Shown here: positions 1 through 64,000 of the stretch, piece by piece | How the letters are laid out: the number at the start of each line of letters is the position of its first letter | How positions within the stretch are numbered: position 1 is the first letter of the stretch | DNA from: Prorocentrum cordatum | Taxonomy: Eukaryota > Sar > Dinophyceae > Prorocentrales > Prorocentraceae | Direction: 5' to 3' | DNA: 64,000 bases | NCBI GenBank assembly: GCA_963575745.1 | Contig: CAUYUJ010017869.1 | Location: 157,910-221,909, forward strand | Notes under the pieces: model-generated | Databases searched by the model: none | Told to the model about the DNA's origin: nothing | Seen by the model: only the letters and a program-made list of their open reading frames with translations | Translations under genes and position numbers: made by a program

Positions 1-450
1 AGAGCCCTACACAAAGACATCCGCTCTTGTGCCTCAAACGCTGCATAATGAGGCGCTGTGGCACGATAGTGTGCCGCTTCAGGTGGTTCAGAATAAACCT
101 AACGCGTTCTTAAGTAGATCTCAAGCTAGCTCCTATAGAGGAATCCCCGAGCAGCCACCCAACCGCAAGCCAAACAGCATCCCTCATCCATTGTTTCTCT
201 GCGTGCTCCTACGCTCCCCTCATCAAAGCAACTCTTCTGGGCAACGTTGTTGGAAAGCTGACCGACAAATCCCGATAGGAGCTATGGCCTGTCCTCTTCC
301 CCCTCTCCCCGTTCCTCTTTTTCTCCTGCTCTTTCCTGTCCTATTCCTCCTCATCATAGTCATCATCCTCCTGTTTCTCCTGCCCCTTCTGCCATCCTCC
401 CCCCATTCATGGCCGCCCCCGGAAGGGGTGGATGAGGAGTGGGAGGAGGT

Positions 451-482
<32 letters not shown>

Positions 483-485
483 GAA
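1..485. other. No gene seen: pyrimidine-rich then polypurine
   Basis: The stretch has a T/C-rich part (about 290-420) followed by a GGA-type polypurine run (about 436-485). Open frames here are compositional and match no family I recognise. The polypurine run abuts the spliced-leader relic that starts at 486. Confidence 0.5.
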
Positions 486-536
486 TCCGTAGCCATTTGG
501 CTCAAGCCCGTTGGCTCAAGGCCGCTCTGGCTCAAG
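486..536 (+). other. Relict dinoflagellate spliced leaders, three in tandem
   Basis: Positions 486-506 match the 22-nt DinoSL exon except that CCATTTTGGC has one T fewer. Two 3' fragments follow at once: TTGGCTCAAG (511-520) and TGGCTCAAG (528-536). DinoSL is added to mRNA by trans-splicing and is not encoded next to genes, so a genomic copy indicates that a processed transcript was reverse transcribed and reinserted. Stacked partial leaders arise when the reinserted copy is transcribed and trans-spliced again, so this site has probably been through several rounds. The gene it belonged to would lie just downstream on the plus strand, but I cannot identify it. Confidence 0.8.
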
Positions 537-1168
537 GTTGGTCGGCGCGACCTGGGTCCGCTGCCACAGGGGCCGGGGTTGGATGGAGTCCCGGACGACG
601 CGGCGGCGGCGGCAGCGGCGCGCGGCTGCCGCCCGCGCCGCCGGCGCGTCCCGGGCCGACGCCGCGGCGCTGCCGCCCGGCCTGCCGGTCGGGCCCCTCG
701 CCGCGGCGGCTCTCGCTGCTGTGTGCGCAGCCCCCGCCGCGGCGGCTTACCGCTGCCGCCGGGGCCGCCGTCGCCGCCGCCACCTCGCCCGCCTCCGGCG
801 CGGCCGCCGCCGCCGTGGCCGGCTCCTCGGCCGGGGCCGCCGCGGCTGCCTCTGCGGCTGACTCCGCGGCCGAGGCGGCCGCCGCGGCCGGCGCGCGGGC
901 GGCCCTCTGGTCGGCCGCGGCCGCGCTGGCGCAGGCTGCTGCGCTTGCGGCCAGTGCCGCGCGGGCCGCGAGGCCGGCCGGCGCTCTGGACGAGGAGGTG
1001 CTGGAGTGGGTCCTGGAGGAGGGGGTGGTGGAGCAGGAGCTGCAGGAGGTGTTCGAGGACGCGCGGGGCGACGTGGAGGTGGAGGCGGAGGACACATGAC
1101 TCGGCTTGGAAGAACGAGACGAAGGCAAGCGGGCAAGAGGGCGAGAAGAGGGCAAGAACGTCCGTCCG
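537..1168 (+). other. GC-extreme Ala/Gly/Pro-rich stretch, possible retrocopied gene
   Basis: This follows the spliced-leader relics directly, so it may be the body of a retrocopied transcript. One frame stays open to 1099 and ends with an acidic tail (about 990-1099, residues such as LEWVLEEGVVEQELQEVFED) after a long Ala-rich segment. Another frame reads Gly/Arg-rich. No domain is recognisable, and open frames are expected by chance at this GC content. Coding status is undecided. Confidence 0.25.
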
Positions 1169-2674
1169 CTACCCGTCCAACCCCGCGCCTCGAAGACCTC
1201 GTACTAGAGATCGTGCTACAGAGCATCGGATTGCATGAGCCCGCAGTCGGGCAGACAGTGAAAGGCGGGCAGACCTGGGACCGACAGACCCAGAAGTCCC
1301 CTGGGCGTTGAAAGAGGCATGCACGGCATCTATGGCTAGACCGACACTGAGCAGGCAATCAGAATCGATGAGAGGGACAAGCGCGAGGACAAAGGAGGAG
1401 ATAGGATCCGTACCCCAGCATGGGGGAAGGCATGGAAGACACTCACGGACACGGGGGACCAGATTCGGGCACACAAAATAATGGAGGAGATCGTCTCCTC
1501 CTACTGCATAGCAACCAAACCTGCATCCAGCACGGCCCGCACGGAACCGACGGGAAGTGGCCCAAGCATTGCACAGCGTCTTTAACACTGAGCTCGCTAC
1601 ACAGGAGCCGAGTTTCTGACCAATCCTACAAAGTCTTGCCATCGTTACATCACATTGCTGAGGGGAGAGGGGGCACCAGTAGTTCAGACGGGCACCAAAA
1701 GAGCGTGCAGAGGGGAGGGGGTAGAGGTGACGAGACAGGAATCTCACAAGTTTACTCTGGAGACCATTAATGAGCTCAGTGGGGATACAGGGCATGTCGA
1801 TAAGGGACTCGAAGTTGGTACGTATTTGAATGAAGGACGAACTCCGATACGTGGGATATCTCATATAGAACAGTTCACAATCATCATGTCGAGTAAACTC
1901 TTCCAGATATTCACGACCGCGAGCAAACTCATCAGAGCGCAGAGCGGCACGGAACAGGGCGGCACGGGCGCTGGGCTCCACTGCACGAGCGTCACATGTG
2001 ATACCAAGACGCTTCAGGTCACATAGAATCGCACTAGACAGCGAGAATCGCGGAGCCACTGGAAGTTGCTGGAGAGCCTCACGCTCAGCAACTCGAACAG
2101 AATCAGTAATAGGGTAAAACTGGGCAACGCGTTGAAGGACGGGCTGACAGTAGACGTTATACATGCGAATATTTCCTGCAAGGCCTAAACAGAGGCTTTT
2201 AACATACCTGGCACGACGGAGGAGGGCCCGACACGGGCCTTGCCAACTCAACGAAGCACCCTCGAGACCCAGGAAGACCCCAAGGTAAAGCCCAGCACGA
2301 CCGATTTTGGAGGATTTGAGGCGGATTCGTTTTTCCCTGCAGTCCTTGCGGAAGGCGCCTTCCGCACGGTCGTGCGGCAACACAAACTGGCACTTCGCGG
2401 GGTGAAGGAACAGGCCCGTGCACACGGCGAGCAGCACGAACTCGTGTACCATGACAGAGCGCGCAGCACCAAGATCAAAGGCAACGATGCCAAGTTCATC
2501 AGCGTAGGCGCAAGGATGAGCGCGGACTACCTCAAGACTTTGCCGTATCTTCCTGAACCAAGGATCAAGACCGAGAGCAAACAGGAGACCTGAAAGAGGA
2601 CACCCTTGTTCAATGCCACGCTCAACCTTGAACTTGCCAAAGATGCGGCCCTTAAAGCGCACGTGCATGTACAT
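1169..2674 (-). pseudogene. LINE ORF2 reverse transcriptase C-terminal half, YADE motif
   Basis: Starts in RT motif B (ERGIEQGCPLSGLLFAL). Motif C, normally YADD, reads AYADELG (about 2505-2485), so the second catalytic aspartate is Glu; loss of this metal-binding Asp is expected to abolish polymerisation. Then come thumb/connection sequence and a C-terminal Cys/His cluster (CRFGCYAVGGDDLLHYFVC), the zinc-knuckle-like tail usual in LINE ORF2 proteins. The frame stays open to 1169 and runs towards the GC-rich block with the other spliced-leader relic. Confidence 0.85.
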
Positions 2675-2675
2675 G

Positions 2676-3890
2676 TTATCGCATAGGTTGTTTCACGATT
2701 CGGCAATACCAATCAGGGATACCCATTTCGTGCAATACATATATAATCCACTCATGTGAGATACTAGGGAAAGCTTGCTTGATATCATAAAAGGCCATAC
2801 CAGGAGAGGGGGCGTTTTCATAAGCAGCATATTGGGTGTATCTCCAATCCAGAGCTAAGACATTATCCACCAGGGAACGCCCTCCCACAAAACCACGTTG
2901 TTCGCTATCGACGGTACGGCGTGCCACAATATTCAGCGGCTGTGCGAGAGCACTGCATATCAGCTTACAATCCGTGTTCCCTAAGGCCAGCGGACGAGTA
3001 TGTTCAGGCGCGCGAGTCGGCTCTGCCTCCAGGGCTCCCTTGGGAAGAAAGGCCAGGAAAGCATCATTAAACTCATCAGGAATATGCCCAGTGTCAATGA
3101 TGCGACGATAATGTGCATATAAAATACCCCTAGCCCTCGGCCCACCAAACCTCCATCCAGAGTACAGAATACCATCCAATCCTGGGGCAGAATCCCGAGA
3201 CTTATCTAGAAGCTTATCAAAAAGGTCTTCACCGACTGTCCACATAATGTCCTGAGGAGCTGCTTGGATCCACGTACGCAAAGAACGCATACTGTCCTGG
3301 CAGGAACGAAAAGGTTGGGCAACTTTCGCCCAGTGATCCTGCAGCAGGTTAGCACAAACTTGGGGGTCAGTGTGGGTGTTACCATTTGGGTCCACAGTTC
3401 CCTGCAACAGTACTTGCTTGTGACGGGGGGCCCAAGCACGAGCCAGACGTTCGATTTTTGCAAGTCCCGAGGTCCTTGCCTGATGGGGAAGGTCCTTATC
3501 ATTTAAAAGCTCCTGACGATCGCTATCAAGCTCCAGATGGCTGATCTCGGCCAGGTATGCGTAAAAAGCGCCAGGGTCCACTAAATTCGCATCATCGTCT
3601 ACAAAATCTTCTAGCTTCGGAAAGCGGCGAACAGCTTGGCGCTGTTTTCCCAAATCATTTCGACGACGAGCACGATCATACATCATACACCACGATATGT
3701 TGTGACCGATTGTTTTCGAGCTAGCCGAGCACGATTCATTCTTAATGTCCAGCGCCGCTAAATGCATTATCGACTTGACCTCAGAAACTGCTGTAGCTGG
3801 ATCCTCGGAGACCCCATCTCTTCGATCAGCTTTTCTACCTTCCACGTGAACGCAGGCTGACGGCACACCCACCTGGGAATGACTGCGCAC
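2676..3890 (-). pseudogene. LINE ORF2 reverse transcriptase, N-terminal half
   Basis: Recognisable RT blocks in order: SAPGLDGILYSGW, AFLPKG, RPLALGNTDCKLI (template-grip region), GFVGGRSLVDNVLALD, and motif A as FYDIKQAFPSISH with its catalytic Asp. The frame stops at 2676-2678, one base out of phase with the next frame, which begins YMHVRFKG and continues the same domain. The shift lies between CGATAA and CATGTACATG. This is part of the same polyprotein as the endonuclease upstream and the RT C-terminal half downstream. Confidence 0.85.
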
Positions 3891-4733
3891 GAGTTGGGGG
3901 ACTGCACAGCTAGGATAGCATAGACAGGTACATGATCACTAACATCGCGAAGCTCTGCGGGCTGCCATTCAACGCCAGCAGCCGGAGAGAGGTCCAGGAT
4001 AACGGAGGATGGGAGAGATGTGTATATTCTGTCAATACGAGCAGTGCTGACAAGTTTACCATCACGTTGTATGCAATGTGTATGATTCTCCTGTCCAAAC
4101 TCAGTGAAGCGAGCGAACAGATAACCAAACTCCGTGGCAAGCGAGCAGCGTGGCGTGCGATCCAGAGCTGGATCGACATGTTGACGGGCCTCGCCCATCG
4201 CGCAGAAGTTCCAGTCACCGCCTATGAACACGGTCATATGCCGTGGGTCGAGAGCACGCGATACACACGATGGGAATTCTTTCTTACCAGTCATCGAGTC
4301 ATTAGGGGGAAGGTGAAGAGAACAGAGCTGAAGAGCACCTCGGGGCCCATGGACATCAACTGTTAGACATCTGCCACTAACAACATTCATCGGTGTAATC
4401 TGGTCGAACTGCATATGAAGACGCTCGTGGACGCATATAAGGACGCCCCCAGAGATCACATCATCGCAGAAGGAACCAAAGCATTTGTGGAGAGGGAGGA
4501 GGCGAGAGAGAGTATCTAAGTCCCCTAGGTTTTTCTGCAAGCCTCAAAAACGTGTTAAAGGTATGGCTTTGATGCCTGTGGCCCCCACTCTCGGCGCCAA
4601 AAAGTGTTGCTGAATTCCACGACGCAATGCTGAAACGACTGCTAGGCACCCAAGAGACAGGAGGAGGCAGAGGAAGCACACTCGGCAGCGAGTGCGAGGG
4701 GGGAACAGAAAAAGAGCGGCAGTCCTCATTCAT
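3767..4733 (-). pseudogene. LINE ORF2 endonuclease domain (EEP/APE type), frameshifted
   Basis: The domain would nick target DNA to prime reverse transcription. The first motif (FSIASWNSATL, about 4650-4620) is in one frame; after a shift near 4540 the rest is in another frame, with GDWNF (Asp-x-Asn active site), RIDRIY and SDHVPVY (catalytic Ser-Asp-His end motif). At the shift the conserved glutamate of the usual QExH motif cannot be found: one frame reads QKNLGD. A second shift between 3890 and 3767 leads into the reverse transcriptase frame. Identification is firm; activity is unlikely. Confidence 0.8.
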
Positions 4734-4745
4734 TACTGGAGCCTG

Positions 4746-5654
4746 TCAGAGGAGGTTGAGCATGTCGATGATTGGCTTCACCAAGTCCGCCGTGATGCCC
4801 CAGTCCTCACAGTCATCCTGAACCCACTCCGCGTGGCCGTCAGAGTCCACACGTATGAGGTCCCACACGTCTTTGTCCGTTGTCACCGTGATCGCATTCG
4901 AGAAGCCTGAGCATCCAAGCTTGCACTGAGGGGTCCAGTCACGATGTGCACGAAGTAGCTTCATCAGCGGCATCCACGCCTGTCCAAGGTGACGCTGTCG
5001 CATCCGAACTGCATGAGGGAGATCGCCACGGCAACGGAGCTGCGTCACAGTTCCACAACGTGGGTCCTTCCAGGTCACACAGTTCATGCCGAACCAAGTT
5101 GAGAAATCACGAGCTTGTTCTTCGGTAGACCAAATCACACTGAAACTCTGCGAAGAGCGTTGAAAGTGTGGCGATGCATCAGCAGCTGGAAGCGACGGAG
5201 GTAGTTGCACTAAAATATCGTTCCAAACTTGTTTGCGCGTCACGTCTAGCACCTTCCTCTGGAAAGTTCCAACCCACCTGCGACACACATTCTGCGTGTC
5301 CGTCGGTCCACCACTCATTTCCAGGGCGATAGTAGAAGCCTCTGAGCCTTCACCACGACGACGTTTTGCACCTGTCGACCAGCTTCGGGCAGAGCTAGCA
5401 GATGACGCGGGCCGACAAGAATATTGAGCCTGCAGCGCTTTTACCGCCTCCATGCACTCGGCGCACTTCGCGTCCACCTTCTTATCGAGCACCGTGACAG
5501 AGTTCTCAAGCGCAGCAACTTGCGGTTGCAGGCCTTGCAGCGCCTGCACCGAAGCCTCCGTGGCAGTCACCTTCGCGAGCAACTCGCGATGTTGAGCCGT
5601 CTGGCTCTCGTTCATCTTGCTGAGGAGCTCCGTGATCCCCGCCATGTCCGCCAT
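4746..5654 (-). CDS. LINE ORF1 protein, coiled coil plus basic region
   Basis: The 302-residue frame starts with MADMAGITELL, with a second Met four codons in. Residues 1-75 form a heptad-rich coiled coil (SKMNESQ..., VTATEASVQALQ). A Ser/Ala/Arg linker with a basic cluster (GAKRRRGEG, about residue 95) follows, then a mixed alpha/beta region rich in Trp and Cys. This matches the general plan of LINE ORF1 nucleic-acid chaperones, which trimerise through a coiled coil and bind element RNA. The sequence is not one I can place in a named ORF1 class. It lies about 140 bp downstream of the spliced leader and ends about a dozen bases before the endonuclease frame. The frame itself is intact. Confidence 0.65.
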   Translation of the reverse strand: MADMAGITELLSKMNESQTAQHRELLAKVTATEASVQALQGLQPQVAALENSVTVLDKKVDAKCAECMEAVKALQAQYSCRPASSASSARSWSTGAKRRRGEGSEASTIALEMSGGPTDTQNVCRRWVGTFQRKVLDVTRKQVWNDILVQLPPSLPAADASPHFQRSSQSFSVIWSTEEQARDFSTWFGMNCVTWKDPRCGTVTQLRCRGDLPHAVRMRQRHLGQAWMPLMKLLRAHRDWTPQCKLGCSGFSNAITVTTDKDVWDLIRVDSDGHAEWVQDDCEDWGITADLVKPIIDMLNLL

Positions 5655-5792
5655 GGCAGCACGAGAACGGAACTTCAGGGATGGTGTTTGCGTTACTCAG
5701 CAAAATGCGTGAGTGAGAATGAAATGCACAATGCCGCAGTCCCTGTCCAGGGGCGCTCTCCAGGACTGCAATCGCGCGTGGCCGCCTCAGCC

Positions 5793-5829
5793 CTTGAGCC
5801 AAAATGGCTTGAGCCAAAATGGCTACGGA
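5793..5829 (-). other. Exact spliced leader plus one partial copy
   Basis: On the minus strand 5829-5808 reads exactly as the 22-nt DinoSL (TCCGTAGCCATTTTGG... to ...GGCTCAAG). It is followed at once by 5807-5793, CCATTTTGGCTCAAG, the last 15 nt of the same leader. The pair precedes LINE ORF1 by about 140 bp on the same strand, so the leaders mark the 5' end of a reinserted trans-spliced LINE transcript. The inner copy is older and truncated, the outer one newer. Read on the plus strand, the antisense of the leader supplies an ATG (5819) that opens the Gly-rich frame of the neighbouring LINE. Confidence 0.92.
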
Positions 5830-6558
5830 GGGAGGTGGAGGCGGAGGACGAGGACGAGGACGAGGTGGACGAGGACGAGGTGGTGGACGTCGTGAAGGTG
5901 GATATGGCGGGTTTCTGGGACCCTGCTGGGTCCCCGGCGCCGTTGATGCAACTACTGGGAGGCATGCCTGGGGTGAACGTAGTTGCGGAGGCGAGACGGT
6001 GTTTCCCAGCCACAGCAGTTGGCAGAGTACGTCTTGATGACAAAGGAATTCAACATCATGAAGTTGATCATGATTTCCAGGCTCAGGCTCAGAGAGGGGA
6101 AACCCATGAGGAGGAGACGGGAGTCAGCAGCAGCAGCCGCACAGTACCCAGCAGCAGCATCATCATCAGCAGCAGCAGCACTGTACACAGCAGCAGCAGG
6201 GCAGCAGCAGCATCAGCAGAATCCTTCAACAGCATCGCGCCAACCTACAGCAACAGCATCACCAGCATGATCGGCATCACAGCACCATCATTCAGATTCG
6301 GCAACATCGCGGAAGAATCCCTCAGCAGCACCGTCATCAACATGATCGGCATCATGTACCGCATCATCCTCTTCGGCCTGGCGTGCTTGTGGCAGCTGTC
6401 GCACCATGCCTGGAACAAGCTGATGCACGCGTTGCACGGCAACGGGGCCCCAGGGGAAGGGAAAGGGCAAAGGCCGTGGCAAGGGATTTGACAAACCCAA
6501 AGAACAAACAAATGAGGAACAAATTCGGGACGCCCTCCCGGAGGCGGCAAGGCTCCGA
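5819..6558 (+). pseudogene. LINE ORF1 leader: RGG-rich then Gln/Ala-rich, frame changes
   Basis: From the ATG at 5819 the frame reads MATEGGGGGGRGRGRGG, an RGG-type RNA-binding tract, to about 6037. A second frame continues with a helical stretch (EYVLMTKEFNIMKLIMISRL) and Ala/Gln/His-rich low complexity built on CAG/CAT runs (6120-6420). It then reaches KGKGRGKGFDKPK-type basic sequence leading into the ORF1 core at 6559. The frame is broken at least twice. The start codon lies inside the antisense spliced leader, so the true start is uncertain. Confidence 0.4.
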
Positions 6559-7788
6559 ATGCAGACAAGTTTGATCCCCGACGAGTGGGAGCAGCCAGTG
6601 GTGCCGTGGCAGATGTTGGGGCCGCAGGGCGGGGTCGCCATCGTCCCCAAGGACGGCCTGCCCCAGGTGCTCCGGAACGTGGCCTACACGGCCAAGCCGA
6701 CGGGAGCCCTTTTGACACAGGACCCTGACGAGCTGGGACTACGGGGGTACCCTCAGACGCAGGTGCGCTGCAGGGTCCAGGTCGTCACCGAGGGCGGCGG
6801 TACGAGTGAGGTATCCGTGGAGCGCTGGCTGGTGTAGCTAGGCTTCGGGGAGCACGTGCGCCTGAAGACAGTGGGCGTCGAGCTGCAGATCCCTCAGCAC
6901 ATGGTCCAGGCCACTGCTAAGTTCTCGGTTCGGCGTGGCTGGCCCGAGGGACCGATCCCGGCCGCCTTCTTGATGGATTTTGTGGGAAAGCTCATTGATC
7001 GAGAGGCCGTTGAAGGTGTCCAGTCCCGGCAGGATGGCACTGTAGTCTTTCAGGTCCACAAGTTACTGTTGGATACGCTGCTCCATGCAAGTGGGCAGGA
7101 GAGAGTGTTCATCAAGGCCAAGTCTGAAGTGCCCTTGGAGTTGCTCTGGCTGGAAGAAGGCACGCCCTTGTCTCGAGCCGTGGCCCTGGCGTCCCAGAGT
7201 GGGCCGATTGGTGTGGCAGAGAAAGGCAAGACCGGGAAGCTGGCGCTGCGGTTTGCGGACGAGGCCAAGATGGAAGAGTTTGCTCGCTTGAACAGCATCC
7301 CGTTCACGCCAGGCCTGGGCAGGTGGAAACTTACGGGCCTTCCGACGAGCACAGGCACGACGGGTCTCTTTGAGCTGCTCACAGCCCTCCAGTGGAACGT
7401 GGTCGAGGTGGTGTACTTTGACGACAAACAGGCCGTGTTTCTCGCCAGCAGGATCGGCCAGGATGTGCCCGCCCACTTTGTCTACAGGAGCCAGCCGCGG
7501 ACGATTAAGCTCAAGGCGCTCAATGCGGCGGCCCGCAAGTTGAGTGCGGAGGCGGCAAGGGGGGCAGCAGCGTCGAGCGGCGCCGAGCCTTCCACCCCGC
7601 CCACGCGGGCTCAGAGGCAGGCGGCCCTTCAGGCAAAGCTCCAGGGCAAGGGGCAGGGCAAGCAGGCTGCGGCCCTTGCCGCCGCTTCTGCCAGGCGCCC
7701 GGCGGAGAGCAAGACGGGGCAAACGCCTGAGAACAAAGTCCCGAAGTCTGGGGCGGCAGGCCTGGACACGGAGGATGATAACCTTTGA
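6559..7788 (+). pseudogene. LINE ORF1 core with one in-frame TAG
   Basis: The frame from 6559 (SLIPDEWEQPVVPWQML) runs to a TAG at 6835-6837 and goes on in the same frame (LGFGEHVRLKTVGVELQ) to 7788, about 410 codons together. The protein is mixed alpha/beta with a Lys/Ala/Gly/Gln-rich basic C-terminal tail (about 7520-7740) that would suit nucleic-acid binding. It sits where ORF1 belongs, directly before an endonuclease/RT frame. I do not recognise a named domain. Apart from the single TAG the frame is clean, so it is either a recent inactivation or a read-through case. Confidence 0.6.
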
Positions 7789-7949
7789 CTAGTCGCAGGA
7801 TGGAGGGCGACGTGCATGACTACTTCGAATTCGTCATTTCTCCCCGAGTGGCTGGCTGAGCTGCTCTTCTTCGTCCGGCTATGCCGTCGACCACCGCTAC
7901 ACCGGTCAAGAGCACCTGGTCTTGTCTCACTTCGACACCACTTGCAATG

Positions 7950-8383
7950 GAATTCATTATTGTACATATTCACGACGGAGGAGGAAGACGACGAGGAGAG
8001 GGAGGAGTGCGACGACGGCGTCCTGGATGGCACTGTGTCAGCTATTACGTCAGTGGATTGGGATGGTGTGCCGACTACTGTTGGGACGGCATCTGGGAGT
8101 CTACACGGTGTGCAGTGGACGGCGACACGGTTGGCCATGCGGATTGTGCATACAGATTCTGCGTGCATACGGATTGTGGCGATACGGATGGCCATACGGA
8201 ATTCATTATTGTACATATTCACGACGGAGGAGGAAGACGACGAGGAGAGGGAGGAGTACGACGACGGCGTTCTGGATGGCACTGTGTCAGCTATTACGTC
8301 AGTGGATTGGGATGGTGCCGACTACTGTTGGGACGGTATCTGGGAGTCTACACGGTGAGATTGTGCAGTGGACGGCGACACGG
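7950..8383 (+). repeat. 249-bp-period direct duplication between LINE ORF1 and ORF2
   Basis: A segment of about 181 bp starting AATTCATTATTGTACATATT (7951) recurs at 8200 with small indels (a 3-bp loss and a short insertion near 8355). Copy 1 is 7950-8130 and copy 2 is 8199-8383. Both copies include the GGAGGAAGACGACGAGGAGA core and the CAGTGGACGGCGACACGG end. It lies in the inter-ORF spacer just upstream of the endonuclease motifs. Confidence 0.88.
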
Positions 8384-8460
8384 ATTCTGCGTGCATACAG
8401 ATTGTGGCCCTATGCTGGACGGCGTATCGGGGAGGCTAACAGGCAGGGAGCGCCTCCCAG

Positions 8461-9734
8461 GAGTTCACCAGATTTGTTCACGTTGGATCTTTACAATCCC
8501 AATGGGGTAACTACACAAGGATGGCATTTTGGATAATATACTGAGTCGCTCTGCGGATGTGGTTGTGCTGTCGGAGACACATGCCACTTCTTACACACAG
8601 ACATCGTTCACAGGCAAATCTGGTACACGTGAACTTCTTTGGGGTGCTCCGCGATCCTTCTCGGGCGTTGCAGTGCTGTGCAGGCGCCGGGCTGTATGGG
8701 CTGCACAACGAGCTGTATTTCTCAATCCTGCTTGTGAGAATTTCCGAACACAGGAACGACTCATGGCGGTACAGATATTTGTTGGCACTGGAAGGAGATC
8801 TCTCATCATCTACGCTGTATACGGCCACTCCGGCGCCAGATGGGAGCCGCAGAAGAAGAAGCTAACGCTGGACCTCCTGACGGCTGTCGCGAATGACGCG
8901 GTGATGCGAGGGGACGTTGATGCACTCATAGCTGGGGATATCAATCTTGAGCTAGCAGATATACCTGACTATGTCCACAAGATGACCCAGGCGGGATGGC
9001 ATGATGCAGCGAAGTGGGGGCTTGGAGGCCTGGACGAGACGCCTACGTGCCTGAAGGGCAAACGCAGATCTCGGATAGATTGGGCTCTCGCCAACAAGAC
9101 CTGTTCGACCATGTTGCGGGGCTACTCGGTGCAGAACGGCCTCCGGGAGCGCGAGCACCAGCTCGTGCGCCTCACGCTGTCGCTGCCTGTGGCCGCGCAG
9201 GTATACAACCAGCCCAAGAGCATGGGTCCGAAGGGGGAGTACGGCGCTCCTGGGCCAGACCATGTGCCTCCAGAGCTGGACAGTGATCCTGCTATACCGC
9301 TCTTGCTGCAGCAGGGCAAGGTCGATGCAGCCATGGCTAGATGGTGCCGGCGCGCAAAGGGCCGACTTCGTATTATACCGCGCCTAGACGGCAGCTGTGC
9401 GCCAGGCAACGGTCGTGGGAAGGTGCGGTTTAGGAAGCTATGTGTACACCCGCCGGAGACGCGATCGGTTGGGACACACGGCTCCGCTGCGACCTCCACC
9501 AGCCGCCAGTTGGCCAAATCCATCCAGAGGTGCAACGAGCTCATGCGCATGGACTCCTTTGGGACACGGGCGGACCGCACCTGGGAGAACCTGCTGCAGG
9601 GTCTGCGGGGCGCTGCCGGCCCTCTCTCTGCTGAGACGCAGACTCTGCTGGAGACGCTTTCTGGGGAGCCGCTTAACCTTGGCGCACACGGAGAAGGTGC
9701 TCAAGCTACTGGTGGCGGAGTACAGGGCGCATGA
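8461..9734 (+). pseudogene. LINE ORF2 endonuclease domain (EEP type)
   Basis: The opening motif LDLYNPNGVTTQGWH is in one frame; after a one-base shift in the TTTT run at 8527-8530 the main frame reads LSRSADVVVLSETHAT (catalytic Glu of the ETH motif), LIAGDINLEL (Asp-x-Asn) and SRIDWALANK. The last motif is REHQLVRLTL, where the usual Ser-Asp-His is Arg-Glu-His. After about 9260 the sequence is a linker. The frame leaves the conserved path near 9680, where the RT frame takes over, and ends at 9734. This is a target-nicking endonuclease; the substituted SDH motif makes activity doubtful. Confidence 0.8.
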
Positions 9735-10614
9735 GCAGAAGGAGCGCAAGAGCCTGGTTGACGCCTGGAAGCGAAGGCTTCAGGCCTCCGCTGCGGCAGC
9801 TCACAAGTGGGTCAAGGGCAGAGCCCAGCCGGCGAAAGAGGCAATGAAGCTGCCTGGCGGGGTCTTCACGGCTGACAGGCAGGAGCAGCTTGCCGCAATG
9901 CTCAAAGAGTGGTTGCCTATACTGCACAAGTACAAACGCAGCCCGGAGGACCCGGCAGCCTTCCTACGCCTTGTCCAGCCCCACCTGCGCTCCGCAGAGG
10001 TGCAGCTCCGGCCCCTGCGCTGGGGCGACCTGGCACAGGCAGCGTGCGAGACCCAGCCCTCCGCTTGCAGCTTGGACCAGTGGCGACCCGAGGAGCTGCG
10101 CGCACTAGGAATGTGGTGCCCTCAGGTATTCAAGGATTTGGCGCTGATCCTCAACTACGTCGAGGAGACTGGACACTGCCCGCGCGAGCTGACCAAGGCG
10201 TACGTCGCTCTGGTCCCCAAGGACGACACGCTGGAGGAGCCGCAGCCCACGGACTTTCGGCCTATCAGCGTCTTGAGCGCTGTTTACCGCCTCTGGTCGA
10301 AGGTGAGGTTTGCGGAGACTCTGGAGTGTCAAGAAGGGTAGTGCCCTGACGAGATGTGGGGTTGCAGGCGACACCGTGGAGCCGAGACCATGGCGATGGC
10401 CATCGCGCTGGACCTGGAGTCGGCAGCTTACGGTGGCGGCAAGCACGTGGCCGGCGTTTCCTATGATTTCAAGAAAGCCTTTGACCTCATTCCTATTGAG
10501 ATCATGCTTCAGGTCTTGGAGGCACGGGGACTGCACGAGAGGCTACTGCGGCCTCTGCGCGCTATGTACACTGACCTGCGCCGTGTCGTGTCTTCAAACT
10601 GGGGGGATCAGTAG
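9680..10614 (+). pseudogene. LINE ORF2 reverse transcriptase, N-terminal part, one in-frame TAG
   Basis: After the linker (LAHTEKVLKLLVAEYRAHEQ) come RT blocks ELTKAYVALVPKDD and DFRPISVLSAVYRLWSK. A TAG at 10339-10341 interrupts, and the same frame resumes with PDEMWGCRRHRGAETMA. Motif A is VSYDFKKAFDLIP with its catalytic Asp. The frame is lost in the G-run at about 10599-10604 and continues one frame over in motif B. Apart from the lone stop and the homopolymer shift the domain is well preserved. Confidence 0.82.
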
Positions 10615-12917
10615 GAGAGTGGTTCCAGGCGTTCAACGGAATCATCCAGGGGGACGCTTTGTCGATGATCGCGCTGAACAGCATCGTCAGCTGCATCCTG
10701 GAGACTTCTGGCACGCACGCGGCGGCCGGGATCACGGAGCGCTCCTACGCCGACGACATCTCAGCAGTGACGGCCATGGAGACGCCAGAGGCAGCAAAGG
10801 AGGGGGTCAGACGATTTCACGGTGTCGTTCGCGCCTTCACTGGGGCGGGGGGCGGCGAGATCAACCTCAAGAAATGCTTCACCTTTGGCGATGACTGTGC
10901 TCGCGGTGTTCTGGGGGACGAAGTGCGCCACTTTCGACAGTTTGGAATCGTGGGCGATTCTTTTGCAGTGCGCGAGAGCGCAGATGCTGAGACAGAGCTT
11001 GAACTGCAGCGGCTGGCGAAGTGGAAGCTTACTGTTGGCAGAATCCGGCACGTCCCGAGGTCTTGGCGAGACCGGGCGCGGATGATGCAGGCCACGCAAG
11101 CGCAGGCTTTCTTCGCGCAAGGCACCCACGCAATGGTCGCCGATGTTGCGGAACTACGCGAGGTGCGCACGGCTGTTATGCAGGCGCTGTGGAAGGTAGA
11201 CCACTACTCCTTGACCCCACTGGTCACTTTCGCGCTGCTCGCCCCGGTGCAGCTTGACGCGGAGTTCGGTGCCGTCTACGAAGGCCTCAGAGCGGTCATG
11301 CGGGCGATGCGCGTTCCTGCGCTGGCGACGACGCTCAAGGAGCGATTTGGCAGCGTGCCGACCGCCCGGCGGGATGGCCCAACCTTGCGTCTGCGCGTGC
11401 TTAGCCGTTCTGGTGTTTTTGGGCCCCTTGTTGGCAGGCTCCTGGACGGTGCCGTGACGGACAAGCAGACGGAGGGCGAGTGGCTGCACGACTTGCGGGA
11501 TGCGTGGAGACGCGCCCTCTGGCAGCGCTTGGTGAAGGAGCGGGGGCACCAGGACGGCGGCGCCGAGGACGTTGACCGAGTACGCACAATGATCTTGCAC
11601 GACCGGCTCCAGGAGCAGGCGTCTGCGGAGGAGGAGGCCCAAGAGGAGGAGGCTGCAGAGGCCCGGGCCAAGCTGGGCGTACTCTGGCGGATACTTGCAG
11701 GCGGGCTCCTCACCAACGAGCGCGTGGGGAGGCACAAGAAGGAGGGATCCTTGGCCTGTGCCTGCGGCGCTCCGGAGGCGACGGTGGAGCACGTTACGTG
11801 GGAATGCAGCCAGTACGAGCCCGCACGACAGCGTCTGCTGGCGGAGCTGCCAAGAATCACCTTTTTGGCATTGTGCACGAGATATGCGGGGATCATCCCT
11901 GCCAGCAGCCCGCTGACGCAGCGCCAGTCGGTCCTGCTGCAAACCTTCATGCTGACAGTGTGGAGGGATCAGGTGCAGCGCTGGCACCGAGGAGACGACC
12001 TCCTGCAGGTGGCAGAGCCCGAGGCACCGGCGCCGGCTGGACAGGAGGGCGCCGCAGCTGCAGCTCAGCAGGGGCACGCCGAGAACGGGCACCACCTCGA
12101 ACGCCGGGTGGGCGCCGACGGCCTGTGGTGCCGGAAGTGCGGAAAGTTCGTCCAGAGGACGCAGCACGTCCGCCTCAAGATCACGGGCCGCCGCTGTGAG
12201 TTCCCAGATCTCCCGCCGGAGCGCTGGCTCCAGCGCGAGGGGCAGCGCCAGGCGGAGAGTCGCCTTGACCAGTTGTGGCGGGACACGGAGGAGCGCTACA
12301 ACAAGGGCGGGCACGTCTTGACGTGGAACAGGCGGACCGGCAAGGTGGCCGGAGCAGCCGATGAGGGCTGGATCGAGTGTACCGCCTGCGGGAGCAAGTG
12401 GCGCTGGGCTTATAGATGCAATAACTTGCCGCGCACCCAGTGTGCCGCTCTGGGAGCAGGCCCAGCTAGCAGCAGCAGCCAGACAACGACACCAGCAGCG
12501 CCAGCACCAGCACAAGCACCAGCACCAGCGCCACAATCAGCTCCAGCACCACCAGCGGCCCAAGCACCAGGAAGAGGAGGACGAGGAAGAGGTCGAGGAG
12601 GAGGGCGGGCCAATGGCAGTAAAGGAGCCAAAGGCGGAGGAGACCAAAATGGAGGAGGTAGAGGGAAGCCAAAGGGAGGACGAGGAGGAGGTCGAGGAGG
12701 AGGGCGGGCCAATGGCAGTAAAGGAGCCAAAGGCGGAGGAGACCAAGATGGAGGAGGTAGAGGGAAGCCCAAGGGAGGGGGCACGGGAGGTGGACGAAAA
12801 AGAGCAGCAGCACCAGCCCCCCCAGCAGCAGCTTTAGCAGCGGCAGCTTCATCTTCTGGGAGGAGTATTGGGAGGAGGGGGCGTGGCTTCGTCATCCCGA
12901 AGCGGGGCGAGGGCTAG
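10605..12917 (+). CDS. LINE ORF2 reverse transcriptase C-terminal half, zinc domains, RGG tail
   Basis: Begins in motif B (FNGIIQGDALSMIALN), then motif C intact as RSYADDISAVTAM (about 10735-10775). Thumb and connection follow. A LINE-type Cys/His cluster reads CACGAPEATVEHVTWEC (about 11758-11808). Further on is a second Cys-rich segment: LWCRKCGKFV (about 12124) and ECTACGSKWRWAYRC (about 12376-12420), a zinc ribbon-like fold typical of extra nucleic-acid binding. The tail (12460-12880) is Ala/Pro then Gly/Lys/Arg-rich with a duplicated GRANGSKGAKGGG unit. The frame is open from motif B to 12917. It overlaps the start of the next plus-strand frame by about 50 bp. Confidence 0.85.
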   Translation, partial: GSVGEWFQAFNGIIQGDALSMIALNSIVSCILETSGTHAAAGITERSYADDISAVTAMETPEAAKEGVRRFHGVVRAFTGAGGGEINLKKCFTFGDDCARGVLGDEVRHFRQFGIVGDSFAVRESADAETELELQRLAKWKLTVGRIRHVPRSWRDRARMMQATQAQAFFAQGTHAMVADVAELREVRTAVMQALWKVDHYSLTPLVTFALLAPVQLDAEFGAVYEGLRAVMRAMRVPALATTLKERFGSVPTARRDGPTLRLRVLSRSGVFGPLVGRLLDGAVTDKQTEGEWLHDLRDAWRRALWQRLVKERGHQDGGAEDVDRVRTMILHDRLQEQASAEEEAQEEEAAEARAKLGVLWRILAGGLLTNERVGRHKKEGSLACACGAPEATVEHVTWECSQYEPARQRLLAELPRITFLALCTRYAGIIPASSPLTQRQSVLLQTFMLTVWRDQVQRWHRGDDLLQVAEPEAPAPAGQEGAAAAAQQGHAENGHHLERRVGADGLWCRKCGKFVQRTQHVRLKITGRRCEFPDLPPERWLQREGQRQAESRLDQLWRDTEERYNKGGHVLTWNRRTGKVAGAADEGWIECTACGSKWRWAYRCNNLPRTQCAALGAGPASSSSQTTTPAAPAPAQAPAPAPQSAPAPPAAQAPGRGGRGRGRGGGRANGSKGAKGGGDQNGGGRGKPKGGRGGGRGGGRANGSKGAKGGGDQDGGGRGKPKGGGTGGGRKRAAAPAPPAAALAAAASSSGRSIGRRGRGFVIPKRGEG

Positions 12918-14514
12918 GTGTGCGTGGTCGTGGAGCCCTCAGGCTGCGAGCCTGTTTTCTCAGACACACACCAGCTTCTGGGACCCTGCTGGGTTCACAA
13001 CAGCTGGCAGCGCGGAGAACCTCGCCCGGATACGGCAGACGGAGCTGCAGCACGGGCGTGTGGGCACGATGACGACCGTCGGGTACATCACTTCGGAATT
13101 TGCTGCCTGGCTGCCTGGGCAACTGTCGCCATCCGTGAGCCTCCAGTTCGACGATGTGCCGTCCGGACTCGGTGCCGTTACCAAGGTTCTTGGGGCGGGC
13201 TGGGCGCCAGGTGTGGCTAAGTTTGTCACCGAAGGGATCGCGAAGATCGTGGAGGTGCCGCAGGTAGGAAACGTCGAGGATATCCTCCACTCGCCGAAGG
13301 CTTTGACTGAAGAGGTCGAGGAGATCATGGAGGTGCCGCAGGCAGAGTACGTCGAGAAGATCGTCCACGTGCCGATGGGTGTGACCGACGAGGTCGAGGA
13401 GATCATGGAGGTGCCGCAGGAAGGGCACGTCGAGAATATCGCCCAACTGCCGAAGGCTGTGACCGCAGAGGTCGTGAAGATCGTGGAGGTGCCGCAGGTG
13501 GAGGATGTCGAGAAGATCGTCCACGTGCCGAAGGCTGATACCCATGAGGTCGAAAAGATCGTGGAGCTGCCGCATTCAAAGTACGATGAGAAGATCGCCG
13601 AGGTACCGAAGCGTGTGACCGCAGAGGTCGAGAAGATCGTGGAGGTGCCGCAAGTAGAGATCGTCAACGTGCCGAAGGATGTCACCGAGGTCGAGAAGCT
13701 CGTGGAGGTGCGGCAGGTAGCGCACGTCGAGGAGATCGTCCACGTACCGAAGGCGATGACCCACGAGGTCGAGAAGATCGTGAAGGCGCCGCAAAGCGAG
13801 TACGTCGAGAAGATCGTCGAGGTGCCGAAGGGTTTCACCGGAGAGGTCGTGAAGATCGTGGAGGTGCCGCAGGTAAAGTACGATGACAGAGTGCCGAAGA
13901 ATATGACCGAAGAAGTCGAGAAGATCGTAGAGGCGCCGCAGGCAGAGTACGTCCAGAAGGTCGTCCACGTGCCGATGGCTGCGACCGAAGAGGTCAAGAA
14001 GATCCTGGTGATGCCGCAGGTTGAGTGCGCCCATAAGATCGTCCACGTGCCGAAGGCGGTAACCCATGGGATCGAGAGGAGTGTGGAGGCGCCGCAGGTA
14101 GAACACGTCGAGAAGATCGTCGAGGTGCCGAAGGTTGTGACCCAAGTGGTCGAGACGATCGTGGAGGTGCCGCAAGTAGAGTACGTCGAGAAGGCCGTCC
14201 ACGTGCCGGAGGTCACGACCTACGAGGTCGAGAAGGTCGTGGAGGCGCCGCAGGTAGAGTACGTCGGGAAGATCGTCGAGGTACCGAAGCGCGCGACCGA
14301 AGGGGTCGAGAAAACCGTGGAGGTGCCGCAGGTAGAGATCGTCCACGTGCCGAATGCTGAGGTCAAGAAGAGCGTGGACGTGCTGCAGGTAGCGCACGGC
14401 GAGGAGACCGTCCACGTGCCGAAGGCGATGATCCACAGTGGCGAGAAGATCCTGAAGGTGCCGCAGGGCGAGTACGTCGAGAAGATCGTCGAGGTGCCGA
14501 AGGTTGTCCCCTGA
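12868..14514 (+). CDS. Chimeric frame: light-harvesting protein fragment fused to VEVP repeats
   Basis: Residues about 37-115 match the first part of a peridinin-type chlorophyll a/c light-harvesting protein: SFWDPAGFTTAGS, QTELQHGRVGTM (helix-1 chlorophyll-ligand E..HGR motif), GYITSEF, LSPSVSLQFDDVPSGL, GAGW. The transit peptide and helices 2-3 are missing. From residue about 120 to 548 the protein is a run of units of the type VEKIVEVPQVEYVEKIVHVP, the Val/Glu/Pro pattern of alveolin-like proteins of the cortical membrane skeleton. The frame ends with TGA at 14512-14514 but stays in frame with the next entry. It starts inside the end of the LINE RT frame, so this may be a captured or retrocopied mosaic rather than a working gene. 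The LHC and repeat identifications are firm; a native start is not visible. Confidence 0.8.
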   Translation: MGGGGVASSSRSGARARCAWSWSPQAASLFSQTHTSFWDPAGFTTAGSAENLARIRQTELQHGRVGTMTTVGYITSEFAAWLPGQLSPSVSLQFDDVPSGLGAVTKVLGAGWAPGVAKFVTEGIAKIVEVPQVGNVEDILHSPKALTEEVEEIMEVPQAEYVEKIVHVPMGVTDEVEEIMEVPQEGHVENIAQLPKAVTAEVVKIVEVPQVEDVEKIVHVPKADTHEVEKIVELPHSKYDEKIAEVPKRVTAEVEKIVEVPQVEIVNVPKDVTEVEKLVEVRQVAHVEEIVHVPKAMTHEVEKIVKAPQSEYVEKIVEVPKGFTGEVVKIVEVPQVKYDDRVPKNMTEEVEKIVEAPQAEYVQKVVHVPMAATEEVKKILVMPQVECAHKIVHVPKAVTHGIERSVEAPQVEHVEKIVEVPKVVTQVVETIVEVPQVEYVEKAVHVPEVTTYEVEKVVEAPQVEYVGKIVEVPKRATEGVEKTVEVPQVEIVHVPNAEVKKSVDVLQVAHGEETVHVPKAMIHSGEKILKVPQGEYVEKIVEVPKVVP

Positions 14515-15711
14515 GAGCCCCCGAGGTTGGGGGGCCAGGCTCGTGACGACGAAAACGAGGGAGAGGAGGATATCGAGATCGAGACGGAGGTGCAGGATGT
14601 GGAGATGCAGATCCAGGACCAGGTCGACGACGAGGCCGAGGAGGTGCAGGATGTGAAGATCGAGGCCGATGAGGAGGCTGCTCCCTCCGAGGAAGCGCGT
14701 CTGAAGGCCGAGGAGGAGGAGGAGGCAGTGAAGCTGCAGGCTCAGGAGGAAGATCGGCTGAAGGCCGAGGCCGAGGAGGAGACTCGGGAAGCGGAGGAGG
14801 CCCGGCTGAAGGCCGAGGAGGTTGAGGAGGAGGAGGAGGAGGAGGAGGCGGCGAAGGTGAAGGCTGCGGAGGAGGCTCGGCTGAAGGCCAAGGCCGAGGA
14901 GGAGGCTCGGAAAGCAGAGGAGGCCTGGCTGAAGGCTGAGGAGGAGGAGGCGACGAAGCTGAAGGCCGCAGAGGAGGCTCGGCTGAAGGCCGAGGCCGAG
15001 GAGCAGGCCGCTCCCTCCGCTGAGGCCGAGGAGGAGGAGGAGAAGCGCAAGGGCAGCAACCGGCACATCTACGTGGAGAATCTGGACATGAGCATCGACA
15101 ACAACAAGGCTCTCTTCGACACGTTCAGCCTCTTCGGCAGCATCGTCTCTTGCTATGTCGCCTCCAGCCCGCAGGGGAAGTCGTACGGCTTCGGCTTCGT
15201 TTACTACGAAACCGAGAAGGCGGCGCAGCAGGCGGTGGAGCGCGTGAACGGGATGCAGATCGGCGAGAAGACGGTCCTCGTGAGCCACCTGGTCATGCGG
15301 CCCTCCGCCACCCAGCCCAGCCAGCCCAGCGCCTGCGCCCCCCAGCCTCCGCCACCCAGCCTCCGCCACCCAGCCTCCGCATGCGGCCCTCCGCCATCCC
15401 TCCCAGCCCAGCCAGCCCATGCGGCCCTCGGCCACCCAGCCTCCGCCACCCAGCCACCCAGCCCGCCACCCGGCCCTCCGCCACCCAGCCCTCGCGCCTG
15501 CCCCCTCGCCAGCCAGCCCAGCCGCCACTTCAGCCCTCGCGCCTGCCCCCTCAGGCTCCGGCGCCAAGAGCGGCGCTCCTCGTCCCTCTGCCACGCCCTC
15601 CGTTTCAATGGACAGTCCGAGGGGTCCTCCCTCGCACCCTGCCTTCGCTGCCCCCCCCCGGGCCGCCGTCCACCCAGCTGCCACTTCAGCCCTGGCGCCT
15701 GCCCCCTGTAA
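14515..15711 (+). CDS. Glu/Ala coiled coil plus one PABP-like RRM, in frame after a TGA
   Basis: This continues the frame of the previous entry after the TGA at 14512. It reads an acidic segment with alternating Glu/Val (IEIETEVQDVEMQIQ), then EEARLKAEEE-type coiled-coil repeats (about 14680-15050), then a single RRM at 15058-15303. RNP2 is HIYVENL and RNP1 is KSYGFGFVYY; the LDMSIDNNKALFDTFSLFGS stretch is very close to RRM2 of cytoplasmic poly(A)-binding protein. The tail (15304-15711) is Pro/Ser/Ala-rich with ATQPS-type repeats and is probably not a domain. An RRM would bind RNA, but alone and in this context its role is unknown. No ATG precedes the coiled coil in this frame after the TGA, which favours read-through, a broken single gene, or an unseen splice. 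Confidence 0.72.
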   Translation, partial: EPPRLGGQARDDENEGEEDIEIETEVQDVEMQIQDQVDDEAEEVQDVKIEADEEAAPSEEARLKAEEEEEAVKLQAQEEDRLKAEAEEETREAEEARLKAEEVEEEEEEEEAAKVKAAEEARLKAKAEEEARKAEEAWLKAEEEEATKLKAAEEARLKAEAEEQAAPSAEAEEEEEKRKGSNRHIYVENLDMSIDNNKALFDTFSLFGSIVSCYVASSPQGKSYGFGFVYYETEKAAQQAVERVNGMQIGEKTVLVSHLVMRPSATQPSQPSACAPQPPPPSLRHPASACGPPPSLPAQPAHAALGHPASATQPPSPPPGPPPPSPRACPLASQPSRHFSPRACPLRLRRQERRSSSLCHALRFNGQSEGSSLAPCLRCPPPGRRPPSCHFSPGACPL

Positions 15712-16465
15712 CCCCCCTCTCCTCATCCCGCTGCCACGCCGTCTGTTTCATTGGACAGTCCGAGGGGTCCTCCCTCTCACCCTGAAATTGCTTCCCCCCC
15801 CCCTGGGCCGCCCAGTCCGCCTGTCAGTCTGACGTTACCTCCGTTGTCCCTGGGTCTGGGCGCCACCGGCGAAACCACCAACACAACCGCCAGCAGCAGC
15901 ACAACCACCACCAGCACTCCCACCAGCACAACCACCAGCAGCACAACCACCACCAGCACAACCGCGACCAGCACAACCACCAGCACAACCGCCTTCAGCA
16001 CAACCACCAGCAGCAGCACAACCACCATCCAGCTCAACTGCCACCAACACAACCACCAGCACAACCGCCATCATCACCGCCACCTGCACAACCACCAGCA
16101 CCACCACCACCATCAGCACAACCTTCACCAGCACAACCGACGCCATCACAACCACCAGCCCTTCCGCTCCGCCCAGCACAGCACTCGCTGTGCTCCTGCG
16201 CCGGGCGCCCCCAGCCCCGACGTCTCCTCAGCAACCCAGCCCGGCCATGCTCGGCTGCTGTCGTCGCGGCAGTCGGGGCCCCCTGGCCGGACCCTCGTCA
16301 CTCCTGTCCCTCGTGACGGCCCGCGGGGCTCTCGTCACAGCCAGTCCTCCGACCCGCACGGTAGCCCCCCCGCCCTCGGCACCCAGATGCGGCCACGATG
16401 GGACGGCATGGGCAGCGACGACTCCGCTTCGACCGTGTCCGGTGGCCCCTTTCCTGGCTGGCTGA
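15712..16465 (+). repeat. CAC/AAC-rich minisatellite (15870-16190) in non-coding DNA
   Basis: An ACAACCACCAGC-type array, imperfect with units of 9-15 bp, fills about 15870-16190. The flanks are C-rich with no recognisable coding signal in either direction. Open frames here (Thr/His/Ser-rich or, on the other strand, Val/Leu/Gly-rich) are products of the repeat. Confidence 0.75.
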
Positions 16466-17395
16466 CGGAGAACCGGTTTGCCCCTCTGGCATACGGAGTA
16501 CAGGGTGGGCCGTGAGTCTTCCCCTGGCAGGCGGCGGTCGCCCGCCTCCCTCACGGCTTGGTCGGGTGCTGTCTCGGCTGGGTGCCCTGGCGGCTGCGGC
16601 TCTCTCCTTGCCCGTCCTCGCGGCTGCCGCGGTGTTTGTCAGTGGCCGCTGGCGGCCTTCCTGCTGCCGCGGCCTGCTGGCGGCCGCCCTAGTTGCGGCC
16701 GCCGCTGTCTCCCCGTCACCGCTGGCGGCCGCTGGCCTGGCCCGGGGGCGCGGCGGCCTGGCTGCTGCCGCGCCTGTCGGGGCGTCCGCTGCCCCTCGTT
16801 GCATCCGACTCGGAGGCGGCTTTCTGCCCTCCTTCTGGTCGCCTGTGGCTCCGCCGTCCCGCCTCGCAGGGGCTCCTCACTGCTCCTGGCCCTGGCATTA
16901 CTCCTTCCTTACTGGTCGTGACTGCGCCCTGTCGCTGCCATCGCTTCGCTTTAAAACTGGCAAACGGCGAACCGGTTTGCCACTCTGGCATACGGAGTAC
17001 AGGGTTAGCCGTGCGTCTTCCCCTGGCAGGCGGCGGTCGCCCGCCTCCCTCGCGACCTGGTCGGGTGCTGGCTCGGCTGGGTGCCCTGGCGGCCGCGGCT
17101 CTCACCTTGCCCGTCCTCGCGGCTGCCGCGCTGTGTGACGGTGGCCGCTGGCGGCTCTTCAGCTGCCGCTGCCTGCTGGCGGCCGCCCTCGTCGGCGGCC
17201 GCCGCTGTCTCCCCGCCCCCGCTGGCGGTCGCTGGCCTGGCCCGGGGGCGCGGCGGCCTGGCTGCTGCCGCGCCTTGTGGGGCGTCCGCTGCCCCTCGTT
17301 GCATCCGACTCGGAGGCGGTTTTCTGCCCTCCTTCTGGTCGCCTGTGGCTCCGCCGTCCCGCCTCGCAGGGGCTCCACACTGCTCCCTGGTCGCT
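16466..17395 (+). repeat. Tandem duplication, about 430-bp units with 499-bp period
   Basis: Unit 1 (about 16466-16895) and unit 2 (about 16965-17395) share long near-identical runs, for example CTCTGGCATACGGAGTACAG at 16485 and again at 16984, and CGCCTCGCAGGGGCTCC at 16860 and 17360. Units are separated by about 70 bp of unrelated sequence. No conserved coding frame is evident in either copy. Confidence 0.85.
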
Positions 17396-19756
17396 CGCCT
17401 GTTGGGCATTGGGCACCGGCATTCGTAGGTCCTGCGTTGTCCGGCTGTTCCTCACTGTCCTTCCGCGCCCTGCGTCCTTGTCCATGGCCTCGAACCGGCG
17501 CCTCTGCCGGCTCTGCCTCGCCGGCCGCCGGCGTGCTTAGGCAGCCTGTCCCTCTCTGCCTTCACCTGCGCCCCGTGGCCTAGGTCCTGCATCGGCAGGC
17601 TGCCCCTCACTGCTCACACGTCATATACCTCGTCATCCTGCTGGCACGCGGCCGCCGGGTCTCTGGTTACCTTCGTCACTTTTCTGCTTTCAATGACACT
17701 GTCGGAGGGGTCCCCCCTCCTTCCCGCTCGCCTCCGCCTCCCAGTCCTATGTTTTTCGCGGCTTGTCTGAGGGGTCCTCCCTCTACCTCGCAACGCTCTT
17801 CTGGATCGGGTTTCTTGTGGCAGGTTTCTTGTGGCCGCGCCCCCACTGTAAAACATCCAGAACGTTCAGGGAGGCTCGACGCCTTGGCGATACGACGCGG
17901 ACTCTCTTCGGAGCGAGCGCAGGTTGAGGTGGAGGACGAGGAGGGGGAGCGTGCACTCATGGCCCTCGTCTGGCCTGCCCTCTCGCTTGTCTGGGCTCAC
18001 CCTGCCGTGGTGCTCCTTCCACCAAGTACTGCTCACACTGGCACTGTCGGAGGGGTCCTCTCTCCAGTTTGCACGCGTTCCTCGCCCGGCGAACCTCGCC
18101 CGCATGGTCCCTTCCCATCATGCCTGACGCCCCTAAGCCAAGTGCTTGTCTGTGTCGCAACCCCCTGCTCCGGGCTACTCTTCGCCTGGCAAGCTCGCCC
18201 CTTGTGGCAAGCGCCCCCGTGACCCAGTCGCAGTCCTCTCCTTCTGCTCGGGTCGGCGCGCGCTGTGCTGCTGCCATGGTCTTCCCTGCACCCGGTCTCC
18301 TGTCTCTCTCGCGTTCAAGGGCATGTCGGAGGGGTCCCCCCTCTCAATACCTCACGTGGTCCTCCTGGCCACTCCTGGCCCCTGGCGCCTCTGGCCACTG
18401 TGTACCTTGGGCCCGTGCCTCCGGAACATACCGCGTCCTGTTTCCGTGGGCGCTCCGCGTCTGCGTCCGCTGCTCTGCGGGCGCTGTACCATCCGTCTAC
18501 TCCTGCGCCTGGCTGGGGGCCCTTGTGGCAGTGGTTCTCGCACGCTTGACCTGCCCAGACTTGCGCTCCTTAGTCTGAGGTCCGCCCTCCCCTTCTGGTC
18601 CTCGGCAGGACTTGCGGTCTGCTCAGCCGCTAGGTGCGCGCCGGCCCTCCGGCTGAATTGTCGGGACCCCCGCCGCGCTGCCCGGCAGGTTGTCTGCTGC
18701 CCCCTGTTTCGTCGAAGCCAAGCTCAGCAGCGCGGATGTCGCGTGCTCGCGCCTACGTCTCTGTTCGGCGCCGCCCCGCTCCCCCCTGGGTCGCCCTTCC
18801 CCCGCGGTCCGTCGCCCCTCGCAGGCGGCACCTCAGTGCCCATGCGCCCCGCCACTCTGGGCGTCGTCTCTGTTGCCCTCGGTCGCTCGTGGCTACCCGG
18901 GCGGCGCTGGCTCAGCTCCTCGCTGACTTAGTCAGACACCCGAGCGCTTTCCTGCACTCCAGTGCCTCCCTGGCTCTCTGGGCTGCGCTACTGCCGCCCG
19001 CCCTCAGCCGCTTTGGCGCTTCCCTAAGTGCAGGTCGTCAACGGCTGGCGGCTCGCCGCCCCCGGCGGCTGGCGCCCTGCCTTGCGCGCGCTGCTCGCGC
19101 TGCTCGCCTGAGCTAGCAGCGGCTCGCCCGCCGCCCCCCTGTCTAGCTTCTATTTGTTTCGCCTCCTTGGCCTCGCAGGCACCTCCGGCCGCTCCGCGAC
19201 TTCTTCGGCCCTGCCTACTCCGGCTGAAATTCGCTTCGCCTCGCTGCGGCCCTCTTCTCGGGGGCCAGCCATCCGCCGGAGTCCGTCGGGCGAGCCCCCC
19301 CCACCGCCTTCTATCGCCTCCGCCGTTCGCGGGCTCAGCCTTGTGAGCCACTCCGCTCGGCGGTCGTCGTGCTGCCTCCACTGCCTTTCCTCTTCTTCTC
19401 CCTCTCCGGCGCTCCTGCGCCCCCCCTGTCTCGGCCTGCCTCGGCCCCGCCCCCCCCCCCCCTCTTTCGCGGCCCTCCTCGCCGCCCACCCTGGTTCATA
19501 TCTGCCGTTCGCAGATCTGCCATGGTAGCGAATATCGCTTGGCGGCTTGGCGAATGCCCCGCGCCGGCGCCGCGGCGCTGCTGCTGCCCCGGACGCCGGC
19601 CACCCCTGGCCTGCGCCCTGCGCCCGCCGCCACCGCGCTGCCCGCGGCGCCGCTGGCCCCTGGCCTGCCGCGCCGCGCCGCTCCACTCGCTCTGCGCGGC
19701 CGGTCACCGGGCGCCCGCGCGCCGCGCGCAGGGCCGCAGAGGCAAAAAAAGAAAAG
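17396..19756. other. No gene seen: C/T- and GC-rich unique DNA
   Basis: I find no family-like protein in any frame. Long open frames on both strands are Pro/Arg/Ser/Ala-rich and reflect base composition. The stretch contains three copies of the dispersed hairpin repeat and poly-C runs (about 19449-19460). Confidence 0.5.
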
Positions 19757-19862
19757 CAGGAAGAGGAGGAGGAGGAGGAGGAGGAGGAGGAGGAGGAGGA
19801 GGAGGAGGAGGAGGAGGAGGGGGAGGGGGAGATGGAGGAGCAGGAGGAGGAGGAGGAAACAA
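19757..19862 (+). repeat. (GAG)n polypurine microsatellite
   Basis: An almost uninterrupted GAG/GGA run, followed by TATTATTCGGCC. It gives a Glu- or Arg-only translation and is not a gene. Confidence 0.95.
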
Positions 19863-19986
19863 ACGAGCCACCTATTATTCGGCCAAGCTATGGACACGCG
19901 GCTGCTTCAGCACAAGTAATTTCAAACAAATGACAACACAGCAACCAAAAAGACAGCGTCGGGCATTTCCTCATGCGCTGAGAGGG

Positions 19987-20716
19987 CTGCGCCGAGCGCG
20001 TTTTCTTACTTCCTTCCATTGGCGCGCGAGCTAATGTCGCGGGATTCCACCCAGTTTCGACCGGTGCTTCAGCGACAAAAAACAACGCTGAACTGAATCG
20101 CCCACGCGCGCCTGCGAGTTCGGCCGCTGCCCTTGGACGCCCATAACGGCTCTCTACATAAGGAGTTCTCGTCACCACAGGCTACGGCTTACCGCCAGAC
20201 ACCGCGCCGAGCGCGCATCAGACTGCCGCCGACAAGGCGCGGCGCGAACGCCGCGCTGGGCGCTGCAGGCGCCTGAGAAATACAGAACGCCTCTCCGCGC
20301 CGAGCGCGCGTGGCATTGACCTCAGAAGCGCCAGAGCGCGAACGTCGCGCTACGGGCAGCATGCGAACGAAAAGCGCGATGGTCTAAATGGAGAGCGACT
20401 AGGGGCCGTTCTGGAAAACTGAAGAATCCAGGATCTGCCGTGACGGCCCCATGCCTTTCCAGGTACTGCACTTCGCAGATCGCGACTTGCCGTGCCCTCA
20501 AAAACTGAGCCGAGCGCGAAACCCTTGTAAAGGGATTGGGAAGGCTCCATCGACGCCGCGCGTCGGATAACCGAGAAGCCCAGCGTCTCTCGAGACGGCC
20601 CCATGCTCTTCCGGACGCCCAACTGCGCAGAGCATGCCTGGCCGTCCCTCCGCAAACTGCACCGAGCGCGAAATCAATGTGAAAGATCGACAGGGCTCCA
20701 TCGACGCCGCATGCCT
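19987..20716 (+). repeat. CTGCGCCGAGCGCG-type motif cluster with a 152-bp tandem duplication
   Basis: Five copies of a CTGCGCCGAGCGCG-like motif lie at 19987, 20203, 20295, 20505 and 20657. The last two belong to a 152-bp-period duplication: GACGGCCCCATGC at 20442 and 20594, and GGCTCCATCGACGCCGC at about 20543 and 20695. The same 14-mer recurs near 33191, 34931, 59317, 59890, 59914 and 61910. No coding frame is supported here. Confidence 0.75.
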
Positions 20717-20777
20717 AGGCGCCCCGCCCCCAGGCTTTTCTCCACCAGTCAAGCTGTGGATTCAGACCGTCCAAAAA

Positions 20778-21667
20778 CTACCGCTCCTCGGCGGTTATCC
20801 CTGCGTCGCAGCCTGGCCAGCGCTTCTCATTATACACGACCGGGGTCAACGGGCACTTCAATTGGTGAATGGAGCAAAAGCATGTGCAAATAAACGTGTT
20901 ACTTTTCAACTTGCCGTGCAGCTCTTTCACCCGCCTCTCCACTGTCGCGGCGCATTCCTTGCACTCGAGCTTCCGTTTGCGAATCGTATTTTGTGATGAC
21001 TGAGCATCCTCGCATCGAAATTCTTGGCACCGAGCTCGCACTTGCAGGCCTGGCAGGCGCGCGTCTCCACGCCATCCGGGTGGTAGCCCAGATCGCGGCA
21101 AGGCTTGCACACCAGAGTCGTCTGCCGACTCCGACGGTGTTCGCGTTCCTTTCGAAACCAACTGTTCTGGTTAAGCGCCTGCTTACATGCACCGCAGCGC
21201 AACTTGTTCTGGCAGCCCTTGCACACCTTGCGGGAGTCTGGGCGCCGGACCCAATTCCTCAACAAGTCTGCGTCGAATCTGAGGCTGCCGAATGTCTGGA
21301 GGCACTCCGCGCAATCGTGCTCTTCGCACTTGCCAATTTTTTCGGGGGGGGCATGCCCGCGCTCCGCGCAGTTCGGGCGCGCCAAGTCTCGCGGATCCAG
21401 GCGATGGCGCTGCAGCGCTTTCGCGGTCCACGTGCTCGCCTCGAACAAGTTCTTGCAAACCGAGCACCCGTGGTAATCTGCAGTTAACTTCCCTTCCCAG
21501 CTGCGTTCGTTACACCGCTTGCACTTGACAGATCCACCCGGAGTGGTTTCTGGGAGCCCGATTTCTATACACATGCCCTTCCGAAGGGTTTGGGGGATCT
21601 CACTGCGCTGACTGTCCAGACTGAGCCTTCGCCACACTACGTGGAGCAGCGGCGCGCGCGGGCGCAC
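20778..21667 (-). CDS. Cysteine-rich zinc-finger protein with four repeated C-x2-C units
   Basis: Four modules of about 40 residues repeat along the protein, each C-x2-C, an aromatic/basic helix with a conserved Trp or Phe, then C-x2-C: CKRC...CSVC (about 21515-21450), CAEC...CKGC, CGAC...CKPC, CQAC...CKEC (about 21060-20955). The pattern suggests zinc-binding modules like those of dinoflagellate Cys-rich families; it loosely recalls the Stc1-type zinc finger but I would not assign that. In the fourth module the frame shifts by one base in an AAAA run near 20993, after which CKECAATVERRVKELHG completes it. The start is unclear. No neighbour suggests a pathway. Confidence 0.6.
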
Positions 21668-22224
21668 GCCTCGAGCCGCGCCTTGAGCCGACGCCAGGAG
21701 GAGGAGAGGGAATGAGGGAGGGAAAGGAGGGGAAGGGAGGGAAGGAAGGGGCGGCGGGGCGGTGAGGGAGGGGGGGGTGGAGGAAGAGGGGGGGGGGGGG
21801 AAGGGAGAAGACGAGGTTGGGGGAGGAGGAGGAGGAAGCGCGCCATCGCGCGCGCGCCGATTCGACCCTCCCCCAGTGACATCGGACTCCCATCAACTGC
21901 CTGCAATCGCCGACGAAACATGTTTTCATTTCCTGTTAAGCGCTGCGTGGTTAGAGTTGACGCGACGCCCGTCTGGCGCTTCAATTCGCACTCGAGCTCG
22001 GCAACACAAGCACGGCGCCCACGCCATTCAACGACACCAGGAGACGGCCAGCGAAAAATAGAAGGGGACATGGGGGAGAGGGTGAGATAGAGAGAGTGCC
22101 AGTTGGGACATGGGAAACCGTTGATGAGGGTTTCGAGGAGAAAAGGGGAGCAAAGCGTGTCTCGTGGAATGGGCTCGGCAAGCCTGAGGGCCTGCCCTAC
22201 TGGTGCGAAGGCAGCGGGTCGGCC
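21668..22224. other. No gene seen: polypurine (GGAGG) tract then unique DNA
   Basis: A GGAGGGA-type run at about 21695-21835 is followed by unremarkable sequence. Open frames are compositional. Confidence 0.5.
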
Positions 22225-22470
22225 CCCAAACACCCCGAGACGGCGTCCGACCTGCTTGTCGCGCCCCGTCGCAACACCTTCTGAGCTCTGCGATCGTTGG
22301 CTAAATGCTCGAGCGAGTCACCTACATGCGTTTCTAAAAAGCGAGCGTTCTTCTCTCCCCCCTCTGTGCTACACAGTAAAACTTGCTGCGCTTAGCCGTG
22401 TCTAAGTGCAGCTAGACTTGGGCCCCCTGGGGCCCTTCTGAAAACTATAATTGCGTTTGTGAGCTGACGA
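22225..22470 (+). repeat. Direct repeat, left copy (about 245 bp)
   Basis: Shares with 27893-28140 the blocks GTCCGACCTGCTTGTCGCGC, GAGCTCTGCGATCGT, GAGTCACCTAC, AAGCGAGCGT, CTTGCTGC and GGGCCCCCTGGGGCCC, in the same order and orientation. It ends just upstream of the C-terminal end of the minus-strand gene at 22676-27610, which therefore lies between two direct copies. Confidence 0.75.
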
Positions 22471-22675
22471 TGTTTCCTCAACGTTGCCTCGCCAGTCCTC
22501 ATTCCCCTACTCCTCCCTCCACCCCTCCACCCTACCTGCATGCATTCCTACAAATCGATATCGCTCCCTTCCGTGTCATTGTTATCCTCTCCTCCATTCC
22601 CTATTCCACTCGCTGGCGAATTCAAGCCTTCACTTCACAACCGACTGCGCATCCGCGCGCCGATCCAAGGTGCAC

Positions 22676-25600
22676 CTAACTACCAGCACTGCTAGCAGCG
22701 GCGGCGCCGTCTGCACCACCGCCAAGCCTGAAATTCTTGCAGCGCTCTTTCGCCTTGGCAAAATCAAAAGAGCACGACGTGATTGGATCTCCCGTGCGCT
22801 CGAAGTGCAGCGCCCACATCCGTACCAAGACGTCCGTCAAAGCCATGTTGTCGTCACCGTAGAGCTCCCAAGGAGTGGAGATGCGCTTGAAAGGCTGCAC
22901 GCGGGCGCACCAGGCGCCCCTCCCAAGGGACCTCCAGATCGAAGAGTTCGGTGGGATCCAGAGCTTCGCGGCAGCCTGAGGCACCGTGCTGCGCAACTTC
23001 GTGGGGCCGCAATCGCCGCCAGCTCCAGCGGCGTTGGCCTTGGCCTTACCTTTCGCTTTGGGCTTGGCTGCAGCGACCGCTGCAACGTGCTCCTGGCGTT
23101 TCTTCTTGTACTCGGTCGAGAAGGCCACGTGGTTCACGGCGGAGCTCACGAGGTCCTTCTGGGCCTGCTCGACAACCTTCTGGTCTGGTTGAGCCAACAG
23201 CTCAACTGCCTCCTCCATCTCCAGGAGCTCCGAAGCGTGTGCAGCATCGTCATTGTTCCAGGCGAGCCTCTGTGAGATGATGCCGTAGCAGTCCGCGTCC
23301 GAGCATGCCAGCACGTGCTTGGTGACAGTCCAGAGCGCGAGGAACAAAGTATGGGGTAGCCTTCATGTCCAAGCCCAGGGCCCCGCCGAACTTCTGCACG
23401 TTGGTTCTCGGAAGCTCTCAGAATGCCTTCCTCGCGGCGAGTTCGATGAGAGGCATTTCTTCTCCCACCTGGAATGACCGAAAGGCGAGGTGCTTCTCGA
23501 CAAAGGTACCTTTGAACGACAAGATCTGGCTGGCAGGGGATCTCCATTGCACCTCCTGGGCGACGATCTGGCGGAAGTCGTCGATGAAGTGGAGCGTCTC
23601 CTCCGCGTTGCAGACGGCCTGCTTGGGCTCGAAATAATTGCACGTCTGGACCGCATGCTTGGTACAAGGCCAACTGACTGCAGCAGACTTGCCCATCCAA
23701 TCGACTCCGTAGTGTCACTGGTCCGTACCGCTGAATCGGAATACAAAGTGATGCTTCCAAGAAACTAGCTGCCCGTGCCAAGCGTTTTCCATGCGGCCGA
23801 AGTTCTTGTCGGAGCCGTGGATGGTCCGAAGGCAGACGAGGTCGGCCATGTTGGCATGGACGTTGATGGCACTTGGGCTGTGCCAAGGGACCGAGGGAGT
23901 CGTGGAGACCAGCCTCTCGAACTTAAGGCTGCGGGTCGCTGGCGAAGGCCTGAACGCCTCCGCTGGAAGCCTGGCGCTCTTGGCCACGTAGACGTGCTCG
24001 GGCATCAGGAGGTCGAAGTCGCGGCGCTCCTCGAGGATCCCAGAACCAAGGGCAACTGCCATGCTCTTCTCTGGCTTCCTGAACCGAGCAGCCGACATAA
24101 CTTGCCTGTTGTTCTTCTGTGCGCCGTTAATGTCCTCAACAATCTGGGTCATCAGGAGACCAGAGGCCCACCTTTGAAGCAACGATTTCAACTCTGCATG
24201 GGGACTGAAGTTCACCGCTGGGTCGAGACAGGCGCGCTGGAGCACTTGGTTGCTGATCTTCCCAAACAAGCGCCTGTCAACGACCTCCTTCACTGCGGCT
24301 GACATGGGGAGGTACTTTGCCAGCGCTTCGTAGGCCTCCATGTCGACCTTGAACTTCTGGAGGATCTGGTCGGCAAGTCCAGGCTCGTCGCTGTGGATGC
24401 CAACCATTCGCCACGGCCACCCAAGCGTCATGTGCAACCCTCGGCTCAAGCGGTGCTTGACCAAACACCACTGCATGTCCGTGATCATCATCGCGGCCTC
24501 GTCCTCCATGGCAACGTCATTTGCGTCGAGCTTCTGGGCGTCGGCTTCAGAGCATGCGAAGTCGCACTCCTGAAGGAAGCGCGCGTCCTGCCCAGTAGCC
24601 ACGAGGCCTGCCACGCGCGTCAAGAACTCCCCGCCCGCCTGGCGAACGATCCAATCGAACGTGCCCTTGGCGGATCGCCCGATCTTGTTCCCCTCTGTGT
24701 GCCAGTCCTTGACGTGCTTGCCCAAACCAGCGAAGCCGCTGCAGATGCGGTGGCTGACGGGGTCGCTCAAGAGGACGACCGAGAGGGCCACGCAATTGAC
24801 AGTCGCCCCTTTCAACGCAGACCTCGTCTCCAAAGTAATTATTTTCTCCGTCGTGGTACCACCGTGCTCTTCGACGATCTGGGCGGGCCCTGGTTTGACG
24901 CGAAACTTATTCAATAATGCTTTCGTCGTGAGCCAGCCGTTGTGCAGCGCCAGGTACGTGCGCTCGAACTCATATACCTCCCAATTCGGTACATTCTTGA
25001 GGGCGCAAGCAGTGACGCCCTGGAAGCGATTGAGGTTAGTCCGCATGCCAGTCGGCACGTGGCCTGCACGCGCGGACAGAAGTTCCAGAAGTTGGTCCTC
25101 GGTGTCTCGCGAATCGTCGAACTTGTGGCCCTGCCTCTCGTAGCACTTCCGAAGTCCCGAGGCCTTGCTCAAGAACAGTGGTGAAGACTTGGCACCCTTG
25201 CTGTTGACGAAGTCCGCCATGGCTTCCCTCAGCTCCTTGTAGCGCTTTCTCTCATCGGGGTTCGGCCCGAACGGGAGGTTCCACTAGCACAACATAGCCA
25301 GCATGAACCCCCAGAGCTTCACGTCGTGCAGCATGCACACCACAGAGCGGTTGCCACCATGGGCAGGGTCGCAAAACTTGTCGACACAACACTTGAACTC
25401 CTTGGGCCCATACTCGAGAAGGTTCATCGCGCTGAGGCCGTCCCCGCCCAAGTCGATTGCCACTGTCAGGTGGGGGGTCGTCCGCCAGTCGGACCAGTCG
25501 CCACCTTCGACGGGCAGGAACGAGCTCCACCCCGATGCTGCAGTGGCCCACCTCAACTGGTTGTCGGTGTTGTCCAACCAATGCTTGGCCGCCACTCTGT

Positions 25601-27610
25601 GCAACTTTCTCGGCTTGAAGGTCTCTCGCTCCCCGCCCGTGTATTTGGTCAGCCACCCAATCTGTTCGGAATTGCGCCTGGCCCAAGTCGGTGTGTCAGC
25701 CTGCCTCTTCTTCGGGTTCACGCCGACAGCGTCGGGGGCGGCGCCCTCGCCGTCGAAGCTCTGGTCCACCTTCGGGGAGTAACGAAATCGAGGGCTGCAT
25801 GCGCAAATCTGAGCCTGGAGACCCCCTCCAACAGTAACACCCAGGGTGAGGGGCCGAAAAGCGGATTTCCACCGATCGAGGCCTCTGAGACGCTGCAGGC
25901 CAATCAATGGCCAGCCCCCCCCCCCCCGTCCCCGCTGAGCCTGCAGCGGGGGCGGGCGCCGAAGCGGGGGCCACAGGGGGGCAACCCCGCCCGCGCGGGC
26001 GGTGCTGGTGTACACTTTTTTCGCCCCATGGGAACGAAAAAGTGTACACCACCACCCGGGTGGACAGTGACGGCTGACTCCCCATCTCCACCTTCCCCGT
26101 GCTCCTCCTCCACCGCCCCCCTCGCCCTCCCGCCTCCCCCATCGCCTTCCCAACCCCCTTCCCCCACCTGGGGCGGGCAGATCCAAGCCTGGTTGTCCGC
26201 GAGAGCGACAGCGCTGTTCTGGAGTGGCAGGTTGCACGGCGTCGCCTTGTCTGTGGCAAGCGTGAAGCAAAGGTGGCCCGCCCCAACAGTCTAATACACC
26301 GATTTGGCGCACACCGTGTACTGGCACAGGAAGCTGTCGAACCCTTCGGCGTCGATGATGTCCGAGGGTTTGGGGTACTTGAAATCGAAGCCATCGGGTC
26401 CGTTGGGGGCGTCGCCATGAGATTGCTTCAAACAGACCCTCTCGATTTCCCAAGACATCGCGAGGACGACCTGGCCGTACAGGCTCCTCAAGGCAGTCTT
26501 GCCGCATGCAGCCTTCAAGAGCTCGCCCACGTTGATCTGCGCCGACTCGCCAGTGATAATGTACTTCAGCACTGCCCACCACCTCCTGGCTGGGCCATCG
26601 CGCTCCCCCGCGGCGAGGAGCTGGGACAGGTCCGCGAGGCCGCCGATGCAGGTGATCTGGATGGCCGAGACGCCATCGGGCTTCACTCGAGGGCGAGGCC
26701 ACGTGCACACCCACTCGTCGTCCAACTCCAATGCAATATTCCACGGCTGTCTCTTGGTCAACCCCGCGAGCGATTCGGCAAGCGTGTTTGCGCACTTCTG
26801 CGTGATGACGGTATTCTCCCCGCCCTTCGGCATAGTGGTTCCGATCCTGCGCAGCATTATGAGGAGTCCTGCGGTGGAGGCACAAGCGAACGGTAGGCAC
26901 CGCATGTCTGGCAACAGCTTAGACTTCCTATTCGACGCGTCGTCCGTGCCGTAAGAGGCCTGGATGATCAGGCCCTTCCCGCTGGGGCCGATGTAACGCA
27001 CGAAGTCGGTGGTCCACGACTGGTGGAGCCTCTGGAACCACTGGCTGAACACCTTCCTGAAACTGGCAACCTTCAGAATGCTGTGGACCGCTGAAAGTTG
27101 CCACCATATTTGCTGATTGCCTTCGCGAGGCCTCTTCATCGTGCAGGTCGCGATGTCCACGGGGGCGCCGACGTACGAGAGCGGGATAAGGCTGCGACCC
27201 CTCCTGAACTTCATCCGCAGGTAGTGCCAGTTGACGAACTCATTGGGCGCATGCTTGGTAGTCCTGGACGTGCTTATGTTGTAGTGGCCGCTCTCGTCCA
27301 CATAGACCGCATACTTGAAGAGGGCGTCGAGATCCTTCACGTCAGCATCGCCATCCATTGTCACCAAGGCCAGCGCGCAATCGCAGCCGACGGTGACGAG
27401 CTCGCACTCCAAGAACGGCTCCACGAGAGAAGTCTCGCCAGTAATCATATTGGTCACCACGTAGCTGTGATTGCCGACCCTGTCAACCTTCAGCACGTCA
27501 GCCAAAGGGGCCAGTGTGTACTTCGGTTCGGTCGGGCCGCCTTTGTGCACCATCTGCTTCCCTGGGTCGATCTTCATCGGGCCGCCTGCGTCGGCCGACG
27601 CAGCAGCCAT
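22676..27610 (-). pseudogene. Unrecognised large gene with lone in-frame stops
   Basis: From ATG 27610 (AAASADAGG...) the frame runs to about 26300, crosses a likely 530-bp intron (25770-26299), resumes with VDQSFDGEGAAPDAVG and continues to 22676, about 1,400 codons. It carries in-frame TAG at 25284-25286, TGA at 23715-23717 and TGA at 23418-23420, and a one-base shift near 23345; the sequence on both sides of each is clearly the same protein. Features seen: LTVAIDLGGDGLSAMNLLEY, Trp-rich helices, a Lys/Ala-rich basic stretch (KPKAKGKAKA, about 23040) and a Trp-rich C-terminal module (LWIPPNSSIWRSLGRG). I do not recognise the family. Conserved acidic residues in beta-strand contexts would fit a transposase, but that is a guess. 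The 245-bp direct repeats flank it. Confidence 0.55.
25770..26299 (-). other. Probable GT-AG intron containing a hairpin
   Basis: On the minus strand the exon ends ...GCCAAATCG and the intron opens GTGTATTAGAC (26299). It closes ...CCCCGAAG at 25770, and the exon resumes GTGGACCAG in the correct phase. GGTG occurs at both borders. The intron includes a C13 run (about 25917-25929) and a 16-bp-stem hairpin at 26007-26050: arms GGTGTACACTTTTTTCG and CGAAAAAGTGTACACC around an 11-nt loop. Confidence 0.6.
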
Positions 27611-27804
27611 GGTCGAGGCAACTCGCACTGACGGAGCTGAGGCTGGTTGACGCGCGAAGGCGCGTGACACGCCCGATCCAAGAAACGTCGAAGCTTCAGC
27701 CAAAAAAGGCTACAGATGGGGGAAGTCGAAGGCGATGAGGAGCAGGTCAGGCGGATGTCCAGCTTTCGCGATGGGCCCAAGGAAACCACGTAAACGCAGA
27801 CAGC

Positions 27805-28140
27805 ACACCTTGCTGCACCTAGCGGTGGCTAAGTGCAACAAGATCTGGGCCCCCCGAGGGCCCCTCTGTAGGCTCGAGCTTCGTCTGCGAGCAAACCACC
27901 CCGAAATGTCGTCCGACCTGCTCGTCGCGCCCCGTCGAAACACCTATTGAGCTCTGCGATCGTCGGGTGGTGTATCGATCGAGTCACCTACTCACGTTTC
28001 TAGAAAGCGAGCGTGATTCTCTCTCCCCCATCTTTCCACACACCAAATCTTGCTGCACTTTGCGGTGCCTACGTGCATCACGGTTCGGGCCCCCCTGGGG
28101 GGCCCTCTTGAGGCCCGCGCTTCGCCAGTGAACAAACGAC
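27805..28140 (+). repeat. Direct repeat, right copy plus an extra partial unit
   Basis: 27893-28140 matches 22225-22470 in order and orientation. In addition the block CTTGCTGCACCTAGCGGTGG ... GGGCCCCCCGAGGGCCCCTC occurs at 27808-27870 and again at 28046-28110, so the right side has one and a half tandem copies. The GGGCCCCCCTGGGGGGCCC centre is a near-perfect palindrome. Confidence 0.75.
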
Positions 28141-29059
28141 GTGCTCTCGACAAGTGTTTCTCCCAGCCTCTCCACCCCCAGTCTCCTCCTCCTCTTCTCC
28201 CTTCTGCCTCCTTTACCTCCAGCCCAATCCCCCCGCAGACCCGCCCCCCTGGAAAGCAGCGGAGCCGCCGAGATAGTCGAAGGCGCGGCGCCTAGGGCTC
28301 GGCGGAGCGGGGCGGGGGGGCGAGGGGGGCGCGACGACGGGACACGGAAGAGCGGGGTGGCCCAATAACATTGGAAGGAGATCAGGCGTTGGCGGCGAGA
28401 GGTGCCGAGATTGCTCACGCGCCCCTCGAGGTGGACCGATGTTGGCACTATAGTGCCAACATCGGTCCATAGCCTTGCCGTCGCCGTCGTCGCCGCCCTC
28501 GTCGCCGCCAACGGTTGCCACCGCCGTCGTCTGTATCCCCTCTCACCCCGCCCTCCACTGTGAATCGCCCGTCCCTCCCTCCCTCCTCCCCCTCCCCCAC
28601 TCGCGGGATAGCTTGCACCCCGTCGTACTTCCTACCCCTCTCCTCCTCCGCCACGTCTTGACTTCCTCATCCCACGCCTTGGCCTCAACATTCGCTCACA
28701 TGCTTACTGATCGAATCAACCTTTCGCCTGAGCTAGCCGAGACAAGTACGTTGACGGGTCTCTCCATCTCCCCAACGAAACCTCAACGCTATCGCAGATG
28801 AAGTGCAGACGCTGCGCATCCACGAGATCACCCCTGCGACACCTAGAGCGGAGGTGAGCCCCTAAAGTGCATCTGGGGCCAGTGCATTAGCCACCGCATT
28901 CAGAAGGTACCCTAGTATCGAAACTGAGCAAACCCATCGGGCACAATCGCACTGGACAGCACAAGAGGCGGAGCAATGAAAACAACTCGCGGCAGCTACG
29001 AAGCACGAGCCGCGCTCGGACATGCCAATGTGGGCATCCCCTCGAATCTAGGCCGGCAG
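28141..29059. other. No gene seen; holds a 38-bp perfect palindrome
   Basis: The sequence is C/T-rich with short runs of CCTCC. The one striking structure is an uninterrupted palindrome at 28432-28469 centred on 28450/28451 (arms TGGACCGATGTTGGCACTA and its complement), able to form a 19-bp cruciform stem. Confidence 0.7.
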
Positions 29060-30263
29060 TCACTTCGTTGCAGCGGCTGCCCCCGACGACGACGACGCAC
29101 TCGCAAGCGACACCATCGAGGGGTCCTTCTTCGCGGCCTTGGTCAACATAGCCTGCTGGGCACGCTCCCTGGCCTCCGTCATCGCCTTCCTCTTCAAATC
29201 CGTGTTCACCTGGCTCAGCGCCTGGCTCACGAGGCTCTGCTGCTGGGCGTTGTCCAGCGCGGTCTTCCGACCAGCCTCCCAAGTCTTCTTCGCGTTCTGC
29301 ACGAGCTCCAACCAACTCTCGGACTTCTCCGACACATCACCTGACTTCCAAGGGCCTTCAGCTGGTTTCTTCTTGAACAAGGTCGAGATGGTGATGGGGG
29401 GCAGCGGCTTCCTGATGAACTTGGCGGCCCGATCGTTCCAGTTGAACGCGAGCTTCGACGTCGCCAAGATGAGGCCCTCGCTGATCGGGATCTCGAACTT
29501 CGTCATCGTGTGGGTGATACTCGTAACCCACTGACCCTTCGTCATGACCTGGTAGGCGCCCAAGTGCCAGTCGACCCCACCCCCGGGCGTCAGCTGCGTG
29601 CTGCGGTGCTTGATGGGATGGCTGGCGGCGACATCCGAAGCATCCAAGACAGCGTTGAGGAGATCGACGAACTGGAACTCCGACTCCAACGGCATATTCA
29701 ATGGTATCCTGGTCGCCTGCGCCGCCAAGCGATACACGACCTTCGGATCGATCTGTTTGGCGATCTTCAGCTGCTCCAGGGACAGGCCGGAGACCCGAAG
29801 CACGAAGTTGGTCAGCACCTCCTCGTCGACGCCTCCAAGGTTTTTGGGGGGCTCCTCGGGGCGCAGACACCACGACGCACATCCTGCCCCTCCCGCCCCC
29901 CTCCCGCTCCTTCCACCCCTGCCCCTCATCGACCTCCGTCCGCCACTATCCCGCCCACTCCTCGAGCCTCGAGGGGCGGATGTATGTAAGCGGTTTCTGC
30001 GCCCAATCCTTGAGGAGCTTGTCGCTCGCCGTGTCCGCCACGACCTGCTCGTCGAGCTCCTTCTTCTTCTTCAGGCCCTTCTCGTACAAAAAGTTAACGA
30101 ACTGCTGCGGGTCCTCGTTCATCCACTCCACGACCTCGCTGGCGAAGGTCATCAAACGCTCGACGTCCTCAGCCTTGGAGGCCTTGACGAAGGCAGCGTT
30201 GAAACGCACGGTGCCTCCTGACCTCTGAGAGCCAGCAGACTTCGCCGAGCAACGGGCGACCAT
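29060..30263 (-). CDS. Unrecognised two-exon gene
   Basis: ATG at 30263. Exon 1 encodes about 100 residues (VRFNAAFVKASKAEDVERL, FVNFLYEKGLKKKKELDE, PLTYIRPSRLEE). The frame would stop at 29949, but an intron between two GAGGAG copies (29963-29958 and 29857-29852) joins RLEE to PPKNLGGVDEE in phase, after which 265 residues run to the stop at 29060. The second exon is helical, with QIDPKVVYRLAAQATRI, GGGVDWHLGAYQVM and a Lys/Arg/Ala/Gln-rich C-terminus. I recognise no domain. It is on the same strand as the gene at 22676-27610 and the Helitron half upstream; whether the three belong together is unknown. Both exons are free of internal stops. Confidence 0.55.
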
Positions 30264-30363
30264 GGCGCGGAATCCAAGAGAAGGGGAGGAGAAACGCGCC
30301 GAAAGCTCTCTGAGAAAGCCAAAGAAGCTGTGGGAAAACTACATGTTCCTCATCCTTCCTCCT

Positions 30364-30533
30364 CCTCCTTCGCGTCCTCCTTCTCCTCATCGCCCTCCCC
30401 TCCCCCTCCTACTATTCTTCTCCGCTCCTGACGGAACTGTCGCTCTCGTGTCGCGAAGGCGGAGGGGGGGGTGCAACCCTGCGCGAATCCTCTCCCCCTC
30501 CTCCTTCTTCACCTCCTCCTCCTCCTCCTCCTC

Positions 30534-30597
<64 letters not shown>

Positions 30598-30637
30598 TAT
30601 ATATATATAAAAAAAAATAAAAAAAAAAAAAAAAAAT
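30364..30637 (+). repeat. (CTC)n, (TA)n and poly(A) runs
   Basis: CTC-rich tracts (30358-30420, 30500-30535), a dinucleotide (TA)n run (30537-30608) and an A-run with two T interruptions (30609-30637). They separate the gene at 29060-30263 from the C-terminal end of the Helitron frame at 30738. Confidence 0.95.
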
Positions 30638-30737
30638 GGCGTCGGGAAGTGGAGGTGCATGGAAATCTCTCTTCGAATTTCTTCTGTCGCTTCTCCAAGC
30701 CCCCGGCTGCCCCGCTAGCGAAACGCTCTGTCCCGGG

Positions 30738-31904
30738 TCATCCCCGCCCGCGCCGAGCGCCAAGCGCCCGCGCCAACGGCCCCGGCAATCCAGACACCTC
30801 GTCCACATACCCTGCGACACATACTTGCGGTAGAAACGATCTGCATTCTAGACGCCGAAGCTGGCGGCGTCGACGCATGCACTGCTCCTTCCCCTGCAGG
30901 TAGCAGCTTGCGCAGATGCGCTTCATCGCAACAGGGCCGTTCTTCCCTTCCTCAGCAGCAGCTTCATCTCCTTCTTCGGCGCCCCACTCTTCCAGCGCTT
31001 CTTCGCGCGCGATCTCCCCTTCCAGTTTCCGCCTGAGCCGCTCTGGCCCTACCGGGCTGCCGCGGGAGAACAGGAACGGGGAGAATGCCTGGAGCACGCA
31101 TAGTTTCAATAACAACCTGATTCTTGACAGGCAAACGTACGCGGCAATCTGCGCGGCCATCGAAACGTTGCTGGATGCGCGCTGAAGATCCGCGAGCGCC
31201 GCCTAAAGAGTGCCCCCCTGTATCATGCGCGCAGTCGATGCGAAGTCCGGGAGGAACCAGAAGCCCGCGCGCCGGGCCTGGATGTCTGTGCGCTTGTTGA
31301 CTGTCCACGTTCTGGACCTTCTCTTCAACGGATATATGCCAGGGCCAAGGTTGCCGACGTGCCACTCAGCCTCGGGGAAGCATAAGTACATGACGAGCGG
31401 CAGGGTTTCCAGAACGAACTCCTCCTCGATTCCTTCGAACCCACATTCGGGAGGAAGCGCCCATCCGTGAACAAATCCTTTTCGGCTTCTGTACAGCCGC
31501 CTGCTGCGGTCGACATTCTCAGCGAGGCGAATCGGCTGGCCCTTTGCGAGAGGATAGATGCTGGGCACGTGGCCCGCGCCCTGGTCGCGTCTTCGAAACC
31601 ATCCGGAGCGCTTCTCGTTGAGGGCCTCGCGGGGCGGGTCCCGATCGCCCAGACGCAGCGGCACGTCTTGGGCGCAGCACCGCGATAACTGCACGTTCTG
31701 CTGTTTCGCGAACTCCTTCGCCCGCAGGTTGGTGGCAAAGTACCTCGGAACGTTGAACGTGCACAATGCTGCCGCCCCAGTGAACGGCGGTCTGCGCAGC
31801 TCGGGATCCAGCAAAATAAGATCAGTCAGAACTCTGCGTCGCCGTTTGCGCTCTGCGCGGAACTGCTCGCACTCCGCTTCTTCGGATCGCAGGAAACTGG
31901 CCAC
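30738..31904 (-). pseudogene. Helitron helicase C-terminal domain, one in-frame TAG
   Basis: Reads a PIF1/Helitron helicase second RecA-like lobe: IYPLAKGQPIRLAENVDRS, a GWAL strand, ending in ASTARMIQGGTL, the SF1B motif V/VI region that contacts DNA and ATP. A TAG at 31203-31205 follows directly; the same frame continues with LADLQRASSNVSMAAQIAAYV and CLSRIRLLLKLCVLQAFSP to 30738, a C-terminal extension with scattered Cys. The stop sits inside conserved sequence, so it is a nonsense mutation or read-through rather than a native end. Confidence 0.78.
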
Positions 31905-31933
31905 GTCGTGGCAGCCTCGCAGGAAGTGCCCAT

Positions 31934-32986
31934 TCAGTCCGAGCGGAACTGGCCGATGACGGGGTCATCTTCGACTTTGACGGCGCGCGCGCACGGAGTG
32001 CCGCCACGTAACCTCGTGGGAGAGGTTAATGCAGGAGCCCGTGGAAGTAGCTGCAATCTCCTCTGGACGGGTCTCCGCATCTGCACTGCGCCAAGAAATT
32101 GTTGCACCACTCGTCGTCGCATCGCATCAGCTGAGTCAACTGCCAGAAGTTCGGGATGGTGTCTGGGCGTTCTGCTTCCCCCAAAAACAATTCCATGACT
32201 CTGCGCTTCCGCCAGGCAAGCATTGCGGGGAGGAGGCCAGGAACGTGCCTGCGACAGGGTGCAACTGCCAAAAATCTGCGCACATGATTGAGTTGACACC
32301 TCCGAACGCTCGCGCGGACTCTTGCGCCTCTTGGACTTTCCGCGCCTCACCTTGTAAGTGTTTTTGACCCGCGCTGCTTTCGTGACCTGTTCTCCCAGCT
32401 TGCCCAAGAGTTCTGCGTCCATCATGCTGACCTCATCGATGATCATTACGCGCAATGCCTGGCACTTCATGGAAGGCTTGTGCATGTCGCCCAATCGGGC
32501 CCCTCCATCGTTCCCGGCGGGCATGCCGCTCCAGCGGTGAACCGTGCGTCCGTTGATATGCGCGGCCATTGCGTTCTGGAATGCCAGGCAGACGAACTGG
32601 GACCCGTGCTCCCAGCGGAGGCCGTCCTCCATGAATTGTCTCATCCACGCGATCACAGCGCTCTTGCCCGTGCTGGGAAACCCATGGACCAGGTCGAGCA
32701 GAGGCTCGTCGGGGCCGCCGTTGATGCGACCGCTCGCCCGTTCCCGCCTCTCGGTTTTCAGCCGCTCGGCGAAGTGCTCGAGGAAGTCTTGCCGCTCACG
32801 GTTCTCCCCAGACATGATGGCGTTCAAAGCCTCGTCGATGACTCTGTCATTTCTGCTTGGGTTATACATTGCGTGCCCGCACCGCTTCTCGTTGAACGGG
32901 TCCTCGAACTTGTCTGTATCCTTGGTCTGCGTTGTCAACGCGTCCAGATGGTCCTGTACTCGTTCTCGAACATGTTGCCTGGGCAC
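31934..32986 (-). pseudogene. Helitron PIF1-type helicase, N-terminal lobe
   Basis: Walker A is DLVHGFPSTGKSAVI (about 32690-32650), motif Ia includes CLAFQNAMAAHINGRTVHRW, and Walker B is VMIIDEVSMMD (about 32450-32420). After about 32350 the open frame is out of phase: the continuation SPAMLAWRKRRVMELFLGEA-like sequence with FWQLTQLMRCDDEW lies in another frame (32283-32026). This is an SF1B DNA helicase that unwinds DNA during rolling-circle transposition. The catalytic motifs are intact but the frame is broken. Confidence 0.85.
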
Positions 32987-33049
32987 TTACGATCGCCGGC
33001 ATCGGCGGTGCACGCATCTGTTTTCCAAGCTCTCTCGCCGATGCGATGG

Positions 33050-33706
33050 CTACGCTGGAACTCCTGATTCCGATTGCGGGCGCGGCCTGCGGTCACGGCC
33101 TTCTTTTACGATATTGGGCGGAGCGCCGCCTTCGTCGGTTCTGCCGCCCCCCACCCCCCCACCCCCCGCCGCCCCCGCAGGCCCCGTCTCCGCGCCGAGC
33201 GCGCTGCTGCGAAGCAGTTCTTGGAATTTCTTACTGGGTACTTTCATCGGGGGCAGTTCCGACTCGTCCTCCGCGGCGTCGGCCTCGCTCTCCGCTTCGT
33301 CCGCCGCGCCTCCGGAGGCGGCAATCGTGTTCGGCTGGAAATTGAAATGCGCAATGTATCTGGCTGAGCGTTCGCTCACCACGTTTCCCCGCACGTGCTC
33401 TGACCACGCGCTCGCCCAGTCGATCTTGACTGGCGAGGAGACGGGAGGCGCGGCAGGTCTTGCCCAGTCAAGTTTCTCACGAACTCCAGACACCTGCTGC
33501 CCCGACGACTTCATGAGCACTTGCTGCAAAGACGCTTGCGTGAGACCCAGACAGCTGAGATGAGGCACTGTTGCGTCTCCAGCGAAGAGCGTCCACGGTC
33601 GGAAGAAGAGGCTGGCGTACTTCGCCTTGTACTCGGGCCCCTTGTTCACGGTCGGTAAAGCCTGGCCGTCGGTCACCACCACAACAAGTCTTGGCTTCTG
33701 AACCAA
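33050..33706 (-). pseudogene. Helitron linker region between Rep and helicase
   Basis: The 218-residue frame reads VVVTDGQALPTVNKGPEYKA, LFFRPWTLFAGDATVPHLSC and then an Ala/Glu/Gly-rich low-complexity tail. Position between Rep and helicase and the same strand identify it as part of the Helitron polyprotein. No catalytic motif is seen. The plus-strand 14-mer CGCGCCGAGCGCG (33191) lies within the low-complexity part. Confidence 0.5.
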
Positions 33707-33895
33707 CGCCCATGCGTGGCGGAAATCGCGGGTTTCTTTTGGAAACAGGAAAAGATCGCTTGAAACAGGAGGGTCAACTGCCGCGTAATGAACCCCAGGC
33801 CTGGCCGCGTGTTTGCCTCCGTTGTATTCCTACGTCTTTATGACCTGCTTCCCTGCCTCGGTCCATTCCATGCGCTCCAGTCCTTGGCGCGTCCG

Positions 33896-35140
33896 TTAAT
33901 AGCTGAGAATAAGCAGCGGAACGCAGCGCCACTGCTTCATGAACTCGCAGGGGCACAGCAGCCCCCCGGGATGCTCCAACGGTCGGTACCCACATGCGTG
34001 AATGTCGTCAGCTCTCGACCAATCCGTGCGCGCGTTCGATTTTGGCGCGGGCGGCACGGACGTCGCGCCTTCCCAGTCCTTCATATTGCTTTCTTGCGCT
34101 TCAAGGGCGCGCATCCACGATTTTCCGTCTGTGAACCGCGAGGGGAACGTCCGGATGCACTCTGGAAAGAGGTAGTCATTCGAGCAGTAATTGCGGCCGA
34201 GATTGAACACCTCCACGGCTCCGCGGCGCGTGCTGTTCATCTCCAGCTCTGTTACCAGTCTGCCGCTGGCCGCCCTGAACTGCGCTGCTTCGCCTCCCCC
34301 CTTAATGCTTTCTCTAAGTGTGCACAACTTGTCCACGCACTTTTTCGTCTCGAGCGTGCACGCCGGCTGGCGCTTCCCGATGCATCCGCCGAAGTAACCC
34401 ATCGCCACGTTCTGAGTGCGCTGCGCCGCTCGGGCTGCATTCCTGAAACTTCTCTTGTTCATGATGCACCGTTTTCTTCTGCAACATTGCTCGTGCGTCT
34501 TCTGGGCGATCGGAAGTCGACCATTCGGCTTCATATCGCTGTTGCTACCGGCAAATGCCACGCAGAGGCCGGGCACGCATCCGTTGACCCAGGCCTCATT
34601 GCGCATGCCGAGAGTCTACCCCAGCCAGTTGCGGGCGCCGATCGTCCGCAGCTTGAACTGCTTCGCGATGCCTTTACAGACGAGCAAGGGCGCCGTCATC
34701 CACTCTAGAGAGACCCGGTTTGTCCACGGCGCCTCGTGCTTGCACTATCTCTTGTTCCTCTTGCTCGCGCAGGCATTCAGGATCAGGCGCTGTTCCTGTT
34801 TCGTTTTCGGGTACACGACAAGACGGTGGATGCGGCGTTGGCAACGACTCATGTAATATCGTAACAACTTGTAGAAGCGTGCTCTAAATTCCGCCCCTTC
34901 GCTCGCGTTGGCGGGAGACGTCTTCTTATCCTGCGCCGAGCGCGTAGAAAACTCCGAAGCGTCGCGCGCGCATTTGCAGAGATAGCCCGACGGCCTTCGC
35001 AATTTGGACTCGCCCCAGCGTGGAGTGGTTCCAGAACATTCTGTCTTCTCAGAATGAGTGTGGAAAAATTTCCCCCAAGGACGCTCTGTCGCGGTTGAAC
35101 TGATGCACGCCCGGGTAACTCTCCCAGCAGAGCTCCCCAA
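33896..35140 (-). pseudogene. Helitron Rep distal part
   Basis: Two frames carry it. 35140-34745 reads KFFHTHSEKTECSG ... RFYKLLRYYMSRCQRRIH. 34606-33896 reads EAWVNGCVPGLCVAFAGSNS, then GYFGGCIGKRQPAC followed by CVDKLCTLRE, and NYCSNDYLFPECIRTF. The GYxxxxxxK block occupies the place of the catalytic-tyrosine region of Helitron Rep proteins; that equivalence is inferred from order. The two frames are separated by at least one frameshift near 34700. Confidence 0.6.
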
Positions 35141-35150
35141 GGAAATGTTT

Positions 35151-37118
35151 TTAATCCTCTGCTTGCACCAGGCCCTCCTCGAGCTTCTCCGCTATCTGCT
35201 TGAGCGTGGCGCACTGGTGCAGACGCTGCACGTACATGAAGAAACGGTAATGCAATCCCCCGGTAGTCTCCTGCGCCTCGACGGATCCGAACAAGGCGTC
35301 GACGCGACCGGCAATGCCTCCCATTGGCTCCGCGGAACTGCCCAGGGAGTCCTGACAGGGCCACGCGGTCCCCGAACAGCGAGGGCAATCCGGACATATC
35401 CGCACGCCCAGCATTGTGGCCAGGACGGTTCTGAACTGCACGAAGAAAGCGTTGACTGCGGACGGGGGGTCCTCCGCAAAAAATAAGCGCCGCAAGTCGT
35501 ACCCTGGAACCTCGCAGTAGACTTCGTCGTCTGACTGCACGTCGGCCCCTTCGAACCTATCTTCCGACGTCGGCCCCAGGCTCGGCGCGTCTTTGCCAGC
35601 CCGCGTCCTTCTGTTTCCGACGGCGAAAAAAAAAGGTCGCCCCGGCGATACCTCATCAGCCTGCATGCCATGTAGTTGTGCCTCTCTCCCGGAGTGATCG
35701 AGCAGAGAATGCCGCTCCCGTAATTCACGCAAACCCAACGCCCCAAATGGCCAATCTTCGCCCGTACTTCTTGCGCGCCTGGGACGACGCCGCAACGAAA
35801 ACGGAAGTCTGCTAAGAGCTTCCGCTGCAGAGGGCTCAGGTTTTCAGCGAAAGGCAACTTGCTGGCATCATTGTTAATCCTGCCCTTCGGGTCGATAAAT
35901 TTGCCTTCCCCGAGCTTCTCAAACAGGTCTGCCGCGACAATGGCTGCGTCCGTGTCGACCACCTTGCCGCTCTTAGCATCCTGCGAGCTTGTCTTCACGC
36001 TGAGGCCCGCCCCTAGATTGACGCACTCTCGGAAGAGCAAATTCCACAGAGCGGGCACGAACCCCCAGCGTCGGCGGAACTGGCCCTCTACCCGCTGCCG
36101 GAGTTTTTCGGCGCACGCGGGACCCACTGTAAAAGATGCGGAGGGGGGTGCGTTCTCCGCAGAGCGCGACTGCAACGAGCGCCACATTTCAGGCAGAAGT
36201 TCGCGGTTCCCACGTCTGGGGAGGTCTCTGTCTCCTGGTCTACGCCAGCGAGGCTTGCGCGGGACATCGTGGCCGCCGACCGCGCAGGGCAGGGTGCAAG
36301 GGAAAGCCATGCCCAAATACCAGGAATTGAACTGGTCCGTCATCTCCGTGCCGGTCGTGATCTGGAGATCCCCGAACTTGTCGAAGACCCGCTTGCAATT
36401 TTCATGGACGTTGGCCTGCCTGCGACTGCTTCGCTCAGGAACGATGTGATGTGGCCGTGTTGTCCTTTCCCACTCCCGCGCGCTCTTGGGCGCCTCGGGA
36501 GGGGTCGCCACTTTGACCTGCACGATGGGCCCCCTGGCACTCTGCACGCGTCGAACAGCCTCCTCCCCCGCCTTCGGCATGAACCGAACAGCGCCGCACT
36601 TGCCCGGATACTTCTGCATGTATCGCTCGCGCAAACGGGCGCCCACCATGGACTCAGAGCTGACACCGTCCATGTCGTGCCCAGGATACCCGGTCTCGCG
36701 CATGATGTACATCAATTCTTCCAGCACATCAATGCGCAAGGTCAGGCCCTTAAGATGAAGCGCGAAATCTTTGCTACCGCCCACGATGTGCACATTGCCC
36801 AGCATGGCGAGGATCTCTTCGCTGTGCGGCAGACCCAGCTCTTCCTGCAGCATCCGCATGTTCCTCGGTCCACTACTGCTTGCATGCCGGCTCGCCTGGC
36901 GACAGGACTTCTCCATGTCTTCCCAAGGTATGGAAAAGCTGAACAAGTTTCCCTTCGCTTGCGTTCTGCCTTCTGGCTTCCCTAAGGGTACGTTGATGAG
37001 GCTGCCGAAAGAAACTTCCAGATAGTAGACGAGCGCAGTGCTCCAGACCGCGCAGCAGGCGGCGCATTCCAACCAAGCGACGTCTTTCTTGACAATGTAA
37101 TGAATGCACGTGGCCGTA
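35151..37118 (-). pseudogene. Helitron N-terminal middle region and Rep HUH-like region
   Basis: The frame from about 37108 reads HYIVKKDVAWLECAACCAVW, then LFSFSIPWEDMEKSCRQ, VHIVGGSKDFALHLKGL, GTEMTDQFNSWYLGMAFPCT, and later VNYGSGILCSITPGERHNYM (about 35730-35690). A shift near 35600 leads to a second frame (35795-35151): PPSAVNAFFVQFRTVLATML, CPDCPRC, AEPMGGIAGRVDALFGSVEA, GGLHYRFFMYVQRLHQ. The last is where the Rep His-hydrophobic-His metal motif is expected; here it reads HYR, so one His is absent. Long, conserved and clearly one protein, but shifted. Confidence 0.72.
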
Positions 37119-37144
37119 GCAGTGCTCATTGCTGAATTGCGAAT
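37119..37144 (+). repeat. Left target duplication and terminal inverted repeat of the 20.4-kb insert
   Basis: 37119-37132 is GCAGTGCTCATTGC, repeated at 57576-57589. 37133-37144 is TGAATTGCGAAT, whose reverse complement closes the insert at 57564-57575. Beyond 12 bp the termini stay similar (GGGACGTTCG against GGGGTTTTCG). Because GC flanks both sides, the duplication could be read as 10 bp (AGTGCTCATT) with a 14-bp inverted repeat starting GC. Confidence 0.88.
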
Positions 37145-37930
37145 GGGACGTTCGGCGAGACGATTCGCCGACCACAGAGGCACTCCGCCGCCCGAAACCG
37201 CAAAACCAGCCAACACAAGCCAAACGGCGACGAAACAGCGGGAGTCAGAAACAATCGCGCCTACGCGCTTACCGCGGCCGAGGACGAAAGGACATCGCGC
37301 GCGCGCGCCAACCGCAGGGCTGAAACCGACGTGCTGGGCCGAGCCCGTGGGCGCGACAGTTACAGGTGGGGACTGCCCCTCGCCGAAGGGGGAGGAGGGG
37401 AAGGAGGAGAAGGAGGGGGAGGAGAGGGAGGGGGAAGCGGGCGGCGAGGGATGGTTCAGGGGCCGCGGGCACCGAGGGATATTTTAAGGGCCGCGGGCAC
37501 CGAGGGATGTTTTAGGGGCCAGCCCCTGCCCCCCCCCCTCTCTTCGAGAGCCTTGGAGGCACCCTTCCCCCCCATCTTCTTCGGCGGTTGGGCCTGGTTG
37601 TTTTTGGAAATCCTGGCATTGGCGCTCGGCTTTTCCTGCCGCTGAGCTTCCGCCTTTCCCTCTCCGAGGCCCTGGAGGCTTCTTTCTCTTCCCTGGTGGC
37701 AGGGGGCCTTTTTCGTGTGAAGGGGATTCCCCCCTGCGCATCGGGCGCCTGCGCGCGGCGGCCGCCGCGGGCCGCGCGCTGCCGGCCACGTCGGAGAGAC
37801 ATAGGGCCGCTAGCACCCGAGCATTCGAGGGGGAGGGGGAGGAGGAGGAGGAAAGCGGAAGGCTCTCGGCCCAATATGCACCAACCCAAGACGATTCCCA
37901 GGGGCTTCCCAGGGCGCGGATTTGTGCTGC
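37145..37930. other. No gene seen: G-rich subterminal region
   Basis: Contains GGAGG tracts (37385-37435) and two copies of a short repeat GGGCCGCGGGCACCGAGGGA (about 37460-37515). The rest is unique. Open frames have no recognisable content. Confidence 0.5.
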
Positions 37931-38322
37931 ACTTGCCAACCAGTCAACCCAACGAGCCCGACCAGCCAATCAACCAGCCAACCAGCCCGACCAATCAACC
38001 AACCAACCAGCCAACCAACCAGCCAACCAACCAGCCAACCAGCCAACCAGCCCAACCAGCCAACCAACCAACCAGCCAATCAACCACCAACCAGCCAATC
38101 AATCAACCAACCAACCAGCCCAACCAACTTTGCGCGGGACACCTGCTGGAGGGCAGTTTAGGTCACCCGTCCAACTTTTGCGCGGGACACCTGCTGGAGG
38201 GCAGTTCAGGTCACCCGTCCAACTTTTGCGCGGGACACCTGCTGGAGGGCAGCTCAGGTCACCCGTCCAACTTTTGCGCGGGACACCTGCTGGAGGGCAG
38301 TTTAGGTCACCCTAGGTCCAGG
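37931..38322 (+). repeat. (CAACCAGC)n minisatellite followed by four 48-bp repeats
   Basis: 37935-38130 is an AACCAGCCAACC-type array. From 38131 a 48-bp unit beginning TGCGCGGGACACCTGCTGGA recurs at 38179, 38227 and 38275, then runs into AGGTCCAGGCGTGCGATGGG. The same two blocks in the same order (array, then CACCTGCTGGAGGGC...AGGTCCAGACGTGC) form the units at 47.9-50.1 kb, so this is a member of that family with its middle part amplified. Confidence 0.88.
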
Positions 38323-38339
38323 CGTGCGATGGGCGAAAC

Positions 38340-39390
38340 CCGAGAGAATTATTCACTGAGTGGAGCTCCCCGTATGTGCATTCATTAGCATGGACCCGCC
38401 AGCCGCGAGCGTCTAGGCGCAAGAATGTTCGAGTATCATTGGCTGGAGTACGGTCTGGGAGGGAATCTAATTGTGACTGGGTTGGAGTGTGAATGAGTTT
38501 CAGTAGTATCAGGTCTCTGCACCTGAGCTTGGGGTTTCCTGGGGCCTCTTGAAACCTCTTGGGGCTTCCTGTAGCCTCCTGGGGTCTCGTGTGGCCTCTG
38601 GGGGCCTCATGGAGCCTCCTAGGGCATCCTGGGGAGGATTCGTGCCCCAGGAGAGGCCCAACCTGTAGGAACAGAGGTACATAAAACATGGCGGGTTGGA
38701 GCCACAGGCGAAGGGTAATATATCGGAACACACGTAAACCATCAAGGAATTGTGTTGTAGGGGAGGTTGAGTTTGTAGGAACATACGTACAACACTGTAC
38801 AACACTTAGGAGTGGATGCGCAGGAATAGGGCATTCTATATAAACATACGCACAGCACTTCGGATTCGTGCTCCAGGGGGGGGGGGGGGGGGCAATCTAT
38901 AGGAGCACGCGTACAGCACATGGGATTGGAGCCACTCCTGTGGCCTTCTGGGGCCTCCTACTCCTGGGGGCTCGTGGGGTTTCTGGTTTCCTGGAACCTC
39001 TTGGAGCCCCTTAGGGCCTCCTGGGGTCTCCTGTGGTCCTCTGGGGGTTCCTGTGGTCGTTTGTGGCCTTATGGTGCATCCTGGAGCCTGCTGGAGCATC
39101 CTGTGGCAGCCTAGCAGGATCCGTGGCCTCATGTGGCCAGCACAATAAGCAAGCCGCTCGACACATCCGTAAGATCTGGCACCCCTGGGGTGCGAAAGCC
39201 AGCGCCTCGCTCGAGATATCCTCAAGATCTGCTGCGAAAGCGGACGATGTCGGGCATGCAACCAGGCACATTATTCGATACACCCCCGCCATCTAGGCGC
39301 GAACGGGAGAGTGAGGTACCCCCTGGGAGCTCCCCCTTGGGGGTGTTGAAACCCGCGCTTCGCTCGATACATTCTCAGACTTTGCTCCGC

Positions 39391-39451
<61 letters not shown>

Positions 39452-39480
39452 AGCATCAGCAGCAGCAGCAGCAGCAACAT
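38340..39480 (+). repeat. Composite interspersed repeat, copy A (ends in (CAT)n)
   Basis: Order: ATTCACTGAGTGGAGCTCCC start, a tract of CCTCCTGGGGCCT-like units (about 38520-39120, with an internal second round), the block CGCTCGAGATATCCTCAAGA, CGATACA, then (CAT)n at 39393-39440 and CAG runs. The same order appears at 54279-55090, which lies inside an intron. The G-run at 38877-38892 interrupts the middle. Confidence 0.78.
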
Positions 39481-39932
39481 CATCACCATCACCATGACCG
39501 TCACAATCAGCATCAGCATCATCAGCATCATCGCCACCACCACCATGGCATAACAGAGCATAACGTAGCATACCATAACGTACCGCAACCTAACATATTT
39601 CGCTTGGGCCTTTGAGAGGCCTGGACAGAGGTCCGCTAGCCAGTAACTCCAGTAACTCCTCCTCCACCTCCTCCTCCTCCTCCTCCTACCTCCTCCTCCT
39701 CCTCCTCCTCCTCCTCCTCCTCCTCCTCCTACCTCCTCCTCCTCGGTCCCCTCATCATCCTCCTCCCCCTCCTCATCCGCCCTCTCCTTTTCCTCCTCCT
39801 CATCATCTTCCTCCTAACTACTCCTCCCAAGAAGTCCCCAGGGCCCCAGGAAGACCAAGATCCCAAGCGTCCCAAGTGGCCCCCTAGGATGATCGACTCT
39901 CCGTTCGCACCACACCCTGAGGCACGATTCAC
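39481..39932 (+). repeat. (CAT)n tail and (CCT)n microsatellite
   Basis: 39481-39610 continues the CAT/CAC-rich tail. 39655-39820 is a CTCCTCCTC run with minor breaks. His- and Leu/Ser-rich translations from this stretch are artefacts. Confidence 0.9.
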
Positions 39933-42333
39933 TCACGATTGATCTGACAACGGCGCCGCCGCTGCCGCCGCCGGCTGCAAGCTCTGGCTGACCGCCTCAG
40001 CCGTGTTCTTCGCCTCCCCCTCTGGGCACAACTGCCCCCACCCCTTGACCTGCTCGCAGACGTCCAGGGGCAGGCCCTGGAGGAAGCTGAGCCTCAAGCC
40101 GTGGCACGGATCCTTCGTGATCTCCCAGACGAGGTAGTGGGGCGGCATCACCAGCAACGAATTCTCAACGGCATTGGTGCCCACCAGGAACGGCTTCATC
40201 TTGCCGAGGTCGTCTTCGGAAATCTCCTTGAGGGCCCAGGTCTGCAGGCTCGCGGCGTTGATGTCGTCAACCTTCGTGCTGGCATGATCCTTCGCGAAAG
40301 CCAGGAGCTCGCCACACGGCGCGGCGATGGCCATCCTTTCGCCACCAACCTGGAAACGGGCCGTCGGCAAACAGTTGAAGTCTGGCCCGAAGGTGTTCTG
40401 CTTCCCAGCCACGCCGTACATCGAGACTCCCATCTTCGCGGCCAATTCCGATGACACTTCCTTTGGGGCAACTGGGAGATGCTCGAATAATTTGTTGATC
40501 GCGCCAGCGATGTCCTCCTTGCCGTTGCACTTCAGCTTGCAGTGCGCTCGCCCAGATACCTTCACTGGGGTTGAAGACAAATACCCCTGCTTGAAGATGT
40601 CGAGGTTCGTCTTAACTTCGGCCCCATTCGCGCTCACAATGAACTCCATGATCGAGCTGCACTTCTTCACGATGAACGGCTTGGTGAGGTCGGGCTTGTC
40701 ACTGAGAGCATCGGCGTCGGACTCGTATGCGTGCATCGGCTGAGCGTAGCTAAAGCCCTTCTCGAACATGGCGCCCGCGTCCTGCTTCGCGGCCGGCTGC
40801 TGCTGCTGCTGCTGCTTGGCAGCCGTCTTGGCAGCCGTCCTTATCTTCTTCTGTTCGTCTCTCGCTTTCTGTCTTTCCTCAGCTTTCTTCCTAGCCTCTT
40901 CCGCCTTTTGCGCCTTCTTCTTCTGGGTCTCGCGATCCTTCATGGCGGCCTTCAGCTCAGCGGATGCAGCGGCGAGAGACGATGCCAGCTCAGTGTATGC
41001 GACTTCGATGTCATTGAGCTGCAACTCCATCTGTTTGAGCTCATCTGGTGCCTTGGCCGCCTTCAACTCCAGAATCTTCGCGTGGAAAACTCGCAGCGTC
41101 ACCAACTTCTCTGGGGATCCGCACGGCTTATGCTCCATCGAGGAGAGGGCATCCCTCATGCGCTGGACGGTGTCGTCGAGGTCCGGCGGGGCTGGCGGCG
41201 AATCAGGCACATCCCCCCCGTAGCCCTCGATCACGATGTTCGCCAAGCTCAGCCTCTCTCGAACAACGGCCTTGTATTCCTCTGCGTCAGTCGCGTCCTT
41301 AAGTTCTTCCACATCTGCCACTTTTCATCCTGGCAACCGCATGCTTCAGCGAGGGCTGCACCTTGAACACCAGCGCACTTTTCCAAGAGTCGTGGGCTCG
41401 CAAGCGGATGAGCGACAAGTCGCCCTTCTTGCTGTCGCTACCCTGTCCCCCACTGGCGCCGCCGCCGCCCCCCGCCGAGCCGCTGGGCGTAGCCTTGGGG
41501 GCAGTCTTGCGCTTCACAGGGGTCCTGAGGTCGTCGTCGTCGTCGTCATCGGAAGCCTGGCCGTCGGTGGGAGCTGCCCTCTTACCAGCACTGGAAGACG
41601 CAGCCCCGTTCTTCTCCGCGTAGAGCTTGAAACCCTCGTCGGTGTCGACCGCCATGTCCCCGCTCTTCGCCTCCTTGCTGACCCGCTCGGCTCGATGGCC
41701 ACCCTTGGTCTCTTTAAACTCGTTGATGAAGGTCTTCACCCTGACTCGAACCCTCTCTGGATACTTCTTGTTGTCACCGTCCAAGTCGTAGTCAGTGGTG
41801 CCCTTGTACTTCTTCACAGCCTCGTTCCACTTTTCGGTGATCTCCTGCGGGGTGAACTTCTTTTTCAAGTAGAACTCTTCGTGTTCGAAGAGGTCCATCA
41901 TTTGGCTCTCATCGCCCGCCTGACTCACATCGGACTTCTCCATGATCTCAACCAGTCGGGCAAGCTTGTAGATTGGTCGGGTCTTACCACGCCCGCGCGA
42001 AGCACACGTCAACTTGTAGTCGTTCAGCATTTTCCTGAAGATCACGGGATTCTTCAAGCCATCTTCGTACTTATCCAGCCACCCGTTGATCTGCGCATCT
42101 TTTTTCATGGCATCCATCTCGCGCTTGTCGTCGTGGCAGACCGGGTTGTTGCCGCAGCATGCCCTCTCGGGGTCCAAGCAGATGAAGCACACCTTCTTGG
42201 CCGCCTTGGCACTGGGAGCGGCGCCGCTGCCGCGGCGGCTGGCGGCAGATCCCTTGCCTCTCTTCCCGCCAGGCGCACCCTCGGGAGGAAGAGCCGCCTC
42301 CTCCGCCTCGAAGTCCATGGCACCTTCTGCCAT
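39933..42333 (-). CDS. Unknown protein: Cys/His cluster, acidic and coiled-coil segments
   Basis: ATG at 42333 (AEGAMDFEAEEAALPPEG). Early on comes a Cys/His cluster, CFICLDPERACCGNNPVCHD, with zinc-binding potential, then a helical charged region (FTPQEITEKWNEAVKKYKG), a poly-Asp patch (41560-41540), and near 41330 a one-base shift in an AAAA run. The frame continues with VEELKDATDAEEY, a long coiled coil (KDRETQKKKAQKAEEARKKA, about 40950-40850), a CAG-encoded Gln run, and a globular C-terminal half (EFIVSANGAEVKTNLDIFK, VSMYGVAGKQNTFGPDF) to 39933, about 800 residues. I do not recognise it. It lies just downstream of the methyltransferase gene on the same strand within the 20.4-kb element. 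A partner role with that enzyme or the transposase is a guess. Confidence 0.6.
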
Positions 42334-42394
42334 GGTGGTGGCTTTCGATGGTCCGTATGCCCAACTGCTTGCCTGAGTAATTACGGCTATGGGG

Positions 42395-42470
42395 CCAATG
42401 TTTGATTTGGGCAATGTTTGATCATGATTTGGGCAATGTTTGACTTGGGCCATGGGTTTCATTGGAGCAA
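42395..42470 (+). repeat. TTTGGGCAATGTTTGA short tandem repeat
   Basis: The unit GATTTGGGCAATGTTTGATC occurs twice (about 42405-42445) with decayed neighbours (GACTTGGGCCATGGG, GGAGCAATGCGTGATC). It sits directly upstream of the gene that starts at 42333, so it would lie in its promoter or 5' leader. Confidence 0.7.
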
Positions 42471-42874
42471 TGCGTGATCTAGGCACTTTGATGCCATGCA
42501 TTATCTACATTGCTGTTGCCGCCCTCGGAGGAGGGAGGGCGAGATGGGAGAGAGGGGCGAGCGGCAGGACGTCTTGCGATGAGGAACCCTTGATGGGGAA
42601 CGACGTCCCTCCCTTGGAGGCCCCAGCTGAGACCATATGTACGTTTCTACGTTCCCTACGAGGGGGGCTCGAGGATCTTGGAAACTTCTCCGATATCAAA
42701 TTGGCCCTTATTCCAACGTTTTTTTATCTCTGGAAGGCGGAGGGGATTTCAACGGCAAGCGGTCTCTGACCGAAAGAATCGAGGCGTTCGGGCACAGGGC
42801 TCGGGCAGATGCGGGCCGCGAGGCAGCTGCAGGCTAGATGGCCACCACAAGGCCTATCACTGACCACCCGTACT

Positions 42875-44902
42875 CTAGTCGCTGTCACTGCCATCGATAT
42901 CGTCGCCCGCCTCCGCGCCGCCGCTCGCGATGAAGGCGTCCTCGGGATACGAAATAGTAAGGAGAACCTCCTGGCCCCCTGTGACCTCAGAGACTTCAAT
43001 GTCGTCGCCCTGGCCCTCTGCGACCTCGGAGACCTCAATGTCGTCGGCCTGGCCCTGCGTGACCTCAGAAACCTCGATGTCGTGGTCGCTCTGCTCGGAC
43101 GCATCGCAACTCAAAGAAGAATTCACCCTGCGGTAATCCAAGCTCAAGGTGCTACGCTGGACCGCCCGGCTCAGCACGTACCCGACCACTTCGCCCGGGC
43201 ATTGGGCATGCATGGCCAGGCCAGCTAGCTTCCTGATGTCGCTGGTCGAAATCACGTTCATCTTCAAAAGGTCGGGCCAGTTGCAGTCAGGCCGGTCGTC
43301 GCAAAGAAAAGGAAACGCTGGAATCCCTTGCATGACGAGGTGCTCCGCAGCCATAGCTGTCCGCTGTAAGCCGCTGTGGTACATGATCGAACCGTGCAGC
43401 AGCGGAGGCACGAACGGGCCAGGGCAGGAAAACCCAAGTTCCTGGTTGATGTCTGCCACGACGCCTGGGCCATACTGGCGTTCAGCATCACTGACCTGCT
43501 CGTTCGCGCGACGGCTCTGACTTGGTGTCAGCAACTTCAGGGAGTCGTACCTCGAAGACTCATCCATGGGCACCTTGCTCTTCTGCTTCGCGATCTCCGA
43601 CCACTCGGCCTGCTGTTGCGCGTCTGGGGCGCAGAAAAGATCCTCGGACTTCATCACGACCTTCTTGCTGTACAGCAGCTCGAACTCTTCTGGCGACCCC
43701 AACCACTCGAAGACGTCTTTCCGCAGCATGGCTGTGTACTTCCTCGGCCGTCGCACTGGCAGGCCGAACGTCCACGGCGAAACCCTGAAGACGGCAATGG
43801 TGCACCTGCCGAGCGCCCCCCTCCAACGAGAACGTATGGGAAGATGAGAGGGAGAGAGGGATATCTATATATATGTATACATGTATGGAGGGCACGTGTC
43901 CTTGAAGAAGTACTCTAGTATGCCCTCTGGGTGCAACTCGGTGATCTCGTGGATGACAACGAGCGGCCTGGTGCGAAGGATGCTCAAACACCACATGAGG
44001 AAGGTCGCGAAGTTGTCGTGGGACGTCTTGGCACCTGAGCCCATGAACGCAAATGCGTAACACTCGGTGCCCAAAACATGGATGGTGAGCGGCTCCGTGA
44101 AATCGTCATTCGGGAAATGCTGCACGAACGGTGGCGCTGCGTGGCCTGTCTGGATGTCCTTCATGACGCGGTCGTCTGGCAAGACCCTCTCCATGTTGGT
44201 CTTCATGAACTCCCACATGTCCTCGAACTTTTTGCGCCGCTGCGGCGGCTCCATCTTGTCGTCTGGCATCATCCTGTTGATCTCAGCTGCGACGTCCGGC
44301 GGGATCTGCTCCATGATGTCATTGAAGATGTGCGCCGCCCCAGTGCGATAGCCAGCGCTCAAGGCGATCTGGGCGGAAGGCGAAGGGTCCACCGAACACC
44401 ATATTTTAGGATGCGTTGGTGGGCACATGTCGTGAAAGGCACCAAGAGCAAGGCAAATGGACCGCTCACCATTGCCTGTCCCAGAATGATCAGAGAACAC
44501 GATTACGCCTTTACGCAAATTGTTCCTCAGGCACATCACTCTAGCGCGACAGTCAACTGAGTCGGGGTTGGTTGTGTCGTCAGCGAACTGATAGTGCCAC
44601 TTGAACGCATCTCGTAACGATGAGGGACCTGCTGGAAGATGATCCCGAGCTTCTGTGAAACTATGGCTGCCAGGATGCGCTTGCCCTGGCACTGCATTGC
44701 GCCGACCCTTCAGATTCAATGGGTCGGTCGCTCCCGACTCCAAGGTACGTTTGCCCATGAAGCCCCGCCGCTGGGCGGCAGCAGGGAAGCTCAACTTGCA
44801 AAAAATCACTCGACACAGTGATGAGCTTCGGAAAGGGAAAGGCAGCATCCAAACGAGTGTGGCAAGCGGTAAGGGGAGTTTGTGTGTTTCCAGCAGACTC
44901 AC
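42875..44902 (-). CDS. Cytosine-5 DNA methyltransferase-like protein, two exons
   Basis: Transfers a methyl group from S-adenosylmethionine to cytosine. Motifs in order: motif I-like GVIVFSDHSGTGNGE (about 44510-44465); motif II acidic strand IWCSVDPSPSAQIAL; motif IV region GTECYAFAFMGSG with the putative catalytic Cys (TEC in place of PPC); motif VI RPLVVIHEITELHP with Glu. Across a 90-bp intron comes motif VIII SPWTFGLPVRRPRKYTAML; then RTAMAAEHLVMQGIPAFP and motif X-like LAGLAMHAQCPGEVVGYVL. An acidic repeat tail (DDIEVSEV x3, about 43090-42960) ends it at 42875. Family assignment rests on motif order. Deviations at motif IV make catalysis uncertain. The start is uncertain; Met in MGKRTLESGATDP (about 44757) is one option. 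It lies inside the 20.4-kb TIR element. Confidence 0.78.
43806..43895 (-). other. 90-bp GT-AG intron in the methyltransferase gene
   Basis: Exon 1 ends ...AAGGACAC at 43896. The intron opens GTGCCCTCCATACATG and closes ...GGCGCTCGGCAG, and exon 2 opens GTGCACCATT at 43805. Removal joins FFKDT to CTIAVFRVSPWTFG in phase and restores motif VIII. GTGC is present at both borders, and the ends are loosely complementary (GTGCCCTCCA against TGGAGGGGGGCGC), as in small inverted-repeat insertions. Confidence 0.8.
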
Positions 44903-45402
44903 TCATACTCAGGCTCACCCTCAAACTCGCCCATCCATGGACTCACTCGCATTCAGACCAATTCGTTCGCTCTCACTCACAATCGAACTCCTTATCAATC
45001 AGACTCTTTTTGTTTTATCGCCTGCTTTGCCACGATGGCTGCATGACTGGGCCTGCCGAACACAAATATTCGGGTGCACTCTTACTACACGTCTAAGAAT
45101 ACGGGTACATATATCAAGATCGCACGTGCAAAAGACTAGGGAGGCCCCACATGTTAGTTAAGATTCGGTTTTGTTTCTGTGGGGCAGAAGAACGCACACT
45201 TCCCACGGCGGGTGGAAACAACGATCACACGTGCAGAAGACTGTCATACCCAGACTCTGTCATACCCAGACTCAATCATACCCTTTCTCTGGCATCCTTA
45301 CCAATCAGACTCGACCATACGCAGACTCGATCACCATCATCTCGAGCATCAATCAATCAGACCCAATATGCCTTGGAGGACCACCTTTGAAAACAGGCGT
45401 GC
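44903..45402. other. No gene seen: short repeats of CATACCCAGACTC
   Basis: Unique sequence with a few ACTC/CAGACTC-type short repeats (about 45240-45330). No family-like frame. Confidence 0.5.
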
Positions 45403-46110
45403 GTGTACGTATATACATATCCGAATACGTATACATGTTTTACCTTCGTGCGTGTCATGTTTCACCTACATATATACCTACATGCATACATACACACATA
45501 CATACATACACATACATACATGCATGCACGTGCATATACATACACACATATATGCGTGTATACACATATGGATATGAATGTACATGCACGTATTCATATA
45601 CATATGCATCGACATACACATATACATATCCATATACATGCACATATACATAGACATGCGCAAACACATACATTGTTGTTCCTGCCCCACTCTCTCCGAC
45701 CGCGCCGCTGACAGAATGCAAACACCTAGCTGTTCATACCCGACAGCTCCGCTGACGGGAAAAAAACACCTAGCTGTTTATAACCGACAGTTCCGCTGAC
45801 GGAAAGCAAGCATCTAGCTGTTTATACCCGACAACTCCGACGACGGGAAACAACAAGCACCTAGCTGTTTATACCCGACAGCTCCGCTGATGGAAAGCAA
45901 GCATCTAGTTGTTTATACCCGAAAACTCGGAGTTGTCGGGTACATGTGCAAACACATACATGCATGCATGCATGCATACATACATACATACGTGTATACA
46001 TACAACCATACATGTGTACACACCAACACACAACCATACACACATACACACACATACACACATACACACACATACAGACATACATACATACATACATACA
46101 TACACACTAG
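45403..46110 (+). repeat. CATA/CA microsatellites around five 43-49-bp repeats
   Basis: 45403-45690 and 45946-46110 are (CATA)n/(ACAC)n-rich. Between them a unit CACCTAGCTGTTTATACCCG followed by ACAGCTCCGCTGACGG recurs at about 45723, 45766, 45810, 45859 and 45902. The last unit ends in a hairpin, TACCCGAAAACTC then GAGTTGTCGGGTA (45919-45945). No coding content. Confidence 0.85.
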
Positions 46111-46560
46111 GCTAGAACGGCCCCATTCTAGGCTAGAACCGCCCCTTTCTAGGCTAGAACGGCCGAACGGCCCCGTTCTAGGCTACAACGGCCCCGTTCT
46201 AGGCTACAACGGCCCCGTTCTAGGCTAGAACGGCGCCGTTCTAGCCTAGAGCGGGGCCGTTCGGGGCCGTTCTAGTCTAGAGCGGGGCCGTGCTAACGAG
46301 ACGGCCTGTGCATGAAAACCCGCCAGTAGGGGGGGGGGGGGGCAAGTTCAGCCCGCATGAGGGCTAATATACACCCGCTGGCTGCTCGAGATAAACCCGA
46401 ACGGGCCTACTGAGATAAACCCGAACGGGCCTGAGATAAACCCGAACGGGCCTGAGATAAATCCGCGGGGGCCGAAGATAAACGATAAACCAACTGGCGG
46501 CCTAAGATAAGCCCGAGCGGACCTCAGATAAACCGATGCACCCACGGGGGCCTGATATAT
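46111..46560 (+). repeat. Two palindromic tandem repeat arrays
   Basis: 46111-46305 has about eight copies of the 21-bp unit AGGCTAGAACGGCCCCGTTCT; each holds a hairpin (AGAACGG with CCGTTCT), and the last copies are inverted. After a G12 run (46330-46341), 46385-46545 has about seven units of GATAAACCCGAACGGGCCTGA, again with a CCCG/CGGG stem. Confidence 0.88.
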
Positions 46561-46599
46561 ACATGTATATGTACACATACGTACATACTTACATACACA

Positions 46600-46635
<36 letters not shown>

Positions 46636-47900
46636 TATATACATACATACATACATACATACATACATGCATACACACATGTTTGAAGGGTGCCATATCA
46701 TTTTGAGCAGCCATGCTAAAAATAGGCTGGATGAGACCTCCAGGTGGGGGCTGAGAGCCTCTCGGGGCATGATCGGGGCTCGGGGCGGTGGATTCGGAGA
46801 CCCCCAGAGCCGCACTCACCAACCAAGAGGCCCCAGGGAACCCCAGTCAGGTATAATGGCACCCAGGAACCCAGGCAGGTAACAATGGTCTGCAGGGAAC
46901 CCCAGTCAGGCACAATGGCGTCGGCAGAGTCGAAGGCTACTGATGAGCACCCTTGGGATGCTCTGGACTCGTGCGCCGTCTCAGGCTGGCCTGAAACAGC
47001 CCGCACCACGCGCGTAAGGTTGTCTAGGAAATCTTTGTCGAGACGGCCCATGTGGGCTGCAGCAGCACTGTTAGTGCTTGCAACTGCTGGAGATTCTGAT
47101 CCCGAACCTACGTGGCTGAGGCAGCGGCTGAGGAACAGTTTTTTGCGACGATTTAGGCCATCATCTTGGGGTTTGAACGGGATTGAGTGGATTCTGGGTT
47201 TTCAACCAGGACTTTGGCCGTCATCCGGGGATTTGGGCCGTCAGCCGGCGATTTGGGCTGCAGCCGGGGATTTGGACCTTCAGCCGGGAATTTGGACTGT
47301 CAGCCGGGGATTCTGGTGATCCTGGAGGAATCAGCTTCCAACCTCCGGGTCATTCGGGTCATTCGGGTCATTCGGGCGACTTCGGTCCCGAAATGGGGCC
47401 CCATTCGGGTCATTCGGGCGTCGCCCGAAACTTCGCTCGATACATTCGCTTGGAGTTTCGGGTCATTCGGGTCATTCGGGCGCCCCAGTGGACGTCGCCC
47501 GAAACCCCCCGAAACCCCCCGAAGGTTGGGGCCCGCCCGAAACTTCGAGGCCATTTTGTCCAGACGCGCCCAATTTCCCCGGCGCGAAGCCCGTTTCCTC
47601 CCGATGCGCCCAGTTTTCCCGGCGCGAAGCCCGTTTTGTTTGGATGCGCCAAGTTCTCCGGCGAACGCGCCCAAATATCCTGATCTGATTTTTTGGCTTG
47701 GAAAACCACGAAGAGACGCCCCGAGCTTTCGAAACTTTGCAGACGCCACCCAAAAACCCCAAAACCATCTTTTCAAGCAGCGCTCAGAAAGAAAGGCCCA
47801 AGAGCGCACAGAAGGAGCCGCAGGGGCCCAAAGAGGCCCTTCCTCCCAAGTGGGCCCCTGAGACAACCTCCAGGGGCCTCCCGAGGTATGGATCTGCGAT
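46561..47900 (+). repeat. Repeat-rich spacer: CATA run, GGAACCCCAGTCAGG, GATTTGGGCCGTCAGCCGGG and GGGTCATTC arrays
   Basis: (CATA)n at 46570-46680. A unit GGGAACCCCAGTCAGG..AATGG repeats at about 46836-46920. A 24-bp unit GATTTGGGCCGTCAGCCGGG repeats about five times (47230-47310). The 9-bp GGGTCATTC repeats at 47346-47372, 47403-47425 and 47460-47482. A ~52-bp unit with CCCGGCGCGAAGCCCGTTT repeats at 47575 and 47627. No gene recognised. Confidence 0.75.
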
Positions 47901-50150
47901 GCTGGGGCCTGCCATCCAATCAACCTGCCAACCAATCAACCGAACCAGCCAACCAACTAGCCAACCATTCAACCAACCAGCCAGCCCAGCCAGCCAACCA
48001 ATCAACCAACCAACCAGCCCGACCAGCCAACCAACCAGCCAAATGGGGGCACATCTTCGTCCAACTGTTACACAGGGCGCCTGCTGGAGGGCGGCCTAGG
48101 TCGCCTTAGGTCCAGACGTGCAAAGGGCGAAGCCCGATGGATTCGCACAAGAACGCCAGCAGAAGTCAATCCATCCAAGTCCGAACGTGGCGGAACTCGA
48201 CGAACAGTCGAGAACAAAAATGAGAGGCATAATGAAGTCAAAGTGCGTTAATTCATGGAAGTTGCCAGGGAATAGCACGTCAACTCTGTCTCAGGATATA
48301 CACCTTGTATATGTTTTTTTATGTATATGAATGGATGAATGTGAACTTGAATTTGGACATGCGCATGTAGATGCATGCGCAGGTGCTCCTGCCAACCAAT
48401 ACCAAACCATGGGGCACATCTTCGTCCAACTGTTACACAGGGCGCCTACTTGAGGGCGGTTTCGGTCGCCTCAGGTCCAGACGTGCAACGGGCGAAGCCC
48501 GATGGATTCGCACAAACATGCAAGCAGAAGTCAATCCATCCAAGTCCGAACGAGGCCAAACTCGACGCACAGTCGAAAAAAAAATGAGAGGCACAATGAA
48601 GTCAACGTACGTCAATCCACCGACGTTGCCAGAGAACAACACGTCAACTCTGGTTCGGGATATACTCATGTAAAATGTATATGTTCGGACATATGTATAT
48701 GAACGACTATATTTAAGTTTGAATTTGGATATGTATATGTAGATGCATGTGCAGGTGCACCTGCCAACCACTACCAAACCATCCAACCAACCAGCCAAAC
48801 AGGGGCACATCTTCGTCCAACTGTTACACAGGGCGCCTGTTGGAGGGCGGCTTAGGTCGCCTTAGGTCCAGACGTGCAAAGGGCGAAGCCCGATGGATTC
48901 GCACAAGAATGCAAGTAGAAATCAATCCATCCAAGTCCGAACGAGGCCAAATTCGACGCACAGTCGAGAAAAAAATGAGAGGCATAATGAAGTCAAAGTG
49001 CGTTAATTCATCGAAGTTGCCAGAGAATAGCACGTCAATTCTGCCTCGGGGTGCACATGTTAACATGTGTAAACGTATATGTATGTATATATATATATAT
49101 ATGTGTAAATGAATGGGTGGGAACTTGACTTCGGATATGCATATGCACATGTATGTGCATGTGCACCTGCCAGGCAATGCCAAACCAGCCAACCAACCTG
49201 CCCAACCAATCAGCCAACCAACCAACCAGCTCGACCAGCCAACCAATCAACCGACCAACCAACTTGACCAGCCAACCAACCAGCCACATGAAGGCACATC
49301 TTCGCCCATGTGTTACACAGGGCACCTGTCGGAGGGTGGTTTAGGTCGCCTTAGGTCCAGACGTGCAACGGGCGAAGCCCGACGGATTCGCTGCAAAGCC
49401 AATCAATGCAATTCAATGTATCCTCCTCTTCTCCCGTCCTCCTCATCCCCCTCCTCCTCCCCATCCTCCTCCTAGCTCTGCTGCCGCCCAGCTGCAGCCG
49501 CTCCTGTGCTGCGCGCCCCTGTTCTCAATGGGGCCTCCCAGGGTGCGGATCTCCGCGGCTGGGGCCTGCCAATCAACCAACCAACTTGCCAATCAACCAA
49601 TCAAACTAGCCAACCATTCAACCAACCAGCCAGCCCAGCCAGCCAACCAATCAACCAACCAACCAGCCCGACCAGCCAACCAACCAGCCACATTGGGGCA
49701 CATCTTCGTCCAACTGTTACACTGGGCACCTGCTGGAGGGCGGTTTCGGTCGCCTCAGGTCCAGAGGTGCAAAGGGCGAAGCCCGATGGATTCGCACAAG
49801 AACGCCAGCAGAAGTCAATCCATCCAAGTCAGTCCGAACGAGGCCAAACTCGACGCACAGTCGAGAAAAAAATGAGAGGCATAATGAATTCAAAGTGCGT
49901 TAATTCATCGAAGTTGCCAGATAATTGCACGTCAGCTCTGTCCCAGGATATACACATTGTATATGTTCTTTTTAAATATATATATATATACAGATATCTT
50001 TATTTATGAATGGATGAATGTGAGCTTGAATTTGGACATGCGCATGTAGATGCATGCGCAGGTGCACCTGCCAACCAATACCAAACCAGCCAACCAACCA
50101 GCCAAATGAAGGCACATCTTCGTCCAACTGTTACACAGGGCACCTTGTCA
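47901..50150 (+). repeat. Long composite tandem array, six units
   Basis: Each unit has (CAACCAGC)n, then GGGCACATCTTCGTCCAACT, CACAGGGCGCCTGCTGGAGG, AGGTCCAGACGTGCAA, GGGCGAAGCCCGATGGATTC, an inverted repeat around TCGACGCACAGTCGA, AATGAGAGGCATAATGAAGT, a TATATG-rich spacer, and GCGCATGTAGATGCATGCGC. Units start at about 48047, 48412, 48803, 49291 (truncated), 49695 and 50111 (truncated). A second leader (CAGGGTGCGGATCTCCGCGG) introduces the array at about 49544 and in altered form at 47873 and 37905. The array ends directly at the 3' end of the candidate transposase gene. Short ORFs through it are not genes. Confidence 0.9.
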
Positions 50151-50158
50151 TTGCATTG

Positions 50159-53100
50159 TCAGTCGGAACTGGAACTGGACGTGCCTGAGGTGTCTGAGGA
50201 CGAGCTGGGCTCCTTGGCCCTGCCCGCCTTCGCCTTGGCCGCTTTGGCCTTAGCCTTGGCCGCTGGAGGCTTTGCTTTCGCGGCTGGCGCTGCTGGCGGA
50301 GCAAGAGGGGCAGGGGCGGCAGCGTCGGCGACTCCCATGGCGTGAGCCTCTGGCGGCCCCTCGTACTCGTCGGGAAGGTTCTCCAACATGCCCTGCTCGA
50401 TCTCCGCGATCTCTGGCATGTCCTCAACTGAAACAAGGTCTTTCATGTGATCTGCTTTGCTTCTATTGCGAGTGGCCCAGTTGCACCAACAACGAATTCG
50501 CCAGAGTGCGATCTGTTCATCAGCTTCATCCTCGAACTGGAATGTCAATGTCTTGGTGCACTTGATGCGTACATTGTGCGGCTTAAAGGGGCAGGTTGCC
50601 TGCCATGATGGATTGACAAAGTGGCCCTTCTTATTGATGGTCTCGGGGCGGTAGGTGATCCTGAAGGCCCCCCACTCGTGCGTCTTGGCGTGATACTCCT
50701 GGCAAGGGCGAGGAGGCCGTCGCGGCGCCTTCGCCGCCGGCGGCGCTGGCGGGGGGTCGTCGTCGCCGTCCGCGGCGCCCTCGGAGTCCTCTTCGCGGTC
50801 GTCGTCTCCATACTCACCATGTTCATCGGAATCGTGACCATGGGCATCGCCGCCATCAGCGTTCTCCCACTCGGAAGCTGCGTCGTCATTGGGTACTAAT
50901 CCAACGTCTTCGGGTAGTGCAGCTCGACCGACGTCCATGAGAGCAGGGCGCATCTTGCGACGCCGCTGTACGTCCCCCACTTCGGCCTCGAATTTAAGCG
51001 GCAGCATTGTTAACGTGTCTGGCGTTTTCTTTCCATCTATTACTGAGATCACATCAGCGTAGTAGGCGACTGGCTTGTTGTGGGCGATAGATTTGACACC
51101 GAGGTCGACCAGCTTTGCGCGGTTCTCCTCGACCCCCACAAGTGCTCGCAAATACGAAGCCATTATCGTGACGCAGTGCGGGCGGAAATACCATGTCTTG
51201 TGCAAAGGAGGGCCGTCCTTGTTCATCTCGTCATCGTCGGGTATAGCAATACTCAGGGGAGGAGGAGCCCTCGCTCCTTTTTGCCAGGGCAGTGCAACCC
51301 ATCCACGATTCCCTAAGTAATCCATAAGTTCCCAATGTGTCCATTCTCCCCTGTCCTCCAGCATTCGATGGGTAAGAACGTTTTCCTCTCCCGACAAACG
51401 AATCTCCACCTGCATAGTGGACATGCCAACGTCCGTAAATTGTCATCGTGCGTCGCCGTCGTCACCCACTGCTTGTCGCGTGACGTACCCGAGACGATCC
51501 CAATCTTGAAGAACCAATTCTTGATGCTCTTGATGTGCAGCGCCCCGCTTCAGCAGATAGTACTGGCCAGATCCATGGTAGGCTCTGTTCTTCAGCATCT
51601 CTTTCACAACCAGCTCAGCGTGTTCGCGAGAATCCTCGGCCATCACTGGGAGCGTGTAAGAGGGTTCCTCTTTTGAGAGCTTCCAGACAGCAGCGTCGAA
51701 CAAACTGTCGTTGACAATCGCGAGTGCACCTGCTAGGGGGCCACATGCGAACCCCACCCCTACCCCCACGATTTCTGAGGGGAAGGGTGGGGTTCACTTC
51801 GTTCGGGAGCTCCCGAGCGAAGTGAACCCCACCCTCCCCCTTAGAAATCGCCGGGTGTTGGGGTAGGGTTTGCATGTGGCCCCCTACCTGCCACGTCGCC
51901 CGCTGTGCTGTTGCATGGCCTGCCATTTGTCATCGCAAAGCAGTCGTCCCCATCCCAGCGCGTAATATCGAACAATGTCACTGCGACGTCGGAGCGCCCC
52001 AAGTGAGCAACGGCGTCCCCCCTCGCTCGCTTCAGGAGCGCAGGATAGAAATGCTGCACTTTGAACAGAATTACTCCAGTAGGGATGTCATCGATCTTCG
52101 GCGGGCCGACTCCGAAAGGCACGATAAGCTGCCCAGCATCCGATAGCCTTGCCCGGCCGTCAATGTCGCCTTTCTCGTAATCCATGATCTGTCCACACGC
52201 GACTAATGTAGTGCGGTCTTGGCCTATGGCCTCAGATAATCGTCGAAATGGAGACTCGCCTACATAGTCAACGGGCAATGCCGCAAGAAGCCACTCCTGT
52301 CGATCGAGTGTAGTGCGGACATGTTCCAGAGCAGCCGCCTGCAACACATTCGACTCGGATTCCCGCGGCCTGCCCACTGGCGCGGGCCTGCCTGGCGGCG
52401 CGCCACCTCCCAAGCTCGCCAATTTCAGGTCGGCGAATTGCGATGTGGAGTCAAGCCTGTAAACGACGCTGTCAAATAGAGGATGCGGTATCTCTCCCGT
52501 CGCGTACTCCTCGAAAGCAGCGTGGCGACGCAGTCCTAAATGCGCGGCAACCCAGTGAGGCGATCTGCACTTTTCGATATTGTTGACAATGCCCATCACC
52601 ATGTCTGGATCATTGTCAAAGAGCTTGAACATCTCTGGGATCCTGAGCGCCTGGCTTACGTAAGCTCCACTATGGTGGCGGGCCTTACTCGTGGCTTTCT
52701 GAACCAGCGCATGGAGGCCTTCGACGCTCCGCTCGATGATGGGGACCAAAGCCAAGCCGCACAACTGCGACCGAAGTTCCACGAGCTGAGGATCATCTAA
52801 AGAAGTGCCAGCGGCAAACAACTCCAGTAATTCCCGCAACCGAGACCCATGCTCCAAGAATTTGCGAGTCACATAGTGCGTCTCGCGGTCGGCCACGCGT
52901 GCATACAAACCCAGACAAGAGATGGCAGCTTCCCTGGCGATGGCCTCCTTCGCATGGGCTACCCCACACAGCGCGTAAGGCAAGGTCGTCCAGAAGCCAA
53001 ACTTCAAAGCCATCATGAAATTTAAATGCCTGACGCCCTCTGCGAAGTCATCCTGGATTCGTGCGCGGGCAGCCGCGGATCTCAGTGGGGCAGTTATTTC

Positions 53101-56100
53101 AAGTAAGTTCATCCCGAACGTGTTCTGACACTCCTGCAAGAAAGTCGAAAGACAACCTTGAGCCATCTCAGGGGCACGGCGGCCGCGCAGGGGGCAGTCG
53201 CACCTCACGCAAATATCAGGTACATCCCAATACAGGTCGCCGTCAGCGGATTCTGGACTAACGTGGCAAGGACATCCCTGCACCCAATAGTTCAAGTGGT
53301 TCAAAGTAGTCATCAGCAAGCGGAGCATGCCCATGTAGCTCCACAGTTCTTCATTGGCTACAGCCTCTGCGAAAGTGTGCAGCTTGGATCCGAAAGACTC
53401 GCCGTCCTTTTCACCATTCTCGTCTGCCCGTGTCCCACCAGACGCCCGGCGCTGCAGAAACTGCCTCGTGTTCCAAAATCTGCGAATGCAGCGCTCTAGG
53501 GGCTCTATCTCTGCGATGAAATCCGAGACGCTCATCCATCTCCAGTGCAATAGTTTTGATTCGAAGGTTCTGAACCGACAAGCAAACGGCCTCGACGCTG
53601 GCGAACTGAAACATGTTGCAACGAGCGCTTCTCTGAGATGTTTCTCCTTAAGGAAGTTCGCGAGAGCTTTCATGCCTGGTGTCATTCTTCCAAAATTTGT
53701 CATGCTCTCCGTGACATCCTTGGAGATGTTGTGGAGTATGTGGAGGCTCCCAGGAACTTGCAACGTGGGGGTCAAATCAAACTTCAGCGGATTGATCGCT
53801 TCGTCGCCTGACTGGCCGTCGTCCCCCATCCCGTCGGGAATCCCGTCGCCAGCGTTGTCAGCCTCGAACTCGAGCTTCACGGCGTGAGGGCAGAGTACAT
53901 CCAATCGATGCTTCATCTTCCCGAGCCCAGCTTCAACGCCAAAGTCTGTGGTGAAGCTCAGAATGCGGCGAACCCAATGTTGCATGAAAGAACCGCTCAA
54001 TAAAAATAATTGGTGCGCCAAGGCAGCGGCCTTATGAGTAGCGTTTGTATTTCGATATCCGAGCCCCGCTGGAGGGGACCTCTCTGTCACGCGCGCCTCC
54101 TTCACCCTGTTCAACAGCTCACTCACGCGCTCGGCCATGGAGTCGGTGATGATCGCACTGTCCGACTCTTGTCTGAAAAAGTTGAGCGTGTCGATAAGTT
54201 CGCACATCGACGCGTGCAGGTCCGCCATGTCCCCGAACCAAATGTGCGACTCTGTCATCAACCAATCACGCCCGCCTTGCCAAACAAAGAAATGATTCAC
54301 TGCGTGGAGATCCCCATATGTGCACCTACTAGCGTGGACCTGTCCGCCGTGAGTGTCCAGGCGCAAAAAATGTCGAATATTCACGGCCGTGGGTATTGAC
54401 GGTCTGGGAGCATCTTGGAGCCTCCTGAGGCCTGGAGCTTCTGGGGGCCTCCTGGAGCATCCTGGGGCATACTGTGGCCTCTTGAATCTTGTTGTGGCCT
54501 CCTGGAACCTCCTGTTGCCTCCTGGAGCCTGCTGGAGCCTCCTGTGGCATCCTGGGGAGGATCCGTGCCCACCAGTCTGGCCACCAAAACAGGCAAACCG
54601 ATCGAGACATCCTCAACTTCTGCTCCCGCTTGGGGGTGAAAACGAGCGCCTCGCTCGAGACATCCTCAGCATCTGCTCCGACCGCGGAGAATATTGAGCA
54701 TGCCAACTGGCAAACCGCTCGAGACCCCCCCGCAATCTTGGCGCGAATGGAGGCCGTGAGATACCCTTGGCGGCCCCCCCTTAGGAGTGCTGAAGCCAGC
54801 GATCCGTTCGAGACATCCTCACAATATGGCCCCCTCTGGTCATCATCATCATCATCATCATCATCATCACCATCATCACCATCATCATCATCATCATCAC
54901 CATCATCACCATCATCACCATCACCATCATCACCATCACCGTCATCATCATCATCATCGTCATCATATGTTCATCACCATCGCCATCACCATCATCATCA
55001 TCATTACCATCATCATCTTCCATGATCGTCATCATCATCAACATCATCAGCATTATCATCATCAACACCATCAGCATAGTAACCATCATCATCGTAGTCT
55101 GAGCGGGGGAACGGGCGCAACGAGGTGAAGTACCCGAACCCTCCACCCACCGTCTCTTTCCCCCCTCCGAGGCCCCCTCCACCCTCCCCATGCGAGCTCC
55201 ACGGAGAAGAAGGGGGGAGGAGGGCATGGCAACCTCACAGCATTGCGCTGTTATTTCTCTCTGGTGCCTTGCGGCGAGCTGTCCGAGAGCATGAAAACCA
55301 CGCAGTCGCACTCCATGAGAGGAAGGTGCATGCCCCGTCGTTTCAACATGTAAGCTGCGTCCACCATGATCCTCCACCTGGGAAGCTGCGACGCGTCTGG
55401 CACGGGCATACCCTCAACCATTTCCTCGAGTGACTTGGAGAGTTCGCGAGGAAAAAACGTTCGCACAGCCATCTTGAAAACCTTGTTCAAGTCCCTATCG
55501 TGCAAAAGCTGGCTGCATGTGAGGACTGAGTGCAGAACGAACCAACTGGCGAAGCGTCCATGATGCTCGTCGACTCCAGCTGCCCCAACTCGAAGGTGAC
55601 AAAGCCTGGCACGTTTGCCGCCCTTTTCCACTCTGTGTGCAAGCATATTCTGTTTCGAGAGCGTGTGCGAGCAACGAAGCGCCCACTGGCGGAAACGCTC
55701 GAGTTCGTCATGCGTCTCTTGGCGCTGCTCCAGGTCATCGCTGATGCCGTCTCTCGCAACATTGCCCAATGCATGTGCCAGTGCTTGAAATGCAGCTGAA
55801 TTGAAGATTAACTCTTGGTCGCCATCTGGGCGGACGATGGTGCGTCGAAGTTTGCGCAACGGCCGAAGTGGCTTAAGTTGATGGTCTGATCGGCGGCTCA
55901 AGCTGAAAGAAATCGAATCAATCAGACCACCCGCCACCATGTGCGCCAGAACAGGGGGTAAACTGCAAACAATCACTTCATCATGCTTCAACGTGCCATC
56001 AAAGATGCCGCACTGTCGCCAATTCCGTGCAACTTCGCCCATACTTTCACGGCACCTCTGTATAGTCACGTCACTCGGCTTGAACCAATTCCACCGCAGA

Positions 56101-56516
56101 ACATGCAGGTCCAGGTCTGGAATTGCCACCACTCCTGTTCCAAAAGGTGCGGCAGCCAATACTTGCCAGTGTGCGCGCTGCCAGCTGGGACCCTCCAAAT
56201 CAAACCACACGCTGTCCATGCCAACTGCATCATGATACTGGGCCGTCCTGCACGGGCCCAAACGAAGTAGTGCCGCCCCAACTATCTTTGCAGACCCACT
56301 ACCCTGCATAGCCTGGTGAATGTCGTCGGCGAAACCTGACAAGAGCGTGGATGAGCGGAGCCTTGTCCGCAAAAATTCCGCCGACGTTTTTGAAATACTG
56401 CCTATTGATCTCATTTGTGGCCCACAGCTTTCTGGAAGCGACCAGCGCACATGAGACCTATCAGGACCTCGCCCCGTCCGGTGTCGGGTGCTGAGCAGCA
56501 CGATGAAAGATTCCAT
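50159..56516 (-). CDS. Candidate transposase of the 20.4-kb element, multi-exon
   Basis: Coding blocks in order: 56516-55268 (GIFDGTLKHDEVIVCSLPPV ... CDCVVFMLSDSSPQ), intron 55267-54276, 54275-51888 (GRDWLMTESHIWFG; RRILSFTTDFGVEAGLGKMK; LQVPGSLHILHNISKDV; LHWRWMSVSDFI), intron 51887-51730, 51729-50159. Two Asp-bearing beta-strand motifs (MLSDSSPQ; TTDFGVE) could be the first two acidic residues of an RNase H-like DDE core; the third is not obvious. The last block has a Cys/Trp module (WQATCPFKPHNVRIKC..., ALWRIRCWCNW) resembling WRKY/FLYWCH-type zinc DNA-binding domains, and an acidic/Ala-Lys tail. A lone in-frame TGA is at 51443-51445. Proteins with these motifs are, to my knowledge, abundant and unnamed in dinoflagellates. 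The transposase role is inference from motifs and its place inside a TIR element. The 5' end may lie further upstream. Confidence 0.55.
51730..51887 (-). other. 158-bp introner-type intron: an inverted-repeat element
   Basis: Nearly all of it is two arms of about 75 bp (51734-51806 and 51810-51886) that are about 90% complementary and meet at GGGAGCTCCC. The tips are TAGGGGGCCACATGC and its complement, flanked by CCTGC on both sides (target duplication). On the minus strand the exon ends GTGGCAG, the intron runs GTAGGGGG ... CCCTAGCAG, and the exon resumes GTGCACTCG; splicing joins NSTAGDVAG to ALAIVNDSLF without loss. The splice donor and acceptor use the inserted ends together with the duplicated target bases. 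Confidence 0.9.
54276..55267 (-). other. 992-bp GC-AG intron containing composite repeat copy B
   Basis: GCCTTG occurs at both borders (54274-54279 and 55266-55271). Removing one copy plus the insert joins DSSPQG to GRDWLM in phase; the donor would be GC and the acceptor AG. Inside lies the same composite repeat as at 38340-39480: ATTCACTGCGTGGAGATCCC (54295), CCTCCTGGAGC-type units, CGCTCGAGACATCCTCA, then (CAT)n at 54839-55090. The insert therefore looks like a mobile or duplicated repeat that is spliced out. Confidence 0.75.
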
Positions 56517-56893
56517 ATTGGGCCAAAACGGCTATCCAGACCGACTCCGCATGGCAAGATTCACTATCACTTCCGCCGTTTCCGCCAACCTATTTCACTC
56601 ACTCAGTTCCTGCACTTTCCGCTTGGCCTTCATCCGGCTTCCGCGGCCCTTCTGGAGTCCATTCACATACGGAACGCGCGGAGTCCACGTTCTGGATACT
56701 CGCGCGGAAAGCCACTGGCCAGCGCGTCCGTCCACGTTGGGCCAAGCTCTGGAAGGACATGCGGCCACATAGTTATCCAGCTCTCGTCCACTTCCCTGCC
56801 TTGGGACGGCCACACCATAAGGGCCCACGTCTCTTTTTATGCTTCGTGTGGAGTGCTCATACTGTTATCTTACGTTGTCTCCCTCTCTTTCTG

Positions 56894-56957
<64 letters not shown>

Positions 56958-57085
56958 GAGAACACTTAAAAGGCTTATGAGGCCCCTTGGGGCCCCAACT
57001 TGGGGCTCCTGAGGCTCCTGAGGCTTCTCAGACGATCCTTAAGATCTTGGGGCCTTCTCAAGGATTTCAGCGAATACTGCGGATC

Positions 57086-57137
<52 letters not shown>

Positions 57138-57563
57138 CCACGGCCGCGACGATGACGGCGACGACGGCGGCGACGGCGACGACAATGACGATGGCGTCGG
57201 CGCCGACGGCGGCGGCGGCGACAACGAAGACCACGACGACGACGAACGGCGGCGGAGGAGGAGGAGGAGGAGGAGGAGGAGGGACGAGGAGGAGGAAGAG
57301 GAGAAGGAGGCCGAGGAGGAGGACAAGGAGGAGGAGGAGGAGGAGGAGGAGGAGGAGGAGGAGGAGGACGGCAAGGAGGAGGAGGAGGAGGCGGAGGAGG
57401 GGGAGGAGAAGGGAGGAGGAGGAAACGTCGGTAAAATTCTGGAAGTGGCCGTAGCGGTGGCGACGGGGCCTGGACATGCTCTACGGCCCTAGTTTGTTCA
57501 CGAACACGTTCGTTGGGGCCTCCCCCAGAGGGTTCCAGACCCAACACCTAAACGAAAACCCCT
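56517..57563. repeat. Upstream region with (CT)n, (ACG)n and (GGA)n tracts
   Basis: 56517-56880 is unique and may hold a further 5' exon of the transposase gene (a short frame to 56828 reads LDNYVAACPSRAWPNVDG), unproven. (CT)n runs 56889-56955, (ACG)n 57086-57137, and GGAGGA tracts 57250-57425. The insert's right terminal repeat follows at 57564. Confidence 0.8.
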
Positions 57564-57589
57564 ATTCGCAATTCAGCAGTGCTCATTGC
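57564..57589 (+). repeat. Right terminal inverted repeat and target duplication of the 20.4-kb insert
   Basis: ATTCGCAATTCA (57564-57575) is the reverse complement of the left terminus TGAATTGCGAAT. GCAGTGCTCATTGC (57576-57589) repeats the sequence at 37119-37132. The latter is inside the Helitron frame, which breaks off here after IPMSIGNEHC. Confidence 0.88.
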
Positions 57590-58157
57590 CGATGCTCATG
57601 GGGATCGTTCCGCCGCCCCGGAATGGAGACCCGTCGTCGTGATCACGCAGCCTTCTCCAGCAGTCCTGACACACGGGCACATGGCACTCTCCACATAGCT
57701 TCCTGCAAAATGGATCGGTGGTGAAATCGTCGGCGTGGTGATCGAGCTTTGCATGGCAGTCGATGTCTTCCGTGCGCCCGACAAGCCCCCCCTCGTGTCC
57801 GAGATGCTCCATGCGGATGACCCTGCGAGATACGTGGCGTTCCCGGTTTTGCACGTGCTCCTCCAGCGGTCGATATTCGATGAGCTCTCCTTTCTCCAGG
57901 GGTAGGTGTTGCTCGCTGTGTCCCCCCGCTCAACCCCGTAGCAAGGCCGCTTCCAGAACGCGCAGCTGCAATTGTTCAGCAAGAGCGCCGGGGGAATCTC
58001 TCTCCACAGCGCAGAAGTCAGCCTGTGCATGATCGCGGATCTCGGTATGGAATGGGGGAGACTGGTTCGCTCGATCGCTCTTCAGGTCAACCACGGGATA
58101 CCCCGAGCAGGCGGTGCGCTGTTGGGCACAAATGAAAGAAGCGAGACACTACATTGA
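57590..58157 (-). pseudogene. Helitron Cys-rich segment up to the insertion site
   Basis: The frame at 57854-57573 reads FTTDPFCRKLCGEC, CHVPVCQDCWRRLRDH and GGGTIPMSIGNEHC. The Cys pattern (C-x3-C-x2-C-x4-C-x2-C) suggests a zinc-binding module at the N-terminal side of the Helitron protein. At 57576 the insert begins; the natural continuation (YGHV, then IHYIVKKDVAW after a one-base shift) is at 37118-37090. The part at 57855-58157 is in shifted frames. Confidence 0.65.
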
Positions 58158-59550
58158 TTCGTCGTTGCACCTTTTGGCAGTGAGGTTCAAAGAACGCCAC
58201 GTGACTGAAAGCCCCAGAAGCGGCCCCTCTCTTCCTGCCACGGCAATGGCTCCGTTCACGTTGGTGAAATTGTCCATCCATTCTATGTCGTACACGCAGA
58301 TGTCGCTTAGTTCTCCCCTGTGCGTGCTATCCACGGCGCCCCCTGCAATGCGACGCATGAACGCCGCGCGGTCGATCGCGTGGAAATTGCAGGGGCCACT
58401 GGAGTTGTTCTTGAAAGGGCACGAGTATAAAGGCAATCGAGTCCCACTGGACAGATTTGACGCAGTACGCTCCGCTTCATCGGCGCTCAAGGGCAACGTT
58501 GGCCGCCGCCGCCGCAACACTTTCTGCAGTTGTGCGCGGCGTCTCAAAATCGCGCCCATTTCAGCGCGAGGCCATCCTGAGGGCGGCGCCTCGAGAGCTC
58601 GCACAGAAAAGGAGAGCTCGTCTTCGCCATCTCCATCATCTTCCTCGCCCGCCGAATCCTCGCTGACGCCCCCGCTCGACCCTGAGCCAGGCGGCGCGGG
58701 CGCTGCGCCAGTCGGCGACGCCGTCGCGCCGCAGCTGCCTCCCGCACAACCGGCGCCGAACCCGACGCATGCCAACGCATCGGACGCGGCGCCCGCCGCT
58801 GCAGAGTGCTCTGTCGAGGGCGACGCAGCGGCGGTCTGCGCCGAACGCGATGAGTCTCCTCCGCGGCGTTCCAGGCCCGACGTCGCCCGCGCTTCGCTGC
58901 CGGGCCCATCTCCATCTGGCTTCGAGGCCACGGATTCTCCCGGCACCCCCGCCGGGGAACTCCTCGCGGCCGCCGCCCGGGCGGCTGCCTCCGCGGCCAC
59001 CCGCGCGGGCACGGGGCCTGACGCAGCGGCCGGCAGAAAGCTGCGGTGCTCGGTGCAACCGTCAGAGCATCCTCGCCCAGAGCGGATTCGGAGCGCGCCG
59101 GCGGTCGTTGCAGCGTGCGCTGCGCGTCCGGGCCGGCGCTCTGAGCGCGGGGAAGGAACTGGCGGCGCTGCCGCATCGTCAGCCGCCTGCATGCATGCCT
59201 GTCTGGCCAGCTGCATCGATGCTTCTGCGGCCTCCGTCCTCGGGCGTTTTGGCGCGGGTGATTGTTCGCCGTCTTCCGTTTTTTCCGACGCAAACTGCTC
59301 CGCCGGGCACTCCGCCCGCGCCGAGCGCGACGGGGTGCCCGCGCTGCCCGCGCCAGGCTTCCGGAGAAACACGGGCTGCGGGGGCCGCTTCCAGCTTTTT
59401 CTGGCATACCACAATCGCCAGTCTGAGGATCCTTGCGCCCGCGTCGCCGTCGAACTCCGCGTAGGAACGCCACGCCTTCTCTGCCTCATCTACTTCTGCA
59501 TTCAAGCATTGCGCGGAAGACAAAAGGAGGTTCGCGCCCGTCGCCCGTGA
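58158..59550 (-). pseudogene. Helitron linker, Ser/Ala/Arg-rich then a short globular part
   Basis: The frame 59489-58149 is mostly low complexity (Ala, Ser, Gly, Arg), including RSAQ tetrads encoded by the recurrent CTGCGCCGAGCGCG motif. Its last 90 residues look globular: CNFHAIDRAAFMRRIAGG, DICVYDIEWMDNFTN, GLSVTWRSLNLTAKRC. No named domain recognised. Order and strand place it between the OTU domain and the Cys-rich segment. Confidence 0.5.
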
Positions 59551-59574
59551 GATCATCCCCTCGCAATTCCCGGC

Positions 59575-61112
59575 CTACTGCGTCGCTAATTGCACTGTGA
59601 ACCCGCGCGAGTTGTTCAAGTGACTCGTCGCAGAGGCCTCCCAGCGACGGACGGGCGCCATTGCTTCACGCGCCGAGGAATGCGAAGCCTCCTCGGGCGA
59701 CGCCAAGAATTCCTCTGGCGTGCGTTTGTCGGTTGCGAGAGCTCTGCCCGGGCAGCCCGCTCGCTCTCTTCTAGCAGCGCCTGGATCTCTGGCGGATTCC
59801 GCAGCGCGTCGAATAGGGCGCTTCACCGGGGGCGAGTTATCCGTGCGCTCCTCGCTCGCAGGTGGACGCCCTTCTGCCGAGGACGATCTCTGCGCCGAGC
59901 GCGACGCACTTGTCTGCGCCGAGCGCGATGACATGATTGCGCTGCGCCGCTGGCGTTCATTTGCCGACGCATCCTGCCCCTCCTCTTCTGTCGCCCGCGG
60001 CGGCGGAGGAGGCGGCGGCAGCGCCGCGTCTACTCCAGCAGGGTCGTCGAGAACGCGTAAGACTCGACGACAGAATGCCGCGGGGTCGCTCACGCCGAAG
60101 AGCGCATCAACGTCTGCGAAGCACGCCGGGTCGCTGAACACCCCCCGGCAAGCGATCGAGGGCCCCCACGGCCGCGGAGCGTCCGTTCTCGACGCAGCCA
60201 CGACAGCGGCATCGTAGTGCGCATGCCCGTCGACGTCGTAGCGGACCACTGCAAAATCAAGCACTGGAAGCTGCGCGCGCCTCTGCAACAACCCCCGGCA
60301 TGGAAAGACAGCCGTCTGGGCCCACGCGTTGAATGGCACGCACAGGGCGAGAGCTCCACGAGACGCCAAGAAATGAGCGATCACAACAGCGTCTGCATAT
60401 CGGCGCGTCGCCGACACGTCCTCCACACGAAAGCCCACGCATAAGTCCACGTAGTGCACCTGCGCAGGCTGAAACAAACAAACCCAAAGCACAGGGGATT
60501 GCAAAAGACATTGAGGGATAGGGCAACAAAGGGAACCTCGACAAGCTCCCCCCCCCCCCCCCGAGACGCCTGAACGCGCCCCCTGAAACTTCCAACCCCG
60601 CCAGCGCAGCGCCCCCGCGCGGCCGCAGACGCCCTCGCGGCGACGTCTCGAATGGCCCGTCCTACGGTTCCGAGATACTGCGAAACCACTGTGCCATCAC
60701 TGCTTGGTAATCATCATTCTTGATCTTCTGGCTTGGGAAGGGGGGAAGGGGGGGGGAGGGGGGGCTTCCCCCGCCCCCCCCCTGCCCGCGGCGCCACCTT
60801 CCAGTTCGGCAGACTGTCCCACGCGGCGCCGCTGGTCACCTGCGCGGGCAACTCTCTCCGCAAGGCCGCCGTCCTCTCGACGGCGTACTCGTCCAGCTGC
60901 AGCGCCTCCAACAACTGAGGGTCCCGTTTCTTTATCATCCCCACTACTGTCGACCTGTGCAGCTTCCACGCCGCGCGGCCCAGCAATCCTAACTCGGCAG
61001 CTACAGCACGAAGAAAACACGATCCATCTCCAAGAATACGGCGCACAGACAGCCGCAGCCCTGGCCGACTTGCCGAAGCTCGACCACTCCACACAATGTT
61101 TCGCTGGCGCAA
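59575..61112 (-). pseudogene. OTU-type cysteine protease domain of the Helitron
   Basis: Exon-like part 1 (61112-60790) has LSVRRILGDGSCFLRAV, the Asp-Gly-Ser-Cys active-site motif of OTU deubiquitinase-like proteases, and a helix AWKLHRSTVVGMIKKRDPQL. After a G-run-rich interruption (about 60790-60540) the second part reads RRYADAVVIAHFLASRGALA and YDVDGHAHYDAAV, where HYD would carry the catalytic His. The rest to 59575 is Ser/Arg/Pro-rich linker. The interruption is probably an intron of about 250 bp; I did not find convincing splice sites. Confidence 0.65.
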
Positions 61113-61360
61113 CTAACGCGAGACCGCCTGATGGCCCCCCCGTCATCGTCGAGGCCAAACCCGCTCAAGTACGCCTCGTCGCTCTCGCCTGCCATCTCCG
61201 CGTCGCTCGACTCCGCCGCGGCGCACCAAAAGCGCCGATATGATCCGCGGGCAACCCTGCGCTGGCGTCCGACAGGGCGCGCCGACTCGCGGCCCACGCA
61301 GGACCTCGTTGAACCAGAGCAGCTGCGGACATGCGCGCGGCAATCAACACGAAGGCCCAA

Positions 61361-62620
61361 GCTATCCGAAGATGGTTATACGCGGCTGCCGGCACGCCAC
61401 TCTCGGGGCGCAAGGCGCCCCGAAGTGATCTCAAGACCTCCACTGGGCCCCAAAAAAAAACCCTCCCCGTGCATGAGAGGAGCCATCGTATCAGCCTCGC
61501 GTCGCCTGCGTTTTCGGGAGGAGGGGGGCGGGGGCTTCGGGGGCCCTGCAGACGGCGGGGAGCAGCGGCGCGGCACGCAGCCCCAATGGAGCCAAGCGCG
61601 GTTTCAATAAGGCCCAAGAGAGCTCCAATACGGCCCCAAGACGGCCCCAGCCATGCGTTTCTCCGCATGGCCCCGTCCGTCCCCGATCAAAGCTACTCGC
61701 ATGCATCAGAACGGCTGGCATTTGCGGGGGGGGGGGCGTTGGTTGCTGTTTCTTTTCGACAACATAAGGAGCGTAGAACATGAAAAAAGCCCGATGACGC
61801 ACTAGAAGTTAATGATGACGGTAATGATGCTGATCGCACGTGCTGACTTGTCCTCTGAGCCTCTGTGATAGCAAAGGCGGGATAAGCAGCCAGGTATTCA
61901 CTCAGAGGACTGCGCCGAGCGCGTTTCATCACGTCTGACGGCCTCGCCCCCATTGGCGCAACCGCGCCGGGCCAGAAACAAAATATGGAAGCGCGAGCGT
62001 CCATGGACACATCGCGGCGGCCGCGGGCCCTTCCAAGTTCACGGCAAGACAACGAGCCGACGCAATGCGCACGAGCACAGCCACCCGAGCAAACACTCTG
62101 GGCGTAGGTGGTCTAGCGCGTTTCCTCTTCCACCCCTCCCTCTTCCCTTTCGTGGACGGGCTTGCCCCTCCCCCCTGCCCCCCTCCATGGACTTGGACGA
62201 GGACGGTCGCGGGTCGCCGGGGCGCCCAAGTCTGCCCAAGATGTTTCCAAGAGCGCCTCGGAGAGCCCAAGATGATCTCCAAGATGACTCAATATAGCGC
62301 AAGATGCTTCAAGATGGCTTCCAAGATGCCCCAAGAGGCCCCAAGAAGTTCCCAAAACGGCTCCGAGAAGTCTCCGAGACGTCCAAAAAGGCCTCCAAGA
62401 GGCCAGATCCTTCAAAAACCTGAGGGAAACCCATGCGTGCTGCATCGTCGCCCGCTCGCTTCCGATAGCCCCCGAGGCCTCAAGATGATTCTAAGACGGC
62501 CCAAGAGAGCCCCAAAGAGGCCCAAGAGAGCTTCAAGACGGCCCCAAGAGCGCTCCAAGAGCGCTCCAAGAGCGCTCCAAAGAAGGATCCAGGAGGATAT
62601 TTTTGGAGCTCCCGATGAAA
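61361..62620. other. No gene seen; degenerate CCAAGA(G/T)G repeats
   Basis: Contains a copy of the 14-mer CTGCGCCGAGCGCG (61910) and two patches of degenerate GCCCCAAGA(T/C)GG-type units (61608-61650 and 62226-62590), the latter including three copies of GCGCTCCAAGA. A G10 run lies at 61727-61736. No supported coding frame. Confidence 0.55.
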
Positions 62621-62654
62621 ATGTAAGTGTGTGTGTGTGTGCGTGTGCGCGTGC

Positions 62655-62702
<48 letters not shown>

Positions 62703-64000
62703 GCGTGCGTGCGTGCGTGCGCGCGCGCGCGCGTGCGCGCGTGCGCGTGCGTGCGTGCGCGCGCGCGCGCGTGGGTGGGTGGGTGGGTGGTTCGCTTGGG
62801 GGGTGGGGGAAGCGTGTGCGTGTGCGTGTGTCGTGTGCGTTATAGCGTAATGTGTGGTGTCTGTCTTCTGTCTGTCTGTCTGTCGGTCTGTCTGTCTGTG
62901 CGTGTGCGTGTGCGTGTGCGTGTGTCGCGTGCGTGTACGTGTGCTTTGCGTGTGCGCGTGCTGTGCGTGTGCGTGTGCGTGTGCTTTTGCGTGTGCCGTG
63001 GCGTGTGCGTGTGTCGTGGTGCGTGTGCGTGTGCGTGTGCGTGTGCGTGTGCGGTGTGCGTGTGCGTTGTGCGTGTGGCGTGTGCGTTGTGCGTGTGCGT
63101 GTGCGTGTGCGTGTGCGTGGTGGTCGTGTGCGTGTGTCTGTTCTGTCTGTCTGTGTGGTGTGCGCGTGCGTTGCGTGTGCGTGTGCGTGTGTGCGGTGTG
63201 TGCGTGTGTGCTGTGGTGCGTGTGGTGCGGGTGTCGCGTGTGCGCGTGTGCGCATGTGTGCGTGTGTGCGTGTGCGTGTGCGTGTGCTTGTGCGTGTGTG
63301 CGTGTGTGCGTGTGTGCGTGTGTGCGTGTGTGCGTGTGTGCGTGTGTGCGTGTGTGCGTGTGTGCGTGTGTGCGTGTGTGCGTGTGTGCGTGTGTGCTTG
63401 TGTGCTTGTGTGCGTGTGTGCGTGTGTGCGTGTGTGCGTGTGTGCGTGTGTGCGTGTGTGCGTGTGTGCGTGTGTGCGTGTGTGCGTGTGTGCGTGTGTG
63501 CGTGTGTGCGTGTGTGCGTGTGTGCGTGTGTGCGTGTGTGCGTGGGTGCGTGTGTGCGTGTGTGCGTGTGTGCGTGTGTGCGTGTGTGCGTGTGTGCGTG
63601 TGTGCGTGTGTGCGTGTGTGCGTGTGTGCGTGTGTGCGTGTGTGCGTGTGTGCGTGTGGGCGTGTGGGCGTGTGGGCGCGTGGGCGTGTGGGCGCGTGGG
63701 CGTGTGGGCGTGTGGGCGTGTGGGCGCGTGGGCGCGTGGGCGTGTGGGCGCGCGGGCGCGTGGGCGCGCGGGCGCGTGGGCGCGTGGGCGCGTGGGCGCG
63801 TGGGCGCGTGGGCGCGTGGGCGCGTGGGCGCGTGGGCGCGTGGGCGAGTGGGCGCGTGGGCGCGTGGGCGCGTGGGCGCGTGGGCGCGTGGGCGCGTGGG
63901 CGCGTGGGCGCGTGGGCGCGTGGGCGCGTGGGCGCGTGGGCGCGTGGGGCGCGTGGGCGCGTGGGCGCGTGGGCGCGTGGGCGCGTGGGCGCGTGGGCGC
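62621..64000 (+). repeat. Alternating GT/GC satellite, period 8 in its distal part
   Basis: 62621-63240 is irregular GTGTGC/GTGCGC with TCTGTCTG islands. 63241-63652 is a regular 8-bp unit CGTGTGTG. 63653-63730 changes to CGTGTGGG, and 63731 to the window end to CGCGTGGG, reaching the edge of the sequence. Such purine-pyrimidine alternation favours Z-DNA. Thr/His/Arg-rich open frames across it are artefacts. Confidence 0.95.

Follow-up and report, generated by a model that had tools for sequence, protein, structure and literature searches.

The window analyzed here is a 64,000-nucleotide stretch of the Prorocentrum cordatum genome (G000:C17020:157910-221909), and the assembly that we searched comprises 4.13 Gb in 21,875 contigs. 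The G+C content of the window is 60.0%, and the available text of PMC10666404 prints 59.7% for the genome. The window contains a large element with terminal inverted repeats, which carries a predicted transposase gene, a putative C5 DNA methyltransferase gene, and a third gene, and which lies within a Helitron-like repeat (Table 1). Scans for tRNAs and Rfam families returned nothing. A simple repeat of the GTGTGCGT type occupies the end of the window (62627-63999).

Table 1. Coordinates of the element, its genes, and a nearby host feature, in window positions
Feature	Position	Strand	Basis or detail
Whole element, 20,449 bp	37130..57578	-	Three genes on minus strand; ends set by alignment to the four other copies
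Left 8-bp target-site duplication GTGCTCAT	37122..37129	.	Sequence and copy comparison
Right 8-bp target-site duplication GTGCTCAT	57579..57586	.	Sequence and copy comparison
Left terminal inverted repeat, 18 bp	37130..37147	+	One mismatch against the form shared by the nine remaining ends
Right terminal inverted repeat TGCTGAATTGCGAATAGG	57561..57578	-	Copy comparison
Predicted hAT-like transposase gene	50159..56531	-	Splice model from homologue P0001
Transposase exon 1	56531-55268	-	First ATG 56516
Transposase intron 1, 992 nt, GC-AG	54276..55267	-	Inferred from homologue P0001
Transposase exon 2	54275-51888	-	Splice model from P0001
Transposase intron 2, 158 nt, GT-AG, introner-like	51730..51887	-	P0001 model and folding; nearly all one inverted repeat
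Transposase exon 3	51729-50159	-	Splice model from P0001
Putative C5 DNA methyltransferase, 597 aa	42875..44758	-	Intron 43895-43806; P0006 identity and splice, P0009 profile match, fold search
Gene 3	39933..42333	-	Cys-rich then Lys/Ala-rich stretch; window frame broken near 41318-41330
PIF1/AAA_30 helicase piece of Helitron-like host, outside element	31934..32986	-	Pfam match

We confirmed the repeats on which an earlier, sequence-only reading of this stretch had been built: GCAGTGCTCATTGC stands at 37119-37132 and 57576-57589, adjoining TGAATTGCGAAT (37133-37144) and ATTCGCAATTCA (57564-57575). A search of the 4.13-Gb assembly found the joined 26-mer at one place and its reversed control nowhere. 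A census of exact 10-bp inverted repeats abutting exact 8-bp direct repeats gave eight in the window, seven of them low-complexity, and the sole remainder is the pair at 37130/57578. Sixty dinucleotide shuffles produced two such structures in total, unfiltered. The insert and its window flanks have no DNA in common at E 1e-5.

Searching the assembly at the protein level with exon 2 of the transposase returned at least 58 matches. Among them are four further copies of the element (C1925, C17478, C17042, and C21129) that are 98% identical in this exon, with the C21129 match split into two pieces by a frame break. The copies measure 20,412, 20,445, 20,373, and 20,418 bp, respectively, and share the termini of the window copy, a check that the sequence-only reading had proposed. 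TGC precedes TGAATTGCGAATAGG on both sides in all four, and TGC and GCA are present at every end of all five copies. The 18-bp end occurs at nine places in the assembly, every one an end of these five copies, and the tenth end is the mismatched left one in the window. Therefore, no short relatives bearing the same exact end were seen in the assembly. Outside TGCT...AGCA, the four other copies have the duplications CCCCCCCC, CTCGGACC, CTTGGGGG, and CTTCAAAA, where CCCCCCCC falls in a C-run and could be 8-10 bp. Aligning the copies set the duplication at 8 bp and the terminal repeat at 18 bp and placed the ends at 37130 and 57578, which corrects the boundaries drawn earlier as well as a duplication length given as 10-14 bp. 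The reading behind those boundaries, which takes the target duplication as 14 bp and the inverted ends as 12 bp and hence proposes a new superfamily, is almost certainly wrong. The window does contain an exact 14-bp direct repeat, but that parse leaves just two matching bases in each of the four other copies, which rule it out, whereas the 8-bp parse fits all five. We also rejected a palindromic target preference of the form GCA-N8-TGC, because the four other sites lack it. Papers on P, hobo, and Galileo had suggested such a preference: in their available text, the P duplication is, as here, 8 bp and lies inside a 14-bp palindromic target pattern (P element and Galileo; PMC4168063), and hobo shows palindromic target preferences extending 3 bp past the duplication (PMC3276498).

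On the minus strand, the host frame runs ...IPMSIGNEHC up to the right copy of the direct repeat and resumes in phase with YGHVH at the left copy, as the interrupted Helitron frame described earlier would have it. That description went on to HYIVKKDVAWLE, which comes a few bases after YGHVH in another frame and so indicates a small frame change just inside the left flank, separate from the insertion. Joining the flanks at the target gave a 263-nt query with at least 40 matches in the assembly. Those listed comprise the two halves of the query in the window itself and 38 other places, each spanning the junction; 16 matches extend over the full 263 bases (77-83% identity) and the remainder are partial, at 70-78%. 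The search for empty sites that had been proposed thus found at least 38 places with an uninterrupted target. These places, together with the four additional copies that share its termini, support the insertion of a TIR element of about 20.4 kb into a Helitron-like repeat. The Helitron label itself is supported in part by the helicase match downstream, while the host frames flanking the insertion have no Pfam match and a Rep domain was not recognized by Pfam.

The window transposase is 45% and 43% identical to the homologue P0001 used for its splice model. Its gene model spans 1,740 codons and is interrupted by a single in-frame stop at 51445-51443. This stop is missing at that codon in all four other copies, and the window copy is probably incapable of making full-length transposase. 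Over exons 2 and 3 of the other copies, exon 2 of C21129 has a frame break and the piece of exon 3 from C17042 has a single gap. Intron 2 folds into a nearly perfect hairpin (-143 kcal/mol vs -64.8 +/- 4.1 for shuffles, z -19.1) and resembles the introner elements reported for the P. cordatum genome in the available text of PMC10666404. The protein also contains a C-x-CH ... CPLxGRRA stretch and a C-terminal extension of about 900 residues.

The spliced window methyltransferase is identical to P. cordatum protein P0006 over 467 of 467 aa, with the same splice. Its homologue P0009 is 28% identical (E 6.5e-40) and matches the phrog_116 DNA methyltransferase (E 4.6e-7), with PF00145 below the cut-off at E 0.082. 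The window protein has no Pfam match, and P0006 and P0008 are also without a methyltransferase profile match. C5-type methyltransferases fill ranks 1-26 of the 50 fold matches listed for the predicted P0009 structure, a model too poor (pLDDT 37) to be kept as stand-alone evidence. The window protein contains GTEC, which we take to be the catalytic loop motif of C5 methyltransferases, with the Cys present and Glu in place of the usual Pro. Its frame is open in all five copies (1,794 nt including the stop; 98.6-99.3% identical to the window). Across the ten pairs of copies, dN/dS ranges from 0.51 to 2.58 and is below 1 in eight; each pair has 1-6 synonymous differences and 6-14 nonsynonymous ones. 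These five young copies show no clear selection, and we draw no conclusion from dN/dS because the changes are too few. EukProt entry P0007, labeled Pyramimonas sp., is identical to the methyltransferase at 288 of 289 positions and continues into a variant of its intron; contamination or mislabeling seems likely.

Gene 3 is a single 797-codon frame in C1925 and is open over the pieces examined in C17478, C17042, and C21129. In the window, the gene has a 4-nt difference and its frame is broken. All Pfam matches of gene 3 fall below the cut-off.

Two more diverged elements, at C4669 and C2147 (17,121 and 17,116 bp), have a transposase 74-75% and a methyltransferase 71% identical to those of the window, in the same order and on the same strand. 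The gap between the two genes is 4.4 kb in this pair vs 7.0-7.1 kb in the five copies. An exact-repeat scan for their ends found none; comparing one element with the other revealed ends of TGCT[A/G]AATTGCGCAGT and the 8-bp duplications TCTCCGAG and AGCGCGCC. An 8-bp duplication is thus present in all seven elements examined, including the ambiguous one in a C-run. The lists of methyltransferase and transposase matches in the assembly are both lower bounds, and among at least 32 methyltransferase matches, 13 are on the same contig as a transposase match. The distant methyltransferase matches are weak, with 24-33% identity and E of 2e-6 to 7.5e-4, plus one further piece at 62%. Six of the 25 listed (C19766, C4892, C1758 twice, C13522, and C14101) lie within 20 kb of a transposase match, against 0.0146 expected under uniform placement. 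C19766 and C4892 look like duplicates, as do the two C1758 loci, leaving about four independent cases. At C14101, the methyltransferase gene is on the opposite side of the transposase. The other 19 are not near any listed transposase match.

The predicted fold of the transposase relative P0003 matches Hermes, with an RNase-H-like core and a helical insertion, though high scores can arise by chance when a model is mostly helical. Across 13 family members, D1 is found in 12, D2 and [RF]W in all 13, and E in seven, with the members lacking E stopping short of, skipping, or diverging at that position. The window translation has D, D, R-W, and E. This order of residues, the Hermes-matching predicted fold, the 8-bp duplications, and the short TIRs are shared with the hAT superfamily (Hermes, hobo, Ac, Tam3) as presented in the available text of PMC6027215. 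Unlike hAT elements, those described here are 17-20 kb long with several genes, and their predicted transposase is much longer, with the C-x-CH region. Their ends, TGCTRAATTGCG, do not match the hAT TIR consensus [T/C]AGNGNNG, which that text gives for a plant set (PMC6027215), and no Pfam hAT profile matches the family at E 1. For these last two reasons, we call the family hAT-like on its modeled fold, not a filed hAT member. The earlier claim that no standard superfamily fits is not supported, given the hAT-like transposase and the 8-bp duplication; the element is unusual through its gene content, not its duplication length. The family could instead be a DDE transposase superfamily of its own that shares only the fold with hAT and likewise makes 8-bp duplications (e.g., near KDZ/Zisupton or P), a reading that is possible though rather doubtful. 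The KDZ and CxC models, which presumably belong to the Pfam library searched, give no match in the family at E 1 any more than the hAT models do, and Pfam, NCBIfam, PHROGs, and PDB sequence searches yielded nothing of note for the transposase family. Such a superfamily would also suit the divergent ends and the C-x-CH ... CPLxGRRA stretch with its long extension, and Zisupton duplications are 8 bp in the available text of PMC12730594. Against it, the RW pair is located as in hAT, and Hermes came far above ISCth4 (7.5) and the P element (6.5) in a comparison set without a KDZ structure.

We consider it very probable that the locus holds a large cut-and-paste hAT-like DNA transposon, one that carries a third gene and a putative C5 methyltransferase of its own. 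The transposase, with its RNase-H-type D, D, E core and a long insertion of helices, would bind the 18-bp ends, cut the element out, and integrate it into target DNA, with a stagger of 8 bp that produces the duplications. The methyltransferase would most likely mark the element's DNA, either letting a newly moved copy blend into methylated host chromatin or regulating transposase expression and the recognition of the ends. It is unlikely that the methyltransferase is a host gene captured passively, with no role in the element. The dN/dS near 1 among young copies and the many weak methyltransferase matches elsewhere in the genome fit passive capture, but the gene is intact in all five copies, whereas the two others are broken in the window, and it is linked to the transposase in the subfamily at 71-75% identity and also found close to distant transposases. 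Large size, several genes, and the frequency of methyltransferases in viruses could also point to a virus-derived element (Polinton-like or giant-virus), but this origin, or an assembly artefact, is very improbable. Ten frames searched gave no Pfam capsid, polymerase, or integrase match, and a search of viral_contigs yielded no relative of the transposase exon or P0009. Polintons have 6-bp target duplications, not 8 bp, and the five copies have independent flanks with precise duplications.

Demethylase-bearing transposons of fungi and DNMT-bearing retrotransposons of dinoflagellates and charophytes have already been published. According to the available text of PMC12730594, the TET/JBP-bearing fungal elements, hAT7 among them, are likewise DNA transposons with a cytosine-modifying enzyme, but theirs removes or oxidizes 5mC, whereas ours is a putative methyltransferase in a dinoflagellate. 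The DNMT-encoding elements of Symbiodinium and charophytes include dinoflagellate mobile elements with a C5 methyltransferase, but are LINE and DIRS retrotransposons in the accessible part of PMC5890265, unlike the TIR DNA transposon here. The same text also mentions DNA transposons in marine viruses that encode a DNMT. Among the listings of openly licensed PMC papers, we did not find a cut-and-paste hAT-like DNA transposon with its own putative C5 methyltransferase. We are evenly divided on a broader view, in which an old, undescribed, hAT-related lineage of giant transposons keeps transposase and C5 methyltransferase as a lasting pair and sets its own methylation within the transposition cycle, with at least two closely defined and several distant families in one dinoflagellate genome. 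If active, the element would tie transposon mobility to two features of dinoflagellates, their large genomes and unusual methylomes, and its exact ends already offer markers with which to ask if it is still mobile.

About 50 further relatives of the transposase, at 26-64% identity, are present elsewhere in this genome (e.g., C17982, C1758, C4892, C19766, and C3403), and many of them have long open frames. One P. cordatum member of the family, P0004, is named 'RNA-directed RNA polymerase' in UniRef, a name to which its sequence gives no support here. Within the element, the left part (38347-39546) resembles transposase intron 1 (54291-54995) at 68-74% identity, perhaps through an old internal duplication. 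Positions 47873-50145 hold an array of direct repeats, each several hundred bases long, which have diverged and are 80-88% alike.
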